Part shown: positions 1 to 64,000 of the stretch, one piece after another
Layout of the letters: the number at the start of each line of letters is the position of its first letter
How positions within the stretch are numbered: position 1 is the stretch's first letter
DNA from: Ruminococcaceae bacterium R-25
Lineage (GTDB): Bacteria > Bacillota > Clostridia > Saccharofermentanales > Saccharofermentanaceae
NCBI GenBank assembly: GCA_003149065.1
Contig: QGFZ01000001.1
Span: forward strand, 744,001-808,000
Direction of reading: 5' to 3'
DNA: 64,000 bases
Position numbers and translations under genes: made by a program
Notes under the pieces: generated by a model
What the model saw: only the letters and a program-made list of their open reading frames with translations
The model's database searches: none
What the model was told of the DNA's origin: nothing

Positions 1-348
1 CACGCAGTTATCACCGATCGTAACGCACGGCATGATCGTCGCATTCCAGCTGATATTACAGTTATCCCCTATCCTGATCCTTCCGTATTTAACTGCTTCC
101 TTATCGATTTTTCCCATTTGGCGGAGAGTCCAGAGGCCGCCGTCATGGGTAATAAAACTTACGTGCTTTGTGATACGGACATTGTTACCTATTGAAATGA
201 GGTACGGTTCACTTCCGAAGTCGGCAAGCTTGGAGATGTCACAGCCGGTGCCGATCGTGGCGCCCTGCTTCCTTAAATATTCAATATAAGCCCCTTTACT
301 CATTGAATTGATCCTGATCTTAGTCATCAAACGCTTAAATGAACCCAT
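1..348 (-). CDS. hexapeptide-repeat acyltransferase (partial, runs off left edge)
   Basis: Partial gene; 116 codons are visible from the ATG at 348, which has GGAGAG just upstream. The translation shows degenerate hexapeptide turns (for example IGDNCNISWNATIMP and ISIGNNVRITKHV), the left-handed beta-helix of NodL/LacA/CysE-type acetyltransferases. By family it would transfer an acetyl or similar group from acyl-CoA to a sugar. It lies 11 bp downstream of the flippase gene, as the last visible gene of the polysaccharide operon, so a role in decorating the exported glycan is likely (inference). The C-terminal half, where CoA-binding and catalytic residues would be judged, lies outside the window. 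Confidence 0.8.
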   Translation of the reverse strand, partial: MGSFKRLMTKIRINSMSKGAYIEYLRKQGATIGTGCDISKLADFGSEPYLISIGNNVRITKHVSFITHDGGLWTLRQMGKIDKEAVKYGRIRIGDNCNISWNATIMPCVTIGDNCV

Positions 349-359
349 AGAACTCTCCT

Positions 360-1862
360 TTACTTGCTGTTCTTCTTAAACAGCATCTTTATTGCGGACG
401 CGAAAACGGAACGGAAACAGATAAAGTTGATCAATAATACTATCGCACTGACAATGAACGCAACGATGACGGATATAAGGATCCAGCTTCCCCATGAGAC
501 TTCCGGCGCAGGAATAAACCATGTGGCAAATATTGATAATCCGATACCGGTGATATCCACAATAATATGCTTAATAAAATGGATAAACGGCCTGTTGAGT
601 ATATGTTTTCGAAGATACCAGGCAAGATATACAGTTCTGTAAGTCATTGCAGCAAGGGTACCGATTGCTACACCGATGAGTCCAAAGCGGTTAACAAGGA
701 TAATGGAGATGACCACATTCATGGCAGCTTCCAGAATTGAGCTCGCTTGAGTCTCCTTAAAGTGCCCTGCTGCCTGAGTCATCATGTAATAGGGCATTCT
801 AAGGCAGTAAGAAGCATTGGCCGTTACGATAAGGATCGCAAACACAGGAACGATATATTCGGCATCGGTAACGTTCTTTGTATAGATCTTTACAAAAGGA
901 ATGATCATTATTCCCGCGATCGTATAAAGAATGGTAACTCCGAGATGCATCAGGAGCTCAAAGGACGCGAATGTCTTTTCGAGCTTATCGGTCTCCTTCT
1001 TAACATACATATTGCCGAGCAAAGACTGCATTCCTGTGGTCATGACTTCGATCATCTGCTGCAATCCGTTAGTTACTAAGTGATATACGTTATAAACAGA
1101 TACTTTATCGAGTGTAGAGAACAGCGTAAGAATAACAACGTCAGCGTGCTTTAATACGTAGATCGCAATATGCTGGGCTAGTCCGTTCCACTTCTGCTTG
1201 ATGGGCTCCCCTTCAAGCTTGAGCTTAAAGTTGACCTTGTAATGGCGGTCAACATAGAGCTTTAGGATAAGCGGTCTTAACAGGAGAACGATCGCAGCAA
1301 CGACCTTTACGACTTCTATTGAAGCGCCCATATATATCAGTACGACTGCGAAGACCGTATTTAGTATAAGTGTCAGAAGAGATGCGCCGATCTGAACATA
1401 GGATTTCTGGTCAGCATTAAGTAATTGCTGATAAACGATACCAAACAGGTAATTTGCCAGAGAACTGAACGCGACCGCTCCGACCAATACGGCTGTTGAT
1501 ATGTAACCGTGTGAATGATCGACAAATATCGGGAAAAAGACCATCAGGATTACTGAATATGCAACAAGCATGAGTCCTATCTTCCTGAAGAATCTCCTGG
1601 ATGATATGAGCACACGGCTTATGCTGTCATGGTCGTTATCAACAAGCGGTTTATAAAGGCTTGCACGGACAACCGAGGATACGCCCATCTCCATCAAAGA
1701 GAAGAACGCAAGAAAATGTGTAATCGATGAGATAAGGCCGTTGGTATTAGAACCGTAGAATGTAATTATGAGCCTTGGAATGATGAGACCGCATACCAAC
1801 GTGGCTATCTGATAGACGACAGCCGTTCCGGTATTTAAAAACAGTTTCTTCTTTCTGTTCAT
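360..1862 (-). CDS. Wzx-like polysaccharide flippase
   Basis: A 500-aa protein of about 12-14 hydrophobic segments with a short basic N-terminus (MNRKKKLFLNTGTAV) and a positively charged C-terminus, the usual size and layout of MATE-like Wzx/RfbX exporters. The family flips undecaprenyl-pyrophosphate-linked repeat units across the cytoplasmic membrane. Its ATG overlaps the stop codon of the upstream acyltransferase by one base (TAATG), pointing to translational coupling. The Wzy-like protein two genes upstream makes it part of a Wzx/Wzy assembly line. No catalytic motif is expected, so the assignment rests on topology, length and context. Confidence 0.88.
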   Translation of the reverse strand: MNRKKKLFLNTGTAVVYQIATLVCGLIIPRLIITFYGSNTNGLISSITHFLAFFSLMEMGVSSVVRASLYKPLVDNDHDSISRVLISSRRFFRKIGLMLVAYSVILMVFFPIFVDHSHGYISTAVLVGAVAFSSLANYLFGIVYQQLLNADQKSYVQIGASLLTLILNTVFAVVLIYMGASIEVVKVVAAIVLLLRPLILKLYVDRHYKVNFKLKLEGEPIKQKWNGLAQHIAIYVLKHADVVILTLFSTLDKVSVYNVYHLVTNGLQQMIEVMTTGMQSLLGNMYVKKETDKLEKTFASFELLMHLGVTILYTIAGIMIIPFVKIYTKNVTDAEYIVPVFAILIVTANASYCLRMPYYMMTQAAGHFKETQASSILEAAMNVVISIILVNRFGLIGVAIGTLAAMTYRTVYLAWYLRKHILNRPFIHFIKHIIVDITGIGLSIFATWFIPAPEVSWGSWILISVIVAFIVSAIVLLINFICFRSVFASAIKMLFKKNSK

Positions 1863-2860
1863 TAAGGCCTTTTTCTCCTGGTAAACTTTTGCTTAACAGC
1901 ATTAACGATCAATGTAAGTACTACAGCGCCCGCTACCACTACAATATACTCGATGAACCAGATATCTTCGAGAAATTTAAGGCAGCTTATCTTTGCAGCC
2001 AATCCGCAAACCCTGAGAACCAGAATATGAAGAAGATATATCATGAATGAATTCTTGCTAAGCCAGGAAACTGCCTTGATCTCAATATCAGGCAGCAATT
2101 TATAAAGAATAAGCGTTACCGACACACCGTAAGCACAGTAATATATCTGCGGCGGATACTTATAATCATCAGGAATAAATCCGTAGCCTGATACGATTAT
2201 CTGTGATATAGCGAAAACAATAACAGCACCGATAAGAATATAAAGCCATTTCTCTTTATTCTTAATAAACCAATTACCGGTAAGGGCAATCACACAATAA
2301 ACAAATGGTGAGAAAAGGAAGTCATCAAAGATCGAGGCTAACAATGGCTCTGTGAAACAGAGATATATCCTGTAGAGCAAGAAACCGGCCAGTGCAAGCA
2401 TAACTATCACTCCAAAAAAAAGCACGATGCTCTTTATCTTTTCTGCAAGCATTCTTATAACAGGCTCTAATACTGCGATATAAAGGAAGATCCTTACGAT
2501 CCAGACATAACCCATGCTGCCTTCACGGAATAGAAGATAACTTCTTAACATGCGGTCAACAGGATATAACTGAGCGGTATGAAGCAACTTACAGGCAACA
2601 AAAGACAATGCAAAGATCAGAGTAATAACAATATACGACGGAATAAGTAATTTCCTGATTCTTTTCCATAAATACGGAAGATAATTAACGGATGAAAAAC
2701 TCATCGACATGCCGGATATCATTACCAGAGCAACAACATCAAAAGTCCTTATTTGGTTAAGAACATCAGGAGATCCTACATGAGCAACAATGACAGTCAA
2801 CGTACATAGAGCACGTATCCAGTCGATCTTATAGTCTCTGTAACCAATCGCCTTTTCCAC
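1862..2860 (-). CDS. membrane acyltransferase, acyltransferase_3 family
   Basis: A 332-aa polytopic protein. The N-terminus has the family signature: a charged start, then IDWIRALCTLTVIVAHV, placing Arg and His on the first membrane helix, followed by about nine more hydrophobic helices. This family (OafA/WecH-like) acylates sugars of surface polysaccharides, usually with acetyl or succinyl groups. The start is GTG at 2860, with GAGG eight bases upstream; the upstream Wzy gene stops 3 bp before. Its place between polymerase and flippase genes supports modification of the same glycan. The exact acyl group and target sugar cannot be read from the sequence. Confidence 0.85.
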   Translation of the reverse strand: MEKAIGYRDYKIDWIRALCTLTVIVAHVGSPDVLNQIRTFDVVALVMISGMSMSFSSVNYLPYLWKRIRKLLIPSYIVITLIFALSFVACKLLHTAQLYPVDRMLRSYLLFREGSMGYVWIVRIFLYIAVLEPVIRMLAEKIKSIVLFFGVIVMLALAGFLLYRIYLCFTEPLLASIFDDFLFSPFVYCVIALTGNWFIKNKEKWLYILIGAVIVFAISQIIVSGYGFIPDDYKYPPQIYYCAYGVSVTLILYKLLPDIEIKAVSWLSKNSFMIYLLHILVLRVCGLAAKISCLKFLEDIWFIEYIVVVAGAVVLTLIVNAVKQKFTRRKRP

Positions 2861-2863
2861 TGA

Positions 2864-4378
2864 TTAATCCTCATCAATATCTTCAGGAGTAATAAACCCA
2901 TTGGGATCAACAATAAAGTGTTTCCCCCCGCTTCTTTCTTCAATGGCAGCCTCAAACGTATTCTGTTCTTCTGAAGGAAGCACATCATCAATAATAACGG
3001 AAGCATCTTCTTCAACAACAATTTTCCTTTTCTTATAGATATGCTCTACAGCCAATGATACCAGCCAGAAAAGAAACGCCGGGAAGAGACTGACAACAAA
3101 TGTTGATATCTGGTTATGGCTTACCATTTGGACTGATAGTCCTACTAGAAGTCCATAATAAACATCAGCATATACTACTGATCTGTTGCTCCATAAGAGC
3201 TTTTCGATAAATCCGATCACAAAACCGAAGCACAAAGGGAATATGACAACTCCGATAAGACCAAATTCATAAATACTGGTTGAAAGCAAAGATGTCGGAG
3301 ACGTGGCTCCTGTATATTCGCCATACATTTTTGTGTTATACCGCCATAAAGTGTCCGGAACACTAAAAGGCAGGAATCTGTCAGGGATCCAACCGGTCAG
3401 AGAATTTATAAGATCATTAACAATTTGGATCTTAAGATCACCGGAAAGCCAGGCCTTAATAACCCTCATGTCAGATGAGAGGATGAAACGGAATTCCTTT
3501 GTGAGGTTATTTATAAAACCAGAATTAACGGATTTCCATTCACCGTAACGCACATAATGTGTAAAGGAATCCGCGAGCATCGTAGCTTCCAAAAGGACAA
3601 CACCGATAATTGCAGCTATAGCAAGATACCCGATAATGCTGGTCTTCTTCCTATGGCGCAATGAAATAGACAATATGGCAAGACCCGTAAAGATGATTGT
3701 TACACGGGCATCGGACGCAATAAAATAATAATAGTTGGCGACTAACGACAAAGCGATCAAAACAATATAAACTATCTTCCTTACGCCCTTCGGACGTTCA
3801 AAGAGATAAGCCGAGAGCAAAGCATATATCGATAACGGGATAATCCTTACAAATTGTTTCACAAAAGCAAAACGGTTATAGATCAGTCCCCTGCCCGATC
3901 TGATCCTTGAAGCATTAAGGATAAAAGCAGAGAGAGAACTGTATGCACTTGTCCAAATGAATATACATACAATTCCGATTATCAGAGTAACAACACCACA
4001 GATGAATAATCTTCTGCTTATTTCCCGCGCGTTAACGGGATTGACCAGAACATTACTGATGTCAGTCTTTATATTCTTACGAACTGACCAGTATGCAAGA
4101 TTAAGAAAACCATATGCGGCAATAGAAAGGAACCACATGAGATAAATCCTGGAGAGCCCTGTTAAGCCGTAATCATAGAAATAAAGATTCCTCTCACCGG
4201 TCGATTCCTTATAGTACAAAAGTGAAGGAATAAGACCATACACAAATGAATACATGAGACGGACAAAATCAAATATCCTGAGTTCATTTCTCTTGATAAC
4301 ACCCTTAATAGCGATAGCAAAGTATCCTATTCCGGAGAAAGCATATAAAACTGATATTAAGAACAGATGATTGGACAA
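2864..4378 (-). CDS. Wzy-like oligosaccharide repeat-unit polymerase
   Basis: A 504-aa membrane protein with about 11-12 hydrophobic segments, a large loop around residues 250-360 and a long acidic hydrophilic C-terminal tail (about residues 440-504). This layout fits O-antigen polymerase family proteins, which join lipid-linked repeat units outside the membrane. Start is TTG at 4378, supported by GAGGT about eight bases upstream; no ATG lies close enough to replace it. It sits between three GT4 genes and the acyltransferase/flippase pair. Polymerases are poorly conserved, so the call leans on topology and gene order. The acidic tail is longer than usual and may be regulatory (inference). Confidence 0.75.
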   Translation of the reverse strand: MSNHLFLISVLYAFSGIGYFAIAIKGVIKRNELRIFDFVRLMYSFVYGLIPSLLYYKESTGERNLYFYDYGLTGLSRIYLMWFLSIAAYGFLNLAYWSVRKNIKTDISNVLVNPVNAREISRRLFICGVVTLIIGIVCIFIWTSAYSSLSAFILNASRIRSGRGLIYNRFAFVKQFVRIIPLSIYALLSAYLFERPKGVRKIVYIVLIALSLVANYYYFIASDARVTIIFTGLAILSISLRHRKKTSIIGYLAIAAIIGVVLLEATMLADSFTHYVRYGEWKSVNSGFINNLTKEFRFILSSDMRVIKAWLSGDLKIQIVNDLINSLTGWIPDRFLPFSVPDTLWRYNTKMYGEYTGATSPTSLLSTSIYEFGLIGVVIFPLCFGFVIGFIEKLLWSNRSVVYADVYYGLLVGLSVQMVSHNQISTFVVSLFPAFLFWLVSLAVEHIYKKRKIVVEEDASVIIDDVLPSEEQNTFEAAIEERSGGKHFIVDPNGFITPEDIDED

Positions 4379-4389
4379 AGCTGTTTACC

Positions 4390-5562
4390 TCATATATCAA
4401 TAATATCAGACCAACAGTCAGTAATGACCTCAGGCGAAAAGTCTGAAGCACGCTTCAATGACTTCTCAACATAACGGTCATGTAATTCTTTATCTTTAAG
4501 CATTCTTATAATAACAGAAGCTAATTGCAGCTCAGCAGGAGTTAATGGTTCAGAAGCATTATAATGGCCCTGGTCTCCTACAGATACGAGCACACCATAT
4601 TCTGCATATTCGGCATCTGTGAGAGACTGCTTAACAGGTGTTCCGGGAGCCAGGATCTCTCTGGGGCCCGACATACAGTCGGTTGAGATACAAGGGACTC
4701 CGCAAGCCATCGCTTCAAGAAGCACGTTGCCAAGGCCCTCATATAATGACGGGAAAACAAAGACCTGACTGTTCATGATATATGAATGCGGAGCTTCCAC
4801 GAATCCTAAGAATTCAACATTCTCTGAGAGGCCAAGCCCTGAAACAAGCCGGATAAGCATTTCTTTAAGATCGCCTTGGCCAAGTATGTAGAGCTTTGCA
4901 TCACTGACAGTCTTAACGACTTCAGACATGGCTCTGATAAGATGCCATTGACCCTTCTGCCCTACAAGTCTTCCCATCGTGGTTATAGCAGAACCCGAAA
5001 TGACAGCACTATCTCTGCATTCTGAAGCTTTGGACCGCAGTACGTCACCGTCAACAGGGTTATAGATCGTGACAGCCTTAGAAGAAGGCACTCCAAAGAA
5101 ATTAACAAGTTCCTCTTCAACACCTTTTGAAAGAGCAACAACATAGTCAGATCGCTTAGAAACAAACTTAATCTCACGCTTAATAGCGGAACCATTTTTA
5201 GACATTGAGAGCTGGTTTCTTACAGAAGTAATTATCTTATCGCCGCATCTGGTCATACAGTTGATAAGATTTGCTCCCGACAGAAGACTGATAGAAGCAT
5301 CGATATGATTCTCTTTCTTGATCCGCTTAACAGCCTTGATCCTCTTAAGTCCCAAAGGAATCTTTTTAGACTTGGACTTTGTCGGAGGAAGCTTAAGGTC
5401 AATAAGTGTACCGGCATAAGGATATGCAATATCAGTACCATCAAATACGATCAGAAAGACATTATATCTGCTGCTTAGTAGCATGGAAAGATTGGCTGCC
5501 GTTCTCTCAGCACCGCCGCCTTTAAGCTTTTGAACAATTATCGCAACATTCTTTTTGCTCAT
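4390..5562 (-). CDS. GT4 family glycosyltransferase
   Basis: A 390-aa GT-B fold enzyme. An N-terminal glycine-rich KGGGAERTAANL loop and the C-terminal EX7E region (FPSLYEGLGNVLLEAMACG, about residue 270) are typical of retaining GT4 enzymes that use nucleotide sugars. It probably adds one sugar of the repeat unit on the cytoplasmic face of the membrane. It overlaps the upstream GT4 gene by 4 bp (ATGA) and is followed by the Wzy gene, so it is co-translated in the operon. Donor and acceptor cannot be deduced; the three adjacent GT4 genes suggest a repeat unit of at least three or four sugars. Confidence 0.88.
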   Translation of the reverse strand: MSKKNVAIIVQKLKGGGAERTAANLSMLLSSRYNVFLIVFDGTDIAYPYAGTLIDLKLPPTKSKSKKIPLGLKRIKAVKRIKKENHIDASISLLSGANLINCMTRCGDKIITSVRNQLSMSKNGSAIKREIKFVSKRSDYVVALSKGVEEELVNFFGVPSSKAVTIYNPVDGDVLRSKASECRDSAVISGSAITTMGRLVGQKGQWHLIRAMSEVVKTVSDAKLYILGQGDLKEMLIRLVSGLGLSENVEFLGFVEAPHSYIMNSQVFVFPSLYEGLGNVLLEAMACGVPCISTDCMSGPREILAPGTPVKQSLTDAEYAEYGVLVSVGDQGHYNASEPLTPAELQLASVIIRMLKDKELHDRYVEKSLKRASDFSPEVITDCWSDIIDI

Positions 5563-6614
5563 AAAGCCAACCTGTTTATCTCATCTACCCAGCGTTCCAT
5601 TACAGTATCGCTGTCATACTTCTTCCCTGCTTCGATCGAATTCCTGCGTATTTCCGAATTATCAGACGTTAAGACCAAACGGAGCTTATCTGCCAGAGCA
5701 TCAACATCACCGACAGGAACAAGGAAACCATTCTCCCCGTCACTGATAACATCAGTGATCCCGTTCCATTCGGTACTGACACAGATCATACCGGAGCGCA
5801 TTGCTTCAAGGAGCGCGTTTGAAAGGCCCTCATAATCAGAACACATAACGAAATATTCATTCTCGCGCATTACTTCAAATACATTATTGCTGTTCCCGGG
5901 CATTATTATCCTGGATTCAAGACCAAGAGACCTTATTAAAGCAGTAAGATCAGCACGCTTCTCGCCATCACCGTATATCCATACTTTGGTATCCGGGAAT
6001 TCAGAAGCGATCTTAGCGAAAGCATTGATCATCATCGGGTGATTCTTCTGATCCATGAGTTTTCCAACACAAATAATATCTTTAACAGGATGATCTCCCT
6101 CATATACAGGAGCAGATATAGGGTTGGGAATGATGACTCCGTTATCTACGGTATCTTTGTAGCAATCAGCCTGATACCTGGTCTGGAATACAACTTTATC
6201 AGCTTTCTTATAAAGACTTTTACACATGGAACGCTCGAAAGAGCTTCTCCTGTCGTGCTGAGGATCATTGCGTTCAGATAAGACTACAGGAATACCCAAA
6301 CCCTTTGATGCCCTCATCGTTATCAGATTGATACGTCCAACGAATGATACTATAACCGAAGGAGAAACATTTTTGATCGTATCTCTTAACTCCTTTACCC
6401 ACTTAAGAGCATTCTTAGCACTCTTACCGTGGGCAAGATCGTGAATAACTATCTTATCAGAGATCTGATATCCGACATTGTTAAAGAGCATAAGCGCAAC
6501 ATGGACTTCCCATCCCATATCAGCGTATTTATTAGCAAGAAGAGTAATAACGCGCTGCGCACCACCGCGATTAAGACTTCCTGTAACAAATAATATCTTC
6601 TTAGCCTTATCCAT
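5559..6614 (-). CDS. GT4 family glycosyltransferase
   Basis: A 351-aa GT-B enzyme with the acceptor-side loop SLNRGGAQRVITLLANKYA near the N-terminus and a C-terminal donor domain with CSDYEGLSNALLEAMRSG (EX7E). It is close in style to amylovoran/PssH-type GT4 enzymes. It overlaps the upstream GT gene by 8 bp (ATGGATAA, start inside stop region) and the downstream one by 4 bp, so the three are tightly coupled. It should act in the cytoplasm on the undecaprenyl-linked intermediate. Substrate is unknown. Confidence 0.88.
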   Translation of the reverse strand: MDKAKKILFVTGSLNRGGAQRVITLLANKYADMGWEVHVALMLFNNVGYQISDKIVIHDLAHGKSAKNALKWVKELRDTIKNVSPSVIVSFVGRINLITMRASKGLGIPVVLSERNDPQHDRRSSFERSMCKSLYKKADKVVFQTRYQADCYKDTVDNGVIIPNPISAPVYEGDHPVKDIICVGKLMDQKNHPMMINAFAKIASEFPDTKVWIYGDGEKRADLTALIRSLGLESRIIMPGNSNNVFEVMRENEYFVMCSDYEGLSNALLEAMRSGMICVSTEWNGITDVISDGENGFLVPVGDVDALADKLRLVLTSDNSEIRRNSIEAGKKYDSDTVMERWVDEINRLAL

Positions 6615-7713
6615 TGCCTTTAATATCCTTTAAAGCATCCAAATATGCTGAAGTGACAATACTTCTGTCGAACACTTTTTCCATTTTAATTCTTCCGCGC
6701 CTGCCCATTTCTTCACGCTCAGCTATAGGCATTGCAAGGAACTTTCTGATAGCTCTGACAAGGGATTCCGTATCATTGACCGGTACAATAAATCCCGTAA
6801 CGCCGTCATCGACACCTTCCCTGCAGCCCGGGTGATCAGTTGTTATTACAGGTCTGCCGCTTGCAGCAGCTTCCAGAATTACATTGCTCATTCCTTCAGG
6901 ATAATACGAAGGATGAATCGTACATTGAGAGAGTTTCTGGAAATCCGGGATGTTATCTACCCTGCCGTGATAAACGATATCTCCTGCTGAAGAAGCCTCG
7001 TCCAACACAGACTTATAAGAATCATCAGATGCGCCAAGAACATGGAATACGGCTTCCGGATGATCCTTTCTGATTATCCTTGCTGCTTCAATATAGTTGT
7101 CGATGCCTTTCTGCTTTATCACCCTTGCAACGAAAAGAAAATCAACTGTAGAAGATGACGGAAAGCTGAGTAATGAATACTTCTCAAGATTTACGCCGCT
7201 TCCCGGTATACGTGCAAACACATTACTGTTGCCGATCTTATTCTTCTCGAAAAATGCTTTACTGTCATCATTCTGGAAAAAAATGCGCTTAAGATTGCTG
7301 CCTTTGCAGGAATTCTTATAAAGCATGATCATTATTTTCTGAAGAAAGCCTTTATTTCCAAGTGCAGAACCCATACCGGTGATATTCATAACGGCCGGAA
7401 TTCCGAGTTTTCTACAAGCCATACCGCAGTAGATATTGGGTTTTGTAGTAAACAGGAATACCGCATCAGGCTTAATTGTCTTAAGCAGTTTTTTGTATTG
7501 TTTATAAAGCTTCAGATCAGATAAAGGATTAGTTCCGTGCTGATCGATAGTTACAGGGACAAATGTACAGCCTATTTCTTCAAGTTTCTTATAATCTTTA
7601 TCCGCAGGTGTGGCAACAATGACAGAATGGCCTTGCGCAAGCAAAGCTTTGATGAGTTGAGATCGAACTCTTAAGATGCCGCTGTCAGTCACTGATGCAA
7701 ATAAGATCTTCAT
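6607..7713 (-). CDS. GT4 family glycosyltransferase (PglA/CapM-like)
   Basis: A 368-aa GT-B enzyme. The C-terminal motif HPSYYPEGMSNVILEAAASG with GCREGVDDGVTGF is the pattern of PglA/CapM-type enzymes that often transfer N-acetylhexosamines or uronic acids (family knowledge; the sugar here is not proven). I place the start at the ATG at 7713 because it forms an ATGA overlap with the stop of the TagF-like gene; a GTG three codons upstream is possible. The N-terminal half keeps TTKPNIYCGMACRKLGIP, typical of this subgroup. Confidence 0.87.
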   Translation of the reverse strand: MKILFASVTDSGILRVRSQLIKALLAQGHSVIVATPADKDYKKLEEIGCTFVPVTIDQHGTNPLSDLKLYKQYKKLLKTIKPDAVFLFTTKPNIYCGMACRKLGIPAVMNITGMGSALGNKGFLQKIMIMLYKNSCKGSNLKRIFFQNDDSKAFFEKNKIGNSNVFARIPGSGVNLEKYSLLSFPSSSTVDFLFVARVIKQKGIDNYIEAARIIRKDHPEAVFHVLGASDDSYKSVLDEASSAGDIVYHGRVDNIPDFQKLSQCTIHPSYYPEGMSNVILEAAASGRPVITTDHPGCREGVDDGVTGFIVPVNDTESLVRAIRKFLAMPIAEREEMGRRGRIKMEKVFDRSIVTSAYLDALKDIKGNG

Positions 7714-8870
7714 TGACGACACTTACTTCCAAAACAAGCATCCACGCAAGCTTTAGTTGCGCCGATTCCGTATTTTATAAATCTGTCTCTGAATGTCTTG
7801 GTATTAGAACATTCCATCTCATAATCACAGTTACAGATCCTGTCTAACAGATCATCTTCTGTCCTGCAGCTCTTATTCGGATAGTAATCGTCTATATCAA
7901 AATATGTTCCGCGGTCAGCAAGATACGTCTCATAATCGTATGCATAGCAGAAGATCGGCTTGCAAAGCACGGAGTAATCAAAGGCTATTGCACTGTAATC
8001 AGTGATCAGGATGTCAGATACTATTATTAGATCATTTACAGCAGGATATTCTGAATAATCCCTTACGAATTCATCAAACTGTATGCCCAGCACCTTTGTT
8101 GTCTGGTGATGTGCTCTGAACAGAACAATATAATCTGAACCGAGCGTTTTCTTCCAGATATCTAAATGAATAGGCGGCTTGATCTCATAATTAGCCCCAC
8201 CGTCAGTGCTGTCGCGCCAGGTTGGTGCATACAATATGATCTTCTTATCGGATGGAAGCCCGAGCTTTGATTTAAGCTCTGCCCTTCTTTCTTCAGAGGC
8301 AAGCCAAAGCTCTTCATTTCTTGGCATTCCGCAGCGAAGATAAGTCTTCTCATCGGCGTTAAAAGCACTTTTCCAGACCTTCTCATCATGATCTCCGGAT
8401 ACTACAAGGTGATCTACAGTATTGAAGTTATAATCTTTTCTGCCCGGGCAGTCATTACCTATATGCTTAAGGGCAATACCATGCCAGGTATTCAAATAAA
8501 TCTGGGATTTCTTTTTAAACTTAAGTCCACGCTCAATATTGGTATTAGTTACCCAATATTTGGCTTTAAGCGCCGTCTTAAAATACTTAAAGGAATCGAT
8601 CCTGACAGTATCGAGCTCTTTATGATCCTGAGGCTTTTCAAAAGCCCAGACCATTCTATAAGAACCATATTCCGGATGAGACTTCAGATAATCGTAGATA
8701 GCCTTCGGGCTGTCATTAAAACCCAAGCCCATGAAAGACACAAATAATATAAGTTTATCGTCCGTCTTGACAAATAAACCCATCACTCTGAAAACGAAGC
8801 TCATTATCACACGATAGAGCTTCTGCAAAATAACGTTATGCTTAAGAATGTATATCAGTCTCTTACGCAT
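7710..8870 (-). CDS. CDP-glycerol:glycerophosphate glycerophosphotransferase-like (TagB/TagF family)
   Basis: A 386-aa protein of the Glyphos_transf family. It carries the hallmarks YLNTWHGIALKHIG (around residue 130), LYAPTWRDS and the C-terminal ITDYSAIAFDYSVL box with its conserved DYS and following hydrophobic segment. Members transfer glycerol-phosphate or ribitol-phosphate from a CDP-activated polyol to teichoic acids or capsules. The short N-terminal hydrophobic stretch suggests membrane association. The upstream gene encodes a cytidylyltransferase fusion, a plausible source of its CDP-polyol donor, so phosphopolyol decoration of this polymer is the likely outcome. GAGGT precedes the ATG. 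Whether it primes, polymerises or adds single units is not resolved. Confidence 0.86.
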   Translation of the reverse strand: MRKRLIYILKHNVILQKLYRVIMSFVFRVMGLFVKTDDKLILFVSFMGLGFNDSPKAIYDYLKSHPEYGSYRMVWAFEKPQDHKELDTVRIDSFKYFKTALKAKYWVTNTNIERGLKFKKKSQIYLNTWHGIALKHIGNDCPGRKDYNFNTVDHLVVSGDHDEKVWKSAFNADEKTYLRCGMPRNEELWLASEERRAELKSKLGLPSDKKIILYAPTWRDSTDGGANYEIKPPIHLDIWKKTLGSDYIVLFRAHHQTTKVLGIQFDEFVRDYSEYPAVNDLIIVSDILITDYSAIAFDYSVLCKPIFCYAYDYETYLADRGTYFDIDDYYPNKSCRTEDDLLDRICNCDYEMECSNTKTFRDRFIKYGIGATKACVDACFGSKCRQ

Positions 8871-8949
8871 CCGGTTACCTCATGCATAACAACTCTGCCT
8901 TATGTACAAACAAATATAAACTGCCATGTTAGCAGCTTATAGCAAATTT

Positions 8950-8991
8950 TATCATATAAAAATAAAATAAGAAAATGACCAAACCCGGTCA
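8950..8991 (-). terminator. weak hairpin with U-rich tail after the SDR/cytidylyltransferase gene
   Basis: On the minus strand TGACC and GGTCA pair around a 6-nt loop, overlapping the stop codon, and are followed by a long T-rich run (TTTTCTTATTTTATTTTT). The stem is only 5 bp, so this may be an attenuator or leaky terminator before the TagF-like gene, which starts about 80 bp further on. It could also be chance. Confidence 0.35.
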
Positions 8992-10173
8992 GTTTAGGTT
9001 AATGTCTTTTGTCTTTAACAGCACAGTTTTACGGATCTGGGTGCTGTTGGTGCTCTGAGTATATGGAAAATACACTATCTCAACACCCTTATCCTTAAAG
9101 AATTCCTCATAGCGGTTAAATCTCTCAGACCCTTTATAATCTGAACCAACGAAAAGCTTATCATAATGATATAACTCCCATGCATCAGAGTCTTCAGGGC
9201 AGGATTTAACGACTTTATCAACATATTTACATCCTGCAATGATCTCACATCTCTCCTCAAAAGGAATAAATGTCTCTTTTCCCTTCCATGCGCCGCTCTC
9301 ATGAACGCCTACAATAAGATAATCACACTCAGACCTGGCTCTTTTGAGGATGTTAAGGTGTCCTACATGGAAAAGATCGAATGTTCCAGACAAATAACCG
9401 ATCTTAACCCGTCTCTCATTATCCAAACGGCCTGAGTCTTTTTTGTACTGATAACTGTGGAATCCGTATTCATGGGGATCAGTCTGATAACGAGCGATAA
9501 CGTCTTTAAAAATCTCATCATACTGAGGAATAAAGAGCACTGACGAATCAAAAAGCCTGGAAACTATCTGGGAAGCAAGATCTTCAAGCAACTCAAGCTG
9601 ATTATCGCCGCCATAGAACTTAGAGCCTTTAAAAGTGGCCGGTGACACATTGAGGATACGGTTAGATGTACCTGAAGCCTCAAGTTCAATGTTAACACTC
9701 TCAACAAATCTGCAAACAGCAGCCTTTGAAGCTGAATAGACCGAAGCAGCCGGTGAAGACAATAATCCTGCGATAGAACCCATTACACCGCAATAGAACT
9801 TATCTGAAGACTTTATACGGTCATAGAACAGACGAAGTATCTCGATTGTGGATGTGGCATTAACTGTCATCATGTTCCTGATCTCAGCCGTATGCATATA
9901 CTCAAAATCACAGATACGGCCAAATCCGGCTGTTATCATAAGGACTTCAACGGACTTATCAGAAGCCAAAGAAGAAATATAATCATGATCAAGATACAGC
10001 AGATCACAATAATGATATCCATAAGAACCGGATCGTATCTGCCCTTCTTCAGGTTTGCTCTTATCTAAGATCTCAACAAAACAACCGTCTGAAATCAGTT
10101 TATTTACAATAGCAAGGCCGATTCCGTTGCTTCCGCCGATAACTACAGCCTTCTTCAAACAATCTATAGACAT
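8989..10173 (-). CDS. fused short-chain dehydrogenase / TagD-like cytidylyltransferase
   Basis: A 394-aa two-domain protein. Residues 1-230 are a short-chain dehydrogenase: VIGGSNGIGLAIV cofactor loop, ITAGFG, and the catalytic Ser plus YSASKAAV (YxxxK). Residues 255-394 are a cytidylyltransferase: GYLSGTFDLFHVGH with the HxGH motif, then GVHESGAWKG and TQSTNSTQIR matching the RxxxTSSTxI region of TagD/GCT enzymes. By family logic the first domain reduces a keto-sugar phosphate and the second activates the resulting polyol phosphate with CTP, as in the ribitol enzyme pair TarJ/TarI or Bcs1, although those use other folds. ATG at 10173 follows AAGGTG; a GTG four codons upstream is the alternative. 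It is the first gene of the operon and probably feeds the adjacent phosphotransferase. Confidence 0.85.
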   Translation of the reverse strand: MSIDCLKKAVVIGGSNGIGLAIVNKLISDGCFVEILDKSKPEEGQIRSGSYGYHYCDLLYLDHDYISSLASDKSVEVLMITAGFGRICDFEYMHTAEIRNMMTVNATSTIEILRLFYDRIKSSDKFYCGVMGSIAGLLSSPAASVYSASKAAVCRFVESVNIELEASGTSNRILNVSPATFKGSKFYGGDNQLELLEDLASQIVSRLFDSSVLFIPQYDEIFKDVIARYQTDPHEYGFHSYQYKKDSGRLDNERRVKIGYLSGTFDLFHVGHLNILKRARSECDYLIVGVHESGAWKGKETFIPFEERCEIIAGCKYVDKVVKSCPEDSDAWELYHYDKLFVGSDYKGSERFNRYEEFFKDKGVEIVYFPYTQSTNSTQIRKTVLLKTKDINLN

Positions 10174-10201
10174 GTAAAACAACACCTTATGTCAAAAATT
10201 A

Positions 10202-10235
10202 ATTATATTTAGAATAATACCATATAATTCTTTTC
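10202..10235 (-). promoter_or_regulatory. possible promoter of the polysaccharide operon
   Basis: An A+T-rich stretch upstream of the first operon gene holds TATAAT on the minus strand (10202-10207), about 30 bases before the start codon. No convincing -35 box lies at 17 bp, so only the -10 element is supported. A terminator for the previous operon lies just upstream, which makes an independent promoter here likely. Confidence 0.35.
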
Positions 10236-10263
10236 AAAAATCAGCTTCTATTTATCAGGACAA

Positions 10264-10291
10264 TAACAAAAAAGGCGGGATATCCCGCCCT
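10264..10291 (-). terminator. Rho-independent terminator of the peptide-cluster operon
   Basis: GGGCGGGAT and ATCCCGCC form a strong palindromic G+C-rich stem on the minus strand, immediately followed by TTTTTTGTT. It lies about 45 bp after the stop of the thioredoxin-like gene and separates the peptide operon from the polysaccharide operon that starts at 10173. Confidence 0.85.
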
Positions 10292-10335
10292 TAAATGAAA
10301 AATAGATCTAAAAAACACTAAACAAACATGTTCAT

Positions 10336-10884
10336 TTACTCTTTTACCCTGCTGTTACCGTCGAGTAGCTGAGTCTTCAAGCCTTCGCCGGATACCAGAG
10401 CATTCATAAGTTCAGGAGTGATCTCATCGTAAGTGAACAGATACTTATCTCCGATAACTATTGCCGGTACATAACGGCGGTCTTCAGGGATGTTGTGAGA
10501 ATCATAGTACTCAGTGATGATCTCAAAATAGCGGTCCTCAACTTTATTAAGGCAGATAAGCTTAACCTTACTGGTTGTGCCGTCAGGCAAAGTGATCGTC
10601 TCAGGAAGGCCTGCCGTCAACGGTTCAAGCTGCTTGCACCACGGACAGTAATCCTTATAAAAATAGTAAATTACGCTGTCTGTCTCACTGATAGGATCGC
10701 CAAGCTTTGCATTGTAATAAGGCTCATAAAGATCAATCTCTAAAGGTGCAGGCTTGAGCTGAGGGAATACCGGATATATTACTCTGTTTAATACCTTAGG
10801 CCAGAGCTTCGGCATAAAGCAGCCAAGCGTAAAAACAGCAGCAAACGCTAATATAACCAGAACTATCTTAAGGGCTTTCTTCAT
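10336..10884 (-). CDS. membrane-anchored thioredoxin-like protein
   Basis: A 182-aa protein with an uncleaved-looking N-terminal membrane helix (residues 6-24, IVLVILAFAAVFTLGCF) and an extracytoplasmic thioredoxin fold. The redox motif CPWC sits near residue 75 in YYFYKDYCPWCKQLEPL, and a VPAIVIGDKY cis-Pro loop near residue 140 is the expected partner. The family makes, breaks or isomerises disulfides outside the cell. As the last gene of the peptide operon it may act on the Cys-rich exported peptides (inference). ATG at 10884 is preferred over a TTG one codon earlier. A strong terminator follows. Confidence 0.82.
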   Translation of the reverse strand: MKKALKIVLVILAFAAVFTLGCFMPKLWPKVLNRVIYPVFPQLKPAPLEIDLYEPYYNAKLGDPISETDSVIYYFYKDYCPWCKQLEPLTAGLPETITLPDGTTSKVKLICLNKVEDRYFEIITEYYDSHNIPEDRRYVPAIVIGDKYLFTYDEITPELMNALVSGEGLKTQLLDGNSRVKE

Positions 10885-10949
10885 CAAAAATCACCATGCA
10901 AATTGCCTGACAGGATTGTCAGGCAACAGCATTATACTTGATAAAAATA

Positions 10950-11186
10950 TTACTTAAAAGGATTACCAGGGCACTTTGTCATGTGCTTAGCAAGATCCTG
11001 GAGTTGTCTTAACCTTAACATTGCACCGCATCCAAGACATACCCAATCAACATATGAATTAGGCTTCGGTCTATCGTCATTTCCGCCAACTACAGCTTCG
11101 AGATCTGCATCGCTGATCTCACTTCTGAGCATTTTCTTAAGTGCTTCCCATTCTTCCTGAGTAACAGGTGCTTTAAAATCGGACAT
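10950..11186 (-). CDS. double-glycine leader peptide with C2HC zinc-finger-like core
   Basis: A 78-aa peptide starting at the ATG at 11186, preceded by a perfect AAAGGAGG site; an in-frame ORF extends upstream but lacks a ribosome site. Residues 1-35 are an acidic amphipathic leader ending ISDADLEAVVGG, the consensus cut by C39 peptidases and typical of Nif11/NHLP leaders. The predicted 43-aa core begins NDDRPKPN and contains C-x2-C-x14-H-x3-C (VCLGCG, then AKHMTKC), which looks like a small zinc-binding finger. The divergent C39-ABC exporter is the obvious processing and export machine. Whether the peptide is modified, or is a bacteriocin or signal, is unknown. No homologue is recognised by name. 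Confidence 0.78.
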   Translation of the reverse strand: MSDFKAPVTQEEWEALKKMLRSEISDADLEAVVGGNDDRPKPNSYVDWVCLGCGAMLRLRQLQDLAKHMTKCPGNPFK

Positions 11187-11223
11187 TTTCTTTTCCTCCT
11201 TTAATTTGTTATAAACACGATGA

Positions 11224-12048
11224 TCAATCATCGTAATTATCTAATTGTTTCTCAAAATACAAAGCGGCTTCTTGAACCGGTAAAAAAGCGTAATGATTAA
11301 CTTTCAAAGCTTCAATACAGTTAATTATACTGCTTGTTATTTTTTCCTCAAACCCGCTGTTCCATTCAGGAACAAAAGAATTCGATAAAAACGAAGTTAA
11401 CGCTTCCCTGCCGTTAAGCTCACGCCAAATATTGCTCTTCCCTTGCTCTAAAAAAACCACTCTGTTAACTTTCAGTCTATGATTCAAGCTTCTGGCTGAA
11501 GATCCGCAGAAAGGCGTAGGTTCATATATAACTCCGTCTTCAGTCGGCCTAAGCAAAGCAAAATCACCGTTAATAACGATTGCATCACTATAAGATTCTA
11601 AAAGCTTAGATAAAGTAGTCTTACCAGTTCCACTCGGTGCAGAAAGAATAACGATCTCGTTTCTTATCACCAGTGTTACGCCGTGAAGTCCGATACAGTG
11701 ATCATGTAGAGCAAGCATAATCGCGTATTGGATACCCATCTTGGCGTAAATAGTGTTCTTACCATTTAAACAAACTCTAATTGCATCGACCGGAATATCA
11801 TATTCTAAAGAGAAATAAGTTATTCCATAACATGAATAATATGTTTTTTTGTGAGCACCTTCAGATTCTGCGTACCATCCCTCAGGTTTGCTCAAATCAT
11901 TATAATCTGAAGAAATAAGCTGAATCTTTATCGATTCTTGAAATGTATCCGAAACATCTTGTTCATTCTTCCAACCGGCAAAAATAGAATCTAATAATTC
12001 ATCTTCCCCGTTAACAGAAAGCAAGAAGCTTCCGAGTGCAATTCTCAT
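11224..12048 (-). CDS. HPr kinase-like ATP-binding protein of a RiPP cluster
   Basis: A 274-aa protein. The C-terminal half resembles the HPr kinase/phosphorylase core: LHGVTLVIRNEIVILSAPSG with P-loop SAPSGTGKTT (about residues 135-145), then an acidic VINGDFALL and VVFLEQG strand. Stand-alone homologues occur in lasso and other RiPP clusters, where one group phosphorylates a precursor residue; that role here is inference. It lies 3 bp after the 71-aa candidate precursor gene, with no clear ribosome site of its own, so translation probably depends on the precursor gene. No PTS genes are nearby, which argues against a true carbon-control kinase. Confidence 0.75.
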   Translation of the reverse strand: MRIALGSFLLSVNGEDELLDSIFAGWKNEQDVSDTFQESIKIQLISSDYNDLSKPEGWYAESEGAHKKTYYSCYGITYFSLEYDIPVDAIRVCLNGKNTIYAKMGIQYAIMLALHDHCIGLHGVTLVIRNEIVILSAPSGTGKTTLSKLLESYSDAIVINGDFALLRPTEDGVIYEPTPFCGSSARSLNHRLKVNRVVFLEQGKSNIWRELNGREALTSFLSNSFVPEWNSGFEEKITSSIINCIEALKVNHYAFLPVQEAALYFEKQLDNYDD

Positions 12049-12051
12049 TAA

Positions 12052-12267
12052 TTAATCACACATTCCCGGGACATGTCCAAAACAAACATTGTTTGAATCA
12101 CCAGGAGCTAAATGTCCAAATTCATAATCACAACCCCAGCAATTCTGATTATTTGCCGGATTACCATTCTTTGCTGAAGATGGGGATAAGCCGCCGGTTG
12201 AAGCGATCATAGTATCAGCTGCGTATTCGTCAATAAAAAGCTTAGGAGACTCATAAGTCTTCTTCAT
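12052..12267 (-). CDS. candidate RiPP precursor, four cysteines
   Basis: A 71-aa peptide with a good GGGAGA site before the ATG. The N-terminus MKKTYESPKLFIDEY has the Y-x-x-P pattern that PqqD-like recognition elements bind in lasso-type leaders, followed by ADTMIASTGG with a possible double-glycine cut site at residues 25-26. The C-terminal 45 residues are Ser/Gly/Asn-rich with Cys at 43, 46, 62 and 70 and two His. The gene directly follows the radical SAM gene and its PqqD partner, so it is the likely substrate of thioether or similar cross-linking. The modification is not readable from sequence. Confidence 0.72.
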   Translation of the reverse strand: MKKTYESPKLFIDEYAADTMIASTGGLSPSSAKNGNPANNQNCWGCDYEFGHLAPGDSNNVCFGHVPGMCD

Positions 12268-12313
12268 AATAATTCTCCCTTCCCGAAGTCTTTTCCAACA
12301 TGATAATTATACA

Positions 12314-13465
12314 TCAAATACATTCCGGAGAAGTAGGAAAAACAGTCAGAGTTTCTTGATTTTTAAGGCTTTTCAGGAGATAAGTATACTGGCAAGTATA
12401 GGGATCCGGTTCATCTATAGAACCCGTTCCTTCAAACCGTCTGCCTGCACAATTACGTGTGCAATCTGATCTCAAAGAGCATTTTGCGCATACATCAGGA
12501 AGTTTAAAAACAGATGCCTGATTTGCTTTCAATTGTTCCCATGCTGCTTCAAAGCCTATCTCAAAAGGATCAGCGCCCTTCATTCCGAGCAATGATATAC
12601 ATGTATTCATATTGCCGTTCCATGATATGGCACATGCAGAATAAGAACCGATACAATAATCCTTATCATCAGCACTATCAGATTCTTGATAATCTTCTAT
12701 TCTAAATCCATCTAACTTTTTCTCTAATTCTTTTGATTCTTCCAAAGCTTTAGAAACTTCAGATGAAGGCCTGCATGCAACACAAGCTCTTTCGGCAGGG
12801 CTTAGTCTGCAAGACAATGCTTCTGAAAAACCGGAGTCATATCTATGAGCATTAATATCTGTTATTAGAACAAACGGGAGATTCAAATCGCTGCATAATT
12901 GACCGACCAAAGGATAATCACGTACATTTTGCTTGATCATCGTGAAAGTTAAGTTGACAGGAATACCTAAAGATCGGAAGAAACGGATATTTTCAACTGT
13001 CTTATCAAATCCATTCTTATCACCTGTTACAGCCTGATAAGTCTCATTAGAGCCGCCATAAAGCGTAATCGCCGCATTGTGAGGAGGATATTTCCTGAAC
13101 AGATCGCGAATCTCGTCGCTGTAAGATCCGGCATTGGACATAACGGTTAATAGAAAACCCATCTGAGCGAGCTTCTCGTAAAGTTCAATAAAATGAGGAT
13201 ATTGAGTGCACTCACCGCCTGACAGTGTAAGGTATAACACTCCAGCTTCACGGATCTGGTTAGCCATATTAAGCCATTCATCGAGCGTGCGCATTCGGCC
13301 GTATTTAGAAGCCTGACTGTCAATCATATGGACGTAGCACATCCTGCAGTTAAAGTTGCAGCGATATGTGAGCTCGAAAATACAACTTAAAGGTCTTCGT
13401 TCTTTTATTGCCTTTAACTGAAGCTGGTCTTTGATGCTGTTTGTATCCCAGTTCTTTTGAATCAT
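12314..13465 (-). CDS. radical SAM/SPASM peptide maturase
   Basis: A 383-aa radical SAM enzyme. CNFNCRMCY (C-x3-C-x2-C, near residue 36) binds the SAM cluster, and LTLSGGECTQYPHF is the GGE motif. The C-terminal third is a SPASM-type domain rich in Cys: CIGSYSACAISWNGNMNTC, CAKCSLRSDCTRNCAG and a final Cys near residue 365. Such enzymes make thioether, C-C or epimerised residues in ribosomal peptides, with a PqqD-like partner to hold the leader. It overlaps the PqqD gene by 4 bp (ATGA). The neighbouring 71-aa peptide is the natural candidate substrate. Confidence 0.9.
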   Translation of the reverse strand: MIQKNWDTNSIKDQLQLKAIKERRPLSCIFELTYRCNFNCRMCYVHMIDSQASKYGRMRTLDEWLNMANQIREAGVLYLTLSGGECTQYPHFIELYEKLAQMGFLLTVMSNAGSYSDEIRDLFRKYPPHNAAITLYGGSNETYQAVTGDKNGFDKTVENIRFFRSLGIPVNLTFTMIKQNVRDYPLVGQLCSDLNLPFVLITDINAHRYDSGFSEALSCRLSPAERACVACRPSSEVSKALEESKELEKKLDGFRIEDYQESDSADDKDYCIGSYSACAISWNGNMNTCISLLGMKGADPFEIGFEAAWEQLKANQASVFKLPDVCAKCSLRSDCTRNCAGRRFEGTGSIDEPDPYTCQYTYLLKSLKNQETLTVFPTSPECI

Positions 13466-13731
13466 TCCTCAATAAGGTCCTTGTCACGCAGCTGATCCAG
13501 AAAGACATCAACATCTTTTTCTGCTGTAGTTAAGTCAACTTCATATTCAGAGATAAGATTATCAATAAGAGCCTGCTTATCGCTCCCCTTTTCCAATAAT
13601 CTCCAAAGATAAGCTCCTGTCTCATTTAAGCTCATGATCCTGTTAGGAACATAATTATCACTGCCGATCCCCATGATCACATATGTATCTATAACTTTAC
13701 GGAGCATATAACCTGAACGGATCTTCATCAT
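13462..13731 (-). CDS. PqqD-like RiPP recognition element
   Basis: An 89-aa stand-alone PqqD-fold protein: an N-terminal three-strand region (SGYMLRKVIDTYVIMG), the conserved MSLNETGAYLWRLLEKG helix, then two more helices ending FLDQLRDKDLIEE. These domains bind precursor leader peptides and present them to the radical SAM enzyme. ATGA overlaps link it to the genes on both sides, so a fixed stoichiometry is likely. Confidence 0.87.
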   Translation of the reverse strand: MMKIRSGYMLRKVIDTYVIMGIGSDNYVPNRIMSLNETGAYLWRLLEKGSDKQALIDNLISEYEVDLTTAEKDVDVFLDQLRDKDLIEE

Positions 13732-14210
13732 TGATCTCCCTTCTTTGCCTTGCCACCTGAATGGAACATAATGCTTTTTATCTTAGCGGCGGCTTTATGT
13801 ATAAATATTCTCGGTCCGGTTATTACTATAACCCAAAACGAATATAACCTTAAGCCAAAACTGTTGCAGCTTATCCTCTTCCCTTTTCTTTCAATCTCGG
13901 ATACAACGCCGACGATCTGGTCATAATTCAGATTTTTATCAATATAGTATTGGTTATCACCGGCCATTTTAAAGCTGGTCTTCCCCTTCCATATGACGCG
14001 GTGAAGAGCAAAACGGCCGTTCTGCCTGTCGTACAATACAATGTCGCCAACACGTATCTTAGCTGGTGGAACAATAACTGCTCCATCGCGCAAATGATAT
14101 AGTAACGGCTGCATACTGTTTCCGGTTACACGGACAAAAGCCTTGCCCTGCACAGAAAGCTGTTCACGGACAAGAGAGAAGTATTCATCTGTCGGAATTG
14201 CTTTAACCAA
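13728..14210 (-). CDS. signal peptidase I-like S26 family protein
   Basis: A 160-aa protein with the S26 signature VTGNSMQPLL (catalytic Ser in SM, near residue 33) and the downstream FALHRVIWKG and MAGDNQ segments of the catalytic core. A hydrophobic stretch near residues 125-140 could anchor it. Unlike housekeeping LepB, it has no N-terminal membrane helix before the Ser; this S24/S26-like subgroup is common in Firmicute RiPP loci. It may trim or process the peptide, but the usual Lys general base is not obvious and the activity is unproven. TTG start at 14210 with GGAGGGG just upstream. Confidence 0.72.
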   Translation of the reverse strand: MVKAIPTDEYFSLVREQLSVQGKAFVRVTGNSMQPLLYHLRDGAVIVPPAKIRVGDIVLYDRQNGRFALHRVIWKGKTSFKMAGDNQYYIDKNLNYDQIVGVVSEIERKGKRISCNSFGLRLYSFWVIVITGPRIFIHKAAAKIKSIMFHSGGKAKKGDQ

Positions 14211-14223
14211 ATACCCCTCCTTG

Positions 14224-15441
14224 TCAATTTGAGATGCTTTTTACGTATTCATCTGCATCAAACTTGCTTTTTTCCAAAGAAGAATGACTGACACCAACTT
14301 CACTGAACAACTTAGAAGTATTCATAAGATTACTGATTCCTTTGTTTAACCTGAAGTCAGAATGATCTCTCGAAAAGTAATTCTTAAGCATTAATCCACT
14401 TTGATAAACCCACGCAAAATGCTTGAGGAACTTGTGCTTATCAGAGTTTTTCCAATTCTCAAGACCACGCACCTGCAAAAACTTAAAGAATTCGACAGGA
14501 TTTCTATGTTTAGATATAAATCTTGATGTCGAATTTTTTCTCCATTCAGGCGAACTTCCGAAGTTTCCGCTAAGCAGGATATAATCCAAGAGTTCTTCAC
14601 AAACCTGATCATTTACCCGATTATATTCATATTGTGGTTTTAGACCTAAATATATCTCACACATCGATGATAATGATTCAGCGAGTTTGGCTAAGCCGAC
14701 AGACTCTGCTCCTTTAATATATTCAGGCCAATTATCTTTATTAAGGCATTTATCGGCAAACATCATCCAGTCAAGTATGTGCCTTAGACCGATACCTTCG
14801 AAAAAATGCTGATTTATATGTTCCAGGAGTATAAGTCCGTCTATTGTGCTCGCTAATCTGTGAGTACTATTGATTCCTTTAATTAACTGCCTGTCGAGCT
14901 TTTCAAGCGTGGCAGAATTCTCAGGCAATGCAAAGAATCTATGGATCTCAATCTCCACATTATTCTTTTGAAAGCATCTATGTCTGCCCATGATGATGTC
15001 CATCTCGTCAGTCTTCTCTATCGAACCGGAATTTAGAACTACCGCACATGCTTTTTCAAAAACTTCCGGATTTACAACTATATCAATATCACCTAATGCA
15101 CGAAGATCGGGTGATGGATAGTAACGGGCAGCTGATGTTCCCTTAATGACTACAAAACGGATATTATGGTTATCCAGCATCCGAATTGTCTCATTCTCGA
15201 CAGTAATAATCAGATAGTTAGATTGAATGATATGAACTATATCATTTCTCCACTTTTTCGTGAGGTCATCAGACAGATCAGGAATCTGAGGCAAAACCTT
15301 TTCAGGCAAAGCCAGAATAGCATGGGATTTAAAGATCTGATAAACAGCTTCTGCCTGTTCGGAATTTAGTTCAGGAACTGCTGTATCCCAGACAGAAGCC
15401 TTTATAAGTTCAAGTGCTTTATCTCTAATTACAGTATCCAA
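14224..15441 (-). CDS. nucleotidyltransferase-fold protein (NTP_transf_5 type) of the peptide cluster
   Basis: A 405-aa protein. The core VVIKGTSAARYYPSPDLRAL followed by GDIDIVV matches the GS...DxD pattern of the NTP_transf_5 nucleotidyltransferase group, and NVEIEIHRFF supplies a third acidic strand. The C-terminal half is helical. Such proteins recur in lasso and other RiPP clusters, with no settled function. It is the first gene of the operon; TTG at 15441 follows GGGAGA. A paralogue lies at 56526-57659, sharing GIGLR and IDWMMF segments. Confidence 0.75.
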   Translation of the reverse strand: MDTVIRDKALELIKASVWDTAVPELNSEQAEAVYQIFKSHAILALPEKVLPQIPDLSDDLTKKWRNDIVHIIQSNYLIITVENETIRMLDNHNIRFVVIKGTSAARYYPSPDLRALGDIDIVVNPEVFEKACAVVLNSGSIEKTDEMDIIMGRHRCFQKNNVEIEIHRFFALPENSATLEKLDRQLIKGINSTHRLASTIDGLILLEHINQHFFEGIGLRHILDWMMFADKCLNKDNWPEYIKGAESVGLAKLAESLSSMCEIYLGLKPQYEYNRVNDQVCEELLDYILLSGNFGSSPEWRKNSTSRFISKHRNPVEFFKFLQVRGLENWKNSDKHKFLKHFAWVYQSGLMLKNYFSRDHSDFRLNKGISNLMNTSKLFSEVGVSHSSLEKSKFDADEYVKSISN

Positions 15442-15532
15442 AAAGCTTGTTCTCCCTGAACTAAACAGAATATCAATATTTTATGCTTCAACAACCCCAA
15501 AAACAAGGAAAACAGAACTCTGGTATATAGTT

Positions 15533-15538
15533 TATAAT
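15533..15538 (+). promoter_or_regulatory. possible -10 box for the NHLM exporter operon
   Basis: TATAAT lies 28 bases before the ATG of the first exporter gene, in the 125-bp divergent region between peptide operon and exporter. No good -35 box is visible at 16-18 bp, so the promoter may need an activator or be weak. The opposite-strand promoter for the peptide operon must lie in the same short region. Confidence 0.4.
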
Positions 15539-15566
15539 TAATAAATTAAAGGACAGGAGACGGTAC

Positions 15567-15782
15567 ATGGCGGATACAGATAACAAAATGTTATTTCGCG
15601 AGAAAAGTCTTGAGGCAGTAGATTCGCCTGAGCCTTTAAATGAATACATAAAAGTTACCACTCCCGGTATCTGGCTTGTGATAGCAGCTGTTTTGATGCT
15701 TGTTATCGGTATATTGACCTGGATAATACTGGGAAGCCAATTTGACCCCTATTCCCTGCTTTATAATTTACCGAGAGTATAA
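15567..15782 (+). CDS. truncated HlyD-like NHLM secretion protein (membrane anchor only)
   Basis: A 71-aa protein with AGGAGA before its ATG. Residues 8-60 (MLFREKSLEAVDSPEPL, then NEYIKVTTPGIWLV and a membrane helix ending near residue 55) match the N-terminus of NHLM-system HlyD-family secretion proteins. The long coiled-coil and barrel-sandwich part that normally follows is absent; the reading frame stops after 15 periplasm-side residues and the ABC gene begins 4 bp later, leaving no room for a frameshifted remainder. It is either a deletion product or a minimal subunit of the exporter. Confidence 0.78.
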   Translation: MADTDNKMLFREKSLEAVDSPEPLNEYIKVTTPGIWLVIAAVLMLVIGILTWIILGSQFDPYSLLYNLPRV

Positions 15783-15786
15783 TCAC

Positions 15787-17970
15787 ATGGGTTTGGCTGG
15801 CAAGAACACAATTCCAAAACCGGTTAAAAAGGGTTATGTAAATGTTCCCCTTGTTATTCAGATGGAGGAATTGGAATGCGGCGCCGCTGCCCTTGCCATG
15901 ATCCTGCACTTCTATAAATACTGGATACCTTTGGAGCAGACAAGAAGCGACTGCGGTGTCTCTATGGCTGGTGTAAATGCCAAAAACATTGTAGAAGCAG
16001 CAAGGACATATGGCCTTACGGCAAAAGGCTGGAGAGTCGAGGCTGAAGAACTTAAGGATAACGGACCTTTCCCCTGCATTATCCATTGGGGATTCAATCA
16101 TTTTGTAGTGCTTTGCGGTTTCCAAGGCAATAAAGCGTTTATTAACGATCCTGCAAAGGGAAAGATCAAGGTTGATTGGGAAGAATTCGACCGTGAATAT
16201 ACAGGAGTCTGTCTTTTCTTTGAACCTTCTGAGGAATTTAAGCCGTTTGGAAAACCTAAATCTGTATTCAGTTATGCCCGCGAAAAGCTTTCCGGTGCAG
16301 GAAAAGCAATATTCTTTGCTCTCATCACGACTACAATTGCTTCAATCCTGGAGATGTTTAAACCTGCATTTGCAATGACATTTATTGACCGTTTGCTATC
16401 AGGTTCTGATCCGGATTATCTGAATCTTTTCACGTTCATATTCCTGTTATTTGCACTTGTTTCTGTGGTTACAGGTGCTATCTCAGCTATTTATACACTG
16501 AAGATCGAAGCAAAGCTCGCCGCAAAAGGCAGTTCGAATTATCTTAGGAAAGTCCTGCACCTTCCAATGCTCTTCTTCTCGCAAAGACATGTATCTGATA
16601 TAGCCGACAGGCAGACTATGAACGCTTCTGTAGCTAATACTTTGATACAGACATTTGCTCCCCTGATCCTGCAGTCGTGTATGCTCGTAATCTATCTCGT
16701 CATCATGATTAGATACAGTCTGATTCTCACGCTTATTGGTGTTGGAGCGATCATCTTAAACCTGCTCTTCTCAACATTGATTGCCGTAAAGCGCAACAAT
16801 ATAGCAAGAGTAAGCCAGCGTAATGAAGCGGCTCTTGCGTCCGAGACAATGTCCGGCATCACCATGATTGAAACTATTAAAGCATCAGGTTCCGAGAGAG
16901 GATTTTTCGGCCGCTGGTCAGGCTATCAGGCAAGGTTAAATACTCAGAATGTTAAAAGCACTAAATTGAATCTTCTGTTAAATACCATTCCCTTCTCCAT
17001 TACAGGTTTAGCAAACGTTATCGTATTAGGTATAGGTGTTCTGCTTATTATCAACGGTAAGTTCACTGCCGGTATGTTAATGGCATTCCAGGGATATCTC
17101 TCATCCTTCATGACTCCTGCCACATCTCTTATCAGTGCCGGACAGTCGATTCAGGAAATGAAGACTAAGATGGAACGAATCGATGATGTAATGAACTATC
17201 CTGAAGATTCTGTGTTTAATGCGAAAAGTGACACTGAAAGCACTACAAAACTCGATGGCGATATTGAATTAAAGAATGTCACTTTCGGTTATTCCAAGCT
17301 CTCAAAGCCTCTGTTTAACGATCTTTCATTGTCTATAAAAGCAGGCAGGAAAACAGCAATCGTCGGAAGATCAGGCTGTGGTAAATCCACATTAGTAAAA
17401 CTCATTTCAGGTCTTTATCAGCCTGATTCAGGCGACATATTAATTGATGGCAGATCTTTAAAGGACATCGACAGAAAATCACTTATAGGATCTGTCAGCG
17501 TTGTCGATCAGGAAAGCACTTTATTTGATGATACGATCTTAGATAACATCAGGCTTTGGGACCAATCTATCGTTGGGGATAGCATAACAGACGCCCTTAA
17601 GGATGCCTGGATCTACGATGATGTTAAAGCTTATGATGATTATTTACAGCACAGGATCTTAGACGGCGGCAAAGATCTGTCCGGCGGCCAGAGACAGCGC
17701 CTGGAGATCGCCAGAGCACTTGTAAGAAACCCTTCTATCCTGATAATGGACGAAGCCACTTCTGCCCTTGATTCAGAGACAGAAGCCAAGGTAATGAATT
17801 CTATTAAAAACCGGAACATCACCACCATAATAGTTGCTCACAGACTTTCTACCATCAGAGACTGTGACGAGATAATCGTTATCGACAAAGGTTCTGTAGT
17901 CCAGCGCGGAACGCACGAAGAGCTGTTCTCTAAAGAAGGTTTATATAAGGAGTTGGTATCAAATGAATAA
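15787..17970 (+). CDS. NHLM peptide exporter with C39 peptidase domain
   Basis: A 727-aa ABC exporter. Residues 25-150 are a C39 peptidase: ECGAAALAMIL with Cys31, HWGFNHFVVL with the His, and FINDPAKG with the Asp, all three catalytic residues present. A six-helix membrane domain follows (about 170-450), then an ATPase with GRSGCGKSTL, LSGGQRQRLEIARAL and ILIMDEATSALD. It would cut double-glycine leaders, such as that of the peptide at 10950-11186, and export the core. I chose the ATG at 15787 over an earlier in-frame one at 15742 because the earlier start lies inside the preceding gene and adds unrelated residues. Confidence 0.93.
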   Translation: MGLAGKNTIPKPVKKGYVNVPLVIQMEELECGAAALAMILHFYKYWIPLEQTRSDCGVSMAGVNAKNIVEAARTYGLTAKGWRVEAEELKDNGPFPCIIHWGFNHFVVLCGFQGNKAFINDPAKGKIKVDWEEFDREYTGVCLFFEPSEEFKPFGKPKSVFSYAREKLSGAGKAIFFALITTTIASILEMFKPAFAMTFIDRLLSGSDPDYLNLFTFIFLLFALVSVVTGAISAIYTLKIEAKLAAKGSSNYLRKVLHLPMLFFSQRHVSDIADRQTMNASVANTLIQTFAPLILQSCMLVIYLVIMIRYSLILTLIGVGAIILNLLFSTLIAVKRNNIARVSQRNEAALASETMSGITMIETIKASGSERGFFGRWSGYQARLNTQNVKSTKLNLLLNTIPFSITGLANVIVLGIGVLLIINGKFTAGMLMAFQGYLSSFMTPATSLISAGQSIQEMKTKMERIDDVMNYPEDSVFNAKSDTESTTKLDGDIELKNVTFGYSKLSKPLFNDLSLSIKAGRKTAIVGRSGCGKSTLVKLISGLYQPDSGDILIDGRSLKDIDRKSLIGSVSVVDQESTLFDDTILDNIRLWDQSIVGDSITDALKDAWIYDDVKAYDDYLQHRILDGGKDLSGGQRQRLEIARALVRNPSILIMDEATSALDSETEAKVMNSIKNRNITTIIVAHRLSTIRDCDEIIVIDKGSVVQRGTHEELFSKEGLYKELVSNE

Positions 17971-20035
17971 TAACTCCGGAAATATGAACTATGAGAAATA
18001 TGCTTTATCCGCTTTGCTTAAAGCAATGCAAATTAATATGCCCGAAATCCATGAAACAACTGGTCTTATCGATCATTTAAATGTCGTATCAGCCTTAACA
18101 GGAATAATGTACCGTGAGGTAACCCTCCCCAATAAATGGTACAATGATGCAGCAGGCCCCATGATCGCTTCTATTAAAGACTCAGACAAAACTGTAGCTC
18201 TTATTCCTTCCGCATTCGGAGGATACCATTATTCTGATCCAGACTCAGGCAAAAATATCCGTATAAACAGCAAGAATGCAGCACAATTAAGCGATAAAGC
18301 ATTATGTTTCTACCGTCCTCTGCCCCAGCGACAGATGAACACCAAAGATCTCCTGCGCTATATGCTCAAATGTCTTAACGCCTGGGATTTCATAAGTTTT
18401 GCTCTTGCTTCAGCTGCGATCACAATAGTCGGATTGCTCGCACCTACGTTAAATCAGATCTTGATAGGACCGGTAATTCAGGCAAAAAGCATGGCGCTTT
18501 TATCCGCTGCTGCAAGCTTTCTGTTCTTCGCAACATTGTCCACTATATTCCTTACAATTATCAGAAGTCTTCTCTTAGCAAGGATACGAAACAAGCTCAG
18601 CATCAATACCGGTGCAGCTTCCATGATGAGACTTCTCTCACTCCCTGCTCCGTTCTTCAGAACGCACTCTGCCGGCGAGCTTAATCAGGACATTACAAAT
18701 GTTGATAAGCTCTGCAATACAATAGTTGATACATTCTTCTCGTCAGCTGTAACGGGGCTGTTCTCGCTTGTTTATCTGTTCCAGATATTCAGCTTCGCTC
18801 CAAGCCTCGTCTGGCCAAGCTTAACCGTTACTATATTGACCGTCTGCATCACACTGATAACATCGAAAATGCAGATCAGAGTTGATAACGAGAAACTAAA
18901 AGCAAACGCAAATGAGCGTGGTTTTGTATATTCTCTGATATCCGGAATCCAAAAGATCAGAGGCTTTGGCGTTGAGGAACAAGCATTCGAGAAGTGGTCT
19001 AAGTACTATTCAAAGACTTCAGAGCTCACCTACAATCCCCCTCTGTTCATACGTTTATCACAAGTCATGATCACAGCAGTATCTCTGCTCGGAACACTTG
19101 CCATGTACCTTATAGCCGTAAAGAACAATGTCTCTGTAGCTGACTACTATGCTTTCAATGCATCTTACGGTTATATCTCATCAGCATTTACAGCGTTATC
19201 AACACTAGCCATCTCCACGGCTACGGTTAAGCCTATTCTGAAGCTTTTAAAGCCTTTATTCGATGCCGTTCCTGAGTCAAACGGCAACGCTGAAGTAATC
19301 AACGAACTTCAAGGAAATATCGAATTACAGAACATCACTTTTAATTACGTTGAAAACACAAAGCCTGTATTTACGGATCTTAACCTTAAGATCAACAAAG
19401 GCGATTATGTTGCTATCGTCGGACATACAGGCTGCGGTAAAACAACATTAGTGCGCCTGCTTCTTGGTCTTGAGAAGCCTACGGAAGGCAAAGTTCTCTT
19501 TGATGACAAGGATCTTGAATCAATAAATAAGAATTCACTTAGACAGCACATCGGTACCGTTATGCAGGACGGAAAGCTATTTGCCGGTACCATCTACGAC
19601 AACATTGCTATATCCAATCCTAGCACAAAGTCTGAAAATGTTTGGAAAGCGGCCGAAATAGCCTGCATCGCAGAAGATATCAAAGATATGCCTATGGGAA
19701 TGCGGACCATGATCCAGGATGGCGGTCTCTCCCTTTCCGGTGGTCAGAGACAAAGATTACTTATCGCACGTGCAATTGCTTCTGATCCAAGCATACTTAT
19801 CTTTGATGAAGCAACATCTTCCCTGGATAACATTACTCAGCAAAAGATAACAGAAGCTCTGGAATCACTTAATTGCACCAGGATCATCGTTGCACACCGC
19901 CTCTCTACTATTCAGAAATGCAACAGGATATTAGTGCTTAATAATGGAAAGATCGCCGAGGAAGGAACCTACAGCGATCTTATTGAAAAGAATGGGATAT
20001 TTAAAGGTTTGAGTGAAGGCCAGGAACTGTTATAA
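17963..20035 (+). CDS. NHLM exporter partner ABC permease/ATPase
   Basis: A 690-aa half-transporter. About 130 N-terminal residues form the non-peptidase domain typical of the second NHLM ABC protein, then six membrane helices (about 150-430) and an ATPase with GHTGCGKTTL, LSLSGGQRQRLLIARAI and ILIFDEATSSLD. It overlaps the C39 partner by 8 bp (ATGAATAA), so the two probably form a heterodimer. Its 3' end overlaps the convergent glycosyltransferase gene by 6 bp; no terminator is visible between them. Confidence 0.92.
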   Translation: MNNNSGNMNYEKYALSALLKAMQINMPEIHETTGLIDHLNVVSALTGIMYREVTLPNKWYNDAAGPMIASIKDSDKTVALIPSAFGGYHYSDPDSGKNIRINSKNAAQLSDKALCFYRPLPQRQMNTKDLLRYMLKCLNAWDFISFALASAAITIVGLLAPTLNQILIGPVIQAKSMALLSAAASFLFFATLSTIFLTIIRSLLLARIRNKLSINTGAASMMRLLSLPAPFFRTHSAGELNQDITNVDKLCNTIVDTFFSSAVTGLFSLVYLFQIFSFAPSLVWPSLTVTILTVCITLITSKMQIRVDNEKLKANANERGFVYSLISGIQKIRGFGVEEQAFEKWSKYYSKTSELTYNPPLFIRLSQVMITAVSLLGTLAMYLIAVKNNVSVADYYAFNASYGYISSAFTALSTLAISTATVKPILKLLKPLFDAVPESNGNAEVINELQGNIELQNITFNYVENTKPVFTDLNLKINKGDYVAIVGHTGCGKTTLVRLLLGLEKPTEGKVLFDDKDLESINKNSLRQHIGTVMQDGKLFAGTIYDNIAISNPSTKSENVWKAAEIACIAEDIKDMPMGMRTMIQDGGLSLSGGQRQRLLIARAIASDPSILIFDEATSSLDNITQQKITEALESLNCTRIIVAHRLSTIQKCNRILVLNNGKIAEEGTYSDLIEKNGIFKGLSEGQELL

Positions 20036-21067
20036 CAATTGCTTCTCTAAAACGGGAAGGACCGCAGAAGAATCGTACTTTTCATATTCTTTTTGACCAT
20101 TACGGCCGATATTAATCAACTCATCTATATTTTTAGTAGCATATATAATTGTATCTACCAGTGAATCAACATTAAGGTATTCATATCCTAATGCTGTTTT
20201 ATGGTCTTCAAATATTTCATCAAAATATAACCATTTTGACGAGATTGTTGGAATACCGGCAGCAAAAGCATCAATTATAGTTCCAGGAATTCCTTCATCA
20301 GGGAAACGTGTGGGAAACAATAAAACATCATGCTTTTCCAATGTTAATACAGCATCTTCAGAATTAACAGAGCCTTCATAAACAACAAAAAAATATTTTT
20401 TCAATAATGACTCAAATTCTTCTTTATAATCAGGATCTATTCCACCATAAATATGCAATTCAAATCGTATATTTGAAACTAATTCTTGAGCTCTCGAAAT
20501 TGCAATAATAGCATCAGTTATACCCTTCTCTTTTGTAACTCTCGAAAAAGTACAAAAAGACATAACAGTCATATTGTGATGTAGTGAATCATAACTGCGC
20601 CCCAAAGTCTTTACAGACTTAAAGTTTCTAAGCAAATACACTTCCGGGAAACCTAAAGACTGCAACTCACAACAGTTTTGTTTGCTTTCAGGTAAAATAG
20701 CTGAACAAAAGCTTAGTCTTTTTCTTGCTTTGGAATCATTGGCGATTCTGCCGCTGATTCTTACTCCAATTGGTATATAAATTACTCTTCTTTTAAATAT
20801 CTTCTGAAGAAGTCGAACATAAGAAACATATGAACCTTTAATAGCAGAAGTTACCAGAATAACGTTTTCGCATTTTTTAAATGCCTTAAAAACTTCTGCA
20901 AAAACAATAGCAATACGTTTTTTTCCGCCCCAAATATCAACATATGAAATCAGTTTTTCCCCATGCTTTTCTAATAATCCATAATAGATATTTCTGGTTT
21001 TTACTACAGCACCTATCATATCGTTTTTCTTAAAATGGAGCTGACCTATAACAACTGTATTCTTCAT
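20030..21067 (-). CDS. GT4-like glycosyltransferase
   Basis: A 345-aa GT-B type protein. The donor half has FSRVTKEKGITDAI, HIYGGIDPDYKEEF and LFPTRFPDEGIPGTIIDAFA, where the usual EX7E is replaced by a DEGIPGTIIDAF variant. It is the last gene of the second polysaccharide operon and runs into the NHLM exporter 3' end by 6 bp. Probable cytoplasmic addition of a repeat-unit sugar; substrate unknown. Base composition is more A+T-rich than the exporter genes next to it. Confidence 0.82.
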   Translation of the reverse strand: MKNTVVIGQLHFKKNDMIGAVVKTRNIYYGLLEKHGEKLISYVDIWGGKKRIAIVFAEVFKAFKKCENVILVTSAIKGSYVSYVRLLQKIFKRRVIYIPIGVRISGRIANDSKARKRLSFCSAILPESKQNCCELQSLGFPEVYLLRNFKSVKTLGRSYDSLHHNMTVMSFCTFSRVTKEKGITDAIIAISRAQELVSNIRFELHIYGGIDPDYKEEFESLLKKYFFVVYEGSVNSEDAVLTLEKHDVLLFPTRFPDEGIPGTIIDAFAAGIPTISSKWLYFDEIFEDHKTALGYEYLNVDSLVDTIIYATKNIDELINIGRNGQKEYEKYDSSAVLPVLEKQLL

Positions 21068-21076
21068 ACAATCTCC

Positions 21077-22183
21077 TTATAAATCACCAGTCAGAATACT
21101 CTCCAATCGAAGAGCTTCATGATCAATGTCAAAATCCGAATCTTTCAACTTTTCGCTCATTAATTCTCTGTTTGTATTCTTATTATTCAGTTTGTTCAAA
21201 ATAACTTCGCCCCAAATACTTGCATCATTAATTGGTAAAAAAGTAACATCACCGCTTATATTTGACTCATAAGTAATAACATCAGAAACAATACAAGGCA
21301 GACCGGATACCTGAGCTTCTACCATTACAATCGGTAACCCCTCATATAAAGACGGGAGCACAAATACATCCATGGAATTATAATATCTGTTAATATCAGA
21401 CCTGTCTCCGAGAATAAAACAGCGATCTTGCAAGTTTAATGAGTTTATTTTTTCTTGCAGCTTATCTTTTAAAATTCCTTCACCAATAATCATCAGTACA
21501 ACATCAATATCGCTTTGTTCAATGATACTTTTTAATATTTCAGAAAGGAATAACACATTCTTCTGATCAACGAGTCTTCCAACAAATCCAATAACCTTAG
21601 TACTGTCTGAAATATGCAGTTCATTTCTAACCTGAATGCGCTCTTCTTCATTGAATCTAAACATATCGATATCAACTGCATTATGAATAAACTGCACCTG
21701 ATCATTCGGTAAATACATAAATTCAGTAGCTTTCTTAGAACAGGAAAATCTGGTTACTTTAAGTCCGGATAACCTTTTTTTATTAATGTTAAAAACAAGA
21801 CGATGCTTTGAATCATCAACAACAAGCCTTGAATTGTGAGCGTGTACAAACACACGGTAGCCAAGCGAAATCGCTATCTTAATCGGTTCTATCCAACCTA
21901 ATGTTGAAAGATTAAAATATACTGCATCGTGTGTTTCTCTTAAGCTTTTTAATATGTTCCTGTTTTCCTTAAGATTCAAAAACGGATTCTTTGTTCTTTT
22001 AGTAATGTAATATATCTTTCCGCCTAATTCTTCTATTCGATCCTGAATCGAACAGGAACAGCCTTCAATTATATAATCAAAAACAGTATCTTCTGACATA
22101 TGACGGTTCATTTCTGTTAAATATGAACCTATTCCGCCAAAAGTCTTTGAATCGACTAAACCATAAACAAGAATTCTACTCAT
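21077..22183 (-). CDS. GT4 family glycosyltransferase
   Basis: A 368-aa GT-B enzyme starting MSRILVYGLVDSKTFGGIG with the acceptor loop, and ending in a donor domain with FVGRLVDQKNVLFLSE and VLPSLYEGLPIVMVEAQVSG (EX7E). This is a GT4 of the EpsF/capsule type. It lies 9 bp upstream of the next GT gene. Substrate cannot be deduced. Confidence 0.88.
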   Translation of the reverse strand: MSRILVYGLVDSKTFGGIGSYLTEMNRHMSEDTVFDYIIEGCSCSIQDRIEELGGKIYYITKRTKNPFLNLKENRNILKSLRETHDAVYFNLSTLGWIEPIKIAISLGYRVFVHAHNSRLVVDDSKHRLVFNINKKRLSGLKVTRFSCSKKATEFMYLPNDQVQFIHNAVDIDMFRFNEEERIQVRNELHISDSTKVIGFVGRLVDQKNVLFLSEILKSIIEQSDIDVVLMIIGEGILKDKLQEKINSLNLQDRCFILGDRSDINRYYNSMDVFVLPSLYEGLPIVMVEAQVSGLPCIVSDVITYESNISGDVTFLPINDASIWGEVILNKLNNKNTNRELMSEKLKDSDFDIDHEALRLESILTGDL

Positions 22184-22202
22184 TGCTATTCTTCTTCAAA
22201 TA

Positions 22203-23135
22203 TTACCGGCTATAGATTTTTTGAACATATGACTTTTGTTCGCCGGTTAGTTCGTCATCAAACCCCAGTTCGATCTCAAACCCCTCACCGGTATGAACCC
22301 GGTCCTTGATCTGATTGGGATATGAAATGCTGCTGCAGTTTCCCAAAAATCTAGCCCATAAAGAAAAAGAAGAACCAGACGAAATCATTATCGGTGACCT
22401 TGATAAACCAACTATATCTCCAATACTATTTCCAAAGGTTATCCGATTTACTTCAGGAAGACAGATCAAATCAGCCAGCTCTTCATCTGTTCCATCAGAG
22501 AATAAATTAACCGGAACATTCCAACCAGCAGCATCGCGCAACTTTTTCACAACGTTTACGTACCAATCGATGTGAATTCTCATATTGTTTTTGCCTTTGT
22601 CAAGCTCCTTGGTTGTCTTGTCAAAATCGCCCAGTCTGACGTGTACGCTAATAGTGTTTTCTGCGTTATAAGCTAATGCTCTTTTGCCCTTTTTACCCAG
22701 GCTGCTGATAATGATATCGACTATCTTATCTCTATATTCCCGAGTGCCGTTGAAATTCATTTGGAAAACACCGGGAGCTAACTTAAAATCGTCATACACA
22801 ACTATGTCATTCTCACCTAAATTATCCCAATCAATTTCATCGAGCTTATTGGTGTGAATCTTCTTACCAAAGCAAAGCTTCATATATTTCTTAAAACCAC
22901 TGCACATTTTGGTCTTATTTGTAAACAATCCAATATAAGAACGCTTATCTTTTTCATGTCTGATCCATGGTCCAACTTTTATTGAAGGCCATGTCGGCCA
23001 AATAAGTGTTGCATTGTGTTTTTCAGAAGCTGCAATTACCCTTGACCATGTAAACAATAGATTTCCAAGGCCTGCACCGCCTAATCTGACACCGATTAAT
23101 TCATACTTTGAGAACTTAGGATATATATATGCCAT
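22203..23135 (-). CDS. GT11/alpha-1,2-fucosyltransferase-like enzyme
   Basis: A 310-aa protein. GGAGLGNLLFTWSRVIA near residue 18 corresponds to the GGLGNQxFxYA loop of GT11, ISVHVRLGDF near 165 corresponds to HxRRGDY, LFSDGTDEELADL matches the FSDD region, and SSGSSFSLWARFLG matches the SSFSWWAA box. All four landmarks are in order but diverged, so a GT11-related enzyme using GDP-fucose or another sugar is the best call. No GDP-fucose genes are in the window. ATG with an A+T-rich leader; 11 bp after the flippase gene. Confidence 0.75.
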   Translation of the reverse strand: MAYIYPKFSKYELIGVRLGGAGLGNLLFTWSRVIAASEKHNATLIWPTWPSIKVGPWIRHEKDKRSYIGLFTNKTKMCSGFKKYMKLCFGKKIHTNKLDEIDWDNLGENDIVVYDDFKLAPGVFQMNFNGTREYRDKIVDIIISSLGKKGKRALAYNAENTISVHVRLGDFDKTTKELDKGKNNMRIHIDWYVNVVKKLRDAAGWNVPVNLFSDGTDEELADLICLPEVNRITFGNSIGDIVGLSRSPIMISSGSSFSLWARFLGNCSSISYPNQIKDRVHTGEGFEIELGFDDELTGEQKSYVQKIYSR

Positions 23136-23146
23136 ATATTACACCG

Positions 23147-24598
23147 TTACTTTGTGTGCTTAAATTTCTTTACAACCCCATGTACAAGAAATCCCGCAAG
23201 ATTATTCTTACTGAATAATCCATAAACGAAGTACAATATTCCATAAACAACAACACCGACAAGCACATCTACTATCAGATATACAACAGACGTCGTATGC
23301 AGCAGTTGGACAGCCTTTATTGCAATGAACATGCCAAGACCTATCAGCCATAAAACAAGATTATTTTTAATATAGTTCTTGAAAGGAAGATATTTTCTTA
23401 CAGAAAAAGTAAAGAACAAAGCAACTGTCAATTGAGCTGCAATCGTTCCGATCGCAGCACCGAGTGCAGCAAATTTCGGAATAAATATAAAATTAAAGAT
23501 CAGATTAATACCTGCTCCGGCAAAAGTTGATTTTATGTAAACCATATCAAGATTATTAGGAATAATATACTGCATCCTTAAAACATTAGCCCATCCGTAC
23601 ATAATGATAGTTGGAACTAAGGCCATCATGATAGGTCCGCTCTTAACAAAATCATTTCCATAGTAAATAAGAACTAATTCATCTGCGATTGCAAGAATTC
23701 CAAACATGCAGGAAGTGCTGACTAAAAACGTAAGATCCATAGAAGAACCGATTGTCTTTTCTGCTTTCTCTTTTTCGTTGTGATAAACATAAGACATCTT
23801 AGACAGCATAACAGAACCGATTGCAGTAAATACCAGAGCTGGTATCTGTATGATCTTATCTGCATACTCGTAATACGCCAGTTCCGTTTCACTGGCAATT
23901 GCACCGATCATAATCTTATCCATTGTCTGGTATATGCTGACAGCAATTGCAGGGACAAACAAAAGAAGCGTCGGTTTAAAATGAATCTTAATATCTTTCC
24001 ATTTACAAATTCTAAACTTAACTCTTTTTAGTACGATCGGCCATAACAGTAACTCTGAAATCAGAAATAATGCAGACATTATTAAACAGTAAACAGCAAC
24101 ATCATCCTTATCACGAACAAAAACAAATACCGAGATCAAATTTACTAATTTAATAAACATTGTTCTGATAGCCATTGTCGAAAACATTTCCATTCCTTCA
24201 AGGAACCAACCGACAGAAAAAACAGACATAAGAACATATAGACCGACAATAAGCGCCATGAGCCTGTGTATTCTACAGAACACTATCAGGTATACAATAT
24301 ACCCTGCACAGGCAATTCCTGCTGTAATCAATTGAAGTGAATACAGCTCCGAAAAGGCCTTGCTTCTCAATTCAAAATCATCTCTGTTCCTTGCAATTGT
24401 TCTGTTTCCGTAATTTCTTAATCCGAGCATGCCAAACATTACAAAATATGCAGCAACAGAATGCACATAAGTATAAATACCAACATTCTCCGCACCAAGG
24501 ACTCTGCCTAAATAAGGTGCAGTGATAAGAGGTACAATCATCGTTAACAGATTGTATCCGATACTCATTACAAGATTTTTTCCAAGTTTTCTATCCAT
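23147..24598 (-). CDS. Wzx-like polysaccharide flippase
   Basis: A 483-aa polytopic protein: MDRKLGKNLVMSIGYNLLTM, then PLITAPYLGRVLGAENVG, a hallmark of RfbX/Wzx exporters, and about 12-14 helices. It moves the second operon's lipid-linked repeat unit outward. I prefer the ATG at 24598 because it makes an 8-bp ATGGATAG overlap with the Wzy stop codon, as in other gene pairs here; an ATG six codons upstream is possible. It is a different lineage from the flippase at 360-1862. Confidence 0.9.
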   Translation of the reverse strand: MDRKLGKNLVMSIGYNLLTMIVPLITAPYLGRVLGAENVGIYTYVHSVAAYFVMFGMLGLRNYGNRTIARNRDDFELRSKAFSELYSLQLITAGIACAGYIVYLIVFCRIHRLMALIVGLYVLMSVFSVGWFLEGMEMFSTMAIRTMFIKLVNLISVFVFVRDKDDVAVYCLIMSALFLISELLLWPIVLKRVKFRICKWKDIKIHFKPTLLLFVPAIAVSIYQTMDKIMIGAIASETELAYYEYADKIIQIPALVFTAIGSVMLSKMSYVYHNEKEKAEKTIGSSMDLTFLVSTSCMFGILAIADELVLIYYGNDFVKSGPIMMALVPTIIMYGWANVLRMQYIIPNNLDMVYIKSTFAGAGINLIFNFIFIPKFAALGAAIGTIAAQLTVALFFTFSVRKYLPFKNYIKNNLVLWLIGLGMFIAIKAVQLLHTTSVVYLIVDVLVGVVVYGILYFVYGLFSKNNLAGFLVHGVVKKFKHTK

Positions 24599-25898
24599 TA
24601 TTATCGCTTTCGGCATTATCTACATTATCGAAACTATCTTGAACAATATTTTCTGTATTTGAATCAGATTCAGCTTTTTCAACTCCTGCATTTTTACGAA
24701 TCCAAAAATTCTTTGCTACAACAAATGATAATCCCCACCAAAGCGGAATCTGAGTAAGATAGTAACCACTAAACATAGACAGTGTAAAACCACAAAGGAA
24801 GAAGTAAAACCAGATCAAATCAGAATTATCCAGTCTTATCAATCTTATAGAAGAAACAAAACAATAGAACAGAAATAAAATAGCAATAATAGTAAGAACT
24901 AATCCACCCTCGACAAGGATATCTGTGAAAAAATTATGGGTATACTGTCCAAACTCCAAATATACAGAACCAAACCCATGACCCCAAATTGGTTTCTGTA
25001 TAAATGTATCAATAGCCGTTTCAATTTTTGCAAGTCTTCTAATATCACCTGCACCTTTTATCATAGATATAATACGACCATATCCTGATGTAGAAACCGA
25101 AGACTTAAGCACAAACCAATTCGCAGCATAAACACCGATCAAAGCAATGAGGCCTACCAAAAGCACACGTAATACCTTGTAATTTTGATATAGTCCAAAT
25201 CGGTACGCCAAAAATATGCTTATTATAAAAAATACAATAAACGTAACAAATCCACCGCGGCCACCGGAAATCAACGTTACAAGCAAGTCCAAGAATATAA
25301 CTATGCCACTGACAACTAATCCAAGCTTGTTTTTGAAAAACAAGAAATGAACTTCCGTATGTCTTGTTAGAAGGTAATACTCCATCATAGCAGCAGAATA
25401 TGCCGCCATATATGATACACGTTGATAATCAAGACCATTCTCGTTATCCATGAGTCCGCCGGAGGTAACTAAAGTCGGGTGCAATGTACAAATAAGAGCA
25501 ATAATAGCAAATACTGTTCCTACAAGAGGAGCAAGTCTCTTTACTTTTACCTGAAGTTGTTCATCTTCTGCCACAAAGCAGGCAAATAAACCATTAGGCA
25601 GAATTTGACCGGCAAGACATAACAAGCTGCCCATATAATTACTCTCTTGAAGTATAGGATACATTGCCGGTGTAACCAAAGCATATAACCCGATAACTGC
25701 AGCGTAGACTAAGAAAATTATTCCGAATATAATAGGTACTTTTCCCTTTCTTCGGATAATGAAAACCAATATTGATAATGCCGTTAAAGCAACAAGGAAA
25801 ATGACATACGTTTTATAAGAAACTAACCCGGGAAGGAAAAACAAAATAATTGCATGTGTAATCGATGCAAATAATTGTAGATATGTTAAAATATCCAA
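24591..25898 (-). CDS. O-antigen ligase/polymerase (Wzy-like)
   Basis: A 435-aa membrane protein with about 10-12 helices and the Wzy_C-type region: ISGGRGGFVTFIVFF, then WGHGFGSVYLEFGQYTHNFF, the His-containing periplasmic loop of O-antigen ligase/polymerase family proteins. It should polymerise the repeat units of the second polysaccharide. Start is TTG at 25898 with GGAG eight bases before. The C-terminal 40 residues are acidic and Asn-rich. The 8-bp overlap with the flippase gene suggests coupled expression. Confidence 0.86.
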   Translation of the reverse strand: MDILTYLQLFASITHAIILFFLPGLVSYKTYVIFLVALTALSILVFIIRRKGKVPIIFGIIFLVYAAVIGLYALVTPAMYPILQESNYMGSLLCLAGQILPNGLFACFVAEDEQLQVKVKRLAPLVGTVFAIIALICTLHPTLVTSGGLMDNENGLDYQRVSYMAAYSAAMMEYYLLTRHTEVHFLFFKNKLGLVVSGIVIFLDLLVTLISGGRGGFVTFIVFFIISIFLAYRFGLYQNYKVLRVLLVGLIALIGVYAANWFVLKSSVSTSGYGRIISMIKGAGDIRRLAKIETAIDTFIQKPIWGHGFGSVYLEFGQYTHNFFTDILVEGGLVLTIIAILFLFYCFVSSIRLIRLDNSDLIWFYFFLCGFTLSMFSGYYLTQIPLWWGLSFVVAKNFWIRKNAGVEKAESDSNTENIVQDSFDNVDNAESDNNG

Positions 25899-25949
25899 TT
25901 CAATTTCTCCATTCTTTCAAAAACAACAATTATACAGTCATTAAGAGCG

Positions 25950-26564
25950 CTATTCATTCGCTAAATAAGAGAACAATAATTCCGGCGAAGAAAAGAATTC
26001 GCCATACTTATCCAGTTTCTCTTCAGGAAAATCCCACCATTTCAGTTCAAGAAGCTTCTTAATAGTAGCTTCATCAAAACGTTTCCTAATCTCTTTTGCA
26101 GGCACACCGGCAACGATTGAATAAGGTTCAACATCATGAGTAACAACAGAATGAGCACCAATAATCGCTCCGTTTCCTATGTGAACACCTGCTTTAATAT
26201 ATACGCCAACACCTATCCATACATCATTTTCAATAACAACCGTTTTGGAAGACTTATAAGGTATCTGTGCAAAGTTACGTCCGCAAGTGCTCTTTCCGGA
26301 AAGGAAACACGGCGAAGTAGATACCAATTCAGTTGGATGCATTCCACCGCCAATCTGACCGTAACCGCCGATCGAACAAAACTGTCCAATCTGAACATTG
26401 CTTAACACAGCACTTTGTCCTATATAAGAATAACGATCCATGTTTACGTTATACAACTGACATTTCTCTGCTACCCTTGAAAGCTTACTGATATTACAGT
26501 TTTTCTTAGATGTCAGATTCATCCTACTAAAAAATTTTGCAATGTAAAACGATAGGTTTGCCAT
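25950..26564 (-). CDS. hexapeptide-repeat O-acetyltransferase (CatB/VatD-like)
   Basis: A 204-aa left-handed beta-helix protein: repeats such as IGQFCSIGGYGQIGG and IENDVWIGVGVYIKAGV, and the C-terminal IVAGVPAKEIRKRFD tail. The GGMHPTELVSTSPCFL segment supplies the catalytic His of the xenobiotic/sugar acyltransferase group. In this context it most likely acetylates a sugar of the polysaccharide, not an antibiotic. It lies 3 bp after the pyruvyltransferase gene. Confidence 0.86.
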   Translation of the reverse strand: MANLSFYIAKFFSRMNLTSKKNCNISKLSRVAEKCQLYNVNMDRYSYIGQSAVLSNVQIGQFCSIGGYGQIGGGMHPTELVSTSPCFLSGKSTCGRNFAQIPYKSSKTVVIENDVWIGVGVYIKAGVHIGNGAIIGAHSVVTHDVEPYSIVAGVPAKEIRKRFDEATIKKLLELKWWDFPEEKLDKYGEFFSSPELLFSYLANE

Positions 26565-26567
26565 ATA

Positions 26568-27638
26568 TTAATACTCCATACTCTTGAGCCACTCAATGAG
26601 TTTTATCTTCTCTGAATTCAAATACTCCGGATTAATCTTCACAGGATGATCATAGATACCGTCCGCCCCGACTCTGGTCAGAAGTTCACTTCTTCCGGTC
26701 TTTGCAAAAAGATATGCTGAATTGCCATACGCTAAGGCAATTGCACATGCATGAACACGATCAGATATCGTCAATTCAGCATTTGCATATATATTTGCAT
26801 ATGTATGAGGAATATCGGAACAAAAAGAATTAGGATATCGATAAACTTTTCTGATGAACAATGGATTATATCTATGATCAGTACGGATTATTGTATACTC
26901 TCCCATTTTTTCAGCTCTCCTGCCCCTTGGAAGCGGACTGGCTAAATATACTAAGGCATCTGTAAATCGGTCAGTTCGCAAACCTATTTTTGAGAGATTC
27001 TTGAATTGCATACCGAAATGATGTTCTTCGAAATCAAACTCTACTTTGTAATTTTTGCGCGGCTCATCAATATAAATTAATGGTTCATCTATTTTGTCAA
27101 AATTTATAGCAATAGTTTTTCCCAGATCAGTACCGACAGGCTTATAATAGTCCGGCACAAAGAAAGAGAAACACACACCGTCAAATATATTTGGCACAGA
27201 GTCTTTAAATGTCTCATACATAGTATGGTCACGCGTTGTTATCACATAAGGCGGATTATCCTTAAAATACGCTTTAGCTTCCGCTATATCTTCATCTGTA
27301 TACTTCATCATACCAGCGCTAAGAATCATATAACGTATTCCGCGTTGCTTTAAAGTATCCAATGTATCTTTCCAAACCGGAAGAAATTGTTTGCCAAGAA
27401 TAGGACCTAAAAGAACGACATAGTCAACGTCCAAATGCTTCCAATAATTTAAAGCCAGTGGGATATTTCCCTTGGTAGCTTTCCTCAAAGGCGCAAATGC
27501 AGAGTGATCAGCAACCATATAGACGTTTTCATCACCAAAGACTTGTTTCAGAACATAATCTGCTCCAAGATTAAAAAACGCATTACCTATATTAGTAGAC
27601 CAGCAGCCACCTATATATGCAACTTTCTTATTAATCAT
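26568..27638 (-). CDS. polysaccharide pyruvyl transferase family protein
   Basis: A 356-aa protein of the PS_pyruv_trans family: VAYIGGCWSTNIGNAFFNLG near the start, the DYVVLLGPILG strand, VITTRDHTMYETF, and the C-terminal ISDRVHACAIALAYG with its conserved SDRxH. Members attach pyruvate ketals from phosphoenolpyruvate to sugars, giving the polymer negative charge. I place the start at the ATG at 27638 because GGAGAGGG lies about ten bases upstream; the longer reading frame has an ATG eight codons earlier without such a site. Confidence 0.85.
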   Translation of the reverse strand: MINKKVAYIGGCWSTNIGNAFFNLGADYVLKQVFGDENVYMVADHSAFAPLRKATKGNIPLALNYWKHLDVDYVVLLGPILGKQFLPVWKDTLDTLKQRGIRYMILSAGMMKYTDEDIAEAKAYFKDNPPYVITTRDHTMYETFKDSVPNIFDGVCFSFFVPDYYKPVGTDLGKTIAINFDKIDEPLIYIDEPRKNYKVEFDFEEHHFGMQFKNLSKIGLRTDRFTDALVYLASPLPRGRRAEKMGEYTIIRTDHRYNPLFIRKVYRYPNSFCSDIPHTYANIYANAELTISDRVHACAIALAYGNSAYLFAKTGRSELLTRVGADGIYDHPVKINPEYLNSEKIKLIEWLKSMEY

Positions 27639-27668
27639 AAGTTTTATACCCTCTCCATTCAAAATGGT

Positions 27669-28880
27669 TCAGTCAGAAACAATATCCTGTAAGTATTTCT
27701 CCGCTACTCTACTGTCAGTAAAGGTTCTGACAGTTTCTGTTGCATTCTCTCTGATCCGTTCAACATCAGTTGATGAGAGCGAATAGATCTTGTTTAGAAG
27801 CTCGCCAAGTTTCTCACTGTTTCCTTGCTCAGAAAGATAACCATTCTTACCAGATTCGATAATCCCATCCATTCCACCACCAATTGAAGCAATAGTAACG
27901 CATCCCGCAGCCATTGCTTCCAGATAAGCAAGCCCGTAAACTTCATTTTCACTGATCATAACAAAACAGTCAGATTCATGAAGTTTTTTTTGAACCTCAT
28001 CTCGCGGTATACGGCCGTGAAAACAAACGAGTTCAGAAACACCCAAGGCATTAGCCTGCTTCATTAAGTTTTCTTTCTCATCTCCCTCACCAATAATGTC
28101 AAATCTATAGTTAACATCCTTTAAATTATTGGCAAGTGCCTCAATAACCGCATCAATACGTTTATACCTTACAAGACGTCCTACATATATGATCTTGAAC
28201 AGCCCATCTTTTTTCCAATCAGTACGCTTTATAATAGATCCAACATATTCATCAGGAATTCCGGAATAACAAACGCGCACCTTATTAGGCATAAACGACC
28301 TTTGGTTACTCTTCAATGTTAGCTCCTTTACTGCTTGTGACCTCAAGAAGAAACAATTTAGTTCTTTTATATACTCCTTGTATTTTTCACTAAGAGTATC
28401 GGGAAGCATTCCATGTATAACAAAGCCTGTTTTTGCATTAAAAGCACAACCTAATTCATGAATCAGTTTTAGTTGCGGTTCCAACCAGTGTCCTGTTATT
28501 ACATCCGGTTTGAAATCAATCTCTGCTAAGAAATCCTGAATATGCTTAATCTGATTCTTATACTGTGACTCCTTGTATGATGAGTGGGGTATCATTTTAA
28601 ACATTGGATGGCGATAGATAATCACTCCCTCTTGCTCTCTTTTCAGTATCTTTCTTGATGAAACTGATGGAAAAGAAGAAAACCTTCCGCCAACAATTTT
28701 AGAAGCAATAGATTTCGGAACCCAATAATAGAATAGCGGGAATTTAGTCTCGCTGTGAATAATAACGACTCGATGACCCGCTTTAACCCATTCTTTAGCA
28801 AAAAAGAAAACAACATCGGTTTTCGAGGAATAGATATCATCAGGTTGTTTCATTGAATTTGTCATCAAAAGGATATTCAT
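27669..28880 (-). CDS. GT4 family glycosyltransferase
   Basis: A 403-aa GT-B enzyme from the ATG at 28880: MNILLMTNSMKQPDDI, acceptor-side HWLEPQLKLIHELG and a donor domain with YVGRLVRYKRIDAVIEAL and MISENEVYGLAYLEAMAAG (E-x7-E variant). The longer reading frame would need a TTG inside the upstream GT2 gene, so the ATG is preferred. Likely adds one sugar of the second polysaccharide. Confidence 0.87.
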   Translation of the reverse strand: MNILLMTNSMKQPDDIYSSKTDVVFFFAKEWVKAGHRVVIIHSETKFPLFYYWVPKSIASKIVGGRFSSFPSVSSRKILKREQEGVIIYRHPMFKMIPHSSYKESQYKNQIKHIQDFLAEIDFKPDVITGHWLEPQLKLIHELGCAFNAKTGFVIHGMLPDTLSEKYKEYIKELNCFFLRSQAVKELTLKSNQRSFMPNKVRVCYSGIPDEYVGSIIKRTDWKKDGLFKIIYVGRLVRYKRIDAVIEALANNLKDVNYRFDIIGEGDEKENLMKQANALGVSELVCFHGRIPRDEVQKKLHESDCFVMISENEVYGLAYLEAMAAGCVTIASIGGGMDGIIESGKNGYLSEQGNSEKLGELLNKIYSLSSTDVERIRENATETVRTFTDSRVAEKYLQDIVSD

Positions 28881-28893
28881 AAAGATAGACTCA

Positions 28894-29649
28894 TTATTTC
28901 TTAATTCTGAAATAGAAGTATCTGGCAATCTCCATGCCTAAACACTCAAAGACATAGATCCAGCTGTATCCGTTCTGCCTGTAGCAGGCATATTTGTCCG
29001 AGAAAAATCTCCAAGTATCCTTCATACCATGAGGGTGGCTCGCGCCTCCCAGACGGAAAACAGCAAGTGTTTCATCAAGAATGACTCTCTTCTTTCCGGC
29101 TTTCCTGATCCTGAGATAAAGATCAAAATCATCAAAAAGATTGCCTTCATTTCTAAATGCACCAAGCTCTTCATAGGTTGCTTTCGTGATAAAGGTAGTT
29201 GGGTGATTCCAATGTCTGCTGGTAACAAAAATATCGTCCCTGCATTTTTTTTGATGGTGGAATTCACCTTTCTCATTGATATTTGCTGTCTGAGCATAGA
29301 ACATATCAAAGTGTTCTTTCTCATATGTCTCTGCAACACGCTGAAGAGTAACCGGCTTATAGTAATCATCAGAATTTATGATCCCGATGATATCACCTGT
29401 CGCCATTCTGATACCCTTATTCATTCCATCATAGATTCCGTGATCCGGTTCACTGACGATAATATATTTGAAACCGCGCTCTTCGAACCTTTTACGATAA
29501 GACTCAGCAACCTCAACAGTTTTATCTTTAGATGCACCGTCAATTATGATGTACTCGACCTCATCATGTGTCTGAGCCAGCATTGCTTCAATTGTATCTT
29601 TTATGGTTTTCTCGCTGTTATAGCAAGCAGTAATGACACTTATTAACAT
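28894..29649 (-). CDS. GT2 family glycosyltransferase
   Basis: A 251-aa GT-A enzyme: SVITACYNSEKTIKDTIEAM, YIIIDGASKDKT, DHGIYDGMNKG and GIINSDDYY, with the DxD-like SDD metal site, resembling WcaE/Bgt-type colanic-acid enzymes. A HWNHPTTFI segment lies at the acceptor side. It should transfer a sugar to the lipid-linked intermediate in the cytoplasm. It follows the ATP-grasp gene by 2 bp. It is the only recognisable GT2 enzyme in the window. Confidence 0.89.
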   Translation of the reverse strand: MLISVITACYNSEKTIKDTIEAMLAQTHDEVEYIIIDGASKDKTVEVAESYRKRFEERGFKYIIVSEPDHGIYDGMNKGIRMATGDIIGIINSDDYYKPVTLQRVAETYEKEHFDMFYAQTANINEKGEFHHQKKCRDDIFVTSRHWNHPTTFITKATYEELGAFRNEGNLFDDFDLYLRIRKAGKKRVILDETLAVFRLGGASHPHGMKDTWRFFSDKYACYRQNGYSWIYVFECLGMEIARYFYFRIKK

Positions 29650-29651
29650 GT

Positions 29652-30812
29652 TTACCCTTCCCTTTTCTTAAGCTCTCTCTTAAGTTTTAATAACGAACCC
29701 ATTGAAAAGGCAAAATATGGAAGCGGGTCTTTCCATGAAAAAACCTGCTCTTTAGTATTCTTCATGCTAAACCAGGAAGGCTTAGCTTTAAACCTGTCTT
29801 TAGACTTAAGAAACCACAGAAAGTCTGTATAAAGGCAACGTAAACGTACACCTTCTTTATAATCGTGAAAGACAGTAACTTCTTCTCCCCTTGCCATTTG
29901 AAGCATTTGCAAAGCGAGGTTAACACCTGATAACAGAACTATCTTTCCACTCCCGGAAATCCTCGGATTAATCTCCATTATTTTGGCAACACCGTCTCTA
30001 GGATCACGGATCAGATCGATATCACAGCACCCACGCCAATTTATCAGTTTCATTAATTTACTGCAGTTCTCAACTATCGTTTCATCCTTAACTGACGTAT
30101 TTAAAGTGCTCGAACCGCCATGAACAGGAAACCATCTGTTCTTCTCAAATACCATAGCTGATTTAACTTCATTCTCTTCATCGACAAATATCGAACATTC
30201 ATACTGGAGATCTGTCTGAGGGATATATTCCTGAATAACCAAATGCTTAATATCATCAGAATGATCTTGCAGATATGTTTTCAAGTCTTCAATGTTATCA
30301 ATCTTATGAAACCCGATTGCACCATATCCTGAACGGGGCTTTATAATTATTGGATACTTTAAATCTTTGCTCAAAACATCATCAACTGTTTGGCAGTCTA
30401 AGAACGTATTTGGACACGGAATATCATTGTCCATGCAGATTCGCATAGTATTTAATTTATCATATGCTAAATAGAATAAATCTTTATTCACAACGGCTGT
30501 CTTACAATACTTTTCGATCCGTTCTTTATTCAACGAAATCTGTTCAACAGTTACATCCGAAAAAGATATAACGAGAGTATATCCGCCTTTGGAAACCTCC
30601 CTTATAATGCATTCAACTCGAAGATCCGGTCTTTGCTTTATGGATTTATCCTTTACAACACGATCAACATAACGGGATTTTGAGCAGACATCTAAGCCCG
30701 ATTCGCATACGGCAGTAACTGAGCAGCCCAATTCTTTAAATGCACGGGCCAAAGCAAGTGCCTGTCTTGCATGACCATCTGCAATAAGGATCTTATCGTT
30801 ATACTTTCTCAT
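29652..30812 (-). CDS. ATP-grasp family ligase
   Basis: A 386-aa ATP-grasp protein: a Rossmann-like N-terminus (ILIADGHARQALALARAF), the phosphate-binding loop IIKPRSGYGAIGF near residue 157, VIQEYIPQ, and the metal-binding IMEINPRISGS near 270. These enzymes join a carboxylate to an amine or thiol using ATP. In polysaccharide operons such genes may add an amino acid to a sugar acid, but the substrate is unknown. Its start overlaps the deacetylase gene by 14 bp. Confidence 0.82.
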   Translation of the reverse strand: MRKYNDKILIADGHARQALALARAFKELGCSVTAVCESGLDVCSKSRYVDRVVKDKSIKQRPDLRVECIIREVSKGGYTLVISFSDVTVEQISLNKERIEKYCKTAVVNKDLFYLAYDKLNTMRICMDNDIPCPNTFLDCQTVDDVLSKDLKYPIIIKPRSGYGAIGFHKIDNIEDLKTYLQDHSDDIKHLVIQEYIPQTDLQYECSIFVDEENEVKSAMVFEKNRWFPVHGGSSTLNTSVKDETIVENCSKLMKLINWRGCCDIDLIRDPRDGVAKIMEINPRISGSGKIVLLSGVNLALQMLQMARGEEVTVFHDYKEGVRLRCLYTDFLWFLKSKDRFKAKPSWFSMKNTKEQVFSWKDPLPYFAFSMGSLLKLKRELKKREG

Positions 30813-31653
30813 TGAATTGATCCAAATCCATTTTTCTCAACTGTTCAAAAGTAACAAACTCGTACCCTGCATCTTCGAGCATTTCAATTACAGCCTTAAA
30901 TCTTCTGACCATATCAGAACGTCCAATATGAGTTCTTAAGTACCTGTCAAAACTCTCACCTTCAACTTTAGGCATCGGCTTTGGTGACAAATCTATAGGA
31001 TGAATATACATGACATAGGGTTTGCCGGTCTTAAGGTATCTTTTTGTCATGCTCTTCATGAAAAACCATGGAAGCATCCTTATATATCCGCCACCAAGAA
31101 GCATATTCATTGAGCAGATCTTTTGTGTAGAAACCTCAAATTCAGTAAAATCCCCTTGCTTGTAGATACAGGGAAAAACCTCATTAAATCCACTAAGATT
31201 CAATACACCGTATTTATTGCTTGTCTGCGGTTTTAGTTTGCTGGAATCATATTTGAAATGTTTCAAGACAACATCAAAATGCTTATCATCGATTCCAAAA
31301 GATGGAGCTCTGTAACCATATACAGGATGTCCTAAAATAGATTCGAGCTTATCCTTAGCTTTAATAAGTTGTTTCTCAAAATCCTCAAGAGTAAATGTCA
31401 CAGGTCTTAAATGAACCCAATTATGACAAGCAATATCATGACCATTCACATCCATCTTGCGGATCTTTTCAGCAAGCATATCTGCAATCTCGCCAACGAC
31501 AAAAAAACTACCCTTAATGCCCTTCTGATCCATGATATCGAGAGCAACATCCAGACCATCTAATAAACTCTTGCTCCTGTCCACATCCTTATCAGGGAAA
31601 TAGGTATGGTACCAGTCCTCAACATCCATTGTTATAATTGCGTATTTCTTCAA
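30799..31653 (-). CDS. polysaccharide deacetylase (NodB homology, DUF3473-like)
   Basis: A 284-aa protein: TMDVEDWYHTYF supplies the DD/DE metal site, GHDIACHNWVHLRP the His motif, and GYRAPSFGI the catalytic Arg motif of NodB-type deacetylases. The length and order match the group found in exopolysaccharide loci, often next to EpsG/PGT genes. It would remove acetyl groups from N-acetylated sugars. No ATG is available: TTG at 31653 has GAGGTG six bases upstream; another TTG seven codons earlier is the alternative. Confidence 0.85.
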   Translation of the reverse strand: MKKYAIITMDVEDWYHTYFPDKDVDRSKSLLDGLDVALDIMDQKGIKGSFFVVGEIADMLAEKIRKMDVNGHDIACHNWVHLRPVTFTLEDFEKQLIKAKDKLESILGHPVYGYRAPSFGIDDKHFDVVLKHFKYDSSKLKPQTSNKYGVLNLSGFNEVFPCIYKQGDFTEFEVSTQKICSMNMLLGGGYIRMLPWFFMKSMTKRYLKTGKPYVMYIHPIDLSPKPMPKVEGESFDRYLRTHIGRSDMVRRFKAVIEMLEDAGYEFVTFEQLRKMDLDQFNEKV

Positions 31654-31694
31654 ATCAGACACCTCGATATGCAACGAACAGCTTATATTCTGAA

Positions 31695-33089
31695 CTATTC
31701 ATCTTCATATGAGTCCGTCACACTTTCGTTGATCATCGCAGTTGTCTGTCCCTTATCAACACCCTCAGTACTTTCTGATGTGAACAATATCTTAAAAGTA
31801 GCAAAACAAATCCTTATATCTTCCGCAAAACTGGGATGTGCAATATACATAAGATCCATCTGAAGCTTATCGTAAGGGCTGGTATTGTACTTACCATAGA
31901 CCTGAGCGTATCCGGTAAGGCCGGCTTTTGCCTGAAGTCTTAGCTGGAACTCAGGAATCTCCTTCATGTATTCTTCTGCAATCTCCGGTCTCTCCGGGCG
32001 TGGACCAACAATAGATAGATTTCCTGCAAGAATATCGATCAACTGAGGGAGTTCATCAATCCTGCCTTTTCTGATAAAACGTCCAACAGGAGTTATTCTG
32101 TCATCGTTATCACCACTTGACAACCTTGCAACACCATCTTTCTCAGCATCAACCCTCATACTTCTGAATTTATGCATCATGAACCTCTTACCATCCTTGG
32201 TAAGTCTCTCCTGCTTATAGATTACAGGACCCTTATCATAAGCTTTGATTGCTATTGCAGTTACAAGGAATACTGGAGATAGAATGATAAGTCCCAAAAG
32301 AGAGAAAACAATATCAAACAACCTCTTAAAAAACAAATAAAAAATACTGGGGTTATAGCGTTCAACCCTCAAGATGGGCAAATGAAGAATATGCATCTGT
32401 ACTGAGCTGCTCATAATGACATCGCCGATTCTTGGAATCAGATAAACCTTTTTACCCTCATACAAGCAATACTTCAATATAATGTTTCTGTCATGAGTGT
32501 GAATACCGCTTAAGAATACGACCTCCATGTCATTGATCATCGAAAGATCATTGAGACATTCTTCTACTGAAACAGATTTCTTTACGTCAAACTTCTTAGT
32601 AAGACCATAAACTTCAATAAGATTCTTCATTCCCCTGCGTGTATCGTAAACAATAATAGTCTTTTTAGCAGGGAACCACTTAAAATAGATACTGTGAGCT
32701 ATACAAGTCCAAATTATGGAAATTGATACCTGATCAACAAAACACAACAATAACGGAAAAGGATTCGGAAAATGCTTATATAAGAGCAAAGTTATAGCAT
32801 ACATGAGGCAGTCAGAAAACAACAAAGCCAATATCTGGCTGGTCACAACTTCAAGAACACGATAATGGGAAACAAGAAAAGCATCATATGTCTTGCAAAA
32901 ACTGAAATATAGAACAGCAAATATAGATACAACTGTTACATCTCCCCAAAAGAAGAAAGGAGATATAGCTTTATAATACATGAACCATGCCACAGAAAAG
33001 GCAATAACCATACACAGAAGGTTAATCAGCTTGATAAGCCTTAAACCGATCTCGTGTTTGAACGAATATAAAGTGCTTGAAGTATTCAT
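31695..33089 (-). CDS. initiating polyprenyl-phosphate sugar phosphotransferase
   Basis: A 464-aa protein of the WbaP/WcaJ/ExoY type. Four or five N-terminal membrane helices (residues 15-140), a Rossmann-like middle, one more helix near 265-290, then the catalytic C-terminus with KAYDKGPVIYKQERLTKDG, HKFRSMRVDAE, RIDELPQLIDILAGNLSIVG and GLTGYAQVYGKYN. It moves a sugar-1-phosphate from a UDP-sugar to undecaprenyl phosphate, the first step of repeat-unit synthesis. As first gene of its operon it sets the pathway going. Confidence 0.93.
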   Translation of the reverse strand: MNTSSTLYSFKHEIGLRLIKLINLLCMVIAFSVAWFMYYKAISPFFFWGDVTVVSIFAVLYFSFCKTYDAFLVSHYRVLEVVTSQILALLFSDCLMYAITLLLYKHFPNPFPLLLCFVDQVSISIIWTCIAHSIYFKWFPAKKTIIVYDTRRGMKNLIEVYGLTKKFDVKKSVSVEECLNDLSMINDMEVVFLSGIHTHDRNIILKYCLYEGKKVYLIPRIGDVIMSSSVQMHILHLPILRVERYNPSIFYLFFKRLFDIVFSLLGLIILSPVFLVTAIAIKAYDKGPVIYKQERLTKDGKRFMMHKFRSMRVDAEKDGVARLSSGDNDDRITPVGRFIRKGRIDELPQLIDILAGNLSIVGPRPERPEIAEEYMKEIPEFQLRLQAKAGLTGYAQVYGKYNTSPYDKLQMDLMYIAHPSFAEDIRICFATFKILFTSESTEGVDKGQTTAMINESVTDSYEDE

Positions 33090-33241
33090 AAAGTATCCAT
33101 AAAAAGCAAATTCGTAAGCTGCGCTGTACGAAGCATACTACTCCGCATTACTATCCGAAATCTGAAGCTTCCTGACGCGCGCTGAGGACGACGATCATTA
33201 GGCATCAAAAAACAGAACTACTTCCGCAGCTCACTTTGAAC

Positions 33242-33269
33242 ATTATATTATAATAAAGAAGAAGAACAA
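33242..33269 (-). promoter_or_regulatory. promoter of the second polysaccharide operon
   Basis: On the minus strand TTGTTC (33264-33269) and TATAAT (33242-33247) are 16 bp apart, about 150 bases before the ATG at 33089. The long leader of about 145 nt between this promoter and the gene could hold a control element, though no riboswitch motif was recognised. Confidence 0.6.
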
Positions 33270-33310
33270 TTAAATCGGTTTGATATTTATATATCAAATG
33301 CTTAGCGATT

Positions 33311-34375
33311 CTAATTACATGCGTATTTGAGTTCCCACATAGTCTGAAAAAACGCAACAATGATTCCAATTATTAGGCACGCAACAAATACAATAATTCC
33401 GCTGAACTGAAAATAGACATCCAGATTCTTAGCTGATTTCAACATAATAAATAAGAATAGAAGCGTATACATCGGACTATATAAGGCATAGATAGCCTTA
33501 GCGATTGTACCTCCCTTATTTAACATAAGATCATAATGCATATTGTCAAAAGACACCATCAGGCCACATACAGCTATAGCCATAACCGCATATCCAAACA
33601 TATGCCCTGTATAGACAAGTCTTCCGGTAATAAACAACAGATAGAACTCACCTACCGTCAAAGCTCCGCCTACAATAAACAGGATAATATATGCCCAGAA
33701 AGGCACCTTCTTTATCAAACTGTAGCTTTCATTCAATAATAACCCCAATAAAAGGTATGGAATTGCTTTAGTAAATACGCCTGATGTCAGGTAACGATAA
33801 CCAAGAATGTTGAACCCGACAACACCAGCCAAATCACTGGTCAGAAGCATAAACACAAAGAAAACAGCCAAAACTATCTTATAGAACCGCATCAGATTAA
33901 ACTTATCTGCAAAATAGAAAATGACAGTAGAAATGAATAACGACTGAATAAACCACAAAGAATCACCGATCGGAAGCGGCCAAACATCTAAAACAATGAA
34001 ATTGAACCAAAGCCGCTTGGCTAAAAAAGAACCTGGATTGATCTCCGCCCTGGCAATCGGAACAACGAAGCAAAGAACCGTGTAGAAAACCAAAAGCACA
34101 GCAAAATAGATGCCATAGCGGATCATTGCCCACTTTAATCTCTCAGATCTTTCTGCATTATCATCAAGCAAATAATAACCTATAACAACAAATAAAGCTG
34201 GAAAAGCAAAACCGGAAAGCAATTCGACAAGACCTAATCCATCAGGGAAACCCATTGTCCAAAAACAAACAAAAGGCATAAGCAGGAACATGATCAACTC
34301 GGCAATAGGATCATATTTGACCTTATTCTTACCAAGCAGATAAATAAACAGCCCAATCCTTTTCCAAATACTCAC
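33311..34375 (-). CDS. membrane acyltransferase, acyltransferase_3 family
   Basis: A 354-aa polytopic protein with about ten helices. The usual N-terminal Arg-x10-His motif is not evident; instead it begins SIWKRIGLFIYLLGKN, and the GDSLWFIQSLF segment near residue 150 is the clearest family landmark. This fits the divergent wing of acyltransferase_3 proteins (surrogate acylation of glycans or lipids). GTG start at 34375, GGAGG about 12 bases before. Its own promoter is not evident. A role in decorating the nearby polysaccharide is inferred from position only. Confidence 0.68.
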   Translation of the reverse strand: MSIWKRIGLFIYLLGKNKVKYDPIAELIMFLLMPFVCFWTMGFPDGLGLVELLSGFAFPALFVVIGYYLLDDNAERSERLKWAMIRYGIYFAVLLVFYTVLCFVVPIARAEINPGSFLAKRLWFNFIVLDVWPLPIGDSLWFIQSLFISTVIFYFADKFNLMRFYKIVLAVFFVFMLLTSDLAGVVGFNILGYRYLTSGVFTKAIPYLLLGLLLNESYSLIKKVPFWAYIILFIVGGALTVGEFYLLFITGRLVYTGHMFGYAVMAIAVCGLMVSFDNMHYDLMLNKGGTIAKAIYALYSPMYTLLFLFIMLKSAKNLDVYFQFSGIIVFVACLIIGIIVAFFQTMWELKYACN

Positions 34376-34479
34376 CCTGAAACACAGCCTCCGTGCATAT
34401 GATCCGAAATAACTTATGCAGTCATAGTATCAAAAAAAACTGATTATGCCAAGGAACTGATCATCCAATCATTATCAAA

Positions 34480-34515
34480 ACTAAAAATGCCGCTGTGAGA
34501 TTGACTCACAGCGGC
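34480..34515 (-). terminator. Rho-independent terminator of small-protein gene A
   Basis: An 11-bp perfect stem (GCCGCTGTGAG / CTCACAGCGGC) with a 5-nt loop, followed on the minus strand by ATTTTTAG. It lies 32 bp after the stop codon of the 119-aa protein gene and isolates it from the acyltransferase gene. Confidence 0.9.
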
Positions 34516-34547
34516 AAGCTGAAAATAAATAAATATTCAAATGAGTA

Positions 34548-34907
34548 TTACGCCTTCTTGGTAAACATACCATTTTCATAAATATATGTGCCGTTCCAGC
34601 GCTTACTTCCTACACCCTCTTCCTTAGTAACCTCTAAACCAAGAATAGTCTTCATTCTTTGTTCTCCAGCACCGTCATCAATTTTTGTGCTTGATTTAAC
34701 TCCGAGAGCGGACATAGCATTATATAGAGAATCAATACTTGCATCAGAATCAATAGTATATGTCTGACCATCATAGCTAACAGTACCATTCTTAGGAGTA
34801 CCATCACCAAATCCAGCCCACATCATAGTATTAGCAATAGAACTAGCGGCAACTACATCACTACTGCTAAAACGAATAATATCTGCTTCAGGCTTTTTCA
34901 TAATCAT
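34548..34907 (-). CDS. small protein A with DVVAAS leader-like motif
   Basis: A 119-aa protein of unrecognised family. The N-terminus KKPEADIIRFSSSDVVAASS ends a short hydrophobic strand in a D-V-x-A-A-S motif that recurs in the paralogue at 35481-35846 and, more loosely, in the 71-aa peptide at 12052-12267. The rest has YDGQTYTIDSDA, a central helix and a C-terminal RWNGTYIYENGMFTKKA repeat-like strand pair. It lacks Cys, so it is not a sactipeptide-like core. ATG at 34907 has AGGAGG at ideal spacing, and a strong promoter and terminator bracket it. Secreted or leader-carrying precursor is a guess. Confidence 0.75.
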   Translation of the reverse strand: MIMKKPEADIIRFSSSDVVAASSIANTMMWAGFGDGTPKNGTVSYDGQTYTIDSDASIDSLYNAMSALGVKSSTKIDDGAGEQRMKTILGLEVTKEEGVGSKRWNGTYIYENGMFTKKA

Positions 34908-34938
34908 CAATATTTCCTCCTAATCGAGTTATAATCTA

Positions 34939-34966
34939 ATTGTAAAATAAATTAAATAGATGTCAA
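34939..34966 (-). promoter_or_regulatory. strong promoter of small-protein gene A
   Basis: On the minus strand a perfect TTGACA (34961-34966) and TACAAT (34939-34944) are 16 bp apart; transcription would start about 25 bases before the ATG at 34907. With the strong terminator, this marks a highly expressed single-gene unit. Confidence 0.78.
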
Positions 34967-35131
34967 AACAATTTAATGTTAATTTGCTAACAACGTGACG
35001 GCAATTTGTTAGAATTCCTTGATTTTTCTTTTTTTTGTTTATCATTTGCTGATAAATCTAATCAAATAACACAAAAACAGCCATGAGCCAGGCCCACAGC
35101 TGCAAATAATCAAAAAAGAAAACAATAATTA

Positions 35132-35404
35132 TTATGGATCGATCAAAAGCCCTTCAGCAATAAGCTTATTCAAAAAAGCTGCTAACTGTTCACCTACTTC
35201 CTGATCAGTAGCTTCCGGATATTTATTCAAAAGAGCCTCAAGTACTTTTTCAGGGGTAGTATCTTCAGAAAGCAAACGCAATATTTCTGCTGAAACATCG
35301 TTAATCTTAAGCATTCCGTGGAATTCATTGCAATTATCGCCCACAGGAACAGCAGCTATCTCTCCGTCCATTTCCATAATGGCAAAGTTATATCTTAATC
35401 TCAT
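35132..35404 (-). CDS. PqqD-like recognition-element protein
   Basis: A 90-aa PqqD-fold protein: strands in FAIMEMDGEIAAVPVGD, then FHGMLKINDVSAEILRLLSE, the conserved helix, and a helical C-terminus ending IAEGLLIDP. The fold binds leader peptides of ribosomal peptides. No radical SAM enzyme, cyclase or peptidase lies next to it, but two similar small proteins flank it, so it could recognise their N-termini (inference). TAGGAG precedes the ATG, and the terminator of the upstream small gene sits 17 bp before its start, so expression may come from read-through. Confidence 0.78.
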   Translation of the reverse strand: MRLRYNFAIMEMDGEIAAVPVGDNCNEFHGMLKINDVSAEILRLLSEDTTPEKVLEALLNKYPEATDQEVGEQLAAFLNKLIAEGLLIDP

Positions 35405-35420
35405 TTGTTCAGTCTCCTAA

Positions 35421-35458
35421 CTAAAAATGCCGCCAGTTCTAATCAAAACCAGCGGCAT
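35421..35458 (-). terminator. terminator/attenuator between small-protein gene B and PqqD gene
   Basis: ATGCCGC and GCGGCAT pair, with a second inner GTT/AAC stem, followed on the minus strand by TTTTTAG. It follows the stop codon of gene B by 23 bp and ends just before the ribosome site of the PqqD gene, so it could act as an attenuator. It shares 15 identical bases (AACTAAAAATGCCGC) with the terminator of gene A. Confidence 0.75.
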
Positions 35459-35480
35459 AATAAATGCATTTAATAAAGTA

Positions 35481-35846
35481 TCATGTCTTCTTTGTGAATT
35501 TATAAGTGCCTGTACCATTATATGTATAAACACCATCTATATTTTCTACATCTTTGTTAAAAATGCCAGTGACTGATTTGCTACCAGTGGCTGATTTGCT
35601 ATTAAAATGGATATCATTACTACCTAGATTGTTCAAACCAGGATCACCAACATAATCAGCTAAATCAGATCTAAAAGTATAGTAAGAATCATTGTCAGAA
35701 ATTATATAATTCTTTCCATTAAATGAAAAAGTATTATTACTTTTATCACCATCATAAAACTTAGAAAGCACAACACTTGCAACACTTGCAGCAATAACAT
35801 CTGAAGATCCAAAACGGACAACTTCCATTGTAGGTTCAAATTTCAT
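35481..35846 (-). CDS. small protein B, paralogue of protein A
   Basis: A 121-aa protein of unrecognised family. Its N-terminus KFEPTMEVVRFGSSDVIAAS mirrors protein A (IIRFSSSDVVAAS), followed by SFNGKNYIISDND (A has SYDGQTYTIDSD) and a C-terminal YNGTGTYKFTKKT. Sequence between these anchors has diverged, as expected for a diversifying secreted peptide family. GGAGTAGG precedes the ATG. TATAAT lies about 37 bases upstream of the ATG on the same strand. No Cys; no membrane helix. Confidence 0.73.
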   Translation of the reverse strand: MKFEPTMEVVRFGSSDVIAASVASVVLSKFYDGDKSNNTFSFNGKNYIISDNDSYYTFRSDLADYVGDPGLNNLGSNDIHFNSKSATGSKSVTGIFNKDVENIDGVYTYNGTGTYKFTKKT

Positions 35847-35926
35847 AATTCCTACTCCTAAATATTTATAGTTTTAATAATTATACATTAAAATTAATTC
35901 TTGTAAAATATATTTATGTGACAAAA

Positions 35927-36454
35927 CTAAGTCTTCAAGCTTTTCTCTTTTCCTCTACACAATAATGTGAGTATTTTTACCATCAAAAGATATATTCCTA
36001 TACCAATTACAGTTCCAAGCGTGTTATGGATTATATCATCAAACTCAAATAAGCCTCGGTGGAATATTAGCTGTATTAATTCAATAGCCGTAGTAAGTAA
36101 AAAGCCTATGACAACTGAGATCGCCAACCTGTGCCTGCATGTCAGGAACATCATTAATAATATGCCGATCGGTATAAACAACACTACATTCCAGAACACT
36201 TCCGATATAAGACCGGTAGCACCTTCAGCTATAGCCATATAAGACCAGAACGGTATAAGCATATAACGGGGATAATAAGACGGGTAACGCGAAAATACAG
36301 TTATCTTGGCAACAAAGGACAGATAAAAAGCGATCATCGGAATTGTTATAAAAGAGATCTTTTTGATCCGGCCGTTACGGAACAACAAAAAACCGATAAC
36401 ACCGGCAAAATAACTATTTATCAACCAGACAAAAACTGATTGAAGCGTAATCAT
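35927..36454 (-). CDS. VanZ-like membrane protein
   Basis: A 175-aa membrane protein of four or five helices with the VanZ family core: FWNVVLFIPIGILL near residue 85 and ELIQLIFHRGLFEFDDIIHN followed by TLGTVIG near 125-150. VanZ proteins can lower teicoplanin sensitivity, but most homologues are not resistance genes and their molecular role is unsettled. No VanHAX or sensor genes are here, so a cell-envelope role is the safer reading. It is the gene before small protein B. Confidence 0.85.
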   Translation of the reverse strand: MITLQSVFVWLINSYFAGVIGFLLFRNGRIKKISFITIPMIAFYLSFVAKITVFSRYPSYYPRYMLIPFWSYMAIAEGATGLISEVFWNVVLFIPIGILLMMFLTCRHRLAISVVIGFLLTTAIELIQLIFHRGLFEFDDIIHNTLGTVIGIGIYLLMVKILTLLCRGKEKSLKT

Positions 36455-36619
36455 ATTTACAACATCATATAATTCGTCTATCTGAAAATATCCCCCTGTA
36501 TAAATGATATAAGTTTACTTAAGTATACTTTTTCTGTCTACAAGCTGAGGGACAAACTTTCAATTAGCAGAAAGCGCGCTTGAATATTAGATAATGCATA
36601 GGCATGTCAGGGGCTGTTA

Positions 36620-38083
36620 TTAATTTGCTGCTACAGTTTTAACCCTGACATATTTCTGGCTATGGCTTCTCGGATTATCAGGTTCAGTCATACGCACACG
36701 GCCTTTATCAATTAAAGGTTGAATATACGTCTTCATAGCATATGCAGTAGTAGACAAACCTAAGAAATGAGCAATAGCCTGTCGGCTTCTCGGTTCGTTC
36801 AAAAAATGCAATAACTGCTCTTCCGTTACAGCGACAGAAGCTTTTGCTTCTTCGTAAACACTTTTCCCATTAAATAAAGTAACTTTAAACGATCCTCTTT
36901 CATCTGAGAATACAGGTTCTTGCAAACCGGATTTTTCCATTGATCTTCGTATGGCAGGAATACCTGAATATCGATTCTCAGTCAAATGCAGAGTTTCCAA
37001 CGCTGTTGCCAATACCGGATTCCTTGTTCCTGGTTGTATCTTACCAAGTTGATCAATGCGAATCCTTCCGTATAGTCCTCCGGGATTATGTATTTCAATC
37101 CTGTCATAATACATGGTAATTTGTATTGGCTTGTTTTCAGTGTGGATGCTGTAATCACGGTGAACAAGAGTATTTAGAATAGCTTCTCTGATAGCTAGTA
37201 TAGGATACTCCGTGCGATCAACCCTGAGACCAGTCTCGGGATTTATGATCGTTTTAACACTCATATGTTTCTTAACAAATGCAATAGCCTGATCCAGCAT
37301 TTCCGGAATGCTTCCCTCTATCCTTTTATTATCAATAAACCTCTCGCCTGAGTCATCAAAATCATCATATAAAACACCAGCCACTTGAACGGCAACAATA
37401 CTTAGCTGAGGAAAAAATGCTTGCGGATATCTGCAAAACAACAACAACGAGCTTAAAGTAACTTCACCATTTCGGGTGATGCTCATAAGTTCATAAATAG
37501 TCTTATCGTCAAGCGAACTAAGGTTAGGCTTATCTGCCTTTAATTGCTGAATATAATTATCCAAAAGAGATGAATCCAGAACAGCCAAAGAAGCTCTGGG
37601 GACGGTTCGAATCTCATCTTGAATATTCCGTCTAAAGGCTTCACAACTATAAATCTCATATTCCGTCATGGGCTCATCGCTGTCACCAACACGAATATAT
37701 GAACCTTTAATACGACCTTTTCCGCTATAGAAACAAGGCCTCTCACTTATATCAATACCAGGAATCTCTGCAGAAACAAAAAACTTACCGTCCTTCTCAA
37801 CAACCGTCAGAAGCGGACGTACTACCGGATCCATCTGCAAACATTGTTCATTTATTTTCTTTTGTAAATCAAGCTGATCATAAACTCCGCACTCGTTAAA
37901 GTTGTCCTGCTCATCGACACCAAATACTATAATTCCGCCATCATCCTGATTGGAAAACGAAGAAAGCGTATCAAACAATCGTTTAGGGCAGCCCTGATTA
38001 GCCGCTTTAACCTCTAGTACATTAGATTCACACTTCAATATCTGTATTTCTTTCAACTTATCAAGTAATTCTTCTGGCGTCAT
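36620..38083 (-). CDS. AlbA_2 (Schlafen-like)/RecG-like transcriptional regulator
   Basis: A 487-aa protein. The N-terminal AlbA_2 nucleic-acid-binding domain has ESNVLEVKAANQG, then the FSNQDDGGIIVFGVDE loop near residue 60. The middle carries an ATPase-like HATPase_c_4 region with AIREAILNTLVHRDYSI and IEIHNPGGLYG, and the end a winged-helix (LLHFLNEPRSRQAIAHFLG). Such proteins act as DNA-binding regulators or defence-linked nucleases. I set the start at the ATG at 38083, where GGAGG sits eight bases upstream; a longer frame opens at TTG 38107. Its promoter holds phased repeats that it may bind. Confidence 0.83.
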   Translation of the reverse strand: MTPEELLDKLKEIQILKCESNVLEVKAANQGCPKRLFDTLSSFSNQDDGGIIVFGVDEQDNFNECGVYDQLDLQKKINEQCLQMDPVVRPLLTVVEKDGKFFVSAEIPGIDISERPCFYSGKGRIKGSYIRVGDSDEPMTEYEIYSCEAFRRNIQDEIRTVPRASLAVLDSSLLDNYIQQLKADKPNLSSLDDKTIYELMSITRNGEVTLSSLLLFCRYPQAFFPQLSIVAVQVAGVLYDDFDDSGERFIDNKRIEGSIPEMLDQAIAFVKKHMSVKTIINPETGLRVDRTEYPILAIREAILNTLVHRDYSIHTENKPIQITMYYDRIEIHNPGGLYGRIRIDQLGKIQPGTRNPVLATALETLHLTENRYSGIPAIRRSMEKSGLQEPVFSDERGSFKVTLFNGKSVYEEAKASVAVTEEQLLHFLNEPRSRQAIAHFLGLSTTAYAMKTYIQPLIDKGRVRMTEPDNPRSHSQKYVRVKTVAAN

Positions 38084-38121
38084 AGATAAATCCTCCACCA
38101 AATTCAAGTTTTCGTCATGCG

Positions 38122-38202
38122 ATTTAACTATTTAACTTTATTTTTGCATAATTTAACTTTTTGTCAATGCACATTTAACTATTTATCGAAACGATTTAAC
38201 TA
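38122..38202. repeat. phased ATTTAACT repeats in the promoter of the AlbA_2 gene
   Basis: ATTTAACT with a following A or T occurs at 38122, 38130, 38151, 38173 and 38194. The last four are 21, 22 and 21 bp apart, two helical turns, so they face the same side of DNA. The last two extend to a 21-bp repeat with three mismatches, both continuing into CGAAA. The perfect TTGACA of the minus-strand promoter (38162-38167) lies between copies. This is the pattern of a cooperative operator, probably for the AlbA_2 protein itself. Confidence 0.75.
38139..38167 (-). promoter_or_regulatory. promoter of the AlbA_2 regulator gene
   Basis: A perfect TTGACA (38162-38167) and a weak AAAATA (38139-38144) lie 17 bp apart on the minus strand, about 55 bases before the chosen ATG. 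The repeats described for this region flank or cover both elements, so repression by the bound protein is plausible. Confidence 0.55.
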
Positions 38203-38345
38203 ATTAGCGAAATGCAAAACTGATTTATGAATTGTTCCCTAACTACATATTCTTATGCAACAGTTACAAAGGATAACTATCTGCACATTAAAATATGACT
38301 TGAAAAACAAACCATGAGTTCAAATAGACTTTATAACTAACGTAA

Positions 38346-39485
38346 TCACTCTAAATTAAGAATGCGAGATGCACGCTTGCGGATCTGTTTCTCAATAAGC
38401 CGTATATTTCTTTTAGGGTAATTGTACCTACCAACGTCTTCAAATTCAAACTTAAGGGCGCTTCTGAGCTTCTTGGTTAATGCAGGTGTAAGAACACTCT
38501 CAGCTGTCTTAAAGTAATCATCATAAACGGAAGGCAATAGAGTAGCAGCATATTCATCCAATAATTCTTCTGACCGCCAGTTCTCTTCACCAGCTAAGTT
38601 AAAAAGCGAATTGCCATGATCAAAAAGCGGTGCGGGTCTTAAGATCTTGTTTGTATGACTGTCAACCAAGAGGCCGAAATTGCCAAAATGCCTGTCCGTA
38701 TTGCAGATCAATGCATCAAATACGAGCATTTCATTCAATGAGCTGACAAATTCATCACCAAGCGTTTCATAGTATTTCCTTACGGCTTCCAAACCGCCCG
38801 AACGTACAATCCTGCCAACAGGGATGAAAGAAATATCCGTACTGGTGAAGATCTCACAAGAAGAGCACAAATTCCCCTTCCATCTAGCGACCTTATAAGG
38901 TATAACATCAAACCCCAATTGTTTACCGACAAGATAAGCATATTTCTCAGAATAAGGTTCATATCCAGTATTAGACGCGCCTGAAGTGGCGCCTTTGTAA
39001 AGATAAACTTTACCGTCAATCCTGCGCCAACATTTGGGAAGCATACCATTTGTAGTAAACTCCGGTGATGAAGCAAACGAAGAACGAACCGAAGAACCAT
39101 ATCCGGTGAAAGCAATATTGGCAAGCACCCTGCTGAAAGGATTGTTATATAGGTTTAGTTTATCGAAAGTCTTCGTCTCAAGTTCATCTGCAATCCAATA
39201 AGAATCATTTAGGGAAAGGCCTTTGCATACGGATACAACATCCATCGGGCGATTAATGCTAAGCCCACACTTCGACAGAAAAGCATTAACAAAAGCTCGG
39301 TTCTTAGGTATCGTACGATGTTTGATCCAACGAACTATTCCGGCTTCGCTCAATTCCATATCTAACGGAAGCAAATGCTTATTATTCTCACTGATCCATG
39401 TAATCTTTAATACCGGATCAGCGAGATTCTCAACTACTTCAAACATAAGAAGTGATGTATCAAATAGTTTAAGTGTATATAACAT
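38346..39485 (-). CDS. HipA-like kinase-domain protein
   Basis: A 379-aa protein. The C-terminal half has KVYLYKGATSGASNTG as a nucleotide-binding loop, and DALICNTDRHFGNFGLLVD near residue 270 with the catalytic N-x-D-R-H and the downstream LFDHGNSLF metal motif. This is the HipA kinase core. The N-terminal half is not the usual HipA N-domain and no HipB-like antitoxin gene is adjacent, so it may be a stand-alone kinase. TAGGAG precedes the ATG. Whether it is toxic is unknown. Confidence 0.78.
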   Translation of the reverse strand: MLYTLKLFDTSLLMFEVVENLADPVLKITWISENNKHLLPLDMELSEAGIVRWIKHRTIPKNRAFVNAFLSKCGLSINRPMDVVSVCKGLSLNDSYWIADELETKTFDKLNLYNNPFSRVLANIAFTGYGSSVRSSFASSPEFTTNGMLPKCWRRIDGKVYLYKGATSGASNTGYEPYSEKYAYLVGKQLGFDVIPYKVARWKGNLCSSCEIFTSTDISFIPVGRIVRSGGLEAVRKYYETLGDEFVSSLNEMLVFDALICNTDRHFGNFGLLVDSHTNKILRPAPLFDHGNSLFNLAGEENWRSEELLDEYAATLLPSVYDDYFKTAESVLTPALTKKLRSALKFEFEDVGRYNYPKRNIRLIEKQIRKRASRILNLE

Positions 39486-39596
39486 ACATACTCCTACAGC
39501 TCATTTTGCTTCATAGACTTAACTTATACTTTAACATTTGACCCAACATATAAAAATATTCTACCACAAAAACATTCGTTCTATATTGTAGGTTAT
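39486..39596. other. intergenic region before IS66 relic
   Basis: An A+T-rich stretch between the HipA-like gene start and the IS66 debris. The HipA-like gene promoter should lie here; TTAAAGTATAAG appears on the minus strand about 40 bases upstream of the start, but no full consensus promoter is visible. Confidence 0.4.
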
Positions 39597-39782
39597 TCAG
39601 CAACATTGATTGCTGAGGCACAACAGGAAGTGGTGCGATATTAGGAATCAGATCTTCCTTATGTTCTTCAATGAACATCGTGAGGAGCTTACAATGGTCT
39701 AATTAGACCTGGTCGGACACTTTCCCAAAAGTATCCCATGAACACAGAGTCGGTTAAAGACACCGGATTATTAAGCGCTTAC
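39597..39782 (-). mobile_element. IS66-family relic (end plus tnpA fragment)
   Basis: The right part repeats the end of the IS66-like element at 50606: GGTCTAATTAGACCTG, then GGACACTTTCCC, AAAAGTATCCCATGAAC and GTAAGCGCTTAAT (minus strand) as the terminal inverted repeat ending at 39782. The left part matches an internal piece of its tnpA (GCTGAGGCACAACAGG). The coding segment between has been deleted. Nothing here is translatable. Confidence 0.8.
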
Positions 39783-39914
39783 CTTCACGCCATCTGTGCA
39801 GGAACAATATATCTAATGAAAACAAAGGGTTCAAATAATTACGCAGCTAAATGCACCCAATATAAGCATCCAGAATAATACCTTCCGCGCTGCCGCTTGG
39901 AGCGCCGGTCATGA

Positions 39915-39945
39915 CTTGATAAGGCGTGACTAATCAAGTCACGCC
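39915..39945 (-). terminator. terminator of the D-lactate dehydrogenase gene
   Basis: GGCGTGACT and AGTCACGCC form a perfect 9-bp stem with a 5-nt loop, eight bases after the stop codon. On the minus strand it is followed by TTATCAAG, a poor U-tract, so termination may be inefficient. An overlapping alternative stem TGACTTGAT/ATCAAGTCA exists. Confidence 0.65.
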
Positions 39946-39953
39946 CGGCAAAG

Positions 39954-40988
39954 TTAAAAGCACTTCTTATCATGCAGCTGCTTACAGTCAGCAATCTTAC
40001 CGCACTTATAGCAGACTTCATTAACACATTTATCTGACGAGAAGAATTCACGGATATTAGATAATGTGGTATCAGCAATATTCGATAATGCTTCTTTAGT
40101 TAAGAATGCCTGGTGTGAAGTAACGATTACATTAGGCATAGATATTAATCTTGCAAGAACATCATCATTAACAATATGGTTGGAATAGTCATGGAAGAAG
40201 ATATTAGATTCTTCTTCATATACATCCAGGCATGCTGCACCTATCTTACGGTCCTTAATACCCTCTACAAGAGCCTCAGTATCGATCAGAGCGCCTCTGG
40301 AAGTATTCAGTATAACTACTCCCTTCTTCATCTGAGCAATCGTAGAAGCGTTTATCATGTGCCTGTTCTCATCTGTCAGCGGGCAATGCAGCGAGATGAT
40401 GTCTGCCCTGCTCCAGAGCTCATCCAAAGGTACATATTCAATGCCTGAATCAGCAGCCGGAAACTTATCGTAAGCAATAACATTCATTCCAAAACCACGA
40501 CAGATATCAATGAAGATACGACCGATCTTACCTGTACCGATAACGCCAACAGTTTTTCCGTGAAGATCAAAGCCGGTCATGCCCTCAAGGCTGAAATTGA
40601 AGTCCTTTGTACGGATATAAGCCTTATGGATCCTGCGGATAGATGTCAGGAGCAAAGCCATTGCATGCTCTGCAACAGCATAAGGTGAATAAGCAGGAAC
40701 ACGTACTACATGAACCTTACCATAAGCATACTCAACATCAACGTTGTTATAACCGGCACAACGAAGCGCGATGAGCTTAATTCCCATAGAATAAAGCTGG
40801 TCAATAACAAAGGAATTGATATCGTCATTAACAAATACACAGACAACATCACAACCTTCAGCAAGCTTATATGTATCAGGAGTCAAACGAGTTTCAAAGA
40901 AACGGATCTCAAACTCCCCTGCACTATTAGCAGCCTCAAATGACTGTCTGTCGTATTCTTTGGAATCGAAGAAAGCGATTTTATACAT
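39954..40988 (-). CDS. D-lactate dehydrogenase-like 2-hydroxyacid dehydrogenase
   Basis: A 344-aa NAD-dependent enzyme. Catalytic and cofactor motifs are complete: LIALRCAGYNNVD (Arg-x-G), VGVIGTGKIGRIF, ILNTSRGALIDTEAL with the Arg, LDVYEEE with the Glu, and SHQAFLT with the catalytic His. It reduces pyruvate to D-lactate or handles a related 2-oxoacid. The C-terminus has an unusual tail of about 25 residues with four Cys (CYKCGKIADCKQLHDKKC). I use the ATG at 40988, preceded by GGGTGA. It lies 42 bp after the UDP-glucose dehydrogenase gene and may be co-transcribed with it. Confidence 0.88.
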   Translation of the reverse strand: MYKIAFFDSKEYDRQSFEAANSAGEFEIRFFETRLTPDTYKLAEGCDVVCVFVNDDINSFVIDQLYSMGIKLIALRCAGYNNVDVEYAYGKVHVVRVPAYSPYAVAEHAMALLLTSIRRIHKAYIRTKDFNFSLEGMTGFDLHGKTVGVIGTGKIGRIFIDICRGFGMNVIAYDKFPAADSGIEYVPLDELWSRADIISLHCPLTDENRHMINASTIAQMKKGVVILNTSRGALIDTEALVEGIKDRKIGAACLDVYEEESNIFFHDYSNHIVNDDVLARLISMPNVIVTSHQAFLTKEALSNIADTTLSNIREFFSSDKCVNEVCYKCGKIADCKQLHDKKCF

Positions 40989-41030
40989 GATTTCACCCGT
41001 TCTCATTAATCAAATTCGAGAAAATTAGTA

Positions 41031-42254
41031 TTAATCTCTCCTAAACAAATCTCTTGTATAAACCTTATCTTCAACATCACCAAGGACAGCTGAGTCAAAG
41101 CGGTTAGCTACGATTACATCACTTTCAGCTTTAAACTTATCCAAATCATTAACTACAAGGCTATTAAAGAAAGTATCACCATCATTAAGTGTAGGTTCAT
41201 ATATAATAACTGGTATTCCCTTCGCTTTGATTCGCTTCATTACACCCTGGATGGCAGATGCTCGGAAGTTATCACTGTTGGATTTCATTGTGAGACGGTA
41301 TACACCTACTGTCTTAGGATTCTTGGCGAGGATCTGATCAGCAATAAAGTCCTTTCTAACTGTATTACTCTTAACAACAGCTTCGATCATGGTCTGAGGG
41401 ACATCTTTATAGTTAGCAAGAAGCTGCTTAGTATCCTTAGGAAGACAATAACCGCCATAACCAAATGAAGGATTGTTATAGTGACCACCGATACGAGGGT
41501 CCATGCATACACCGTCAATGATCATCTGTGTATCCAGACCCTTACTCTGTGCATAGGTATCAAGCTCATTAAAGTAAGATACTCTGACTGCAAGATATGT
41601 ATTAGCAAACAACTTAATAGCTTCTGCTTCGGTTAAATGAGAAATCAGAACCGGAATATCCTGGCGCTCTGCACCGCTTCTTTCTTCCTCGCAACGGGCG
41701 CCTTCAAGCAACAGGTCAGCAAACATCTGTGCTTCAGCCTTCTGAGAATCATCACAACCAACTACAATACGGCTGGGATGCAGATTGTCATACAAAGCTT
41801 TTGATTCACGAAGGAATTCAGGGCTGAAAATGATGTTAGATACTCCATACTTAGCTCTAACAGATTCCGTATATCCAACAGGAATCGTAGATTTAATAAC
41901 CATAAGAACATTAGGATTAACCTTCAATGTCCATTCGATAGCATCTTCTACTGCTGAAGTATCAAAGAAGTGATTTACATCATCATAATTCGTTGGAGTA
42001 GCAATAATAACTAGTTCTGCTGAACCATAAGCTGCCTCTTTATCAGTTGTTGTATGAAGATTAAGAGTGCGCTTGCCTTCTCTTGCTTCAGCAAAGAATC
42101 TCTCAATCTCATCATCCTGGATAGGACTAATAAACTTGTTGAGTTTCTCAGCCTTTGCCTCAGTAGTAGTTATAGCCGTTACTTCATGCTTCTGAGCAAG
42201 TAAAACAGCAAGAGATAAACCAACATATCCAACACCAGCAACTGTAATCTTCAT
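41031..42254 (-). CDS. ugd: UDP-glucose 6-dehydrogenase
   Basis: A 407-aa enzyme: [19 protein letters not shown] cofactor loop, [29 protein letters not shown], the catalytic [16 protein letters not shown] with Cys near residue 265, and [15 protein letters not shown]. It oxidises UDP-glucose to UDP-glucuronate for surface polymers. GGAGG lies at ideal distance from the ATG. A paralogue (42320-43596) is divergent from it across 65 bp; the two share most of these motifs, so the pair is a duplication. Confidence 0.93.
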
Positions 42255-42319
42255 AACTTCCTCCGTGAATCAATGAATATTAATTATATAGATTATACAA
42301 GAAGAATCAACAAAATCAA

Positions 42320-43596
42320 ATGATTTAAATAGAAAATACAAGATTGCTGTTGCCGGTACAGGCTATGTTGGTCTCTCCCTTGCAGTTCTCTTATCCCAGC
42401 ATAATCAGGTAACTGCTGTAGACATCGTAAAGGAGAAGGTAGATAAGCTCAATAATGGCATCTCCCCTATCCAGGACGATTACATTGAAAAGTTTCTAAA
42501 TGAAGCTGCTGAAGGAAAGCGTTCACTTAATCTCACAGCTACAACAGATGGAGACAGTGCATATAAGAATGCTGATTTCATCATTGTTGCTGCGCCTACA
42601 AATTACGATCCTCAGAAGAACTTCTTTGACTGTTCAGCTGTTGAAGGTGTTATAACACAGATTAAGAACGCTACTAAAAGAAATAAAGCAAAACCTACTA
42701 TTGTCATCAAATCAACAATACCTGTAGGCTATACTGCACACGTCCGTGAAAAGTTCAACATGGACAACATTATCTTCAGTCCAGAATTCTTAAGAGAATC
42801 TAAAGCTCTTTACGACAACCTTTACCCTAGCCGCATCATAGTTGGCTGTGACGAAGATAACCTTGGAGTAGCTAAAACATTTGCTGCTCTCTTACAGCAA
42901 GGAGCAATCAAAAACAATATTGAAACGCTCTTTATGGGCACTACTGAGGCTGAAGCTACAAAACTCTTCGTTAACACCTACCTTGCGTTAAGAGTATCTT
43001 ACTTCAATGAACTTGACACTTATGCAGAGATAAAAGGCCTTAAGACAGCAGACATTATCAAAGGTGTTTGTCTTGATCCCAGAGTTGGCGACTACTACAA
43101 TAACCCTTCATTCGGTTATGGTGGATACTGCCTCCCTAAAGACACAAAGCAGCTCTTAGCTAACTATCAGGATGTACCTGAGAACCTTATTCAGGCAATT
43201 GTTGAATCCAACAGGACAAGGAAAGACTTTATCGCTGACAGAGTATTGGAAATCGCAGGAACATATGGCAACAGCGAGTCTTATTCCAAGAATAAGGAAC
43301 AGAAACAGAAAGAAATTATTGTTGGTGTTTATCGTCTTACAATGAAATCCAATTCAGACAACTTTCGTCAGAGCTCTATTCAGGGCGTAATGAAGCGAAT
43401 TAAAGCAAAAGGTGCTACAGTAATAATATACGAACCTACACTCGAAGACGGAACAACGTTCTTCGGGTCTAAGGTTGTAAACGACATCAAGAAGTTTAAG
43501 AAGAAATGCGGATGCATTATCGCTAACAGATACGATCCTGTATTAGATGATGTAGAAGAAAAAGTATATACAAGAGACCTCTTCAGGAGAGATTAA
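42320..43596 (+). pseudogene. ugd: second UDP-glucose 6-dehydrogenase with broken start
   Basis: The frame is open from 42292 to 43596 and encodes a full-length enzyme ([20 protein letters not shown] through [14 protein letters not shown] to RRD), but no ATG, GTG or TTG fits the expected N-terminus. The natural start ATG at 42320 is one base out of frame: inserting one A after ATGA would restore M-N-L-N-R-K-Y-K-I. As sequenced the next in-frame ATG is at 42760, which would lose the cofactor-binding domain. So it is inactive, or starts at a non-standard codon, or reflects a sequencing or assembly slip. The downstream epimerase gene begins 2 bp after it. Confidence 0.7.
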
Positions 43597-43597
43597 T

Positions 43598-44665
43598 ATG
43601 GGTAAGACAAAAGTAGAACTTAACGGTAAGACTATACTCGTAACAGGATCTCCCGGATTTGTAGGTGCTAATCTTGTTATCAGACTCTTAAAGGAAATGA
43701 CTTCAGGTACTGTCATCTCCCTTGATAACATGAACGATTACTACGATCCGAAGCTCAAGGAATACCGCTTAGAGCAGATCAAGGAAGTTGCAGAGACATC
43801 TCCTGTTAAGCATGTCTTCATCAAAGGAAGCATCGCTGATAAGAAACTTATCAACAATATCTTCAATGAATACAAGCCTTCTATCGTAGTCAACCTTGCA
43901 GCTCAGGCAGGTGTCCGTTATTCGATCGATCATCCGGATGTATATATCGAATCTAACATCATTGGCTTTTATAACATCCTTGAAGCATGCAGATATAACG
44001 AAGTAGAACACTTAGTCTATGCTTCAAGTTCTTCTGTCTACGGCGGCAACAAGAAAGTCCCGTTCTCAGTTGAAGACAAAGTTGATAACCCGGTATCACT
44101 TTATGCCGCAACAAAAAAGAGCAATGAGCTCATTGCCCATTGCTACTCCAAGTTATATAACATCCCTACTACAGGATTAAGATTCTTTACAGTATACGGT
44201 CCTGCAGGAAGACCTGATATGTTCTACTATTCTGCAACGGACAAACTTGTTGCCGGAAAGACCATCCAGATCTTCAATTACGGCAACTGCAAAAGAGACT
44301 TTACTTACGTCGATGACATCGTAGAAGGTGTCTATAGAGTTATGCAGGGCGCTCCTGAGAAAGCTAATGGTGAAGACGGTCTCCCCTTGCCTCCTTATGC
44401 TGTTTATAACATCGGCGGCGGCACACCTGAGAACCTTTTAGACTACATCAGCACACTGCAGGAAGAACTTGTCAGAGCTGGTGTTTTGCCTGAAGATTAT
44501 GACTTTGAAGGCCACCGCGAATTAGTTCCTATGCAGCCAGGTGACGTACCTGTTACCTACGCAGACAGCAAAGCACTGGAAGACGATTACGGATTCAGAC
44601 CGACGATCGGGATCAGAGAAGGATTGAGGAAGTTTGCGGAGTGGTATAAAGTATTTAAAAGCTAA
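43598..44665 (+). CDS. UDP-glucuronate 4-epimerase (NAD-dependent epimerase)
   Basis: A 355-aa extended short-chain dehydrogenase: ILVTGSPGFVGANLVIRLL near the start, LAAQAGVRYSIDHPD, ASSSSVYGG, and catalytic YAATKKSNE (YxxxK). AQAGVRYS and the TVYGPAGRPDM loop are typical of UDP-GlcA 4-epimerases. With the upstream dehydrogenase it would make UDP-galacturonate from UDP-glucose. AGGAGA sits at good spacing before the ATG, overlapping the stop of the preceding gene. IS21 debris follows its stop codon within 20 bp. Confidence 0.9.
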   Translation: MGKTKVELNGKTILVTGSPGFVGANLVIRLLKEMTSGTVISLDNMNDYYDPKLKEYRLEQIKEVAETSPVKHVFIKGSIADKKLINNIFNEYKPSIVVNLAAQAGVRYSIDHPDVYIESNIIGFYNILEACRYNEVEHLVYASSSSVYGGNKKVPFSVEDKVDNPVSLYAATKKSNELIAHCYSKLYNIPTTGLRFFTVYGPAGRPDMFYYSATDKLVAGKTIQIFNYGNCKRDFTYVDDIVEGVYRVMQGAPEKANGEDGLPLPPYAVYNIGGGTPENLLDYISTLQEELVRAGVLPEDYDFEGHRELVPMQPGDVPVTYADSKALEDDYGFRPTIGIREGLRKFAEWYKVFKS

Positions 44666-44679
44666 TTTTCCCCTTATAA

Positions 44680-45006
44680 ACAAGTAGCGCGGTATCAATC
44701 TCAGACATTAAACATCTGGAGACACAAAGGCTTAAACGAAGATACCTGAAGCCGGATGTCCTCGTAATTGATGACTTCGCCAATACAAAGATGAGCGAAG
44801 AAGATGCGTTGCAGCTATTCAAGGTTATGGAATACCAGTATGGTAACAAATCCACGATTATCGCCTCACAGTTGGGACTAGCCGAATGGCATATGAACTT
44901 CGGTTCAAGTCAGTTAGCTGATTCGATACTAGATAGGATAGTATCAAATGCTTACAAGATTATCCTGAGCGGAGATTCGCTACGACCAAAGAAGATCGAA
45001 GACTAA
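44680..45006 (+). pseudogene. istB: istB fragment, C-terminal (IS21 family)
   Basis: An open frame with no start encodes the last ~105 residues of an IstB helper ATPase: LKPDVLVIDDFANTKMSEED (Walker B), STIIASQLG and SILDRIVSNAYKI, ending SLRPKKIED. The Walker A half is missing. It is a different IS21 member from the intact copy at 52289-54866; a second fragment of the same type is at 55107-55307. Confidence 0.88.
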
Positions 45007-45016
45007 AACAAACGCG

Positions 45017-45137
45017 TTCGCCGATTATCCGACGCCCATTTTGGCACAATATTACGCGATTTTTATGGCTTTGCCTCACCGATTTTAGTGGCTCAATCGT
45101 GACCGACGAAAGTGGCTCTAACAGTGCGCCGTATTCA
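45017..45137 (+). mobile_element. IS21-type right end (relic 1)
   Basis: Directly after the istB fragment come degenerate ~22-bp repeats with TGGCACAA, TGGCTTTG, GTGGCTCAATCG and GTGGCTCT, and the boundary GCCGTATTCA at 45137. The multiple internal repeats and the CA end are the layout of IS21-family termini. Two matching ends are at 49507-49603 and 55320-55438. Confidence 0.75.
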
Positions 45138-45402
45138 AGGCAAGTTTTTGATTCAATAAGAAATGAGGTCCAATATATAAATGTATATGTTATATGCGGC
45201 TTCAGAGAATAATGTTGTCATGGCAGGTTGAAAGAAGGGCAAACATAGGGATGAATTTGATTGTTCAAAATCTGCAGAGCCATAGCATCAATGTTTTGCG
45301 GTTTATGTTCCATTTGTTGCCATAACCAACGAATGGCACTTTTGCATGCTGACTTTCTCACTTGTAAAGTGCATTTATATAGTATGGCTATCCACTTTTC
45401 TA
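45138..45402. other. A+T-rich stretch without a clear gene
   Basis: A 265-bp gap between IS21 relic 1 and the TOPRIM gene. A 64-codon minus-strand frame (45218-45412) runs through it, with the odd segment RWLWQQMEHKPQNIDAMALQ, but it starts from a TTG without a ribosome site and overlaps the TOPRIM gene end. It may be the relic of a transposon or other gene; I could not identify it. Confidence 0.35.
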
Positions 45403-46395
45403 TTAATGGCAAATATATTCGTAAAATGCTTCAAATGACCTGTGATTCGCTTTAAGCTTTTCAAAATCCAATTCATCAACAAGTGAATCAATAACTTGCA
45501 TCGTTTTGAGTTTGCTATAACCTTTTATCTCATCTCCAAACCAATCCTCTAAAGTGTTGTTAACTATAGCCAATTCATACATATCATTATTTCCAATTTT
45601 CTCTTCAAGGGCAACTTGGGTTTTTTCCTCGTCACCATCCGAGTCAGCTAATATCAGCACTTTTGTTTTCTTGTTATTTTTTCTTATATGTTCAAATACG
45701 ATTGGCAGCTGCATCTTTCCATCAGCTACTACTGTAGTGAGCCTTTTTCCAAGTTTATCTGCTATTGCCTGGAGAATAATTTCATCAGTCCTTCCCTCAC
45801 AAATTACAATCTTTTCAGGCGTTTTGCTATTATTCTTCTGCTCCAAAGAGGCTTTCTTTAGTAATTCGTTTAGAATATATTTAACCTTTGTGTCTTGAAT
45901 CACTCTTTTAATTACTTCACAGAAACAATCATCACCACTTATTTTAAATATATTGTTATTATTTGATGGCAATACAAAGCCACTAATATCATCTCTAATA
46001 CTATTGCAAATCTCTTCGTCGATCTCAATTTCTAATGGATAAGTAGGCGAGATATTTAGAGCAAAAAGTCTGAATCTATATGTTTCCGTGCACACTTCAA
46101 ATCCATATTTTTTTGTAGCATACATACTGGAAACGTCCACTCTTTCATATGCAGAAATGCCATCAATAACTTCCCCTGATATCGGTTTTCTATTAATCAC
46201 TTTCATAACTTCTGAAATGTTCTTGGCCATTTGAATAAGAGTACCATCTGTTCTAATTTCACCAAATATAGCAAATACTTTTCCATTGGTCTTTTCATAC
46301 AAAGATTTACACTGCAGATTCATTATTGAAAAAATGTTATCAGTATACTCACTCTGTAGATTTTCATCTAATATCCAATAGCTTTCAAAATCCAT
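45403..46395 (-). CDS. TOPRIM-domain protein, probable nuclease of an accessory module
   Basis: A 330-aa protein. The second half is a TOPRIM-like domain: KIVICEGRTDEIILQAIADK (conserved Glu) and KVLILADSDGDEEKTQVALE (DxD). It resembles DUF4435/OLD-type TOPRIM nucleases, though no ATPase domain is attached. The first 180 residues are unrecognised and may bind nucleic acid or a partner. GGGAGG sits well before its ATG, 3 bp after the EEP-nuclease gene, so the two form one operon. Its A+T content is clearly above that of the polysaccharide genes, suggesting transfer. Confidence 0.72.
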   Translation of the reverse strand: MDFESYWILDENLQSEYTDNIFSIMNLQCKSLYEKTNGKVFAIFGEIRTDGTLIQMAKNISEVMKVINRKPISGEVIDGISAYERVDVSSMYATKKYGFEVCTETYRFRLFALNISPTYPLEIEIDEEICNSIRDDISGFVLPSNNNNIFKISGDDCFCEVIKRVIQDTKVKYILNELLKKASLEQKNNSKTPEKIVICEGRTDEIILQAIADKLGKRLTTVVADGKMQLPIVFEHIRKNNKKTKVLILADSDGDEEKTQVALEEKIGNNDMYELAIVNNTLEDWFGDEIKGYSKLKTMQVIDSLVDELDFEKLKANHRSFEAFYEYICH

Positions 46396-46398
46396 ATG

Positions 46399-47199
46399 TT
46401 ATACCTCCCTAAAATTAACCAACAGAGGCAAGTGATCACTTATACATGAATCAGGTTTTTTTCCAGACAGTAATTCTTTGCCATCTATCTTCTTTAGATA
46501 CTTTATGTTTTCAATATTATCAACAAGACTCTTTCTTACTATTATCTGATCTAAACAGTGCCAATAAGTAGTAGTAGGAGACGAATCATAATAGAAGCTT
46601 CCATACATTTCATTTTCTTCTGAAATATAGCTCAATATGGGGTTATAAAACCGTTTCTTCTTATCTGATCTAGGATGAGTATATTCATTCTCTTCAATGA
46701 GTCTTTTAAATAAAACCGCATTAAAACAGTAGAAATCTATTATTTCCTTATCATACGGATTTACATTAAAATCCCCTATAATTATAGTTTTTTCATATTC
46801 AAAGGTTTTTTCTGTTTTTTCTACATCTGCTACAATATTCCGAATGGTGTTTTCCCTAGTTGAATCATGCCCATAAAAAGGATCTTCTAAATGGATTCCT
46901 ATAATAAAATATTTCTCAAGTGCCGTTTCAGCAGAGTATAGACTATAACGTCTTTGTTGTTGATGCACACCTACAGTTACAGTGTTTTTACGCATCATAG
47001 CTATTTTCGTTTTTGGAATATAAGATTTTTCATAAGTATATTTCTTTCCAAGATCATTTTCGATTTTTGAAAAATCAGTGCCACCATATTCAGTAAAAAT
47101 GGCAATATCCACATCATTTTCTGCTATACAATTTGAAATGAGATTTTCTATATGATTCCCGTTTATATTCCAAAATAATATATTAAACACCTTTTCCAC
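46399..47199 (-). CDS. endonuclease/exonuclease/phosphatase (EEP) family protein
   Basis: A 266-aa EEP-fold protein: ILFWNINGNHIENLI at the start (Asn), FTEYGG (Glu), IIIGDFNVNPYD (catalytic D-x-N) and CISDHLPLLVNF (Asp-His) at the end. The family includes metal-dependent nucleases and phosphodiesterases. Start is GTG at 47199; another GTG three codons on fits AGGTGG better. It is upstream of, and tightly linked to, the TOPRIM gene, a combination that suggests nucleic-acid processing. The true substrate is unknown. Confidence 0.82.
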   Translation of the reverse strand: MEKVFNILFWNINGNHIENLISNCIAENDVDIAIFTEYGGTDFSKIENDLGKKYTYEKSYIPKTKIAMMRKNTVTVGVHQQQRRYSLYSAETALEKYFIIGIHLEDPFYGHDSTRENTIRNIVADVEKTEKTFEYEKTIIIGDFNVNPYDKEIIDFYCFNAVLFKRLIEENEYTHPRSDKKKRFYNPILSYISEENEMYGSFYYDSSPTTTYWHCLDQIIVRKSLVDNIENIKYLKKIDGKELLSGKKPDSCISDHLPLLVNFREV

Positions 47200-47391
47200 C
47201 TATCTATTCAAAAAATATGACTCTCAAAAGCTCAATTATACCAAGCGAAACTATACTGTTTATGTGTATATTTAGCCATGTGTTTTGGTTAAAACCTCAA
47301 TAAAATATAAATCCACAACCAAGGGTATTTACACAATTACGAGTCTTGTAACTTCGCTTAATGTGTCAACATAATTATCATCATATGTAAA
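47200..47391. promoter_or_regulatory. intergenic region with a possible promoter for the EEP/TOPRIM pair
   Basis: This 192-bp A+T-rich gap includes TTGACA on the minus strand (near 47363-47368) about 165 bases before the EEP start; no matching -10 at 17 bp is clear, so the promoter is only tentative. Read-through from the DUF262 gene is equally possible. Confidence 0.3.
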
Positions 47392-49092
47392 TCAGAACTT
47401 CCATATATTATCAATTGCTATATCTGCCAGTCTTTTTCCGCGTTCGGTTATATCTGTTTCAGTCCATTCGGTTTGATTTCCGTGATGTTCTACAAATTTC
47501 TTGGCACTTAATAATCTAGATTTTTTGTAGCATTCAACTTTTTGAGCATATGGCTTGGAACCAATTTTATTATTTATCTTTTGAGATAGCGGCAATAGAT
47601 TGCCAATATAAGATGCACTATCAATGGTTTCGCTATCACACATTATATGCTCTATTGATATAATCTTTGGTGCTACCTCATCACTCTCATCATAAAAACG
47701 CTCAAACTTCATAAAGATGTAATTCACAGTTTTCTTATTAGATGAGTTTTTGTATTTTCTGTTTTTATTGGAATAACCTACGTATGAAAACCGTGATTTA
47801 ATAAGGGCCTTTTCAGAAATATACTTTCCCAATTCATTTCTGATCAACTGTTCAGGATTGCATTCTTTCTGTTCATATATTTTACAAGCTAACGTTGTTA
47901 TAGAGTTATCTATTGTATTAGTTGTATTCTTCATAACAGTCAGATACAAGAAGTAAAACGTTTCCAACATGACAATACATTTAGTAAATGAGTCATTATC
48001 AATACTATTACACGTTCTATTTTCAAATAAAGATAGAAGCAATGGCCTCACTTGTCTAATTTTAAGATTTTTGAAGTATGTCAAAGCAATATATACTCTC
48101 TCATCGTATTCTTGAGAACCTTTTATTTTTTCCGGCACCAAAAAATAAGAATAGTATATAGAATCTTCGTATAATGAATCTAGAAGTCCCTCTGCATTTG
48201 ATTTCTCAGTGTTATCACGAATTGTTTTAAATTCTTCATTTTTCTTTGTTTTTCCATAAATATGAGTGCAATAATTACTAATAAAATTAGCAAAATGTTC
48301 GGTGCTGTCTATTGACACATTGTTTTGTATCTTATTCCAATGATTATCTAACTTTAGCCTCTTGGTTTTATTTCTTAAGTAGCTATACAAATAGTTCTTA
48401 ATTAGTTCATGTTGTTCCAATGGAATGCCTCTCGCATTAAGTGTTTCGAATACACGATATCCGTCAACATCAGATTCAACAATAATTTCAATAACTTCAC
48501 AGTTTATTAGCTTCTCCTTTAATGAAACTAAGGAATCCTTTTTGCTTGAACGACTATTTATATATTCACTTATCCTTGAACTCATATACAAATAACAATT
48601 AAGAAGCTTTTCATTATATTTATCTGATTTTCCGTAATTTGAATAATATGCTTCTTTAACCTTAGATTCTTCAGTATATTCTTGAATCATTTCAATAATA
48701 TCCACAAGGAAAAACATTCCATCTTTACGATATACCCTAAAATAATCGTCTCCATTATAATTACCTTTTAAGTATGTAAAAAATGAATTTGCAATTGATG
48801 TATTTTTTGTCTTCCTTAAATGATTAATGATTGCTGCAAACAGAATACAAATCGTCGTCATTCTTTGCTGGCCGTCTATAACTGAATACTGATTTTTATC
48901 TTCCTTAGCAAAAACAAGAGAACCTAGAAAATGATTATACTTGGATGATTGATCAATCAAAAAAATATCCTCAAACAATTCAGCCCATTCAGTTTCTGAC
49001 CATACATATTTTCTTTGATTTAATGGAATACAGTATTCTATATTTCTGGAAAGAATTTCATTCAAATTTTTCTGGCTTGCTGTAAAACTCAT
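47392..49092 (-). CDS. DUF262/DUF1524 protein (GmrSD-type)
   Basis: A 566-aa protein. The N-terminal DUF262 (ParB-like) domain has IPLNQRKYVWSETEW and the signature YSVIDGQQRMTTICIL near residue 75. The C-terminal DUF1524 region carries ISIEHIMCDS and IGNLLPLSQKINN, the diverged HNH (HxxP-like) nuclease block, with HI at residue ~480. The domain pair matches GmrSD, a type IV system that cuts modified phage DNA. HNH residues are incomplete (IMCDS instead of IMPQS), so nuclease activity may be altered. I place the start at the ATG at 49092, with AGGTT upstream. Confidence 0.83.
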   Translation of the reverse strand: MSFTASQKNLNEILSRNIEYCIPLNQRKYVWSETEWAELFEDIFLIDQSSKYNHFLGSLVFAKEDKNQYSVIDGQQRMTTICILFAAIINHLRKTKNTSIANSFFTYLKGNYNGDDYFRVYRKDGMFFLVDIIEMIQEYTEESKVKEAYYSNYGKSDKYNEKLLNCYLYMSSRISEYINSRSSKKDSLVSLKEKLINCEVIEIIVESDVDGYRVFETLNARGIPLEQHELIKNYLYSYLRNKTKRLKLDNHWNKIQNNVSIDSTEHFANFISNYCTHIYGKTKKNEEFKTIRDNTEKSNAEGLLDSLYEDSIYYSYFLVPEKIKGSQEYDERVYIALTYFKNLKIRQVRPLLLSLFENRTCNSIDNDSFTKCIVMLETFYFLYLTVMKNTTNTIDNSITTLACKIYEQKECNPEQLIRNELGKYISEKALIKSRFSYVGYSNKNRKYKNSSNKKTVNYIFMKFERFYDESDEVAPKIISIEHIMCDSETIDSASYIGNLLPLSQKINNKIGSKPYAQKVECYKKSRLLSAKKFVEHHGNQTEWTETDITERGKRLADIAIDNIWKF

Positions 49093-49376
49093 ATCAACCT
49101 CGCTTATCCAAAAACTATAGATAACTATCAGATTCAGTATAACACAAGGCTCCATGTAGATTATGGGCTTATATTCTTAATGTTTATTGGTTTCACCGAT
49201 TCGTACATAAATAGGACATACCAGTTGGTATAAAAAATAGGTATATAACGTGTCTAATAACGCCGCAAATGCAATGAATTAATAATTCTAAAGGTTTTGA
49301 CAGTGAATACGACGGTCTGAGAGCGCCAGTTGCACTGCAGCGCTTAGGCTACAGAAAAGACTATATATTGGATTTC
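49093..49376. other. A+T-rich region with an unidentified coding relic
   Basis: The promoter of the DUF262 gene should lie at the left end. Between about 49278 and 49389 a plus-strand frame reads GFDSEYDGLRAPVALQRLGY then RKDYILDF, which looks like real protein but has no start and stops after running into IS repeats. The remaining sequence shows no feature I can support. Confidence 0.35.
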
Positions 49377-49496
49377 ATGCCGTTTGAAGCGAAAACTCGT
49401 GCCGTTAGTGTCGGAAAGCCGTGCCGTTCACTCTGGAAATGTCATGCCGCTGTTAGTGGAATCAGCGTGCCGTCGGAGCGGAATTTGCAATAGACC
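49377..49496. mobile_element. IS21-type end with five tandem ~22-bp repeats
   Basis: Five units of about 22-23 bp, each starting C-R-TGCCGTT or a close variant (49377, 49404, 49426, 49449 and 49472, roughly) and ending in a GGAAA/GGAAT block, finish at GAGCGGAATTTGCA. This is the repeated transposase-binding layout of an IS21-family left end, here without its genes. Confidence 0.6.
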
Positions 49497-49506
49497 AGAA
49501 CCGGTA

Positions 49507-49603
49507 GGTGGCTCAATGTTTCCGACGCAAGTGGCGCAACAATTGCCGATTTTGGTGGCGCAGTAATTAGCGATTTGCTGGCGCTATGACACCGCCGTAT
49601 TCA
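49507..49603 (+). mobile_element. IS21-type right end (relic 2)
   Basis: Repeats GTGGCTCAATG, GTGGCGCAACA, GTGGCGCAGTA and the boundary CCGCCGTATTCA at 49603 match the other two relic ends in the window. No istB coding sequence precedes it. Confidence 0.75.
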
Positions 49604-49829
49604 CTGATCACGTGATACCTCCTAAATCTGAGATTAGTAATTGTTCCAAGCCGCACTTATTACAATTCAGTTTAGTTGTTTGCGCGGGAGCAGATCCCTA
49701 CCTGCTTAATCGAATGCTTATAATAAGGGGGTGGCTGACAGTTTATATGACGGATGCAAGATCCAAAAGGCTGCGTGTCAGACCAATTACTCCCCGTATT
49801 ATAAGAATAAGTGCAACTGTCGGAGTTAA
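49604..49829. other. unassigned stretch between IS21 and IS66 debris
   Basis: A 226-bp region. The minus strand has TAGGAGG followed by a GTG, suggesting the lost start of a gene cut by the IS21 end at 49603. No identifiable coding sequence or RNA. Confidence 0.35.
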
Positions 49830-50144
49830 TTACTCGCTAACAATTACACTTTCTATGGTACTAAATTGCTGCCAGGAAATGGGTTTTACATCGGCCGCAT
49901 TTCTGGGCCAGCGGAATCTGACTGACTCCAATCTCTTATAAAGAAGTACGAAACCGTCGCCTTCCCACATGAGTATCTTGATCCTGTCTGACTTACCGCC
50001 GCAGAACAGAAAAATGCTCTTGCTGAACGGATCCAGGTGATAATGGCTTTGTACCATAGCGGCTAACCCGTCTATGGATTTCCTCATATCTGTCTTACCG
50101 CAGGCGATATAGATATTCTCGGCAATACTGATATCTCCTACCAT
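49830..50144 (-). CDS. tnpB: IS66-family TnpB accessory protein
   Basis: A 104-aa protein with the IS66 Orf2 signature: NIYIACGKTDMRKSIDGLAA at the start, FLFCGGKSDRIKILMWEGDG, and the C-terminal RFRWPRNA block. The last residues (QQFSTIESVIVSE) differ from the usual ending, so the 3' end may be truncated. It overlaps tnpA by 7 bp. The large tnpC transposase gene that should follow is missing, so the element is dead on its own. Confidence 0.88.
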   Translation of the reverse strand: MVGDISIAENIYIACGKTDMRKSIDGLAAMVQSHYHLDPFSKSIFLFCGGKSDRIKILMWEGDGFVLLYKRLESVRFRWPRNAADVKPISWQQFSTIESVIVSE

Positions 50145-50482
50145 GCTGACTTTACCGCACGGAGAAGAGATATTATCGTATTTTCAGATGCGCCATCAGG
50201 TATGTCTATCGACAGGCCGTCGATGTGTATCGTTATGTTCGAAGAAGTAATTGCTTGCTGAGGCACTACAGGCAGCGGTGCAATCTCTGGGATAAGATCT
50301 TCCTTGTGTTCTTCGATAAACATCGAGCGTAGTTTACGAAGACGATAGTAGTAGGTCTTATAACCAACAAAGTTTTCTTTGCACCAAACTCTGACCGGGA
50401 GGCCACTGTTCCGACAATCCTCAACCATGGTAATCCATTCAGCGTACTTAACTTTATTTTTCACAGTGGCTATCTTGTCCAT
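50138..50482 (-). CDS. tnpA: IS66-family TnpA accessory protein
   Basis: A 114-aa helix-turn-helix-type protein of IS66 Orf1: KYAEWITMVEDCRNSGLPVR followed by WCKENFVGYKTYYYRLRKLR, and a short acidic/proline middle. GGAGG precedes the ATG. Part of it is also found in the relic at 39597-39782. Confidence 0.85.
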   Translation of the reverse strand: MDKIATVKNKVKYAEWITMVEDCRNSGLPVRVWCKENFVGYKTYYYRLRKLRSMFIEEHKEDLIPEIAPLPVVPQQAITSSNITIHIDGLSIDIPDGASENTIISLLRAVKSAW

Positions 50483-50606
50483 TTAGACCTCCTTAGACAC
50501 TGTCCAACGAAGTCTAAAATGGTCTAATTAGACCTGATTGGACACTTTCCAAAAGTATCCCATGAACGTCGGGGCGGTTAAATGCACCGTGTTATTAAGC
50601 GCTTAC

Positions 50607-50717
50607 GGTTAAAATTTTATGAGGGATTTGTACCACCGTGTTCAATTTACACGTATTATTTGAATTGATATAATATTTTAAAAATGAGATTTTATTCATT
50701 TATAGAAGGTGATAGTT
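50607..50717. promoter_or_regulatory. promoter region of the unrecognised three-gene module
   Basis: A+T-rich upstream region on the plus strand with TTGAAT, then 17 bases later a TATTTT-like box near 50671, and GAAGGTG before the ATG at 50718. The IS66 end lies 111 bp upstream. The elements are suggestive only. Confidence 0.35.
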
Positions 50718-51461
50718 ATGATTATAAAGCAGACAATGGTAAACATTACGTATCCTATGGTTATTGACTGCCGAAAGAAGTTTATCAATAATGAGAGCAT
50801 TCTTAATGAATACTTTCAACCTGCTAATATTCTTTCTGTTCCAGATCAAATCAATCCAGAAATTCCTAGAATGTTTATTACAACTAAAAACAATCATTCT
50901 TTATTAAATTTATCGCTGATTGGTGCAACCCTTACAACTAATATTGATGGTGATTTCACTGATGATTGGAGTCATTGTAAGAATTATCTTGATTCACGTA
51001 TGAAAGTGGTCTATCAATTGATTGATGAGTTGACAAATAAAAATGAGAAATATACTGGCCTTGTTACTAAATTGGAATATGTACCTGTCAATGATAGCGC
51101 AGAGAGTATTATCAAAAAATTCATTCTGAGAGATAACGGAGATAAACTTGGAAATCCGTATAATGTTTCGTGCAAATTAACATATATTTTTGATAAGAAA
51201 TATTATATTAATGTATCACTTGAGAATAAGCGAGAGTATAAGTCGGAGAAAACAGATTTGGGCAATATAATACTTAGAGAGACAGGAAATAGTTCTTTGG
51301 GTATTACTTTGGATATTAATGATCGTTACCTATCTAACAATAAGAAAGATTATAAAACATCAAAAGATGTATTTGCTGATTTGCTCAATATTACATCTGA
51401 ATTTGTTACTGAAAGGCTTGAAGCTTTTGTTGCAACTGGAGAGTTGAGATATGGAAGATAA
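50718..51461 (+). CDS. unrecognised protein, first gene of a three-gene module
   Basis: A 247-aa soluble protein that I cannot assign with confidence. It starts MIIKQTMVNITYPMVIDCRK and has an aromatic, acidic middle (NIDGDFTDDWSHCKNYLDS) and a C-terminal helix (FADLLNITSEFVTERLEAF). The alternation of beta-strands and terminal helix is loosely like TIGR04255-type proteins found in sporadic gene pairs, but the similarity is weak. ATG at 50718 follows GAAGGTG. It overlaps the next gene by 11 bp. High A+T content. No membrane helix, no catalytic motif seen. Confidence 0.7.
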   Translation: MIIKQTMVNITYPMVIDCRKKFINNESILNEYFQPANILSVPDQINPEIPRMFITTKNNHSLLNLSLIGATLTTNIDGDFTDDWSHCKNYLDSRMKVVYQLIDELTNKNEKYTGLVTKLEYVPVNDSAESIIKKFILRDNGDKLGNPYNVSCKLTYIFDKKYYINVSLENKREYKSEKTDLGNIILRETGNSSLGITLDINDRYLSNNKKDYKTSKDVFADLLNITSEFVTERLEAFVATGELRYGR

Positions 51462-51999
51462 CAATATATCATCTACAATTACAAGAGATGAAAACGCATG
51501 TTTTTTTGAATATCCTGCTATAGATTCTAAAGCATTAATTTCTGTTGCTGATTTTGGAAATTTCAATCCGCATGTTGAAGAATTCTTAGCTTTGATTGTA
51601 AATTCTTTTAGATCTATAGACAGTATAGAAGTTACTTCAACTGTCGATAGTGCTAAAGAATCTGATTCTGTTTTGTCCAGTTATTTAAAACTTGGTCAAA
51701 TTAAACGATTAAGCGATAATTGGAATGGTTGTGGTGCTCGTGCATTTGATAGCAAACTTATTTTTGTTATAAATAAATTAATTCCTATGTTGATAAAACA
51801 GCCAGAAATTTTTCCTACTGGAAGAAATACAATTCAGCTTGAATATGATGGCGCTGAAGGTGCATATTTGGAAATTGAGATAGTTAGTGAGAATTTAGCT
51901 AATTTTCTATTTATCGATAAAAATGGAAACGAAAAAGAATACTCAGATGTTCCTAATGAACAAAATATTAATAATTTGGTCAAAGAATTATATGGATGA
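51451..51999 (+). CDS. unrecognised protein, second gene of the module
   Basis: A 182-aa soluble protein. The middle contains RLSDNWNGCGARAFDSKL and QPEIFPTGRNTIQLEYDGAE then YLEIEIVSEN, a pattern (W-x-G-x-G-A; P-x-G-x-I-x-LEY; YLEIE) I have seen in uncharacterised small proteins next to TIGR04255-like partners; this is recollection, not a search result. It overlaps its neighbours on both sides (11 bp and 8 bp, ATGGATGA), so the three proteins are translationally coupled and probably form one unit. Confidence 0.72.
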   Translation: MEDNNISSTITRDENACFFEYPAIDSKALISVADFGNFNPHVEEFLALIVNSFRSIDSIEVTSTVDSAKESDSVLSSYLKLGQIKRLSDNWNGCGARAFDSKLIFVINKLIPMLIKQPEIFPTGRNTIQLEYDGAEGAYLEIEIVSENLANFLFIDKNGNEKEYSDVPNEQNINNLVKELYG

Positions 52000-52280
52000 T
52001 TTTTTCGAACCTGATGAGAAGCTTTATAGAGCTGTGAGGCCATGTAGTATATATTATAAAGAAGATGGATCTCTTTCATCCGCTGCCTTTAAATCTAGCA
52101 ACGGGTGTTCAGTAGATAGAGGAAACGGCAGAAGTGATAAAGAGGCTGTTCAGTTTATTTTATCAAATCTTACTGGTGATGTATACAGTATAAGCGTTGA
52201 TTATTGCATTTCTAAGAATATATTTGTTCATTATGAACCGATTGAAGATAAAAATCCTTATCATTGTGGGTTATATAAGA

Positions 52281-52288
52281 ATAATGAA
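52281..52288. repeat. 8-bp target-site duplication, left copy
   Basis: ATAATGAA directly before the TG of the IS21 left end; the identical copy follows its right end at 54867-54874. An exact 8-bp duplication suggests a recent insertion. Confidence 0.95.
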
Positions 52289-52370
52289 TGCATATTCCGG
52301 GGCGGCGGAGCCACCTGTCCGGCGTGGCGTGAGCCACGTGTCCGGACCAGACGGAGCCACCCTTTTGGAA

Positions 52371-53147
52371 CTAATGTGATTCAGAGGCTTTTAAGCCATA
52401 GACCTCTCGCATCGACTTGTCGTGTTTTGCATCAATGGCCTTGATGCTTATCTTATAAGCATCGTACTTAATTCTATCCATAATTGAATCGGACAAAGGA
52501 TTGTCCTCGCTGCCAATCCTTTCATACCATCCATCGTCGAGAAATTGAGAACAGAATATCGTTGAAGATTTCTTCCTTCTTTTGTGTATTAGTTCAAAGA
52601 CTAGTTTGGTTTCCGCATCGTCCAGCGGTGACAACAGCCACTCATCAACAATAAGCAATCTTGGATTTATGTACCGCTTAAGTGCCTTGGGAAGAGTATT
52701 GTTTCTTGCAGCTTCCTGTAATTCAATTAACAGGTCCGGCAGTCTTATGTATCTGACTTTGTAGTAATTCATACACGCTGCCATTCCAAAGGCACAGGCC
52801 ATGTAAGTCTTTCCGCTTCCAGCCGCGCCCATAATGAATATATTCCTGTATTCTGTTATATATTCGCATGTAGCAAGCCTGGCAATCAGCTCTTGGTTCA
52901 GCTTTCTGCCCGAAGTGTAATCTATACCGGCTATACAAGCATCCGGTTGTTCAAAGTCAGCCTCTCTTATAAGACGTTTAAGCCTGTTGTCCTTGCGCCT
53001 GTTGTATTCGATATCAACCAGCATGGCAAATCTGTCTTCAAAACTGACGTTTTTCATTTTACTGTCTTCCTGCTGAATGCGGAATGCATCAGCCATTCCG
53101 GTTAATCTCATCTCAAGTAATTTTGTTGTCGTGTTATTCTGTAGCAT
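52371..53147 (-). CDS. istB: IS21 helper ATPase IstB
   Basis: A 258-aa AAA+ helper: IFIMGAAGSGKTYMACAFG (Walker A), LLIVDEWLLSPLDDAE (Walker B) and IMDRIKYDAYKISI at the end. It assists IstA strand transfer and target choice. I place the start at the ATG at 53147, with GGAGG upstream; it overlaps the istA stop by 14 bp. It diverges from the istB fragments elsewhere in the window. Confidence 0.93.
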   Translation of the reverse strand: MLQNNTTTKLLEMRLTGMADAFRIQQEDSKMKNVSFEDRFAMLVDIEYNRRKDNRLKRLIREADFEQPDACIAGIDYTSGRKLNQELIARLATCEYITEYRNIFIMGAAGSGKTYMACAFGMAACMNYYKVRYIRLPDLLIELQEAARNNTLPKALKRYINPRLLIVDEWLLSPLDDAETKLVFELIHKRRKKSSTIFCSQFLDDGWYERIGSEDNPLSDSIMDRIKYDAYKISIKAIDAKHDKSMREVYGLKASESH

Positions 53148-54693
53148 CGTTTTTGCCTCCATAGTAATCTGCGCCTCTTGTAAATCCGTAAGGATTCCGT
53201 TTCTTAGGTTTCTCCTGGTATTCGTCAAGATCCTCTGCCTTAAGGGTTGCGAACAGATTCTTTATTCCTTTATAGCTTGGAACTCCTGAATACGTGAGAG
53301 CCTTACGGCATACAGCTTCCAGCCGCGCTTTTGTATGTTTATCTGCAAGACGGATAATGCCCATACAACTGCGGTATGTTTGTTGCTCGATCTTATTGGA
53401 AGCAAGTATTGCATCGATAACCTTATATGTGTTTGGTCCGACCTCCTTGGCCCATCGACGGAATCTGTCGCCATTCCATTCCAGATACTGCTGATGGTCC
53501 TTTGGCATGTGATCTATTTGCGTTGAATACTGTCCCGGCCGGCCTGTCAGCCTTCTGTGTGAAGCTATCCGCTCATTCTTGGAGTAAACTTCCACAGCGA
53601 TGTCGGTGATACGCACGTCAACTTTTTCTTTGATATACTGATACGGTACCGAGTAGAACATCTTATCTACTGCGATATGGTAATTAAATTGGACTGTTGC
53701 CTGTTTCCAGGTTGCAAGTTCAAAGCGGGTAGCAGGTAGCGGTGCCAGTAATGGTCTTTCTTCCCCAAGAAATATGCTAAGCCTGCTGCCTTCTTTTTTC
53801 TGAAATGGATTTGCATTGTATTTTTTGAGTTTCTCGCGAATAGCCTGATTCAATTCATATAAAGAAAAGAACTGGTCATTGCGGAGCGCTGCAGTGATCC
53901 AAGTGGATATGTTCCCAACGGTCCCTTCTGCGATAGGCTTATCTTTTGGTCGCCTGATCCTCGCAGGAATAATTGCAGTATTGTAATGCTCTGCCATTTC
54001 ATGGTATACGCGGATCAATTTAGGCGAGTACCAATCGTAGTTGTTGTGGTCAACAGCTGTAGAAGCATTGTCTGGTACCAATATTGGCGTAACGCCACCG
54101 AAGAATTCATACATGTGGATGTGGGCCGTTATCCATGCAAGTTCCTTCTCGTTGGTAAAGCCCTCAACAAACGCATATTGGCTATAAGACATAACGCCAA
54201 TGAAGAGATTTATCTTGGTAGCTTCTCCGGTATCAGGATCTGCAAGGTAAATCGGATCTCCGGCCCAATCTACTTCAATTTGTTCACCAGGCTTTCTTGC
54301 AATGTGCATTGTAGCACGGCGCTTTTCCTCTGCTTGCTGTATGTGATAGCAGAATTGAGAATACATGAGCGGTTCTTCACCGGCTTGTCTGCATTCCTCC
54401 AGATATTCCGTCCACAGAAGTTTCTTGGTTACGCCGTTCTTTAGAAGTTCTTTGCGAATATACTCGCAATCAGGAAGGCGTTTCCCTGAGACAACAGCTT
54501 CTTCTCGCGGGAATAGCTGTTCCTTCAAATCTTTATCCGTAACGCTTGGATCAAGCGGCCACTGGATATTCAATTCAGCAGCACGTTTGCATACCCGTGC
54601 GACGGTATTCCTTGAGACGCTACAACTTGTAGCTATCTCTCGTTCACTGATCCCTAGGCTTTTTAGTCGCAGGATCTCTCGATACTTGGTCAT
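53134..54693 (-). CDS. istA: IS21 transposase IstA
   Basis: A 519-aa DDE transposase: N-terminal HTH (GISEREIATSCSVSRNTVAR), then the catalytic core with QIEVDWAGD, ILVPDNAST and KPIAEGTVGN supplying D, D and E. A C-terminal SH3-like basic region follows. AAGGAGGT before the ATG at 54693 is near-perfect. Full length, no frameshift. Confidence 0.93.
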   Translation of the reverse strand: MTKYREILRLKSLGISEREIATSCSVSRNTVARVCKRAAELNIQWPLDPSVTDKDLKEQLFPREEAVVSGKRLPDCEYIRKELLKNGVTKKLLWTEYLEECRQAGEEPLMYSQFCYHIQQAEEKRRATMHIARKPGEQIEVDWAGDPIYLADPDTGEATKINLFIGVMSYSQYAFVEGFTNEKELAWITAHIHMYEFFGGVTPILVPDNASTAVDHNNYDWYSPKLIRVYHEMAEHYNTAIIPARIRRPKDKPIAEGTVGNISTWITAALRNDQFFSLYELNQAIREKLKKYNANPFQKKEGSRLSIFLGEERPLLAPLPATRFELATWKQATVQFNYHIAVDKMFYSVPYQYIKEKVDVRITDIAVEVYSKNERIASHRRLTGRPGQYSTQIDHMPKDHQQYLEWNGDRFRRWAKEVGPNTYKVIDAILASNKIEQQTYRSCMGIIRLADKHTKARLEAVCRKALTYSGVPSYKGIKNLFATLKAEDLDEYQEKPKKRNPYGFTRGADYYGGKNDATE

Positions 54694-54866
54694 CTGATTG
54701 ACCTCCTTCATATTGCATTTACGCTTTCAGCGCATAAACACAGTATAAGGTGGCTCAATTTGAAGCGGAATGCTGGCTCTATATCACCGGAACAGTGGCT
54801 CTGTTTAGAACGGAATGGTGGCTCTCATTCGCCGGACACCTGGCTCAACAGAGCGCGGAATATTCA

Positions 54867-54874
54867 ATAATGAA
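54867..54874. repeat. 8-bp target-site duplication, right copy
   Basis: ATAATGAA directly after the CA that ends the IS21 element; identical to the left copy at 52281-52288. Confidence 0.95.
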
Positions 54875-54937
54875 TTTATGGATATGACTTCATCACAATG
54901 TAAATTCTTATCGAAAATGGCTATAAAGTTAACATAG

Positions 54938-55100
54938 TTTCAATTTTGTTAGATTAACTGCATATAGCGGAGCGTAACAGTCGCGAATGCGGAGCTGAGC
55001 GGTCGCGGAGCGGCATTAGCGGTTCGTTTTTTAATCAATATATATCCCTGATAATTTGATAATCCGCCAACAAGCGGAAATCTATTTATTCAGGAGGATA
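54938..55100. other. short G+C-rich patch then IS21-relic upstream sequence
   Basis: After the restored third gene lies a run with repeated GCGGAGC/AGCGGTCGCG words (about 54964-55023) ending in GTTTTTT, unlike its A+T-rich surroundings. It could be a decayed terminator or a small repeat. Nothing else is recognisable before the istB fragment at 55107. Confidence 0.35.
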
Positions 55101-55106
55101 ATGTAT

Positions 55107-55307
55107 GCGCTGCAGATCTTTAAAGTTATGGAGTATCGCTACGGGTTTAAGTCCACGATTATTGCCTCACAGCTAGAGCCAACAGAATGGCACAGGAACT
55201 TTGGAGCCAGTCAGCTTGCATATTCCATACTCGACCGGATCGTCTCAAATGCTTACAAGATAATCTTGAGTGGAGATTCGTTACGACCGAAGAAGATCGA
55301 AGACTAA
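55107..55307 (+). pseudogene. istB: istB fragment 2, C-terminal (IS21 family)
   Basis: The frame reads ALQIFKVMEYRYGFKSTIIA through SILDRIVSNAYKI to SLRPKKIED, clearly homologous to the fragment at 44680-45006 (most residues identical). Everything upstream of ALQIF is missing. It lies directly before IS21 relic end 3, so the pair is the 3' part of an ancestral element. Confidence 0.88.
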
Positions 55308-55319
55308 AAGAATGGTGTC

Positions 55320-55438
55320 GGTATAAAATCCGGCACCATTTTTGGCTCAATATTTCCCGATTTCGGTGGCTCAACCTTAGCGATTTCAGTGGCGCAAATC
55401 TCTCCGACGCAACTTGCTCTCTCAGACCGCCGTATTCA
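55320..55438 (+). mobile_element. IS21-type right end (relic 3)
   Basis: TGGCTCAATATT, GTGGCTCAACC and GTGGCGCAAATC repeats and the boundary CCGCCGTATTCA at 55438. It follows istB fragment 2 and runs straight into the epimerase relic, so an IS21 member of this type once inserted in that gene. Confidence 0.78.
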
Positions 55439-55557
55439 CCTGTCACCTAAGCAGACAACAAAGGTCTTGAAAATTATTATGATTTCGACCAATAACAGGG
55501 ATTAGAGAAGGCTTAAGAACGTTTACAGAGTGGTATAAGAAATATAATAAGAAATAA
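55438..55557 (+). pseudogene. relic of a second UDP-glucuronate 4-epimerase, 3' end
   Basis: Beginning right at the IS21 boundary, the sequence reads, with repairs, PVTYADNKGLENYYDF, RPITGIREGLRTF, TEWYKKYNKK and a stop. This matches the last ~38 residues of the epimerase at 43598-44665 (PVTYADSKALEDDYGFRPTI then GIREGLRKFAEWYK). A TAC to TAA change makes a stop and one base is lost before RPI. About two-thirds of the bases match, so it is a diverged paralogue and not a fresh copy. Confidence 0.82.
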
Positions 55558-55560
55558 TTA

Positions 55561-56337
55561 CTAAAGCACAAAAAGTGGATCTGTGAATTTGCTATTTCTA
55601 ACTCTTCGTCTATCAATTTCATAGTCCTTTATCAAGGATTCTAAAAGATATCTCTTACCTTTAGGCATATCTGGACCTATAATTATTTTAATCTTAGACA
55701 TTACAGAAGATTTTATACCATACAATAAATAACTCTCAGAAATTGGTTTTTCAAAAGAAAAATTATTATATGTTAATTCAGATGAGAACAAATAAGAATT
55801 CGCCTTTATTCTTTCATCGTATTCTGCAAATATACGAAAACGATACTCTTCTTGGAACTCCCAATCTTTGATTTTATATCTGCCTAAACTATCAAGATCA
55901 AGATTCAGATCCTTGTCAATAATCACTGGATCACTAGTTCGATTATACGATATTTTTATAAGTTCAGGGGGCTTTTTAATTGGTTCCTCACATTCAAAAA
56001 GCCTATGCTGACACATTTTTTTATTGTCATTGATAATGTAATTAGGATCGAGCATATCAGCAGGCAACCCAATTCGGACTCCCTTTTTTCTATCTCCATA
56101 CATGTCCCACATAGCAATGGACTCATTCTTATTCTTTGACCAACAACTAACAAAACAAAAATCCCCAACGTTATTAGTTATATGAAATCTACTATTGGGG
56201 ATGCAAATAAACCCTATATATTTCTCTAAAGGATCATCCAGAGAGTTCAATTTGCTAAACTTGATTTTCTTTTCCTTCAAGATTATAGCCAACGTCTCAA
56301 GACTAGTATATTGATATAAGTATTCACTATTTCTCAT
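55561..56337 (-). CDS. DUF2971 family protein
   Basis: A 258-aa protein: LYQYTSLETLAIILKEKKIK and FSKLNSLDDPLE, then CFVSCWSKNKNESIAMWDMY and GVRIGL, and IKDWEFQEEYRFRIFAEYDE toward the end. This is the DUF2971 pattern, a fold often found in phage-defence and toxin-like loci, with no defined activity. AAAAGGTG precedes the ATG. It sits at the edge of the accessory island and is A+T-rich, suggesting it belongs to the transferred part. Confidence 0.8.
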   Translation of the reverse strand: MRNSEYLYQYTSLETLAIILKEKKIKFSKLNSLDDPLEKYIGFICIPNSRFHITNNVGDFCFVSCWSKNKNESIAMWDMYGDRKKGVRIGLPADMLDPNYIINDNKKMCQHRLFECEEPIKKPPELIKISYNRTSDPVIIDKDLNLDLDSLGRYKIKDWEFQEEYRFRIFAEYDERIKANSYLFSSELTYNNFSFEKPISESYLLYGIKSSVMSKIKIIIGPDMPKGKRYLLESLIKDYEIDRRRVRNSKFTDPLFVL

Positions 56338-56525
56338 ATTTACAACACCTTTTCATTGTATCTATAATTCTTCTTTTACATATATTCAAATTGTATTTGA
56401 GTAGTATAGGTAAAGGAGACTTATAATCAAGAAAAGCTAGATTCGTATATTGGAGAAGTCTGGCAAACTTATCAATCTCAAACGAAAAAGAACCAGCTCC
56501 ATCTATAAGCAATGATGCATAATTG

Positions 56526-57659
56526 CTATTCCAACCTTTTCCACAACTCTTCAACACTCATATAGTTGCCCTTCAGAAATACTTTTTTGCCGGTAAAAAC
56601 CCCAACAATTCCTTTACAGACATATCTGCACAATTGATAAAGCCAAGCAAACGGTCTGAAAACAGCATATTTCTGAGCTAAGGGCCAATTAATCAAACCA
56701 GAGCGCTGAAGATATTTAAAAGTACCTTCTCTTTTCATCGATACCTTGACAAATTCGCTATTAGCTCTGTCACTACCAAAATTGCCTTCATCCATTATTC
56801 TGAAAAAAAGTTGTTCAGCTACTTCTTCATCGACACTATTACACCAGCTTACATCATCCGGTAAGCCTAACCACTTCTCACAAATATAAGTAACTGTGAT
56901 AGCAAGTTTCTCTAGACCAGCTTCAGCCGCCAAAGATCTAAAGTTATTATTCCAAGCCTCATAATTAAGTTCTTTATGAACAAACATCATCCAGTCAATT
57001 ATTTGTCGCAGACCAATACCAGAGGTTTTCAAATGCTGCATTATATGACCCAAAAGAACTAAACCATTCTCATAAGTTGGTAATCCAAAAAAAGAAGTAT
57101 TTCCTATCTTATATTCATCAGTATTATTCAATCCTTTTATGATGATATGATCTATATCATTATAGAAACCGCTACTATATTTGAAGTGAAGTTCAAATTC
57201 GATACCGTTTTTTTCATAACCAAAATGTCTCTCATTGTTATGAGTTAAGATATAACCGTTTCCTTCAAGCAATCTCCTAGCAAAATCTAAATTTTCTTCC
57301 GAAATAAAAAAATCAACATCTCCGAAAGTTCGTAATGATGGAACTGGAAAGTAAATTGCTGCTGCGGTTCCCTTCAGAATAACAAACGGAATATCGTTAA
57401 TCTTTAATAGATTAGATAACGAATTCTGTTCATACAATACCCGCATAAAATGGGCCTTGCTTTGACAGGTCAATACTTGCCATTCATTTCTGTACTCTTC
57501 TGGCACTTGAGCTGCAACTAAAGGTACTATGCACTGTGTCTTAGCTAATACAAAAACTTTATCCCAATCCACACTTTCAGGAAATCCTGGTGTAATTTCG
57601 AAAAGCGAAGACTTTATTAGCTCTAAAAGACATGTTTGTTCTTTATCAAGTGAAATCAA
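56526..57659 (-). CDS. nucleotidyltransferase-fold protein (NTP_transf_5 type)
   Basis: A 377-aa protein, paralogue of the one at 14224-15441: FVILKGTAAAIYFPVPSLRT then FGDVDFFI (GT...DxD), IEFELHFKYSS, and GIGLRQIIDWMMFVHKELN. No peptide-cluster genes accompany it here. It sits between a DUF2971 protein and the dTDP-sugar operon; function unknown. TTG start at 57659 with GGAGAA upstream. The last ~25 codons carry a basic tail. Confidence 0.72.
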   Translation of the reverse strand: MISLDKEQTCLLELIKSSLFEITPGFPESVDWDKVFVLAKTQCIVPLVAAQVPEEYRNEWQVLTCQSKAHFMRVLYEQNSLSNLLKINDIPFVILKGTAAAIYFPVPSLRTFGDVDFFISEENLDFARRLLEGNGYILTHNNERHFGYEKNGIEFELHFKYSSGFYNDIDHIIIKGLNNTDEYKIGNTSFFGLPTYENGLVLLGHIMQHLKTSGIGLRQIIDWMMFVHKELNYEAWNNNFRSLAAEAGLEKLAITVTYICEKWLGLPDDVSWCNSVDEEVAEQLFFRIMDEGNFGSDRANSEFVKVSMKREGTFKYLQRSGLINWPLAQKYAVFRPFAWLYQLCRYVCKGIVGVFTGKKVFLKGNYMSVEELWKRLE

Positions 57660-57734
57660 CAGAGATTCTCCGATCCATTTTAAAACACTTTTATCATGTT
57701 GTTTCAGTTACTGAAATAAATCAAGATTAATAAA

Positions 57735-58754
57735 CTATCGATTACCATACATTTCTTCGTAATACTTTACGTAATCACCGGATGTACATTCAGACATCCA
57801 ATCCATATGATCTTTATACCACTGAATAGTTAGTTTTATTCCATCAGCGAACATCGTAGTAGGAGCCCATCCAAGTTCAGACATAGCTTTACTAGGATCA
57901 ATAGCATAGCGCTGGTCATGACCCTTCCTGTCAGTAACATAAGTGATTAAAGATTCAGGCTTACCAAGTTCAGACAAGATAATCTTAACTATATCAATAT
58001 TAGCCTTTTCGTTATGACCGCCAAGATTATAGACTTCGCCTACCTTTCCCTTCTCTAATACTGCTAATATTCCGTAGCAGTGATCTTTAACATAAAGCCA
58101 ATCACGAACATTCAATCCTTCCCCATAAACAGGCATAGGCTTATCTTGAGAAGCATTATTAATCATCAAAGGAATCAATTTCTCAGGGAACTGATAAGGT
58201 CCATAGTTATTGGAACAACGAGAAATAGTTACAGGTAATCCATATGTGCGGTAATATGCCTGCACCAACAAATCAGCTGAAGCCTTAGATGTGCTGTAAG
58301 GGCTGCTTGTATGGATTGGAGTATCCTCATGGAAGAACAAATCAGGCCTATCAAGAGGAAGATCACCATATACTTCATCTGTACCAACCTGATGGAATCG
58401 CTTAATACCATACTTCCTACAGGCATCCATAAGCACAGCTGTTCCAATGATGTTTGTTTCAAGAAAGATTGTAGGGTTCTCAATAGAACGGTCAACGTGA
58501 GATTCTGCTGCAAAGTTTACTACAACATCAGGCTGTTCCTTCTCGAAGATACCATAAATTCCTTCACGATTACGAATATCTTCCTTATAAAAAACAAAAT
58601 TCGGATTCTTAAAAGCTTCGTTCAGAGTATGGATATTAGCTGCATATGTGAGAGAATCAACACATATAACTTTCCAATCCGGACGTTCTTCTAACAAAAG
58701 GTAAACAAAGTTACTTCCAATAAATCCTGCACCGCCAGTAACTAATATATTCAT
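57735..58754 (-). CDS. rmlB: dTDP-glucose 4,6-dehydratase
   Basis: A 339-aa enzyme: [63 protein letters not shown] (YxxxK) and [14 protein letters not shown]. It converts dTDP-glucose to dTDP-4-keto-6-deoxyglucose, using NAD. GGAGG precedes the ATG, and the start overlaps the rmlA stop by 4 bp (ATGA). With the aminotransferase upstream it should give a dTDP-4-amino-4,6-dideoxyhexose. Confidence 0.95.
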
Positions 58755-59629
58755 TTCTGTTCCTCCGTAAGAGAGAGAATGTACTGACCATAGTCAGTCA
58801 TCTTCAGTTCTTCACCAAGCATATGAAGTTGATCCAAAGTAATAAATCCGCGTCTCCATGCAATTTCTTCAATACATGAAATATAGAACCCTTGCATCTC
58901 CTGAACGGTCTTAACAAAATTACCGGCTTTCTGCATACCTTTTGGCGTACCAGTATCAAGCCAGGAAATGCCGCGTTGCAGCAAAGTAACCTTTAATTTG
59001 CCTTCGCTCAGATAATGGTTATTAATTGAGGTTATTTCTATTTCACCACGTGCAGAAGGTTTTACATTCTTTGCGATCTCTACAACATCATTATTGTAGA
59101 AATAAAGCCCTGGAACAGCATAATTAGACTTGGGCTTTTCCGGTTTCTCTTCAATACTAATAACATTGTGGTTATTATCGAACTCTACTACACCAAAAGC
59201 TTTAGGATTATTAACCGGGAATCCAAAAACAGCAGCACCAGTTTCTTCAGCTTCTCTCATAGCATTCTTAAGCATCTTGGTGAAATCTTTACCATAGAAG
59301 ATATTATCACCGAGCACAAGACAAACGCTGTCACTTCCAATGAAGTCTGCGCCAAGAATAAAAGCATCAGCAAGTCCTCTAGGAGTATCCTGCACCTTAT
59401 ATTCAATACTTATGCCAAGCCTTGATCCGTCGCCAAGCAACTTCTCATAATTGGGAGTATCATCAGGTGTAGAGATGACAAGAACTTCCCTGATTCCAGC
59501 AAGAAGTAAAACAGATAAAGGATAATAAATAAGCGGTTTATCGTAGATTGGCAACAATTGCTTACTTACAGCAATAGTATTCGGATATAAACGTGTGCCT
59601 CTGCCACCGGCTAGAATTATACCTTTCAT
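58751..59629 (-). CDS. rmlA: glucose-1-phosphate thymidylyltransferase
   Basis: A 292-aa enzyme: [20 protein letters not shown] signature loop, [28 protein letters not shown] and [12 protein letters not shown]. It makes dTDP-glucose from dTTP and glucose-1-phosphate. I place the start at the ATG at 59629, with GAGGTGG eight bases upstream; a GTG four codons earlier is the alternative. Length fits the family. Confidence 0.95.
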
Positions 59630-59642
59630 CTTACATTCCACC

Positions 59643-60755
59643 TCACCTTCTACAACTCAAGATTACTTCACAGATTCTATCAACATCTTCAACACTAAGA
59701 TCCGCAAACAATGGAAGTGTTAGAATTCGCATTGATATGTCTAAAGCTATTGGAGTGTTATCAGCGTTAAATACATTCTTATAGCATTCAAAAGTGTTGG
59801 TCAAAGGATAGAAATACTTTCTTGCGCCAATGTTATTTGCAGCAAGTGCATCAAACACTTCATCACGATCAGCGCCAAAGATATTCTTATCAAATACTAC
59901 AGGGAAATATGCATAATTAGATTCAACATCTTTTTGTATAGGAGCTAACTTTATTCCATCAACACCATCAAGATGGCTTCTATAACATTCAACAACGACC
60001 TTACGCTTTGCAATTTCCTCATCAAGATGGCGAAGATTACAAATGCCCATAGCGGCACAGAATTCATTCATCTTTGCATTACCGCCGACATAATCCACTT
60101 CTTCTGCTCCGTGAAGCCCAAAGTTCTTTAAGTCATTAAGTTTCTGAACGAGAGCGTCATCATAAAAGCAAATTGCGCCGCCTTCTATTGTGTTAAACAC
60201 CTTCGTTGCATGGAAACTGAACATAGAAGCATCTCCAAATGCACCGGCACTCACACCTTTAAACTTTACAGCAAAGGCATGAGCAGCATCGTAAATAACT
60301 TTAAGATGATGTTTATCAGCAATTGCCTTAATAGATTCAACATCACAAAGATTTCCGTATACATGAACCGGAACAATAGCAACAGTATTATCGGTGATAA
60401 GAGATTCTATGAGATTTACATCAATCGTATAATCTTCAGGATTTACATCGCAAAAAACAGGTTTTAGACCACAACGAACAATTGCATGTGTTGTAGATGC
60501 AAATGTAAATGGAGTAGTAATAACTTCGCTGCCTTTAGGAAAACCCATTGCTTCGAGTATATTCTCTAAAGCAAGATGTCCATTGCAATATAGTGCAACA
60601 TATGGTACATCAAGCATTGATTCAAGTTCTGATTGGAACTGATTATGCTTTACTCCCATATTCGTGAGCCAATGAGAATCCCAAATCTCTTTAATTTCAT
60701 TCTCATATTCCTCTATTGGAGGCATTGAGGAACGGGTAACAAGTATTCTATCCAT
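59643..60755 (-). CDS. DegT/DnrJ/EryC1/StrS aminotransferase (VioA-like)
   Basis: A 370-aa PLP enzyme: [23 protein letters not shown] with the PLP-binding Asp, and [17 protein letters not shown] with the Lys that forms the Schiff base, followed by NFGLHG. With rmlA and rmlB next to it, it should aminate dTDP-4-keto-6-deoxyglucose at C4. Closest in style to VioA/FdtB-type enzymes; axial or equatorial product not decided. Confidence 0.89.
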
Positions 60756-60771
60756 TAATTAAACGATTCCT

Positions 60772-61635
60772 TTAATTTAATTCAACTGTAGCAATTCTTG
60801 GCTCAAAACAACAAGTAGGTCTTACGCAGACAATACGCACTCCGCTTGCTCTCTGAGGTCCAACCTTCATAAAAGTAGCCAAAACACTTACATCTCCATG
60901 CAAGCCTAAAGCTCCGATATTAGCATCATTAACTCTTCGAGTAATCTCTTGCTCCATTTCATTCTGAACATCATAACAGCCATCAACCTGAGCCTGAAGC
61001 ATCAACGAAGCAGCTTCGTAATGGCTCCTGCCAACACCAACAGCAAGTGTACATGGAGAACATCCAAGTTGAGAAACTGCATCGACAGCCCAGTTAACGA
61101 TCTCATCAATAACGACTTTTGTGTTGTGCTTATGAAATACACGATAAGTTTTCCCTCTAATTGCAGGTCCCCCACCGAACATAAGAATATGCAAGCGCAA
61201 AACATCGTCTTTGCATCTTCTGATAAGTATAGGAGCTGGTTCTACTCCCGCACTATCAGGATTTAATCCGCCAGACTGATCTATACGTTGACAATCATTA
61301 CCCATAATCCCCATTGGTCTGCCAGGCAAAGCGCGAAGTCCTTGTTTAACACCTTCTGTTATAGCGTCAAGCATCTTTCCTGTAATTGCCTTGTCCTCAC
61401 CAACCTCTAAAACAAGATGTGGTATGCCCGTATCATCACATAATGGTGAACGATTTTTCTCCGCCGTTTGAGCATTTTCCAGAATAGTTTCAAGCACCCA
61501 CCTTGCCTGCGGGTTAGTTTCTTTTTGTATTGCCAATAAATAAGCATTTTTCTTATCTTCACGAAATGTTGAACCGGCAGAAACAAGAGTATCTTTAACA
61601 AGAGCAACTATTTTGTTATATTCAAGATCACTCAT
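60772..61635 (-). CDS. fumarate hydratase / tartrate dehydratase alpha subunit
   Basis: A 287-aa protein of the class I two-subunit hydratases: SPLCDDTGIPHLVLEVG, FGGGPAIRGKTYRVFHKH and LGCSPCTLAVGVGRSHYEAA, with Cys residues for the oxygen-sensitive 4Fe-4S cluster. The substrate is fumarate/malate or L-tartrate; sequence alone does not separate these. I use the ATG at 61635 (GGAAGGAG upstream), which overlaps the beta-subunit stop by 8 bp (ATGAGTGA). Confidence 0.87.
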   Translation of the reverse strand: MSDLEYNKIVALVKDTLVSAGSTFREDKKNAYLLAIQKETNPQARWVLETILENAQTAEKNRSPLCDDTGIPHLVLEVGEDKAITGKMLDAITEGVKQGLRALPGRPMGIMGNDCQRIDQSGGLNPDSAGVEPAPILIRRCKDDVLRLHILMFGGGPAIRGKTYRVFHKHNTKVVIDEIVNWAVDAVSQLGCSPCTLAVGVGRSHYEAASLMLQAQVDGCYDVQNEMEQEITRRVNDANIGALGLHGDVSVLATFMKVGPQRASGVRIVCVRPTCCFEPRIATVELN

Positions 61636-62134
61636 AAATGCTCCTTCCATGTGCTGCAGCAATTATTGCTGGAAATCTATCAACTTTGAGTAAATGCAAA
61701 GCTTCCATTCCTTCTTCAGGAAAAGCTAAAACTCTTTGTTCCAACGTCTTGTCTCCAAGTAATGCTGTTACAGGAGGTATAACAGCATATACAGAGTTAT
61801 ACTTATCAAGTGCTTCAACCGTTTCCTTATGTAACGCACCTTTTCCAAGATGAAGCTTGATTCCATATTTTGAAAGTGGCTCAATGCTACTCTCAATTTC
61901 AAGTTTATTACTAGATGTTGGGCCAACCCCTGCTGGACTGACTGCAGTATGAAAAACAACGCCACCAATAATATCAACACTTATTTCTTTAAGCCTGTTA
62001 TCCTCAGCAAGCTTTACCAGTTTTGGTAGAACCGCATCTCTTCCACAAAAAATATAACCAGATATATAAATTGCATCTCCAATTCTCAATTTTTTAATTA
62101 CGTCATTAGTAATTGGAGTATTTAATTCAATCAT
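61628..62134 (-). CDS. fumarate hydratase / tartrate dehydratase beta subunit
   Basis: A 168-aa protein: IGDAIYISGYIFCGRDAVLP, VFHTAVSPAGVGPTSSNKLE and HLGKGALHKETVEALDKYN. This is the small subunit that completes the class I hydratase with the alpha protein downstream. Gene order is beta then alpha. GTGAGG precedes the ATG. An oxygen-sensitive enzyme suits an anaerobe. Confidence 0.88.
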   Translation of the reverse strand: MIELNTPITNDVIKKLRIGDAIYISGYIFCGRDAVLPKLVKLAEDNRLKEISVDIIGGVVFHTAVSPAGVGPTSSNKLEIESSIEPLSKYGIKLHLGKGALHKETVEALDKYNSVYAVIPPVTALLGDKTLEQRVLAFPEEGMEALHLLKVDRFPAIIAAAHGRSIYE

Positions 62135-62226
62135 ATTTAAACCTCACGTAAAAGCTTTACGAAAATCAAAATTACCATCATAGCTTGAGTTAAGACATAT
62201 TAAACCATAATAATTTAATAACACTA
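62135..62226. other. short A+T-rich gap between permease and hydratase genes
   Basis: Ninety-two bases between the permease stop (62227) and the hydratase start; TTAAACCATAATAATT and TAACTCAAGC on the strands give no clear terminator. A separate promoter for the hydratase genes may lie here but none is obvious. Confidence 0.3.
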
Positions 62227-63636
62227 TTATGTTTCAATTCTCGCAAATCTGTCTCTATATTTGATTTTACTCCAAACATAGAAAACTAAACCAAGAAAAA
62301 CCCAACCACCAGTTATTATCAATTCTTCAAATGTCAATTGGCAACCTGAATTTGGTATAAGGAATAATACAACCATAATTCCTGACATCAACGACGCACA
62401 TAATCCAACTATAAAATAATGTTTAACTTTATATGGTCTATGCATCTGAGGTTCTTTTTTTCTTAGTACTAAAAAAGACATTGATACAATACAATAAGCA
62501 GTACAACAAGCAAAGCTAGCTGCATCTGAAATCCAAATTAGCATCGTCCTTCCAAAGAAAGGCGCTATTACAGAAAGTATGCCTATAAGAATTAAAGCAT
62601 TGATAGGGGTCTTAAACCTTTTACTAAGTTTTGCAAAGCAATATGGTATCATATGTGATTCTGCCATAGAATATATGGCTCGACTTCCACCAATCAAAAA
62701 CGAATTCCAGCTCGTAACTATACCACACATTCCACCAATAATAAGTATTTTAGCCATAACACTACTGTTAAAAACTTTTTCCATTGCAGATGCTGCAACT
62801 AAACCGGACCCATTCATAGATTCTGAGATTTCATTAGGATTGAGAGCAAACCCAATAGCAAAAACGACAAAAGCATAGAAAGAAACTGCACAGATTATAG
62901 ATACTAACAGTATTTTACCGATTTTTTTCAATTGAATATTAATCTCCTCCGCAACCTGAGGAATTACATCAAATCCAAAAAGAAAGAAAGGAGCTACAAC
63001 AGCAACAGAGAGTATATTCTTTATCGAATCAAAGCCATCACCAATTATAATCTGTCCATCGAGATTAATTGAAGAACCCGAAATTGTTGACGCTGAAACA
63101 AGTACTATTCCAACTACAGCAATGGTAACTGTTAACACTGTTTGCAGAATGGCAGCTGCTTTAATACCAACAATGTTAATTATAGTAATAACTATTGCCG
63201 AAACTACAGCAACTGCTAACCAAGATATATATATATCAAATCCAGCAACAGTATAGAGATATCCTTTTAGAAAACCAGGGAAAATGTACTGGATAATTGT
63301 AGGAAGAGAGCAAGCTTCAAAACAAACAACTCCAATATAACTAAGTATCAATGCCCAAGTACATACAAAAGATCCGGTTGGACCAAAAGCTTTGTAACTG
63401 AATACATGTTCTCCCCCAACCTTTGGCATAGCTGTTGTTAGTTCAGAATAAGTCATTCCAACCAAGAAAATCATTAAGCCACCAATAACAAAGCCTATTA
63501 AGGTACCAACTACACCGGCATTCTGAATCCACTTACCAGAAGAAACTACCCATCCCCATCCAATCATTGCCCCAAACGAGACAACAAGTATATCCCATAC
63601 ACCTAGAACCTTTTTAAAATGCCTACTATCGCTCAT
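62227..63636 (-). CDS. APC family amino acid permease
   Basis: A 469-aa membrane protein with 12 helices: VSFGAMIGWGWVVSSGKWIQ near residue 20 and KVGGEHVFSYKAFGPTG near 75 are hallmark APC segments. It would import an amino acid or amine by proton symport or exchange. AAGGAG precedes the ATG. Located between the ATP-grasp gene and the hydratase pair; it may supply the amino acid used by a nearby ligase, but this is a guess. Confidence 0.87.
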   Translation of the reverse strand: MSDSRHFKKVLGVWDILVVSFGAMIGWGWVVSSGKWIQNAGVVGTLIGFVIGGLMIFLVGMTYSELTTAMPKVGGEHVFSYKAFGPTGSFVCTWALILSYIGVVCFEACSLPTIIQYIFPGFLKGYLYTVAGFDIYISWLAVAVVSAIVITIINIVGIKAAAILQTVLTVTIAVVGIVLVSASTISGSSINLDGQIIIGDGFDSIKNILSVAVVAPFFLFGFDVIPQVAEEINIQLKKIGKILLVSIICAVSFYAFVVFAIGFALNPNEISESMNGSGLVAASAMEKVFNSSVMAKILIIGGMCGIVTSWNSFLIGGSRAIYSMAESHMIPYCFAKLSKRFKTPINALILIGILSVIAPFFGRTMLIWISDAASFACCTAYCIVSMSFLVLRKKEPQMHRPYKVKHYFIVGLCASLMSGIMVVLFLIPNSGCQLTFEELIITGGWVFLGLVFYVWSKIKYRDRFARIET

Positions 63637-63656
63637 ATTAACTCCTTAAAAAAGTA

Positions 63657-64000
63657 CTATTCCTGCCACCAGAATTCTTTATTCATCTTCCAACCTATAA
63701 GATCCTCAAATTCTTTCTTCATTCCCTTATTTCTATATAGCTGCCACATAAAATCACCACTATAATTCGCCTCCATAATGCACCAGCCCTTTTTACTCAA
63801 AACAAAATCCCAACCAATATATCTAAATTGTGGTAAAAGTGATGCGCATTCCTGAGCAAGATCTAAGAGTTGTTGCCAATGTGGAATCTTAAATCCAACA
63901 ATATTAATACCTGAATCCGGATGTACAGACCATACTTCACCGGATTCGTTCATACCCGGTGTATCGATTATTCCTGTTTGAGCATCAATTCCTGCATCCA
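63657..64000 (-). CDS. sugar-transfer-associated ATP-grasp protein (partial, runs off right edge)
   Basis: The frame is open to the right edge, so the visible ~114 residues are a C-terminal part; an internal Met (63953) is not the true start. VWSVHPDSGINIVGFKIPHW, then FRYIGWDFVLSKKGWCIMEA and NYSGDFMWQ match the C-terminal metal-binding core of sugar-transfer-associated ATP-grasp proteins. These sit in polysaccharide loci and probably attach an amino acid or acid to a sugar. Confidence 0.75.
   Translation of the reverse strand, partial: DAGIDAQTGIIDTPGMNESGEVWSVHPDSGINIVGFKIPHWQQLLDLAQECASLLPQFRYIGWDFVLSKKGWCIMEANYSGDFMWQLYRNKGMKKEFEDLIGWKMNKEFWWQE

Follow-up and report, generated by a model that had tools for sequence, protein, structure and literature searches.

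What does a bacterium make with a gene cluster that combines two unlike precursor peptides, a radical SAM enzyme, an HPr-kinase-like (HprK-like) protein and an NHLM exporter? Such a cluster lies at positions 10336–20035 of the window, the whole stretch of 64,000 nt from Ruminococcaceae bacterium R-25 that was analysed here (QGFZ01000001.1, 744,001–808,000 of the forward strand; positions below are those of the window). A sequence-only reading had suggested that two unlike precursors with one exporter could be a new RiPP class. As described below, the two different precursors of this operon probably give rise to a chemically modified peptide that is exported.

Gene order and gene identities

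The gene set, gene order and strands given by the sequence-only reading were confirmed with ORFs, Pfam and NCBIfam, and the ORF listing shows no interruption of the cluster ORFs. Its identities for the NTP_transf_5, S26, PqqD, radical SAM/SPASM, HPr-kinase-like and NHLM proteins were supported by searches and a structure model. The minus-strand operon had been described as joined by ATGA or short overlaps. This is true of S26/PqqD (13728–13731) and PqqD/radical SAM (13462–13465), but the genes at the remaining junctions are separated by 13, 46, 3, 37 and 65 bp, given the start codons adopted here. The 65-bp gap, between the double-glycine (GG) peptide and thioredoxin genes, holds a hairpin (10888–10949, minus strand) with an MFE of -22.6 kcal/mol (z -4.3; 0 of 200 shuffles as good). 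This hairpin is absent from the list of the terminator pattern scan. The promoter and terminator pattern scan as a whole stayed at chance level (18 vs 15.8 and 3 vs 4.1).

The NTP_transf_5 protein (14224–15441, minus strand; LppN/PsmN-type) matched PF14907 with 102.9 bits (E 2.7e-29). Next to it is a SipW/Sec11-type S26 peptidase (13728–14210, minus strand), which matched TIGR02228 below the cut-off (E 1.2e-7) and Sec11C/A in the PDB. Ser32, His70 and Asp85 are invariant in 15 of 15 aligned S26 proteins, and the protein is a likely leader peptidase. The PqqD/RRE protein (13462–13731, minus strand; Pfam PqqD, 5.8e-20) is of the lasso-peptide type, with PDB matches to TbiB1, PbaB1, LppB and TfuB1; among the NCBIfam models, those for lasso PqqD score highest, though below cut-off. 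In a comparison of profiles, its scores with four RREs of the lasso/LPP kind were 46.6, 37.5, 37.5 and, lowest, 33.0 bits for LppB (9x8z), against 19.4 and 19.3 bits with PqqD proteins of PQQ synthesis.

The radical SAM/SPASM maturase (12314–13465, minus strand) matched Pfam Radical_SAM with 80.7 bits, and its PDB profile matches include SkfB and PqqE. C36, C40, C43, C271, C289, C326, C329, C335 and C339 are invariant in all 15 aligned radical SAM proteins. No relative of the enzyme was found on viral contigs.

Recurrence of the gene set

The order S26-RRE-radical SAM-Cys peptide-HprK-GG peptide-thioredoxin was also found in three other genomes (loci L094, L095 and L097); such a recurrence of seven genes goes beyond chance. 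We therefore conclude that the two precursors belong together. A lone, unique cluster was rejected, as relatives carry the gene set; the set is thus real, but not of a wholly new kind. NTP_transf_5 was not found in these three full relatives, the HprK gene of L094 is broken by frame changes, and a fourth relative, L096, retains RRE and radical SAM alone.

Among the 80 best relatives of the radical SAM enzyme, 67 had an HprK gene no more than 2 kb away and on the same strand; for RRE, S26 and NTP_transf_5, this number was 69, 27 and 8. Anywhere in these loci, the numbers were 71, 72, 33 and 24, respectively. A match to the window HprK-like protein (E ≤ 1e-5) was found in 34 of the 188 genomes of the order.

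A radical SAM/SPASM enzyme related to SkfB and PqqE, together with Cys-bearing precursors, would also fit a sactipeptide or ranthipeptide cluster of the plain kind, in which some genes are bystanders, and at least two Cys follow the leader in 52 of 55 candidate precursors of the relatives (see below). However, none of the listed radical SAM models attains its own cut-off with the window protein. HprK and RRE are also unlikely bystanders, because they recur beside the radical SAM gene in most of the 80 relatives. We consider a plain cluster of this kind quite improbable.

The HprK-like protein

The protein encoded at 11224–12048 (minus strand) had been named HPr-kinase-like. It has no Pfam match above cut-off and no ScmC match in NCBIfam; the name holds through the families of its relatives (TIGR04249, TIGR04352 and TIGR00679) and a predicted HprK/PEPCK fold of the ScmC/PadK/LppK-like kind. 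Foldseek with the AF2 model (pLDDT 90.4) gave PEPCK and HprK/P matches at E 1.8e-7 and weaker. We based the identity on the fold search because the sequence profile drew many ABC ATPases from the PDB through the P-loop stretch.

Compared with the His-Lys-Asp-Asp motif of lasso kinases, the window protein keeps H122, K143 and D162, but the first Asp is replaced by Gly161. This position is Gly in 26 of 35 aligned HprK-like proteins. The motif requirement comes from lasso kinases, according to the part of the source used here (PMC9266682), and with Gly161 phosphorylation is therefore not assured. The genome has a second HprK locus (C1, ∼1.19 Mb), which is accompanied by a 649-aa ABC protein.

Precursor 1 and the C-terminal Ser

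Precursor 1 (12052–12267, minus strand; 71 aa) has the leader motif Y5xxP8xL10, a Ser at position 23, and Cys43, 46, 62 and 70 in the core. It matched no NCBIfam or Pfam family at E ≤ 0.1. Y5, P8, L10, S23, C43, C62 and C70 are invariant in 4 of 4 sequences (window and three relatives), all with YxxPxL plus Ser at +18; HQ and FET of the LPP leader are missing. Mean pairwise identity is 0.47 in the core and 0.73 in the leader.

The leader type is common to 55 candidate precursors from the relatives. These candidates have a ribosome-binding site, a YxxP-type leader and 35–150 aa, are located no more than 1.5 kb from a core gene, share less than half of their length with a long ORF and were dereplicated. 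The set excludes the window's own precursor 1 and that of L095, which was lost by the filter, and 35 of the 80 loci yielded none. Two candidates, L155 at 14137 and L140 at 6990, may be unconnected with the radical SAM genes.

Lasso kinases phosphorylate a C-terminal Ser. Such a Ser ends 38 of the 55 candidates, compared to 3 of 26 in the background; the Fisher p-values for this are too small, because the rows share ancestry. A looser list, chance ORFs included, had 37 Ser ends in 66. The C-termini of the window clade (Cys in three, Asp in the window) run contrary to this trend. Where the kinase was in alignment A6 (34 of the 55 candidates), Ser ends were found in 2 of 9 with the first Asp of the motif kept and in 19 of 25 without it. 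Locus content had no significant effect on the share of Ser ends (S26, p 0.06; NTP_transf_5, p 0.08; HprK, p 0.30).

Precursor 2

Precursor 2 (10950–11186, minus strand) is a GG (Nif11-like) peptide. Its presence agrees with the sequence-only reading, but not as the 93-aa ORF: judging from the sequence, the start is most likely ATG 11186, preceded by AAAGGAGG, which gives 78 aa. The Nif11-like leader match reached 14.3 bits (E 0.037; cut-off 32.3). The three relatives have 58–68% identity, and C50, C53, H68 and C72 of the core C50-x2-C53-x14-H68-x3-C72 are present in all four sequences. Occurrence of the peptides in unrelated contexts had been named as a finding that would refute the sequence-only reading. 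This was checked for the GG peptide, and 391 genomes of the class gave one match, the window's own. In the window genome, this kind of GG peptide occurs once; another match was weak (E 0.05). A GG-peptide motif scan over the loci found those of L094 and L097 only, and missed that of L095.

The operon could hold two independent, functionally unlinked pathways, with radical SAM, HprK and S26 acting on precursor 1, and precursor 2 belonging to an ordinary bacteriocin system of NHLM, GG peptide and thioredoxin. The two precursors differ in leaders and predicted leader peptidases, the remaining 77 of the 80 radical SAM loci have no homologue of the GG peptide, and the other ABC protein of L095 and L097 could export precursor 1. 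However, precursor 2 lies inside the operon between the HprK and thioredoxin genes in 4 of 4 loci, and no copy was found apart from the cluster. An invariant FKxP near its start (4/4) is loosely like the RRE-binding [Y/W]xxP, and the distant locus L193 likewise pairs a GG-leader peptide with YxxP-type peptides, HprK and radical SAM. Two unlinked pathways thus appear somewhat unlikely, and we prefer to treat the peptides as a pair.

Precursor 2 may instead be an unmodified, exported C2HC zinc-finger miniprotein, for example a metal-binding protein or a folded bacteriocin. The C-x2-C-x14-H-x3-C pattern is kept in all four sequences, and the core is conserved like the leader (mean pairwise identity 0.62 vs 0.63), unlike that of precursor 1. 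A structure model has the core in beta-beta-alpha order, with a zinc finger as the top Foldseek match. However, the model is of low confidence (pLDDT 64, from 4 sequences), and no Foldseek match was under E 1. We give the miniprotein somewhat less than an even chance; this would not conflict with the pathway that we favour for precursor 1.

Thioredoxin and export genes

The protein called a thioredoxin (10336–10884, minus strand; start likely ATG 10884) combines a CPWC motif with a hydrophobic N-terminus, but its Pfam Thioredoxin match is below the cut-off (18.3 vs 23.5 bits; E 0.0024), so that we describe it as a membrane-anchored thioredoxin-like protein. The three relatives have such a gene at the equivalent place (phmmer 9e-59 to 3e-76).

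The NHLM exporter is divergent from the operon, as had been noted. Subunit 1 (15787–17970, plus strand), with a C39 peptidase (Peptidase_C39, 4e-34), matched TIGR03796 with 848.1 bits, a near miss of the cut-off of 853.3. Among the 74 matches to this model in the genome, it is the only one that covers the C39 part and the sole full-length match. Subunit 2 (17963–20035, plus strand) matched TIGR03797 with 648.8 bits (cut-off 709.4). A 71-aa HlyD-like ORF (15567–15782, plus strand) had been overlooked. It matched positions 3–41 only of TIGR03794 (20.9 bits; cut-off 156.2) and is, by its sequence, a much shortened membrane-fusion protein, a remnant with the membrane anchor. HlyD of the relatives is also short (ORFs of 163 and 213 aa), and the 1.5-Mb genome of L094 had no HlyD match whatsoever. 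An NHLM trio is situated ∼3 kb away from the cluster of L097 and ∼9 kb from that of L095. In both loci, an ABC protein of 559–560 aa is encoded next to the cluster or close by, and its length suggests an MsbA-like protein; the window cluster has no such gene.

The HlyD remnant, Gly161 in the kinase motif and the lack of a cyclase match would fit a decaying lasso or LPP locus that is by now non-functional. However, the window ORFs are intact, and the precursors, RRE, radical SAM and S26 are kept in three relatives despite a locus GC of 0.50 to 0.61, compared to 0.38 in the window. Decay is thus very improbable.

Comparison with known systems

A lasso peptide was rejected. As the sequence-only reading had stated, HprK-like and nucleotidyltransferase genes are present although a lasso cyclase and protease are missing: the genome has no PF13471 (B2), and its one PF00733 (macrolactam synthetase) match covers 32 residues on another contig. 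In comparison with lasso clusters of the paeninodin/pseudomycoidin type, as far as described in the part of PMC9266682 used here, the window shares an HprK-like kinase, a nucleotidyltransferase, a lasso-type RRE and a related leader motif, but has a radical SAM enzyme, a precursor without a Ser end and no cyclase or B2 found.

The linear polyphosphorylated peptides (LPP) were published in 2026 (Popov et al., PMC13381572). In the part of that paper used here, which deals with Bacilli, the core is HprK/RRE/SipW-type peptidase/NTP transferase without a lasso cyclase, and the leader is YxxPxVLxHQxIxFETxxS. Genetics assigned phosphorylation to the HprK-like LppK and cleavage to the SipW-type LppS, aided by the RRE. 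The text does not mention radical SAM. Like LPP loci as described there, the window, from class Clostridia, has a discrete RRE, an HprK-like protein, a SipW-type peptidase, an NTP transferase and a YxxP leader, no lasso cyclase, and a position in a polysaccharide locus; its Ser-to-Tyr distance equals that of S3 of LPP. In contrast, the window adds a radical SAM enzyme, a second GG precursor and a thioredoxin, uses an NHLM pair instead of an MsbA-like pump, has Gly in His-Lys-Asp-Asp and lacks HQ and FET in the leader. We did not class the window as LPP because of the radical SAM enzyme, the second precursor, NHLM and the lost Asp.

The SynChlorMet cassette (TIGR04248–04251; a gene set according to the model names) also combines an HprK-like protein, the PqqD-like ScmD and the radical SAM/SPASM proteins ScmE/F. 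Counted regardless of cut-off, ScmC matches were obtained for 25 of the 35 aligned HprK-like proteins. However, the window has one radical SAM enzyme, plus S26 and NHLM, and scored 67.7, 47.1 and 15.9 bits with ScmE, ScmF and ScmD (cut-offs 400, 400 and 100). A literature search found no paper on this cassette. Compared with NHLM/Nif11 export (TIGR03794, 03796, 03797 and 03798), the window has both ABC subunits, the C39 peptidase and a GG-leader peptide, but HlyD is only 71 aa, and the leader and both ABC subunits are below cut-offs.

We place the window locus among the RRE/HprK/SipW peptide pathways, as a new form of these. The precursors are co-conserved and the genes look like a peptide pathway, but the LPP core is published and the radical SAM/RRE/HprK set is recurrent, and "new RiPP class" is therefore overstated. 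Among the titles and abstracts that searches of open-licence literature gave, none unites radical SAM, HprK-like and RRE in one peptide pathway.

Discussion

We think it fairly likely that the locus encodes a ribosomal-peptide pathway in which a radical SAM enzyme joins the lasso/LPP tool kit, and that its two peptides act as a pair. The RRE would bind the YxxPxL leader of precursor 1, and the radical SAM/SPASM enzyme would modify the Cys-bearing core, most likely by a Cys-based cross-link. The HprK-like protein may modify a hydroxyl, either that of Ser23, which is positioned like the phosphorylated Ser of LPP relative to Tyr, or that of a different Ser/Thr. The phosphate so set would be decorated by the NTP_transf_5 protein. 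The SipW-type peptidase would then take off the leader. The NHLM exporter would carry precursor 2, and its C39 domain would cleave this peptide behind Gly-Gly. The anchored thioredoxin may act on the exported Cys peptides. The sequence and model data show what the genes are, that both precursors are conserved together, the RRE-type leader motif and the predicted kinase fold; we infer from these the chemical steps, the pairing of enzymes with peptides, the export route of precursor 1 and any biological activity.

Several observations weigh against this pathway: Gly161, the broken HprK of L094, the reduced L096, the missing NTP_transf_5 in three full relatives, the absence of the 559–560-aa ABC protein from the window, the 71-aa HlyD, and an RRE that scores LppB below lasso RREs. 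A bolder scheme, which we regard as clearly unlikely, has a single RRE that recognises YxxP on precursor 1 as well as FKxP on precursor 2, so that the two peptides would both reach the one radical SAM enzyme and the HprK-fold enzyme, whose active site is altered. A single NHLM exporter would release the products, of which one would be zinc-finger-like, and most of the radical SAM/HprK family would have a modified C-terminal Ser.

The locus ties radical SAM chemistry to lasso/LPP-type tailoring and SipW-type leader removal. The peptide family is recurrent in many gut and rumen Clostridia, and literature searches found no description of it. The C-terminal Ser bias among the relatives, together with the replacement of Asp by Gly in the HprK-like proteins, leads to sharp, testable predictions on the roles of the enzymes, and the two-precursor subtype is a case of two unlike leaders within one operon.

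Gene organization of the cluster

All ten genes that the sequence-only reading had placed at window positions 10336-20035 were found by translation and profile searches. The ATGA overlaps it described were present at two junctions only and absent from the remaining operon junctions. On the minus strand, the operon order is an NTP_transf_5 protein (14224-15441), an S26/S24 peptidase (13728-14210), a PqqD-like leader-binding protein (RRE, 13462-13731), a radical SAM/SPASM protein (12314-13465), the 71-aa precursor 1 with four Cys (12052-12267), an HprK-like protein (11224-12048), the double-glycine (GG) precursor 2 (ATG at 11186; 78 aa, or 93 aa if an upstream start is used) and, eighth, a thioredoxin-like protein (10336-10884). 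A 71-aa HlyD remnant and two NHLM ABC subunits are divergent from this operon (15567-20035). Judged from their translations, both flanks look like glycosyltransferase and polysaccharide genes. The gap that separates precursor 2 from the thioredoxin gene holds a strong 11-pair hairpin with no proper U-tract (10888-10949, minus strand).

Pfam profile searches gave 80.7 bits for Radical SAM, 71.8 bits for PqqD (the RRE), 102.9 bits for NTP_transf_5 and an E of 4e-34 for the C39 peptidase. The S26 protein scored 31.7 bits against the NCBIfam archaeal-type signal peptidase I, below the cut-off of 51.85. Its 15-row profile matches Sec11C/A, and Ser32, His70 and Asp85 are invariant. The top NCBIfam models for the window RRE were lasso-peptide ones, all below cut-off. 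A 26-row RRE profile scored TbiB1 at 46.6, TfuB1 and PbaB1 at 37.5 each, and LppB of the linear polyphosphorylated peptides (LPP) at 33.0 bits, versus 19.4 and 19.3 bits for PQQ-type PqqD; PDB entries 9x8z and 9x90 were taken as LppB and PbaB1. A second NTP_transf_5-like protein (56526-57659, minus strand), named by its likeness to proteins of other loci, adjoins sugar-nucleotide genes, and no RRE or kinase was noticed beside it.

Close relatives and export genes

To find relatives, 84,980 species genomes were scanned with a 15-row radical SAM alignment, which gave at least 374, and the best 80 were kept. Four of these were close (56-62%) and the others stood at 29-37%. The four are MAGs titled Clostridia or Clostridiales, one from sheep omasum. 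When 85 radical SAM proteins were placed in a tree, these four grouped with the window in a clade that had full support and a long branch. The full relatives L094, L095 and L097 keep the order S26, RRE, radical SAM, precursor 1, HprK, precursor 2, thioredoxin, with HprK split between frames in L094; the partial relative L096 has RRE and radical SAM only.

A short HlyD and both NHLM subunits lie about 9 kb from the cluster in the genome of L095 (163-aa ORF) and about 3 kb from it in that of L097 (213-aa ORF); no HlyD match was found in the genome of L094. The window's HlyD remnant (15567-15782) keeps its membrane anchor, and by eye its end is like the short forms of the relatives. Its sequence reads as if the middle had been lost in frame. 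The NHLM ABC1 model matched the window genome 74 times, and one match covered the C39 part.

Precursors 1 and 2

Four precursor 1 sequences keep Tyr5, Pro8, Leu10, Ser23, Cys43, Cys62 and Cys70, and three of them Cys46. In the window's clade, Tyr5 and Ser23 are 18 residues apart. This equals the spacing from Tyr to the phosphorylated Ser in the LPP motif YxxPxVLxHQxIxFETxxS (PMC13381572), which may be coincidence.

After filtering, the loci of the radical SAM relatives gave 55 candidate precursors, whose common start is like MKK-Y-x-x-P-x-[L/F/I/V/M/A]. Counted from Tyr, position 15 is Glu (40/55), position 17 hydrophobic and position 18 Ala (43/55). At least two Cys follow the leader in 52/55, and 38/55 end in Ser. 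In a slightly wider set, C-terminal Ser was found in 39/56 versus 3/26 background candidates (Fisher 8e-7); among profile-matched proteins of the same loci it was found in 20/362. The kinases PadeK, ThcoK and PsmK act at a C-terminal Ser (PMC9266682). This feature leaves the window unexplained, because precursor 1 of its clade ends in Cys or Cys-Asp.

Precursor 2 had a single match among 391 class genomes, in the window's own genome. Within the five clade genomes, four had one match each (E < 1e-43) and that of L096 weak matches only (best E 0.001). The core holds C-x2-C-x14-H-x3-C in 4/4, and core and leader are equally conserved. An AlphaFold model from the four sequences (pLDDT 64) predicts two helices in the leader and a beta-beta-alpha arrangement in the core. 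A zinc finger ranked first among its Foldseek matches, albeit at E 1.1; a zinc-finger-like miniprotein is plausible.

Elsewhere, L189 and L192 (G565:C5, about 16.7-17.6 kb) encode several GG-leader peptides that look like zinc ribbons and bear CxxC pairs or CCGH; an NHLM trio (L184) is present in the same genome. Another locus there, L193 (G565:C7:2000-21500), combines radical SAM, HprK and S26 with YxxP-type peptides and a further GG-leader peptide, next to a 742-aa protein whose YKPR stretch is reminiscent of LanM-type enzymes.

HprK-like protein

The window HprK-like protein had no Pfam match above cut-off. Its model from a 35-row alignment is confident (pLDDT 90.4), and Foldseek matched it to PEPCK and HprK/P. 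At E <= 0.001, the 35 aligned proteins matched ScmC (25), HprK_rel_A (10), HprK_rel_B (8) and HPr(Ser) kinase (4); the window protein itself matched none of the four. Lasso kinases require His-Lys-Asp-Asp (PMC9266682). His122, Lys143 and Asp162 are kept in 35/35, and the residue preceding Asp162 is Gly in 26/35, the window included, and Asp in 5/35. At the loci of this alignment, precursors ended in Ser in 19/25 where the first Asp was lost versus 2/9 where it was kept, counts uncorrected for shared ancestry.

The window's genome has a second HprK locus, L042 (C1:1179000-1198000), where ABC, HprK, S26, PqqD and a pepB-type peptide lie at about 7407-11271 without radical SAM. By gene content, it is closer to LPP. 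In the window, two minus-strand peptides of 120 and 121 aa (34548-34910 and 35481-35846) share the start pattern KPxxxxxRFxSSDVxAAS. Similar starts are seen in peptides that adjoin S26/HprK/ABC loci of sister genomes and in those at L042 (C1, about 1.19 Mb). No S26, HprK or RRE was noticed beside the two peptides.

Wider family and relation to known systems

Among the best 80 of at least 374 radical SAM loci, some of them cut by contig ends, we found RRE in 72, HprK in 71, S26 in 33 and NTP_transf_5 in 24. Within 2 kb and on the same strand, the numbers were 69, 67, 27 and 8. The HprK, RRE and S26 profiles matched 0/8 short loci (3.1-3.5 kb) of the window's genome, a small control in which seven loci enclose other radical SAM matches and the eighth an HlyD match. 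A separate search of the 391 class genomes found 15 genomes at E <= 1e-30, the window's own included; 15 loci from the other 14 had HprK in 12, PqqD in 13 and S26 in 9. In the tree, the relatives are mostly Bacillota, with some Actinomycetota and one Armatimonadota. Twenty HprK loci were fetched of 36 matches in the window's order, and 16, L042 among them, had HprK and S26 without radical SAM.

LPP supplies most of the window cluster's tool kit. In that system, LppK phosphorylates and LppS cleaves with LppB, and LppN showed no role in the heterologous host (PMC13381572). By analogy with these experiments, we infer that the RRE would guide radical SAM modification of precursor 1, that the HprK-like and NTP_transf_5 proteins would tailor it, and that the SipW-type peptidase would take off its leader. 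NHLM would carry out export, with C39 cleaving precursor 2. The cluster is not classed as LPP, because it lacks two LPP-type features, the full kinase motif and an MsbA-like pump. The words "radical", "SPASM", "NHLM" and "Clostridia" are absent from the text of the LPP paper (PMC13381572). The nearest named radical SAM/HprK/PqqD set is that of the SynChlorMet models, for which window matches were far below cut-off or missing. In the open-access literature searched, no description of a radical SAM/HprK/RRE peptide combination was found. The window cluster may work like LPP with a radical SAM step. Its two-precursor form is a rare subtype of the RRE/HprK/SipW-type peptide pathways.
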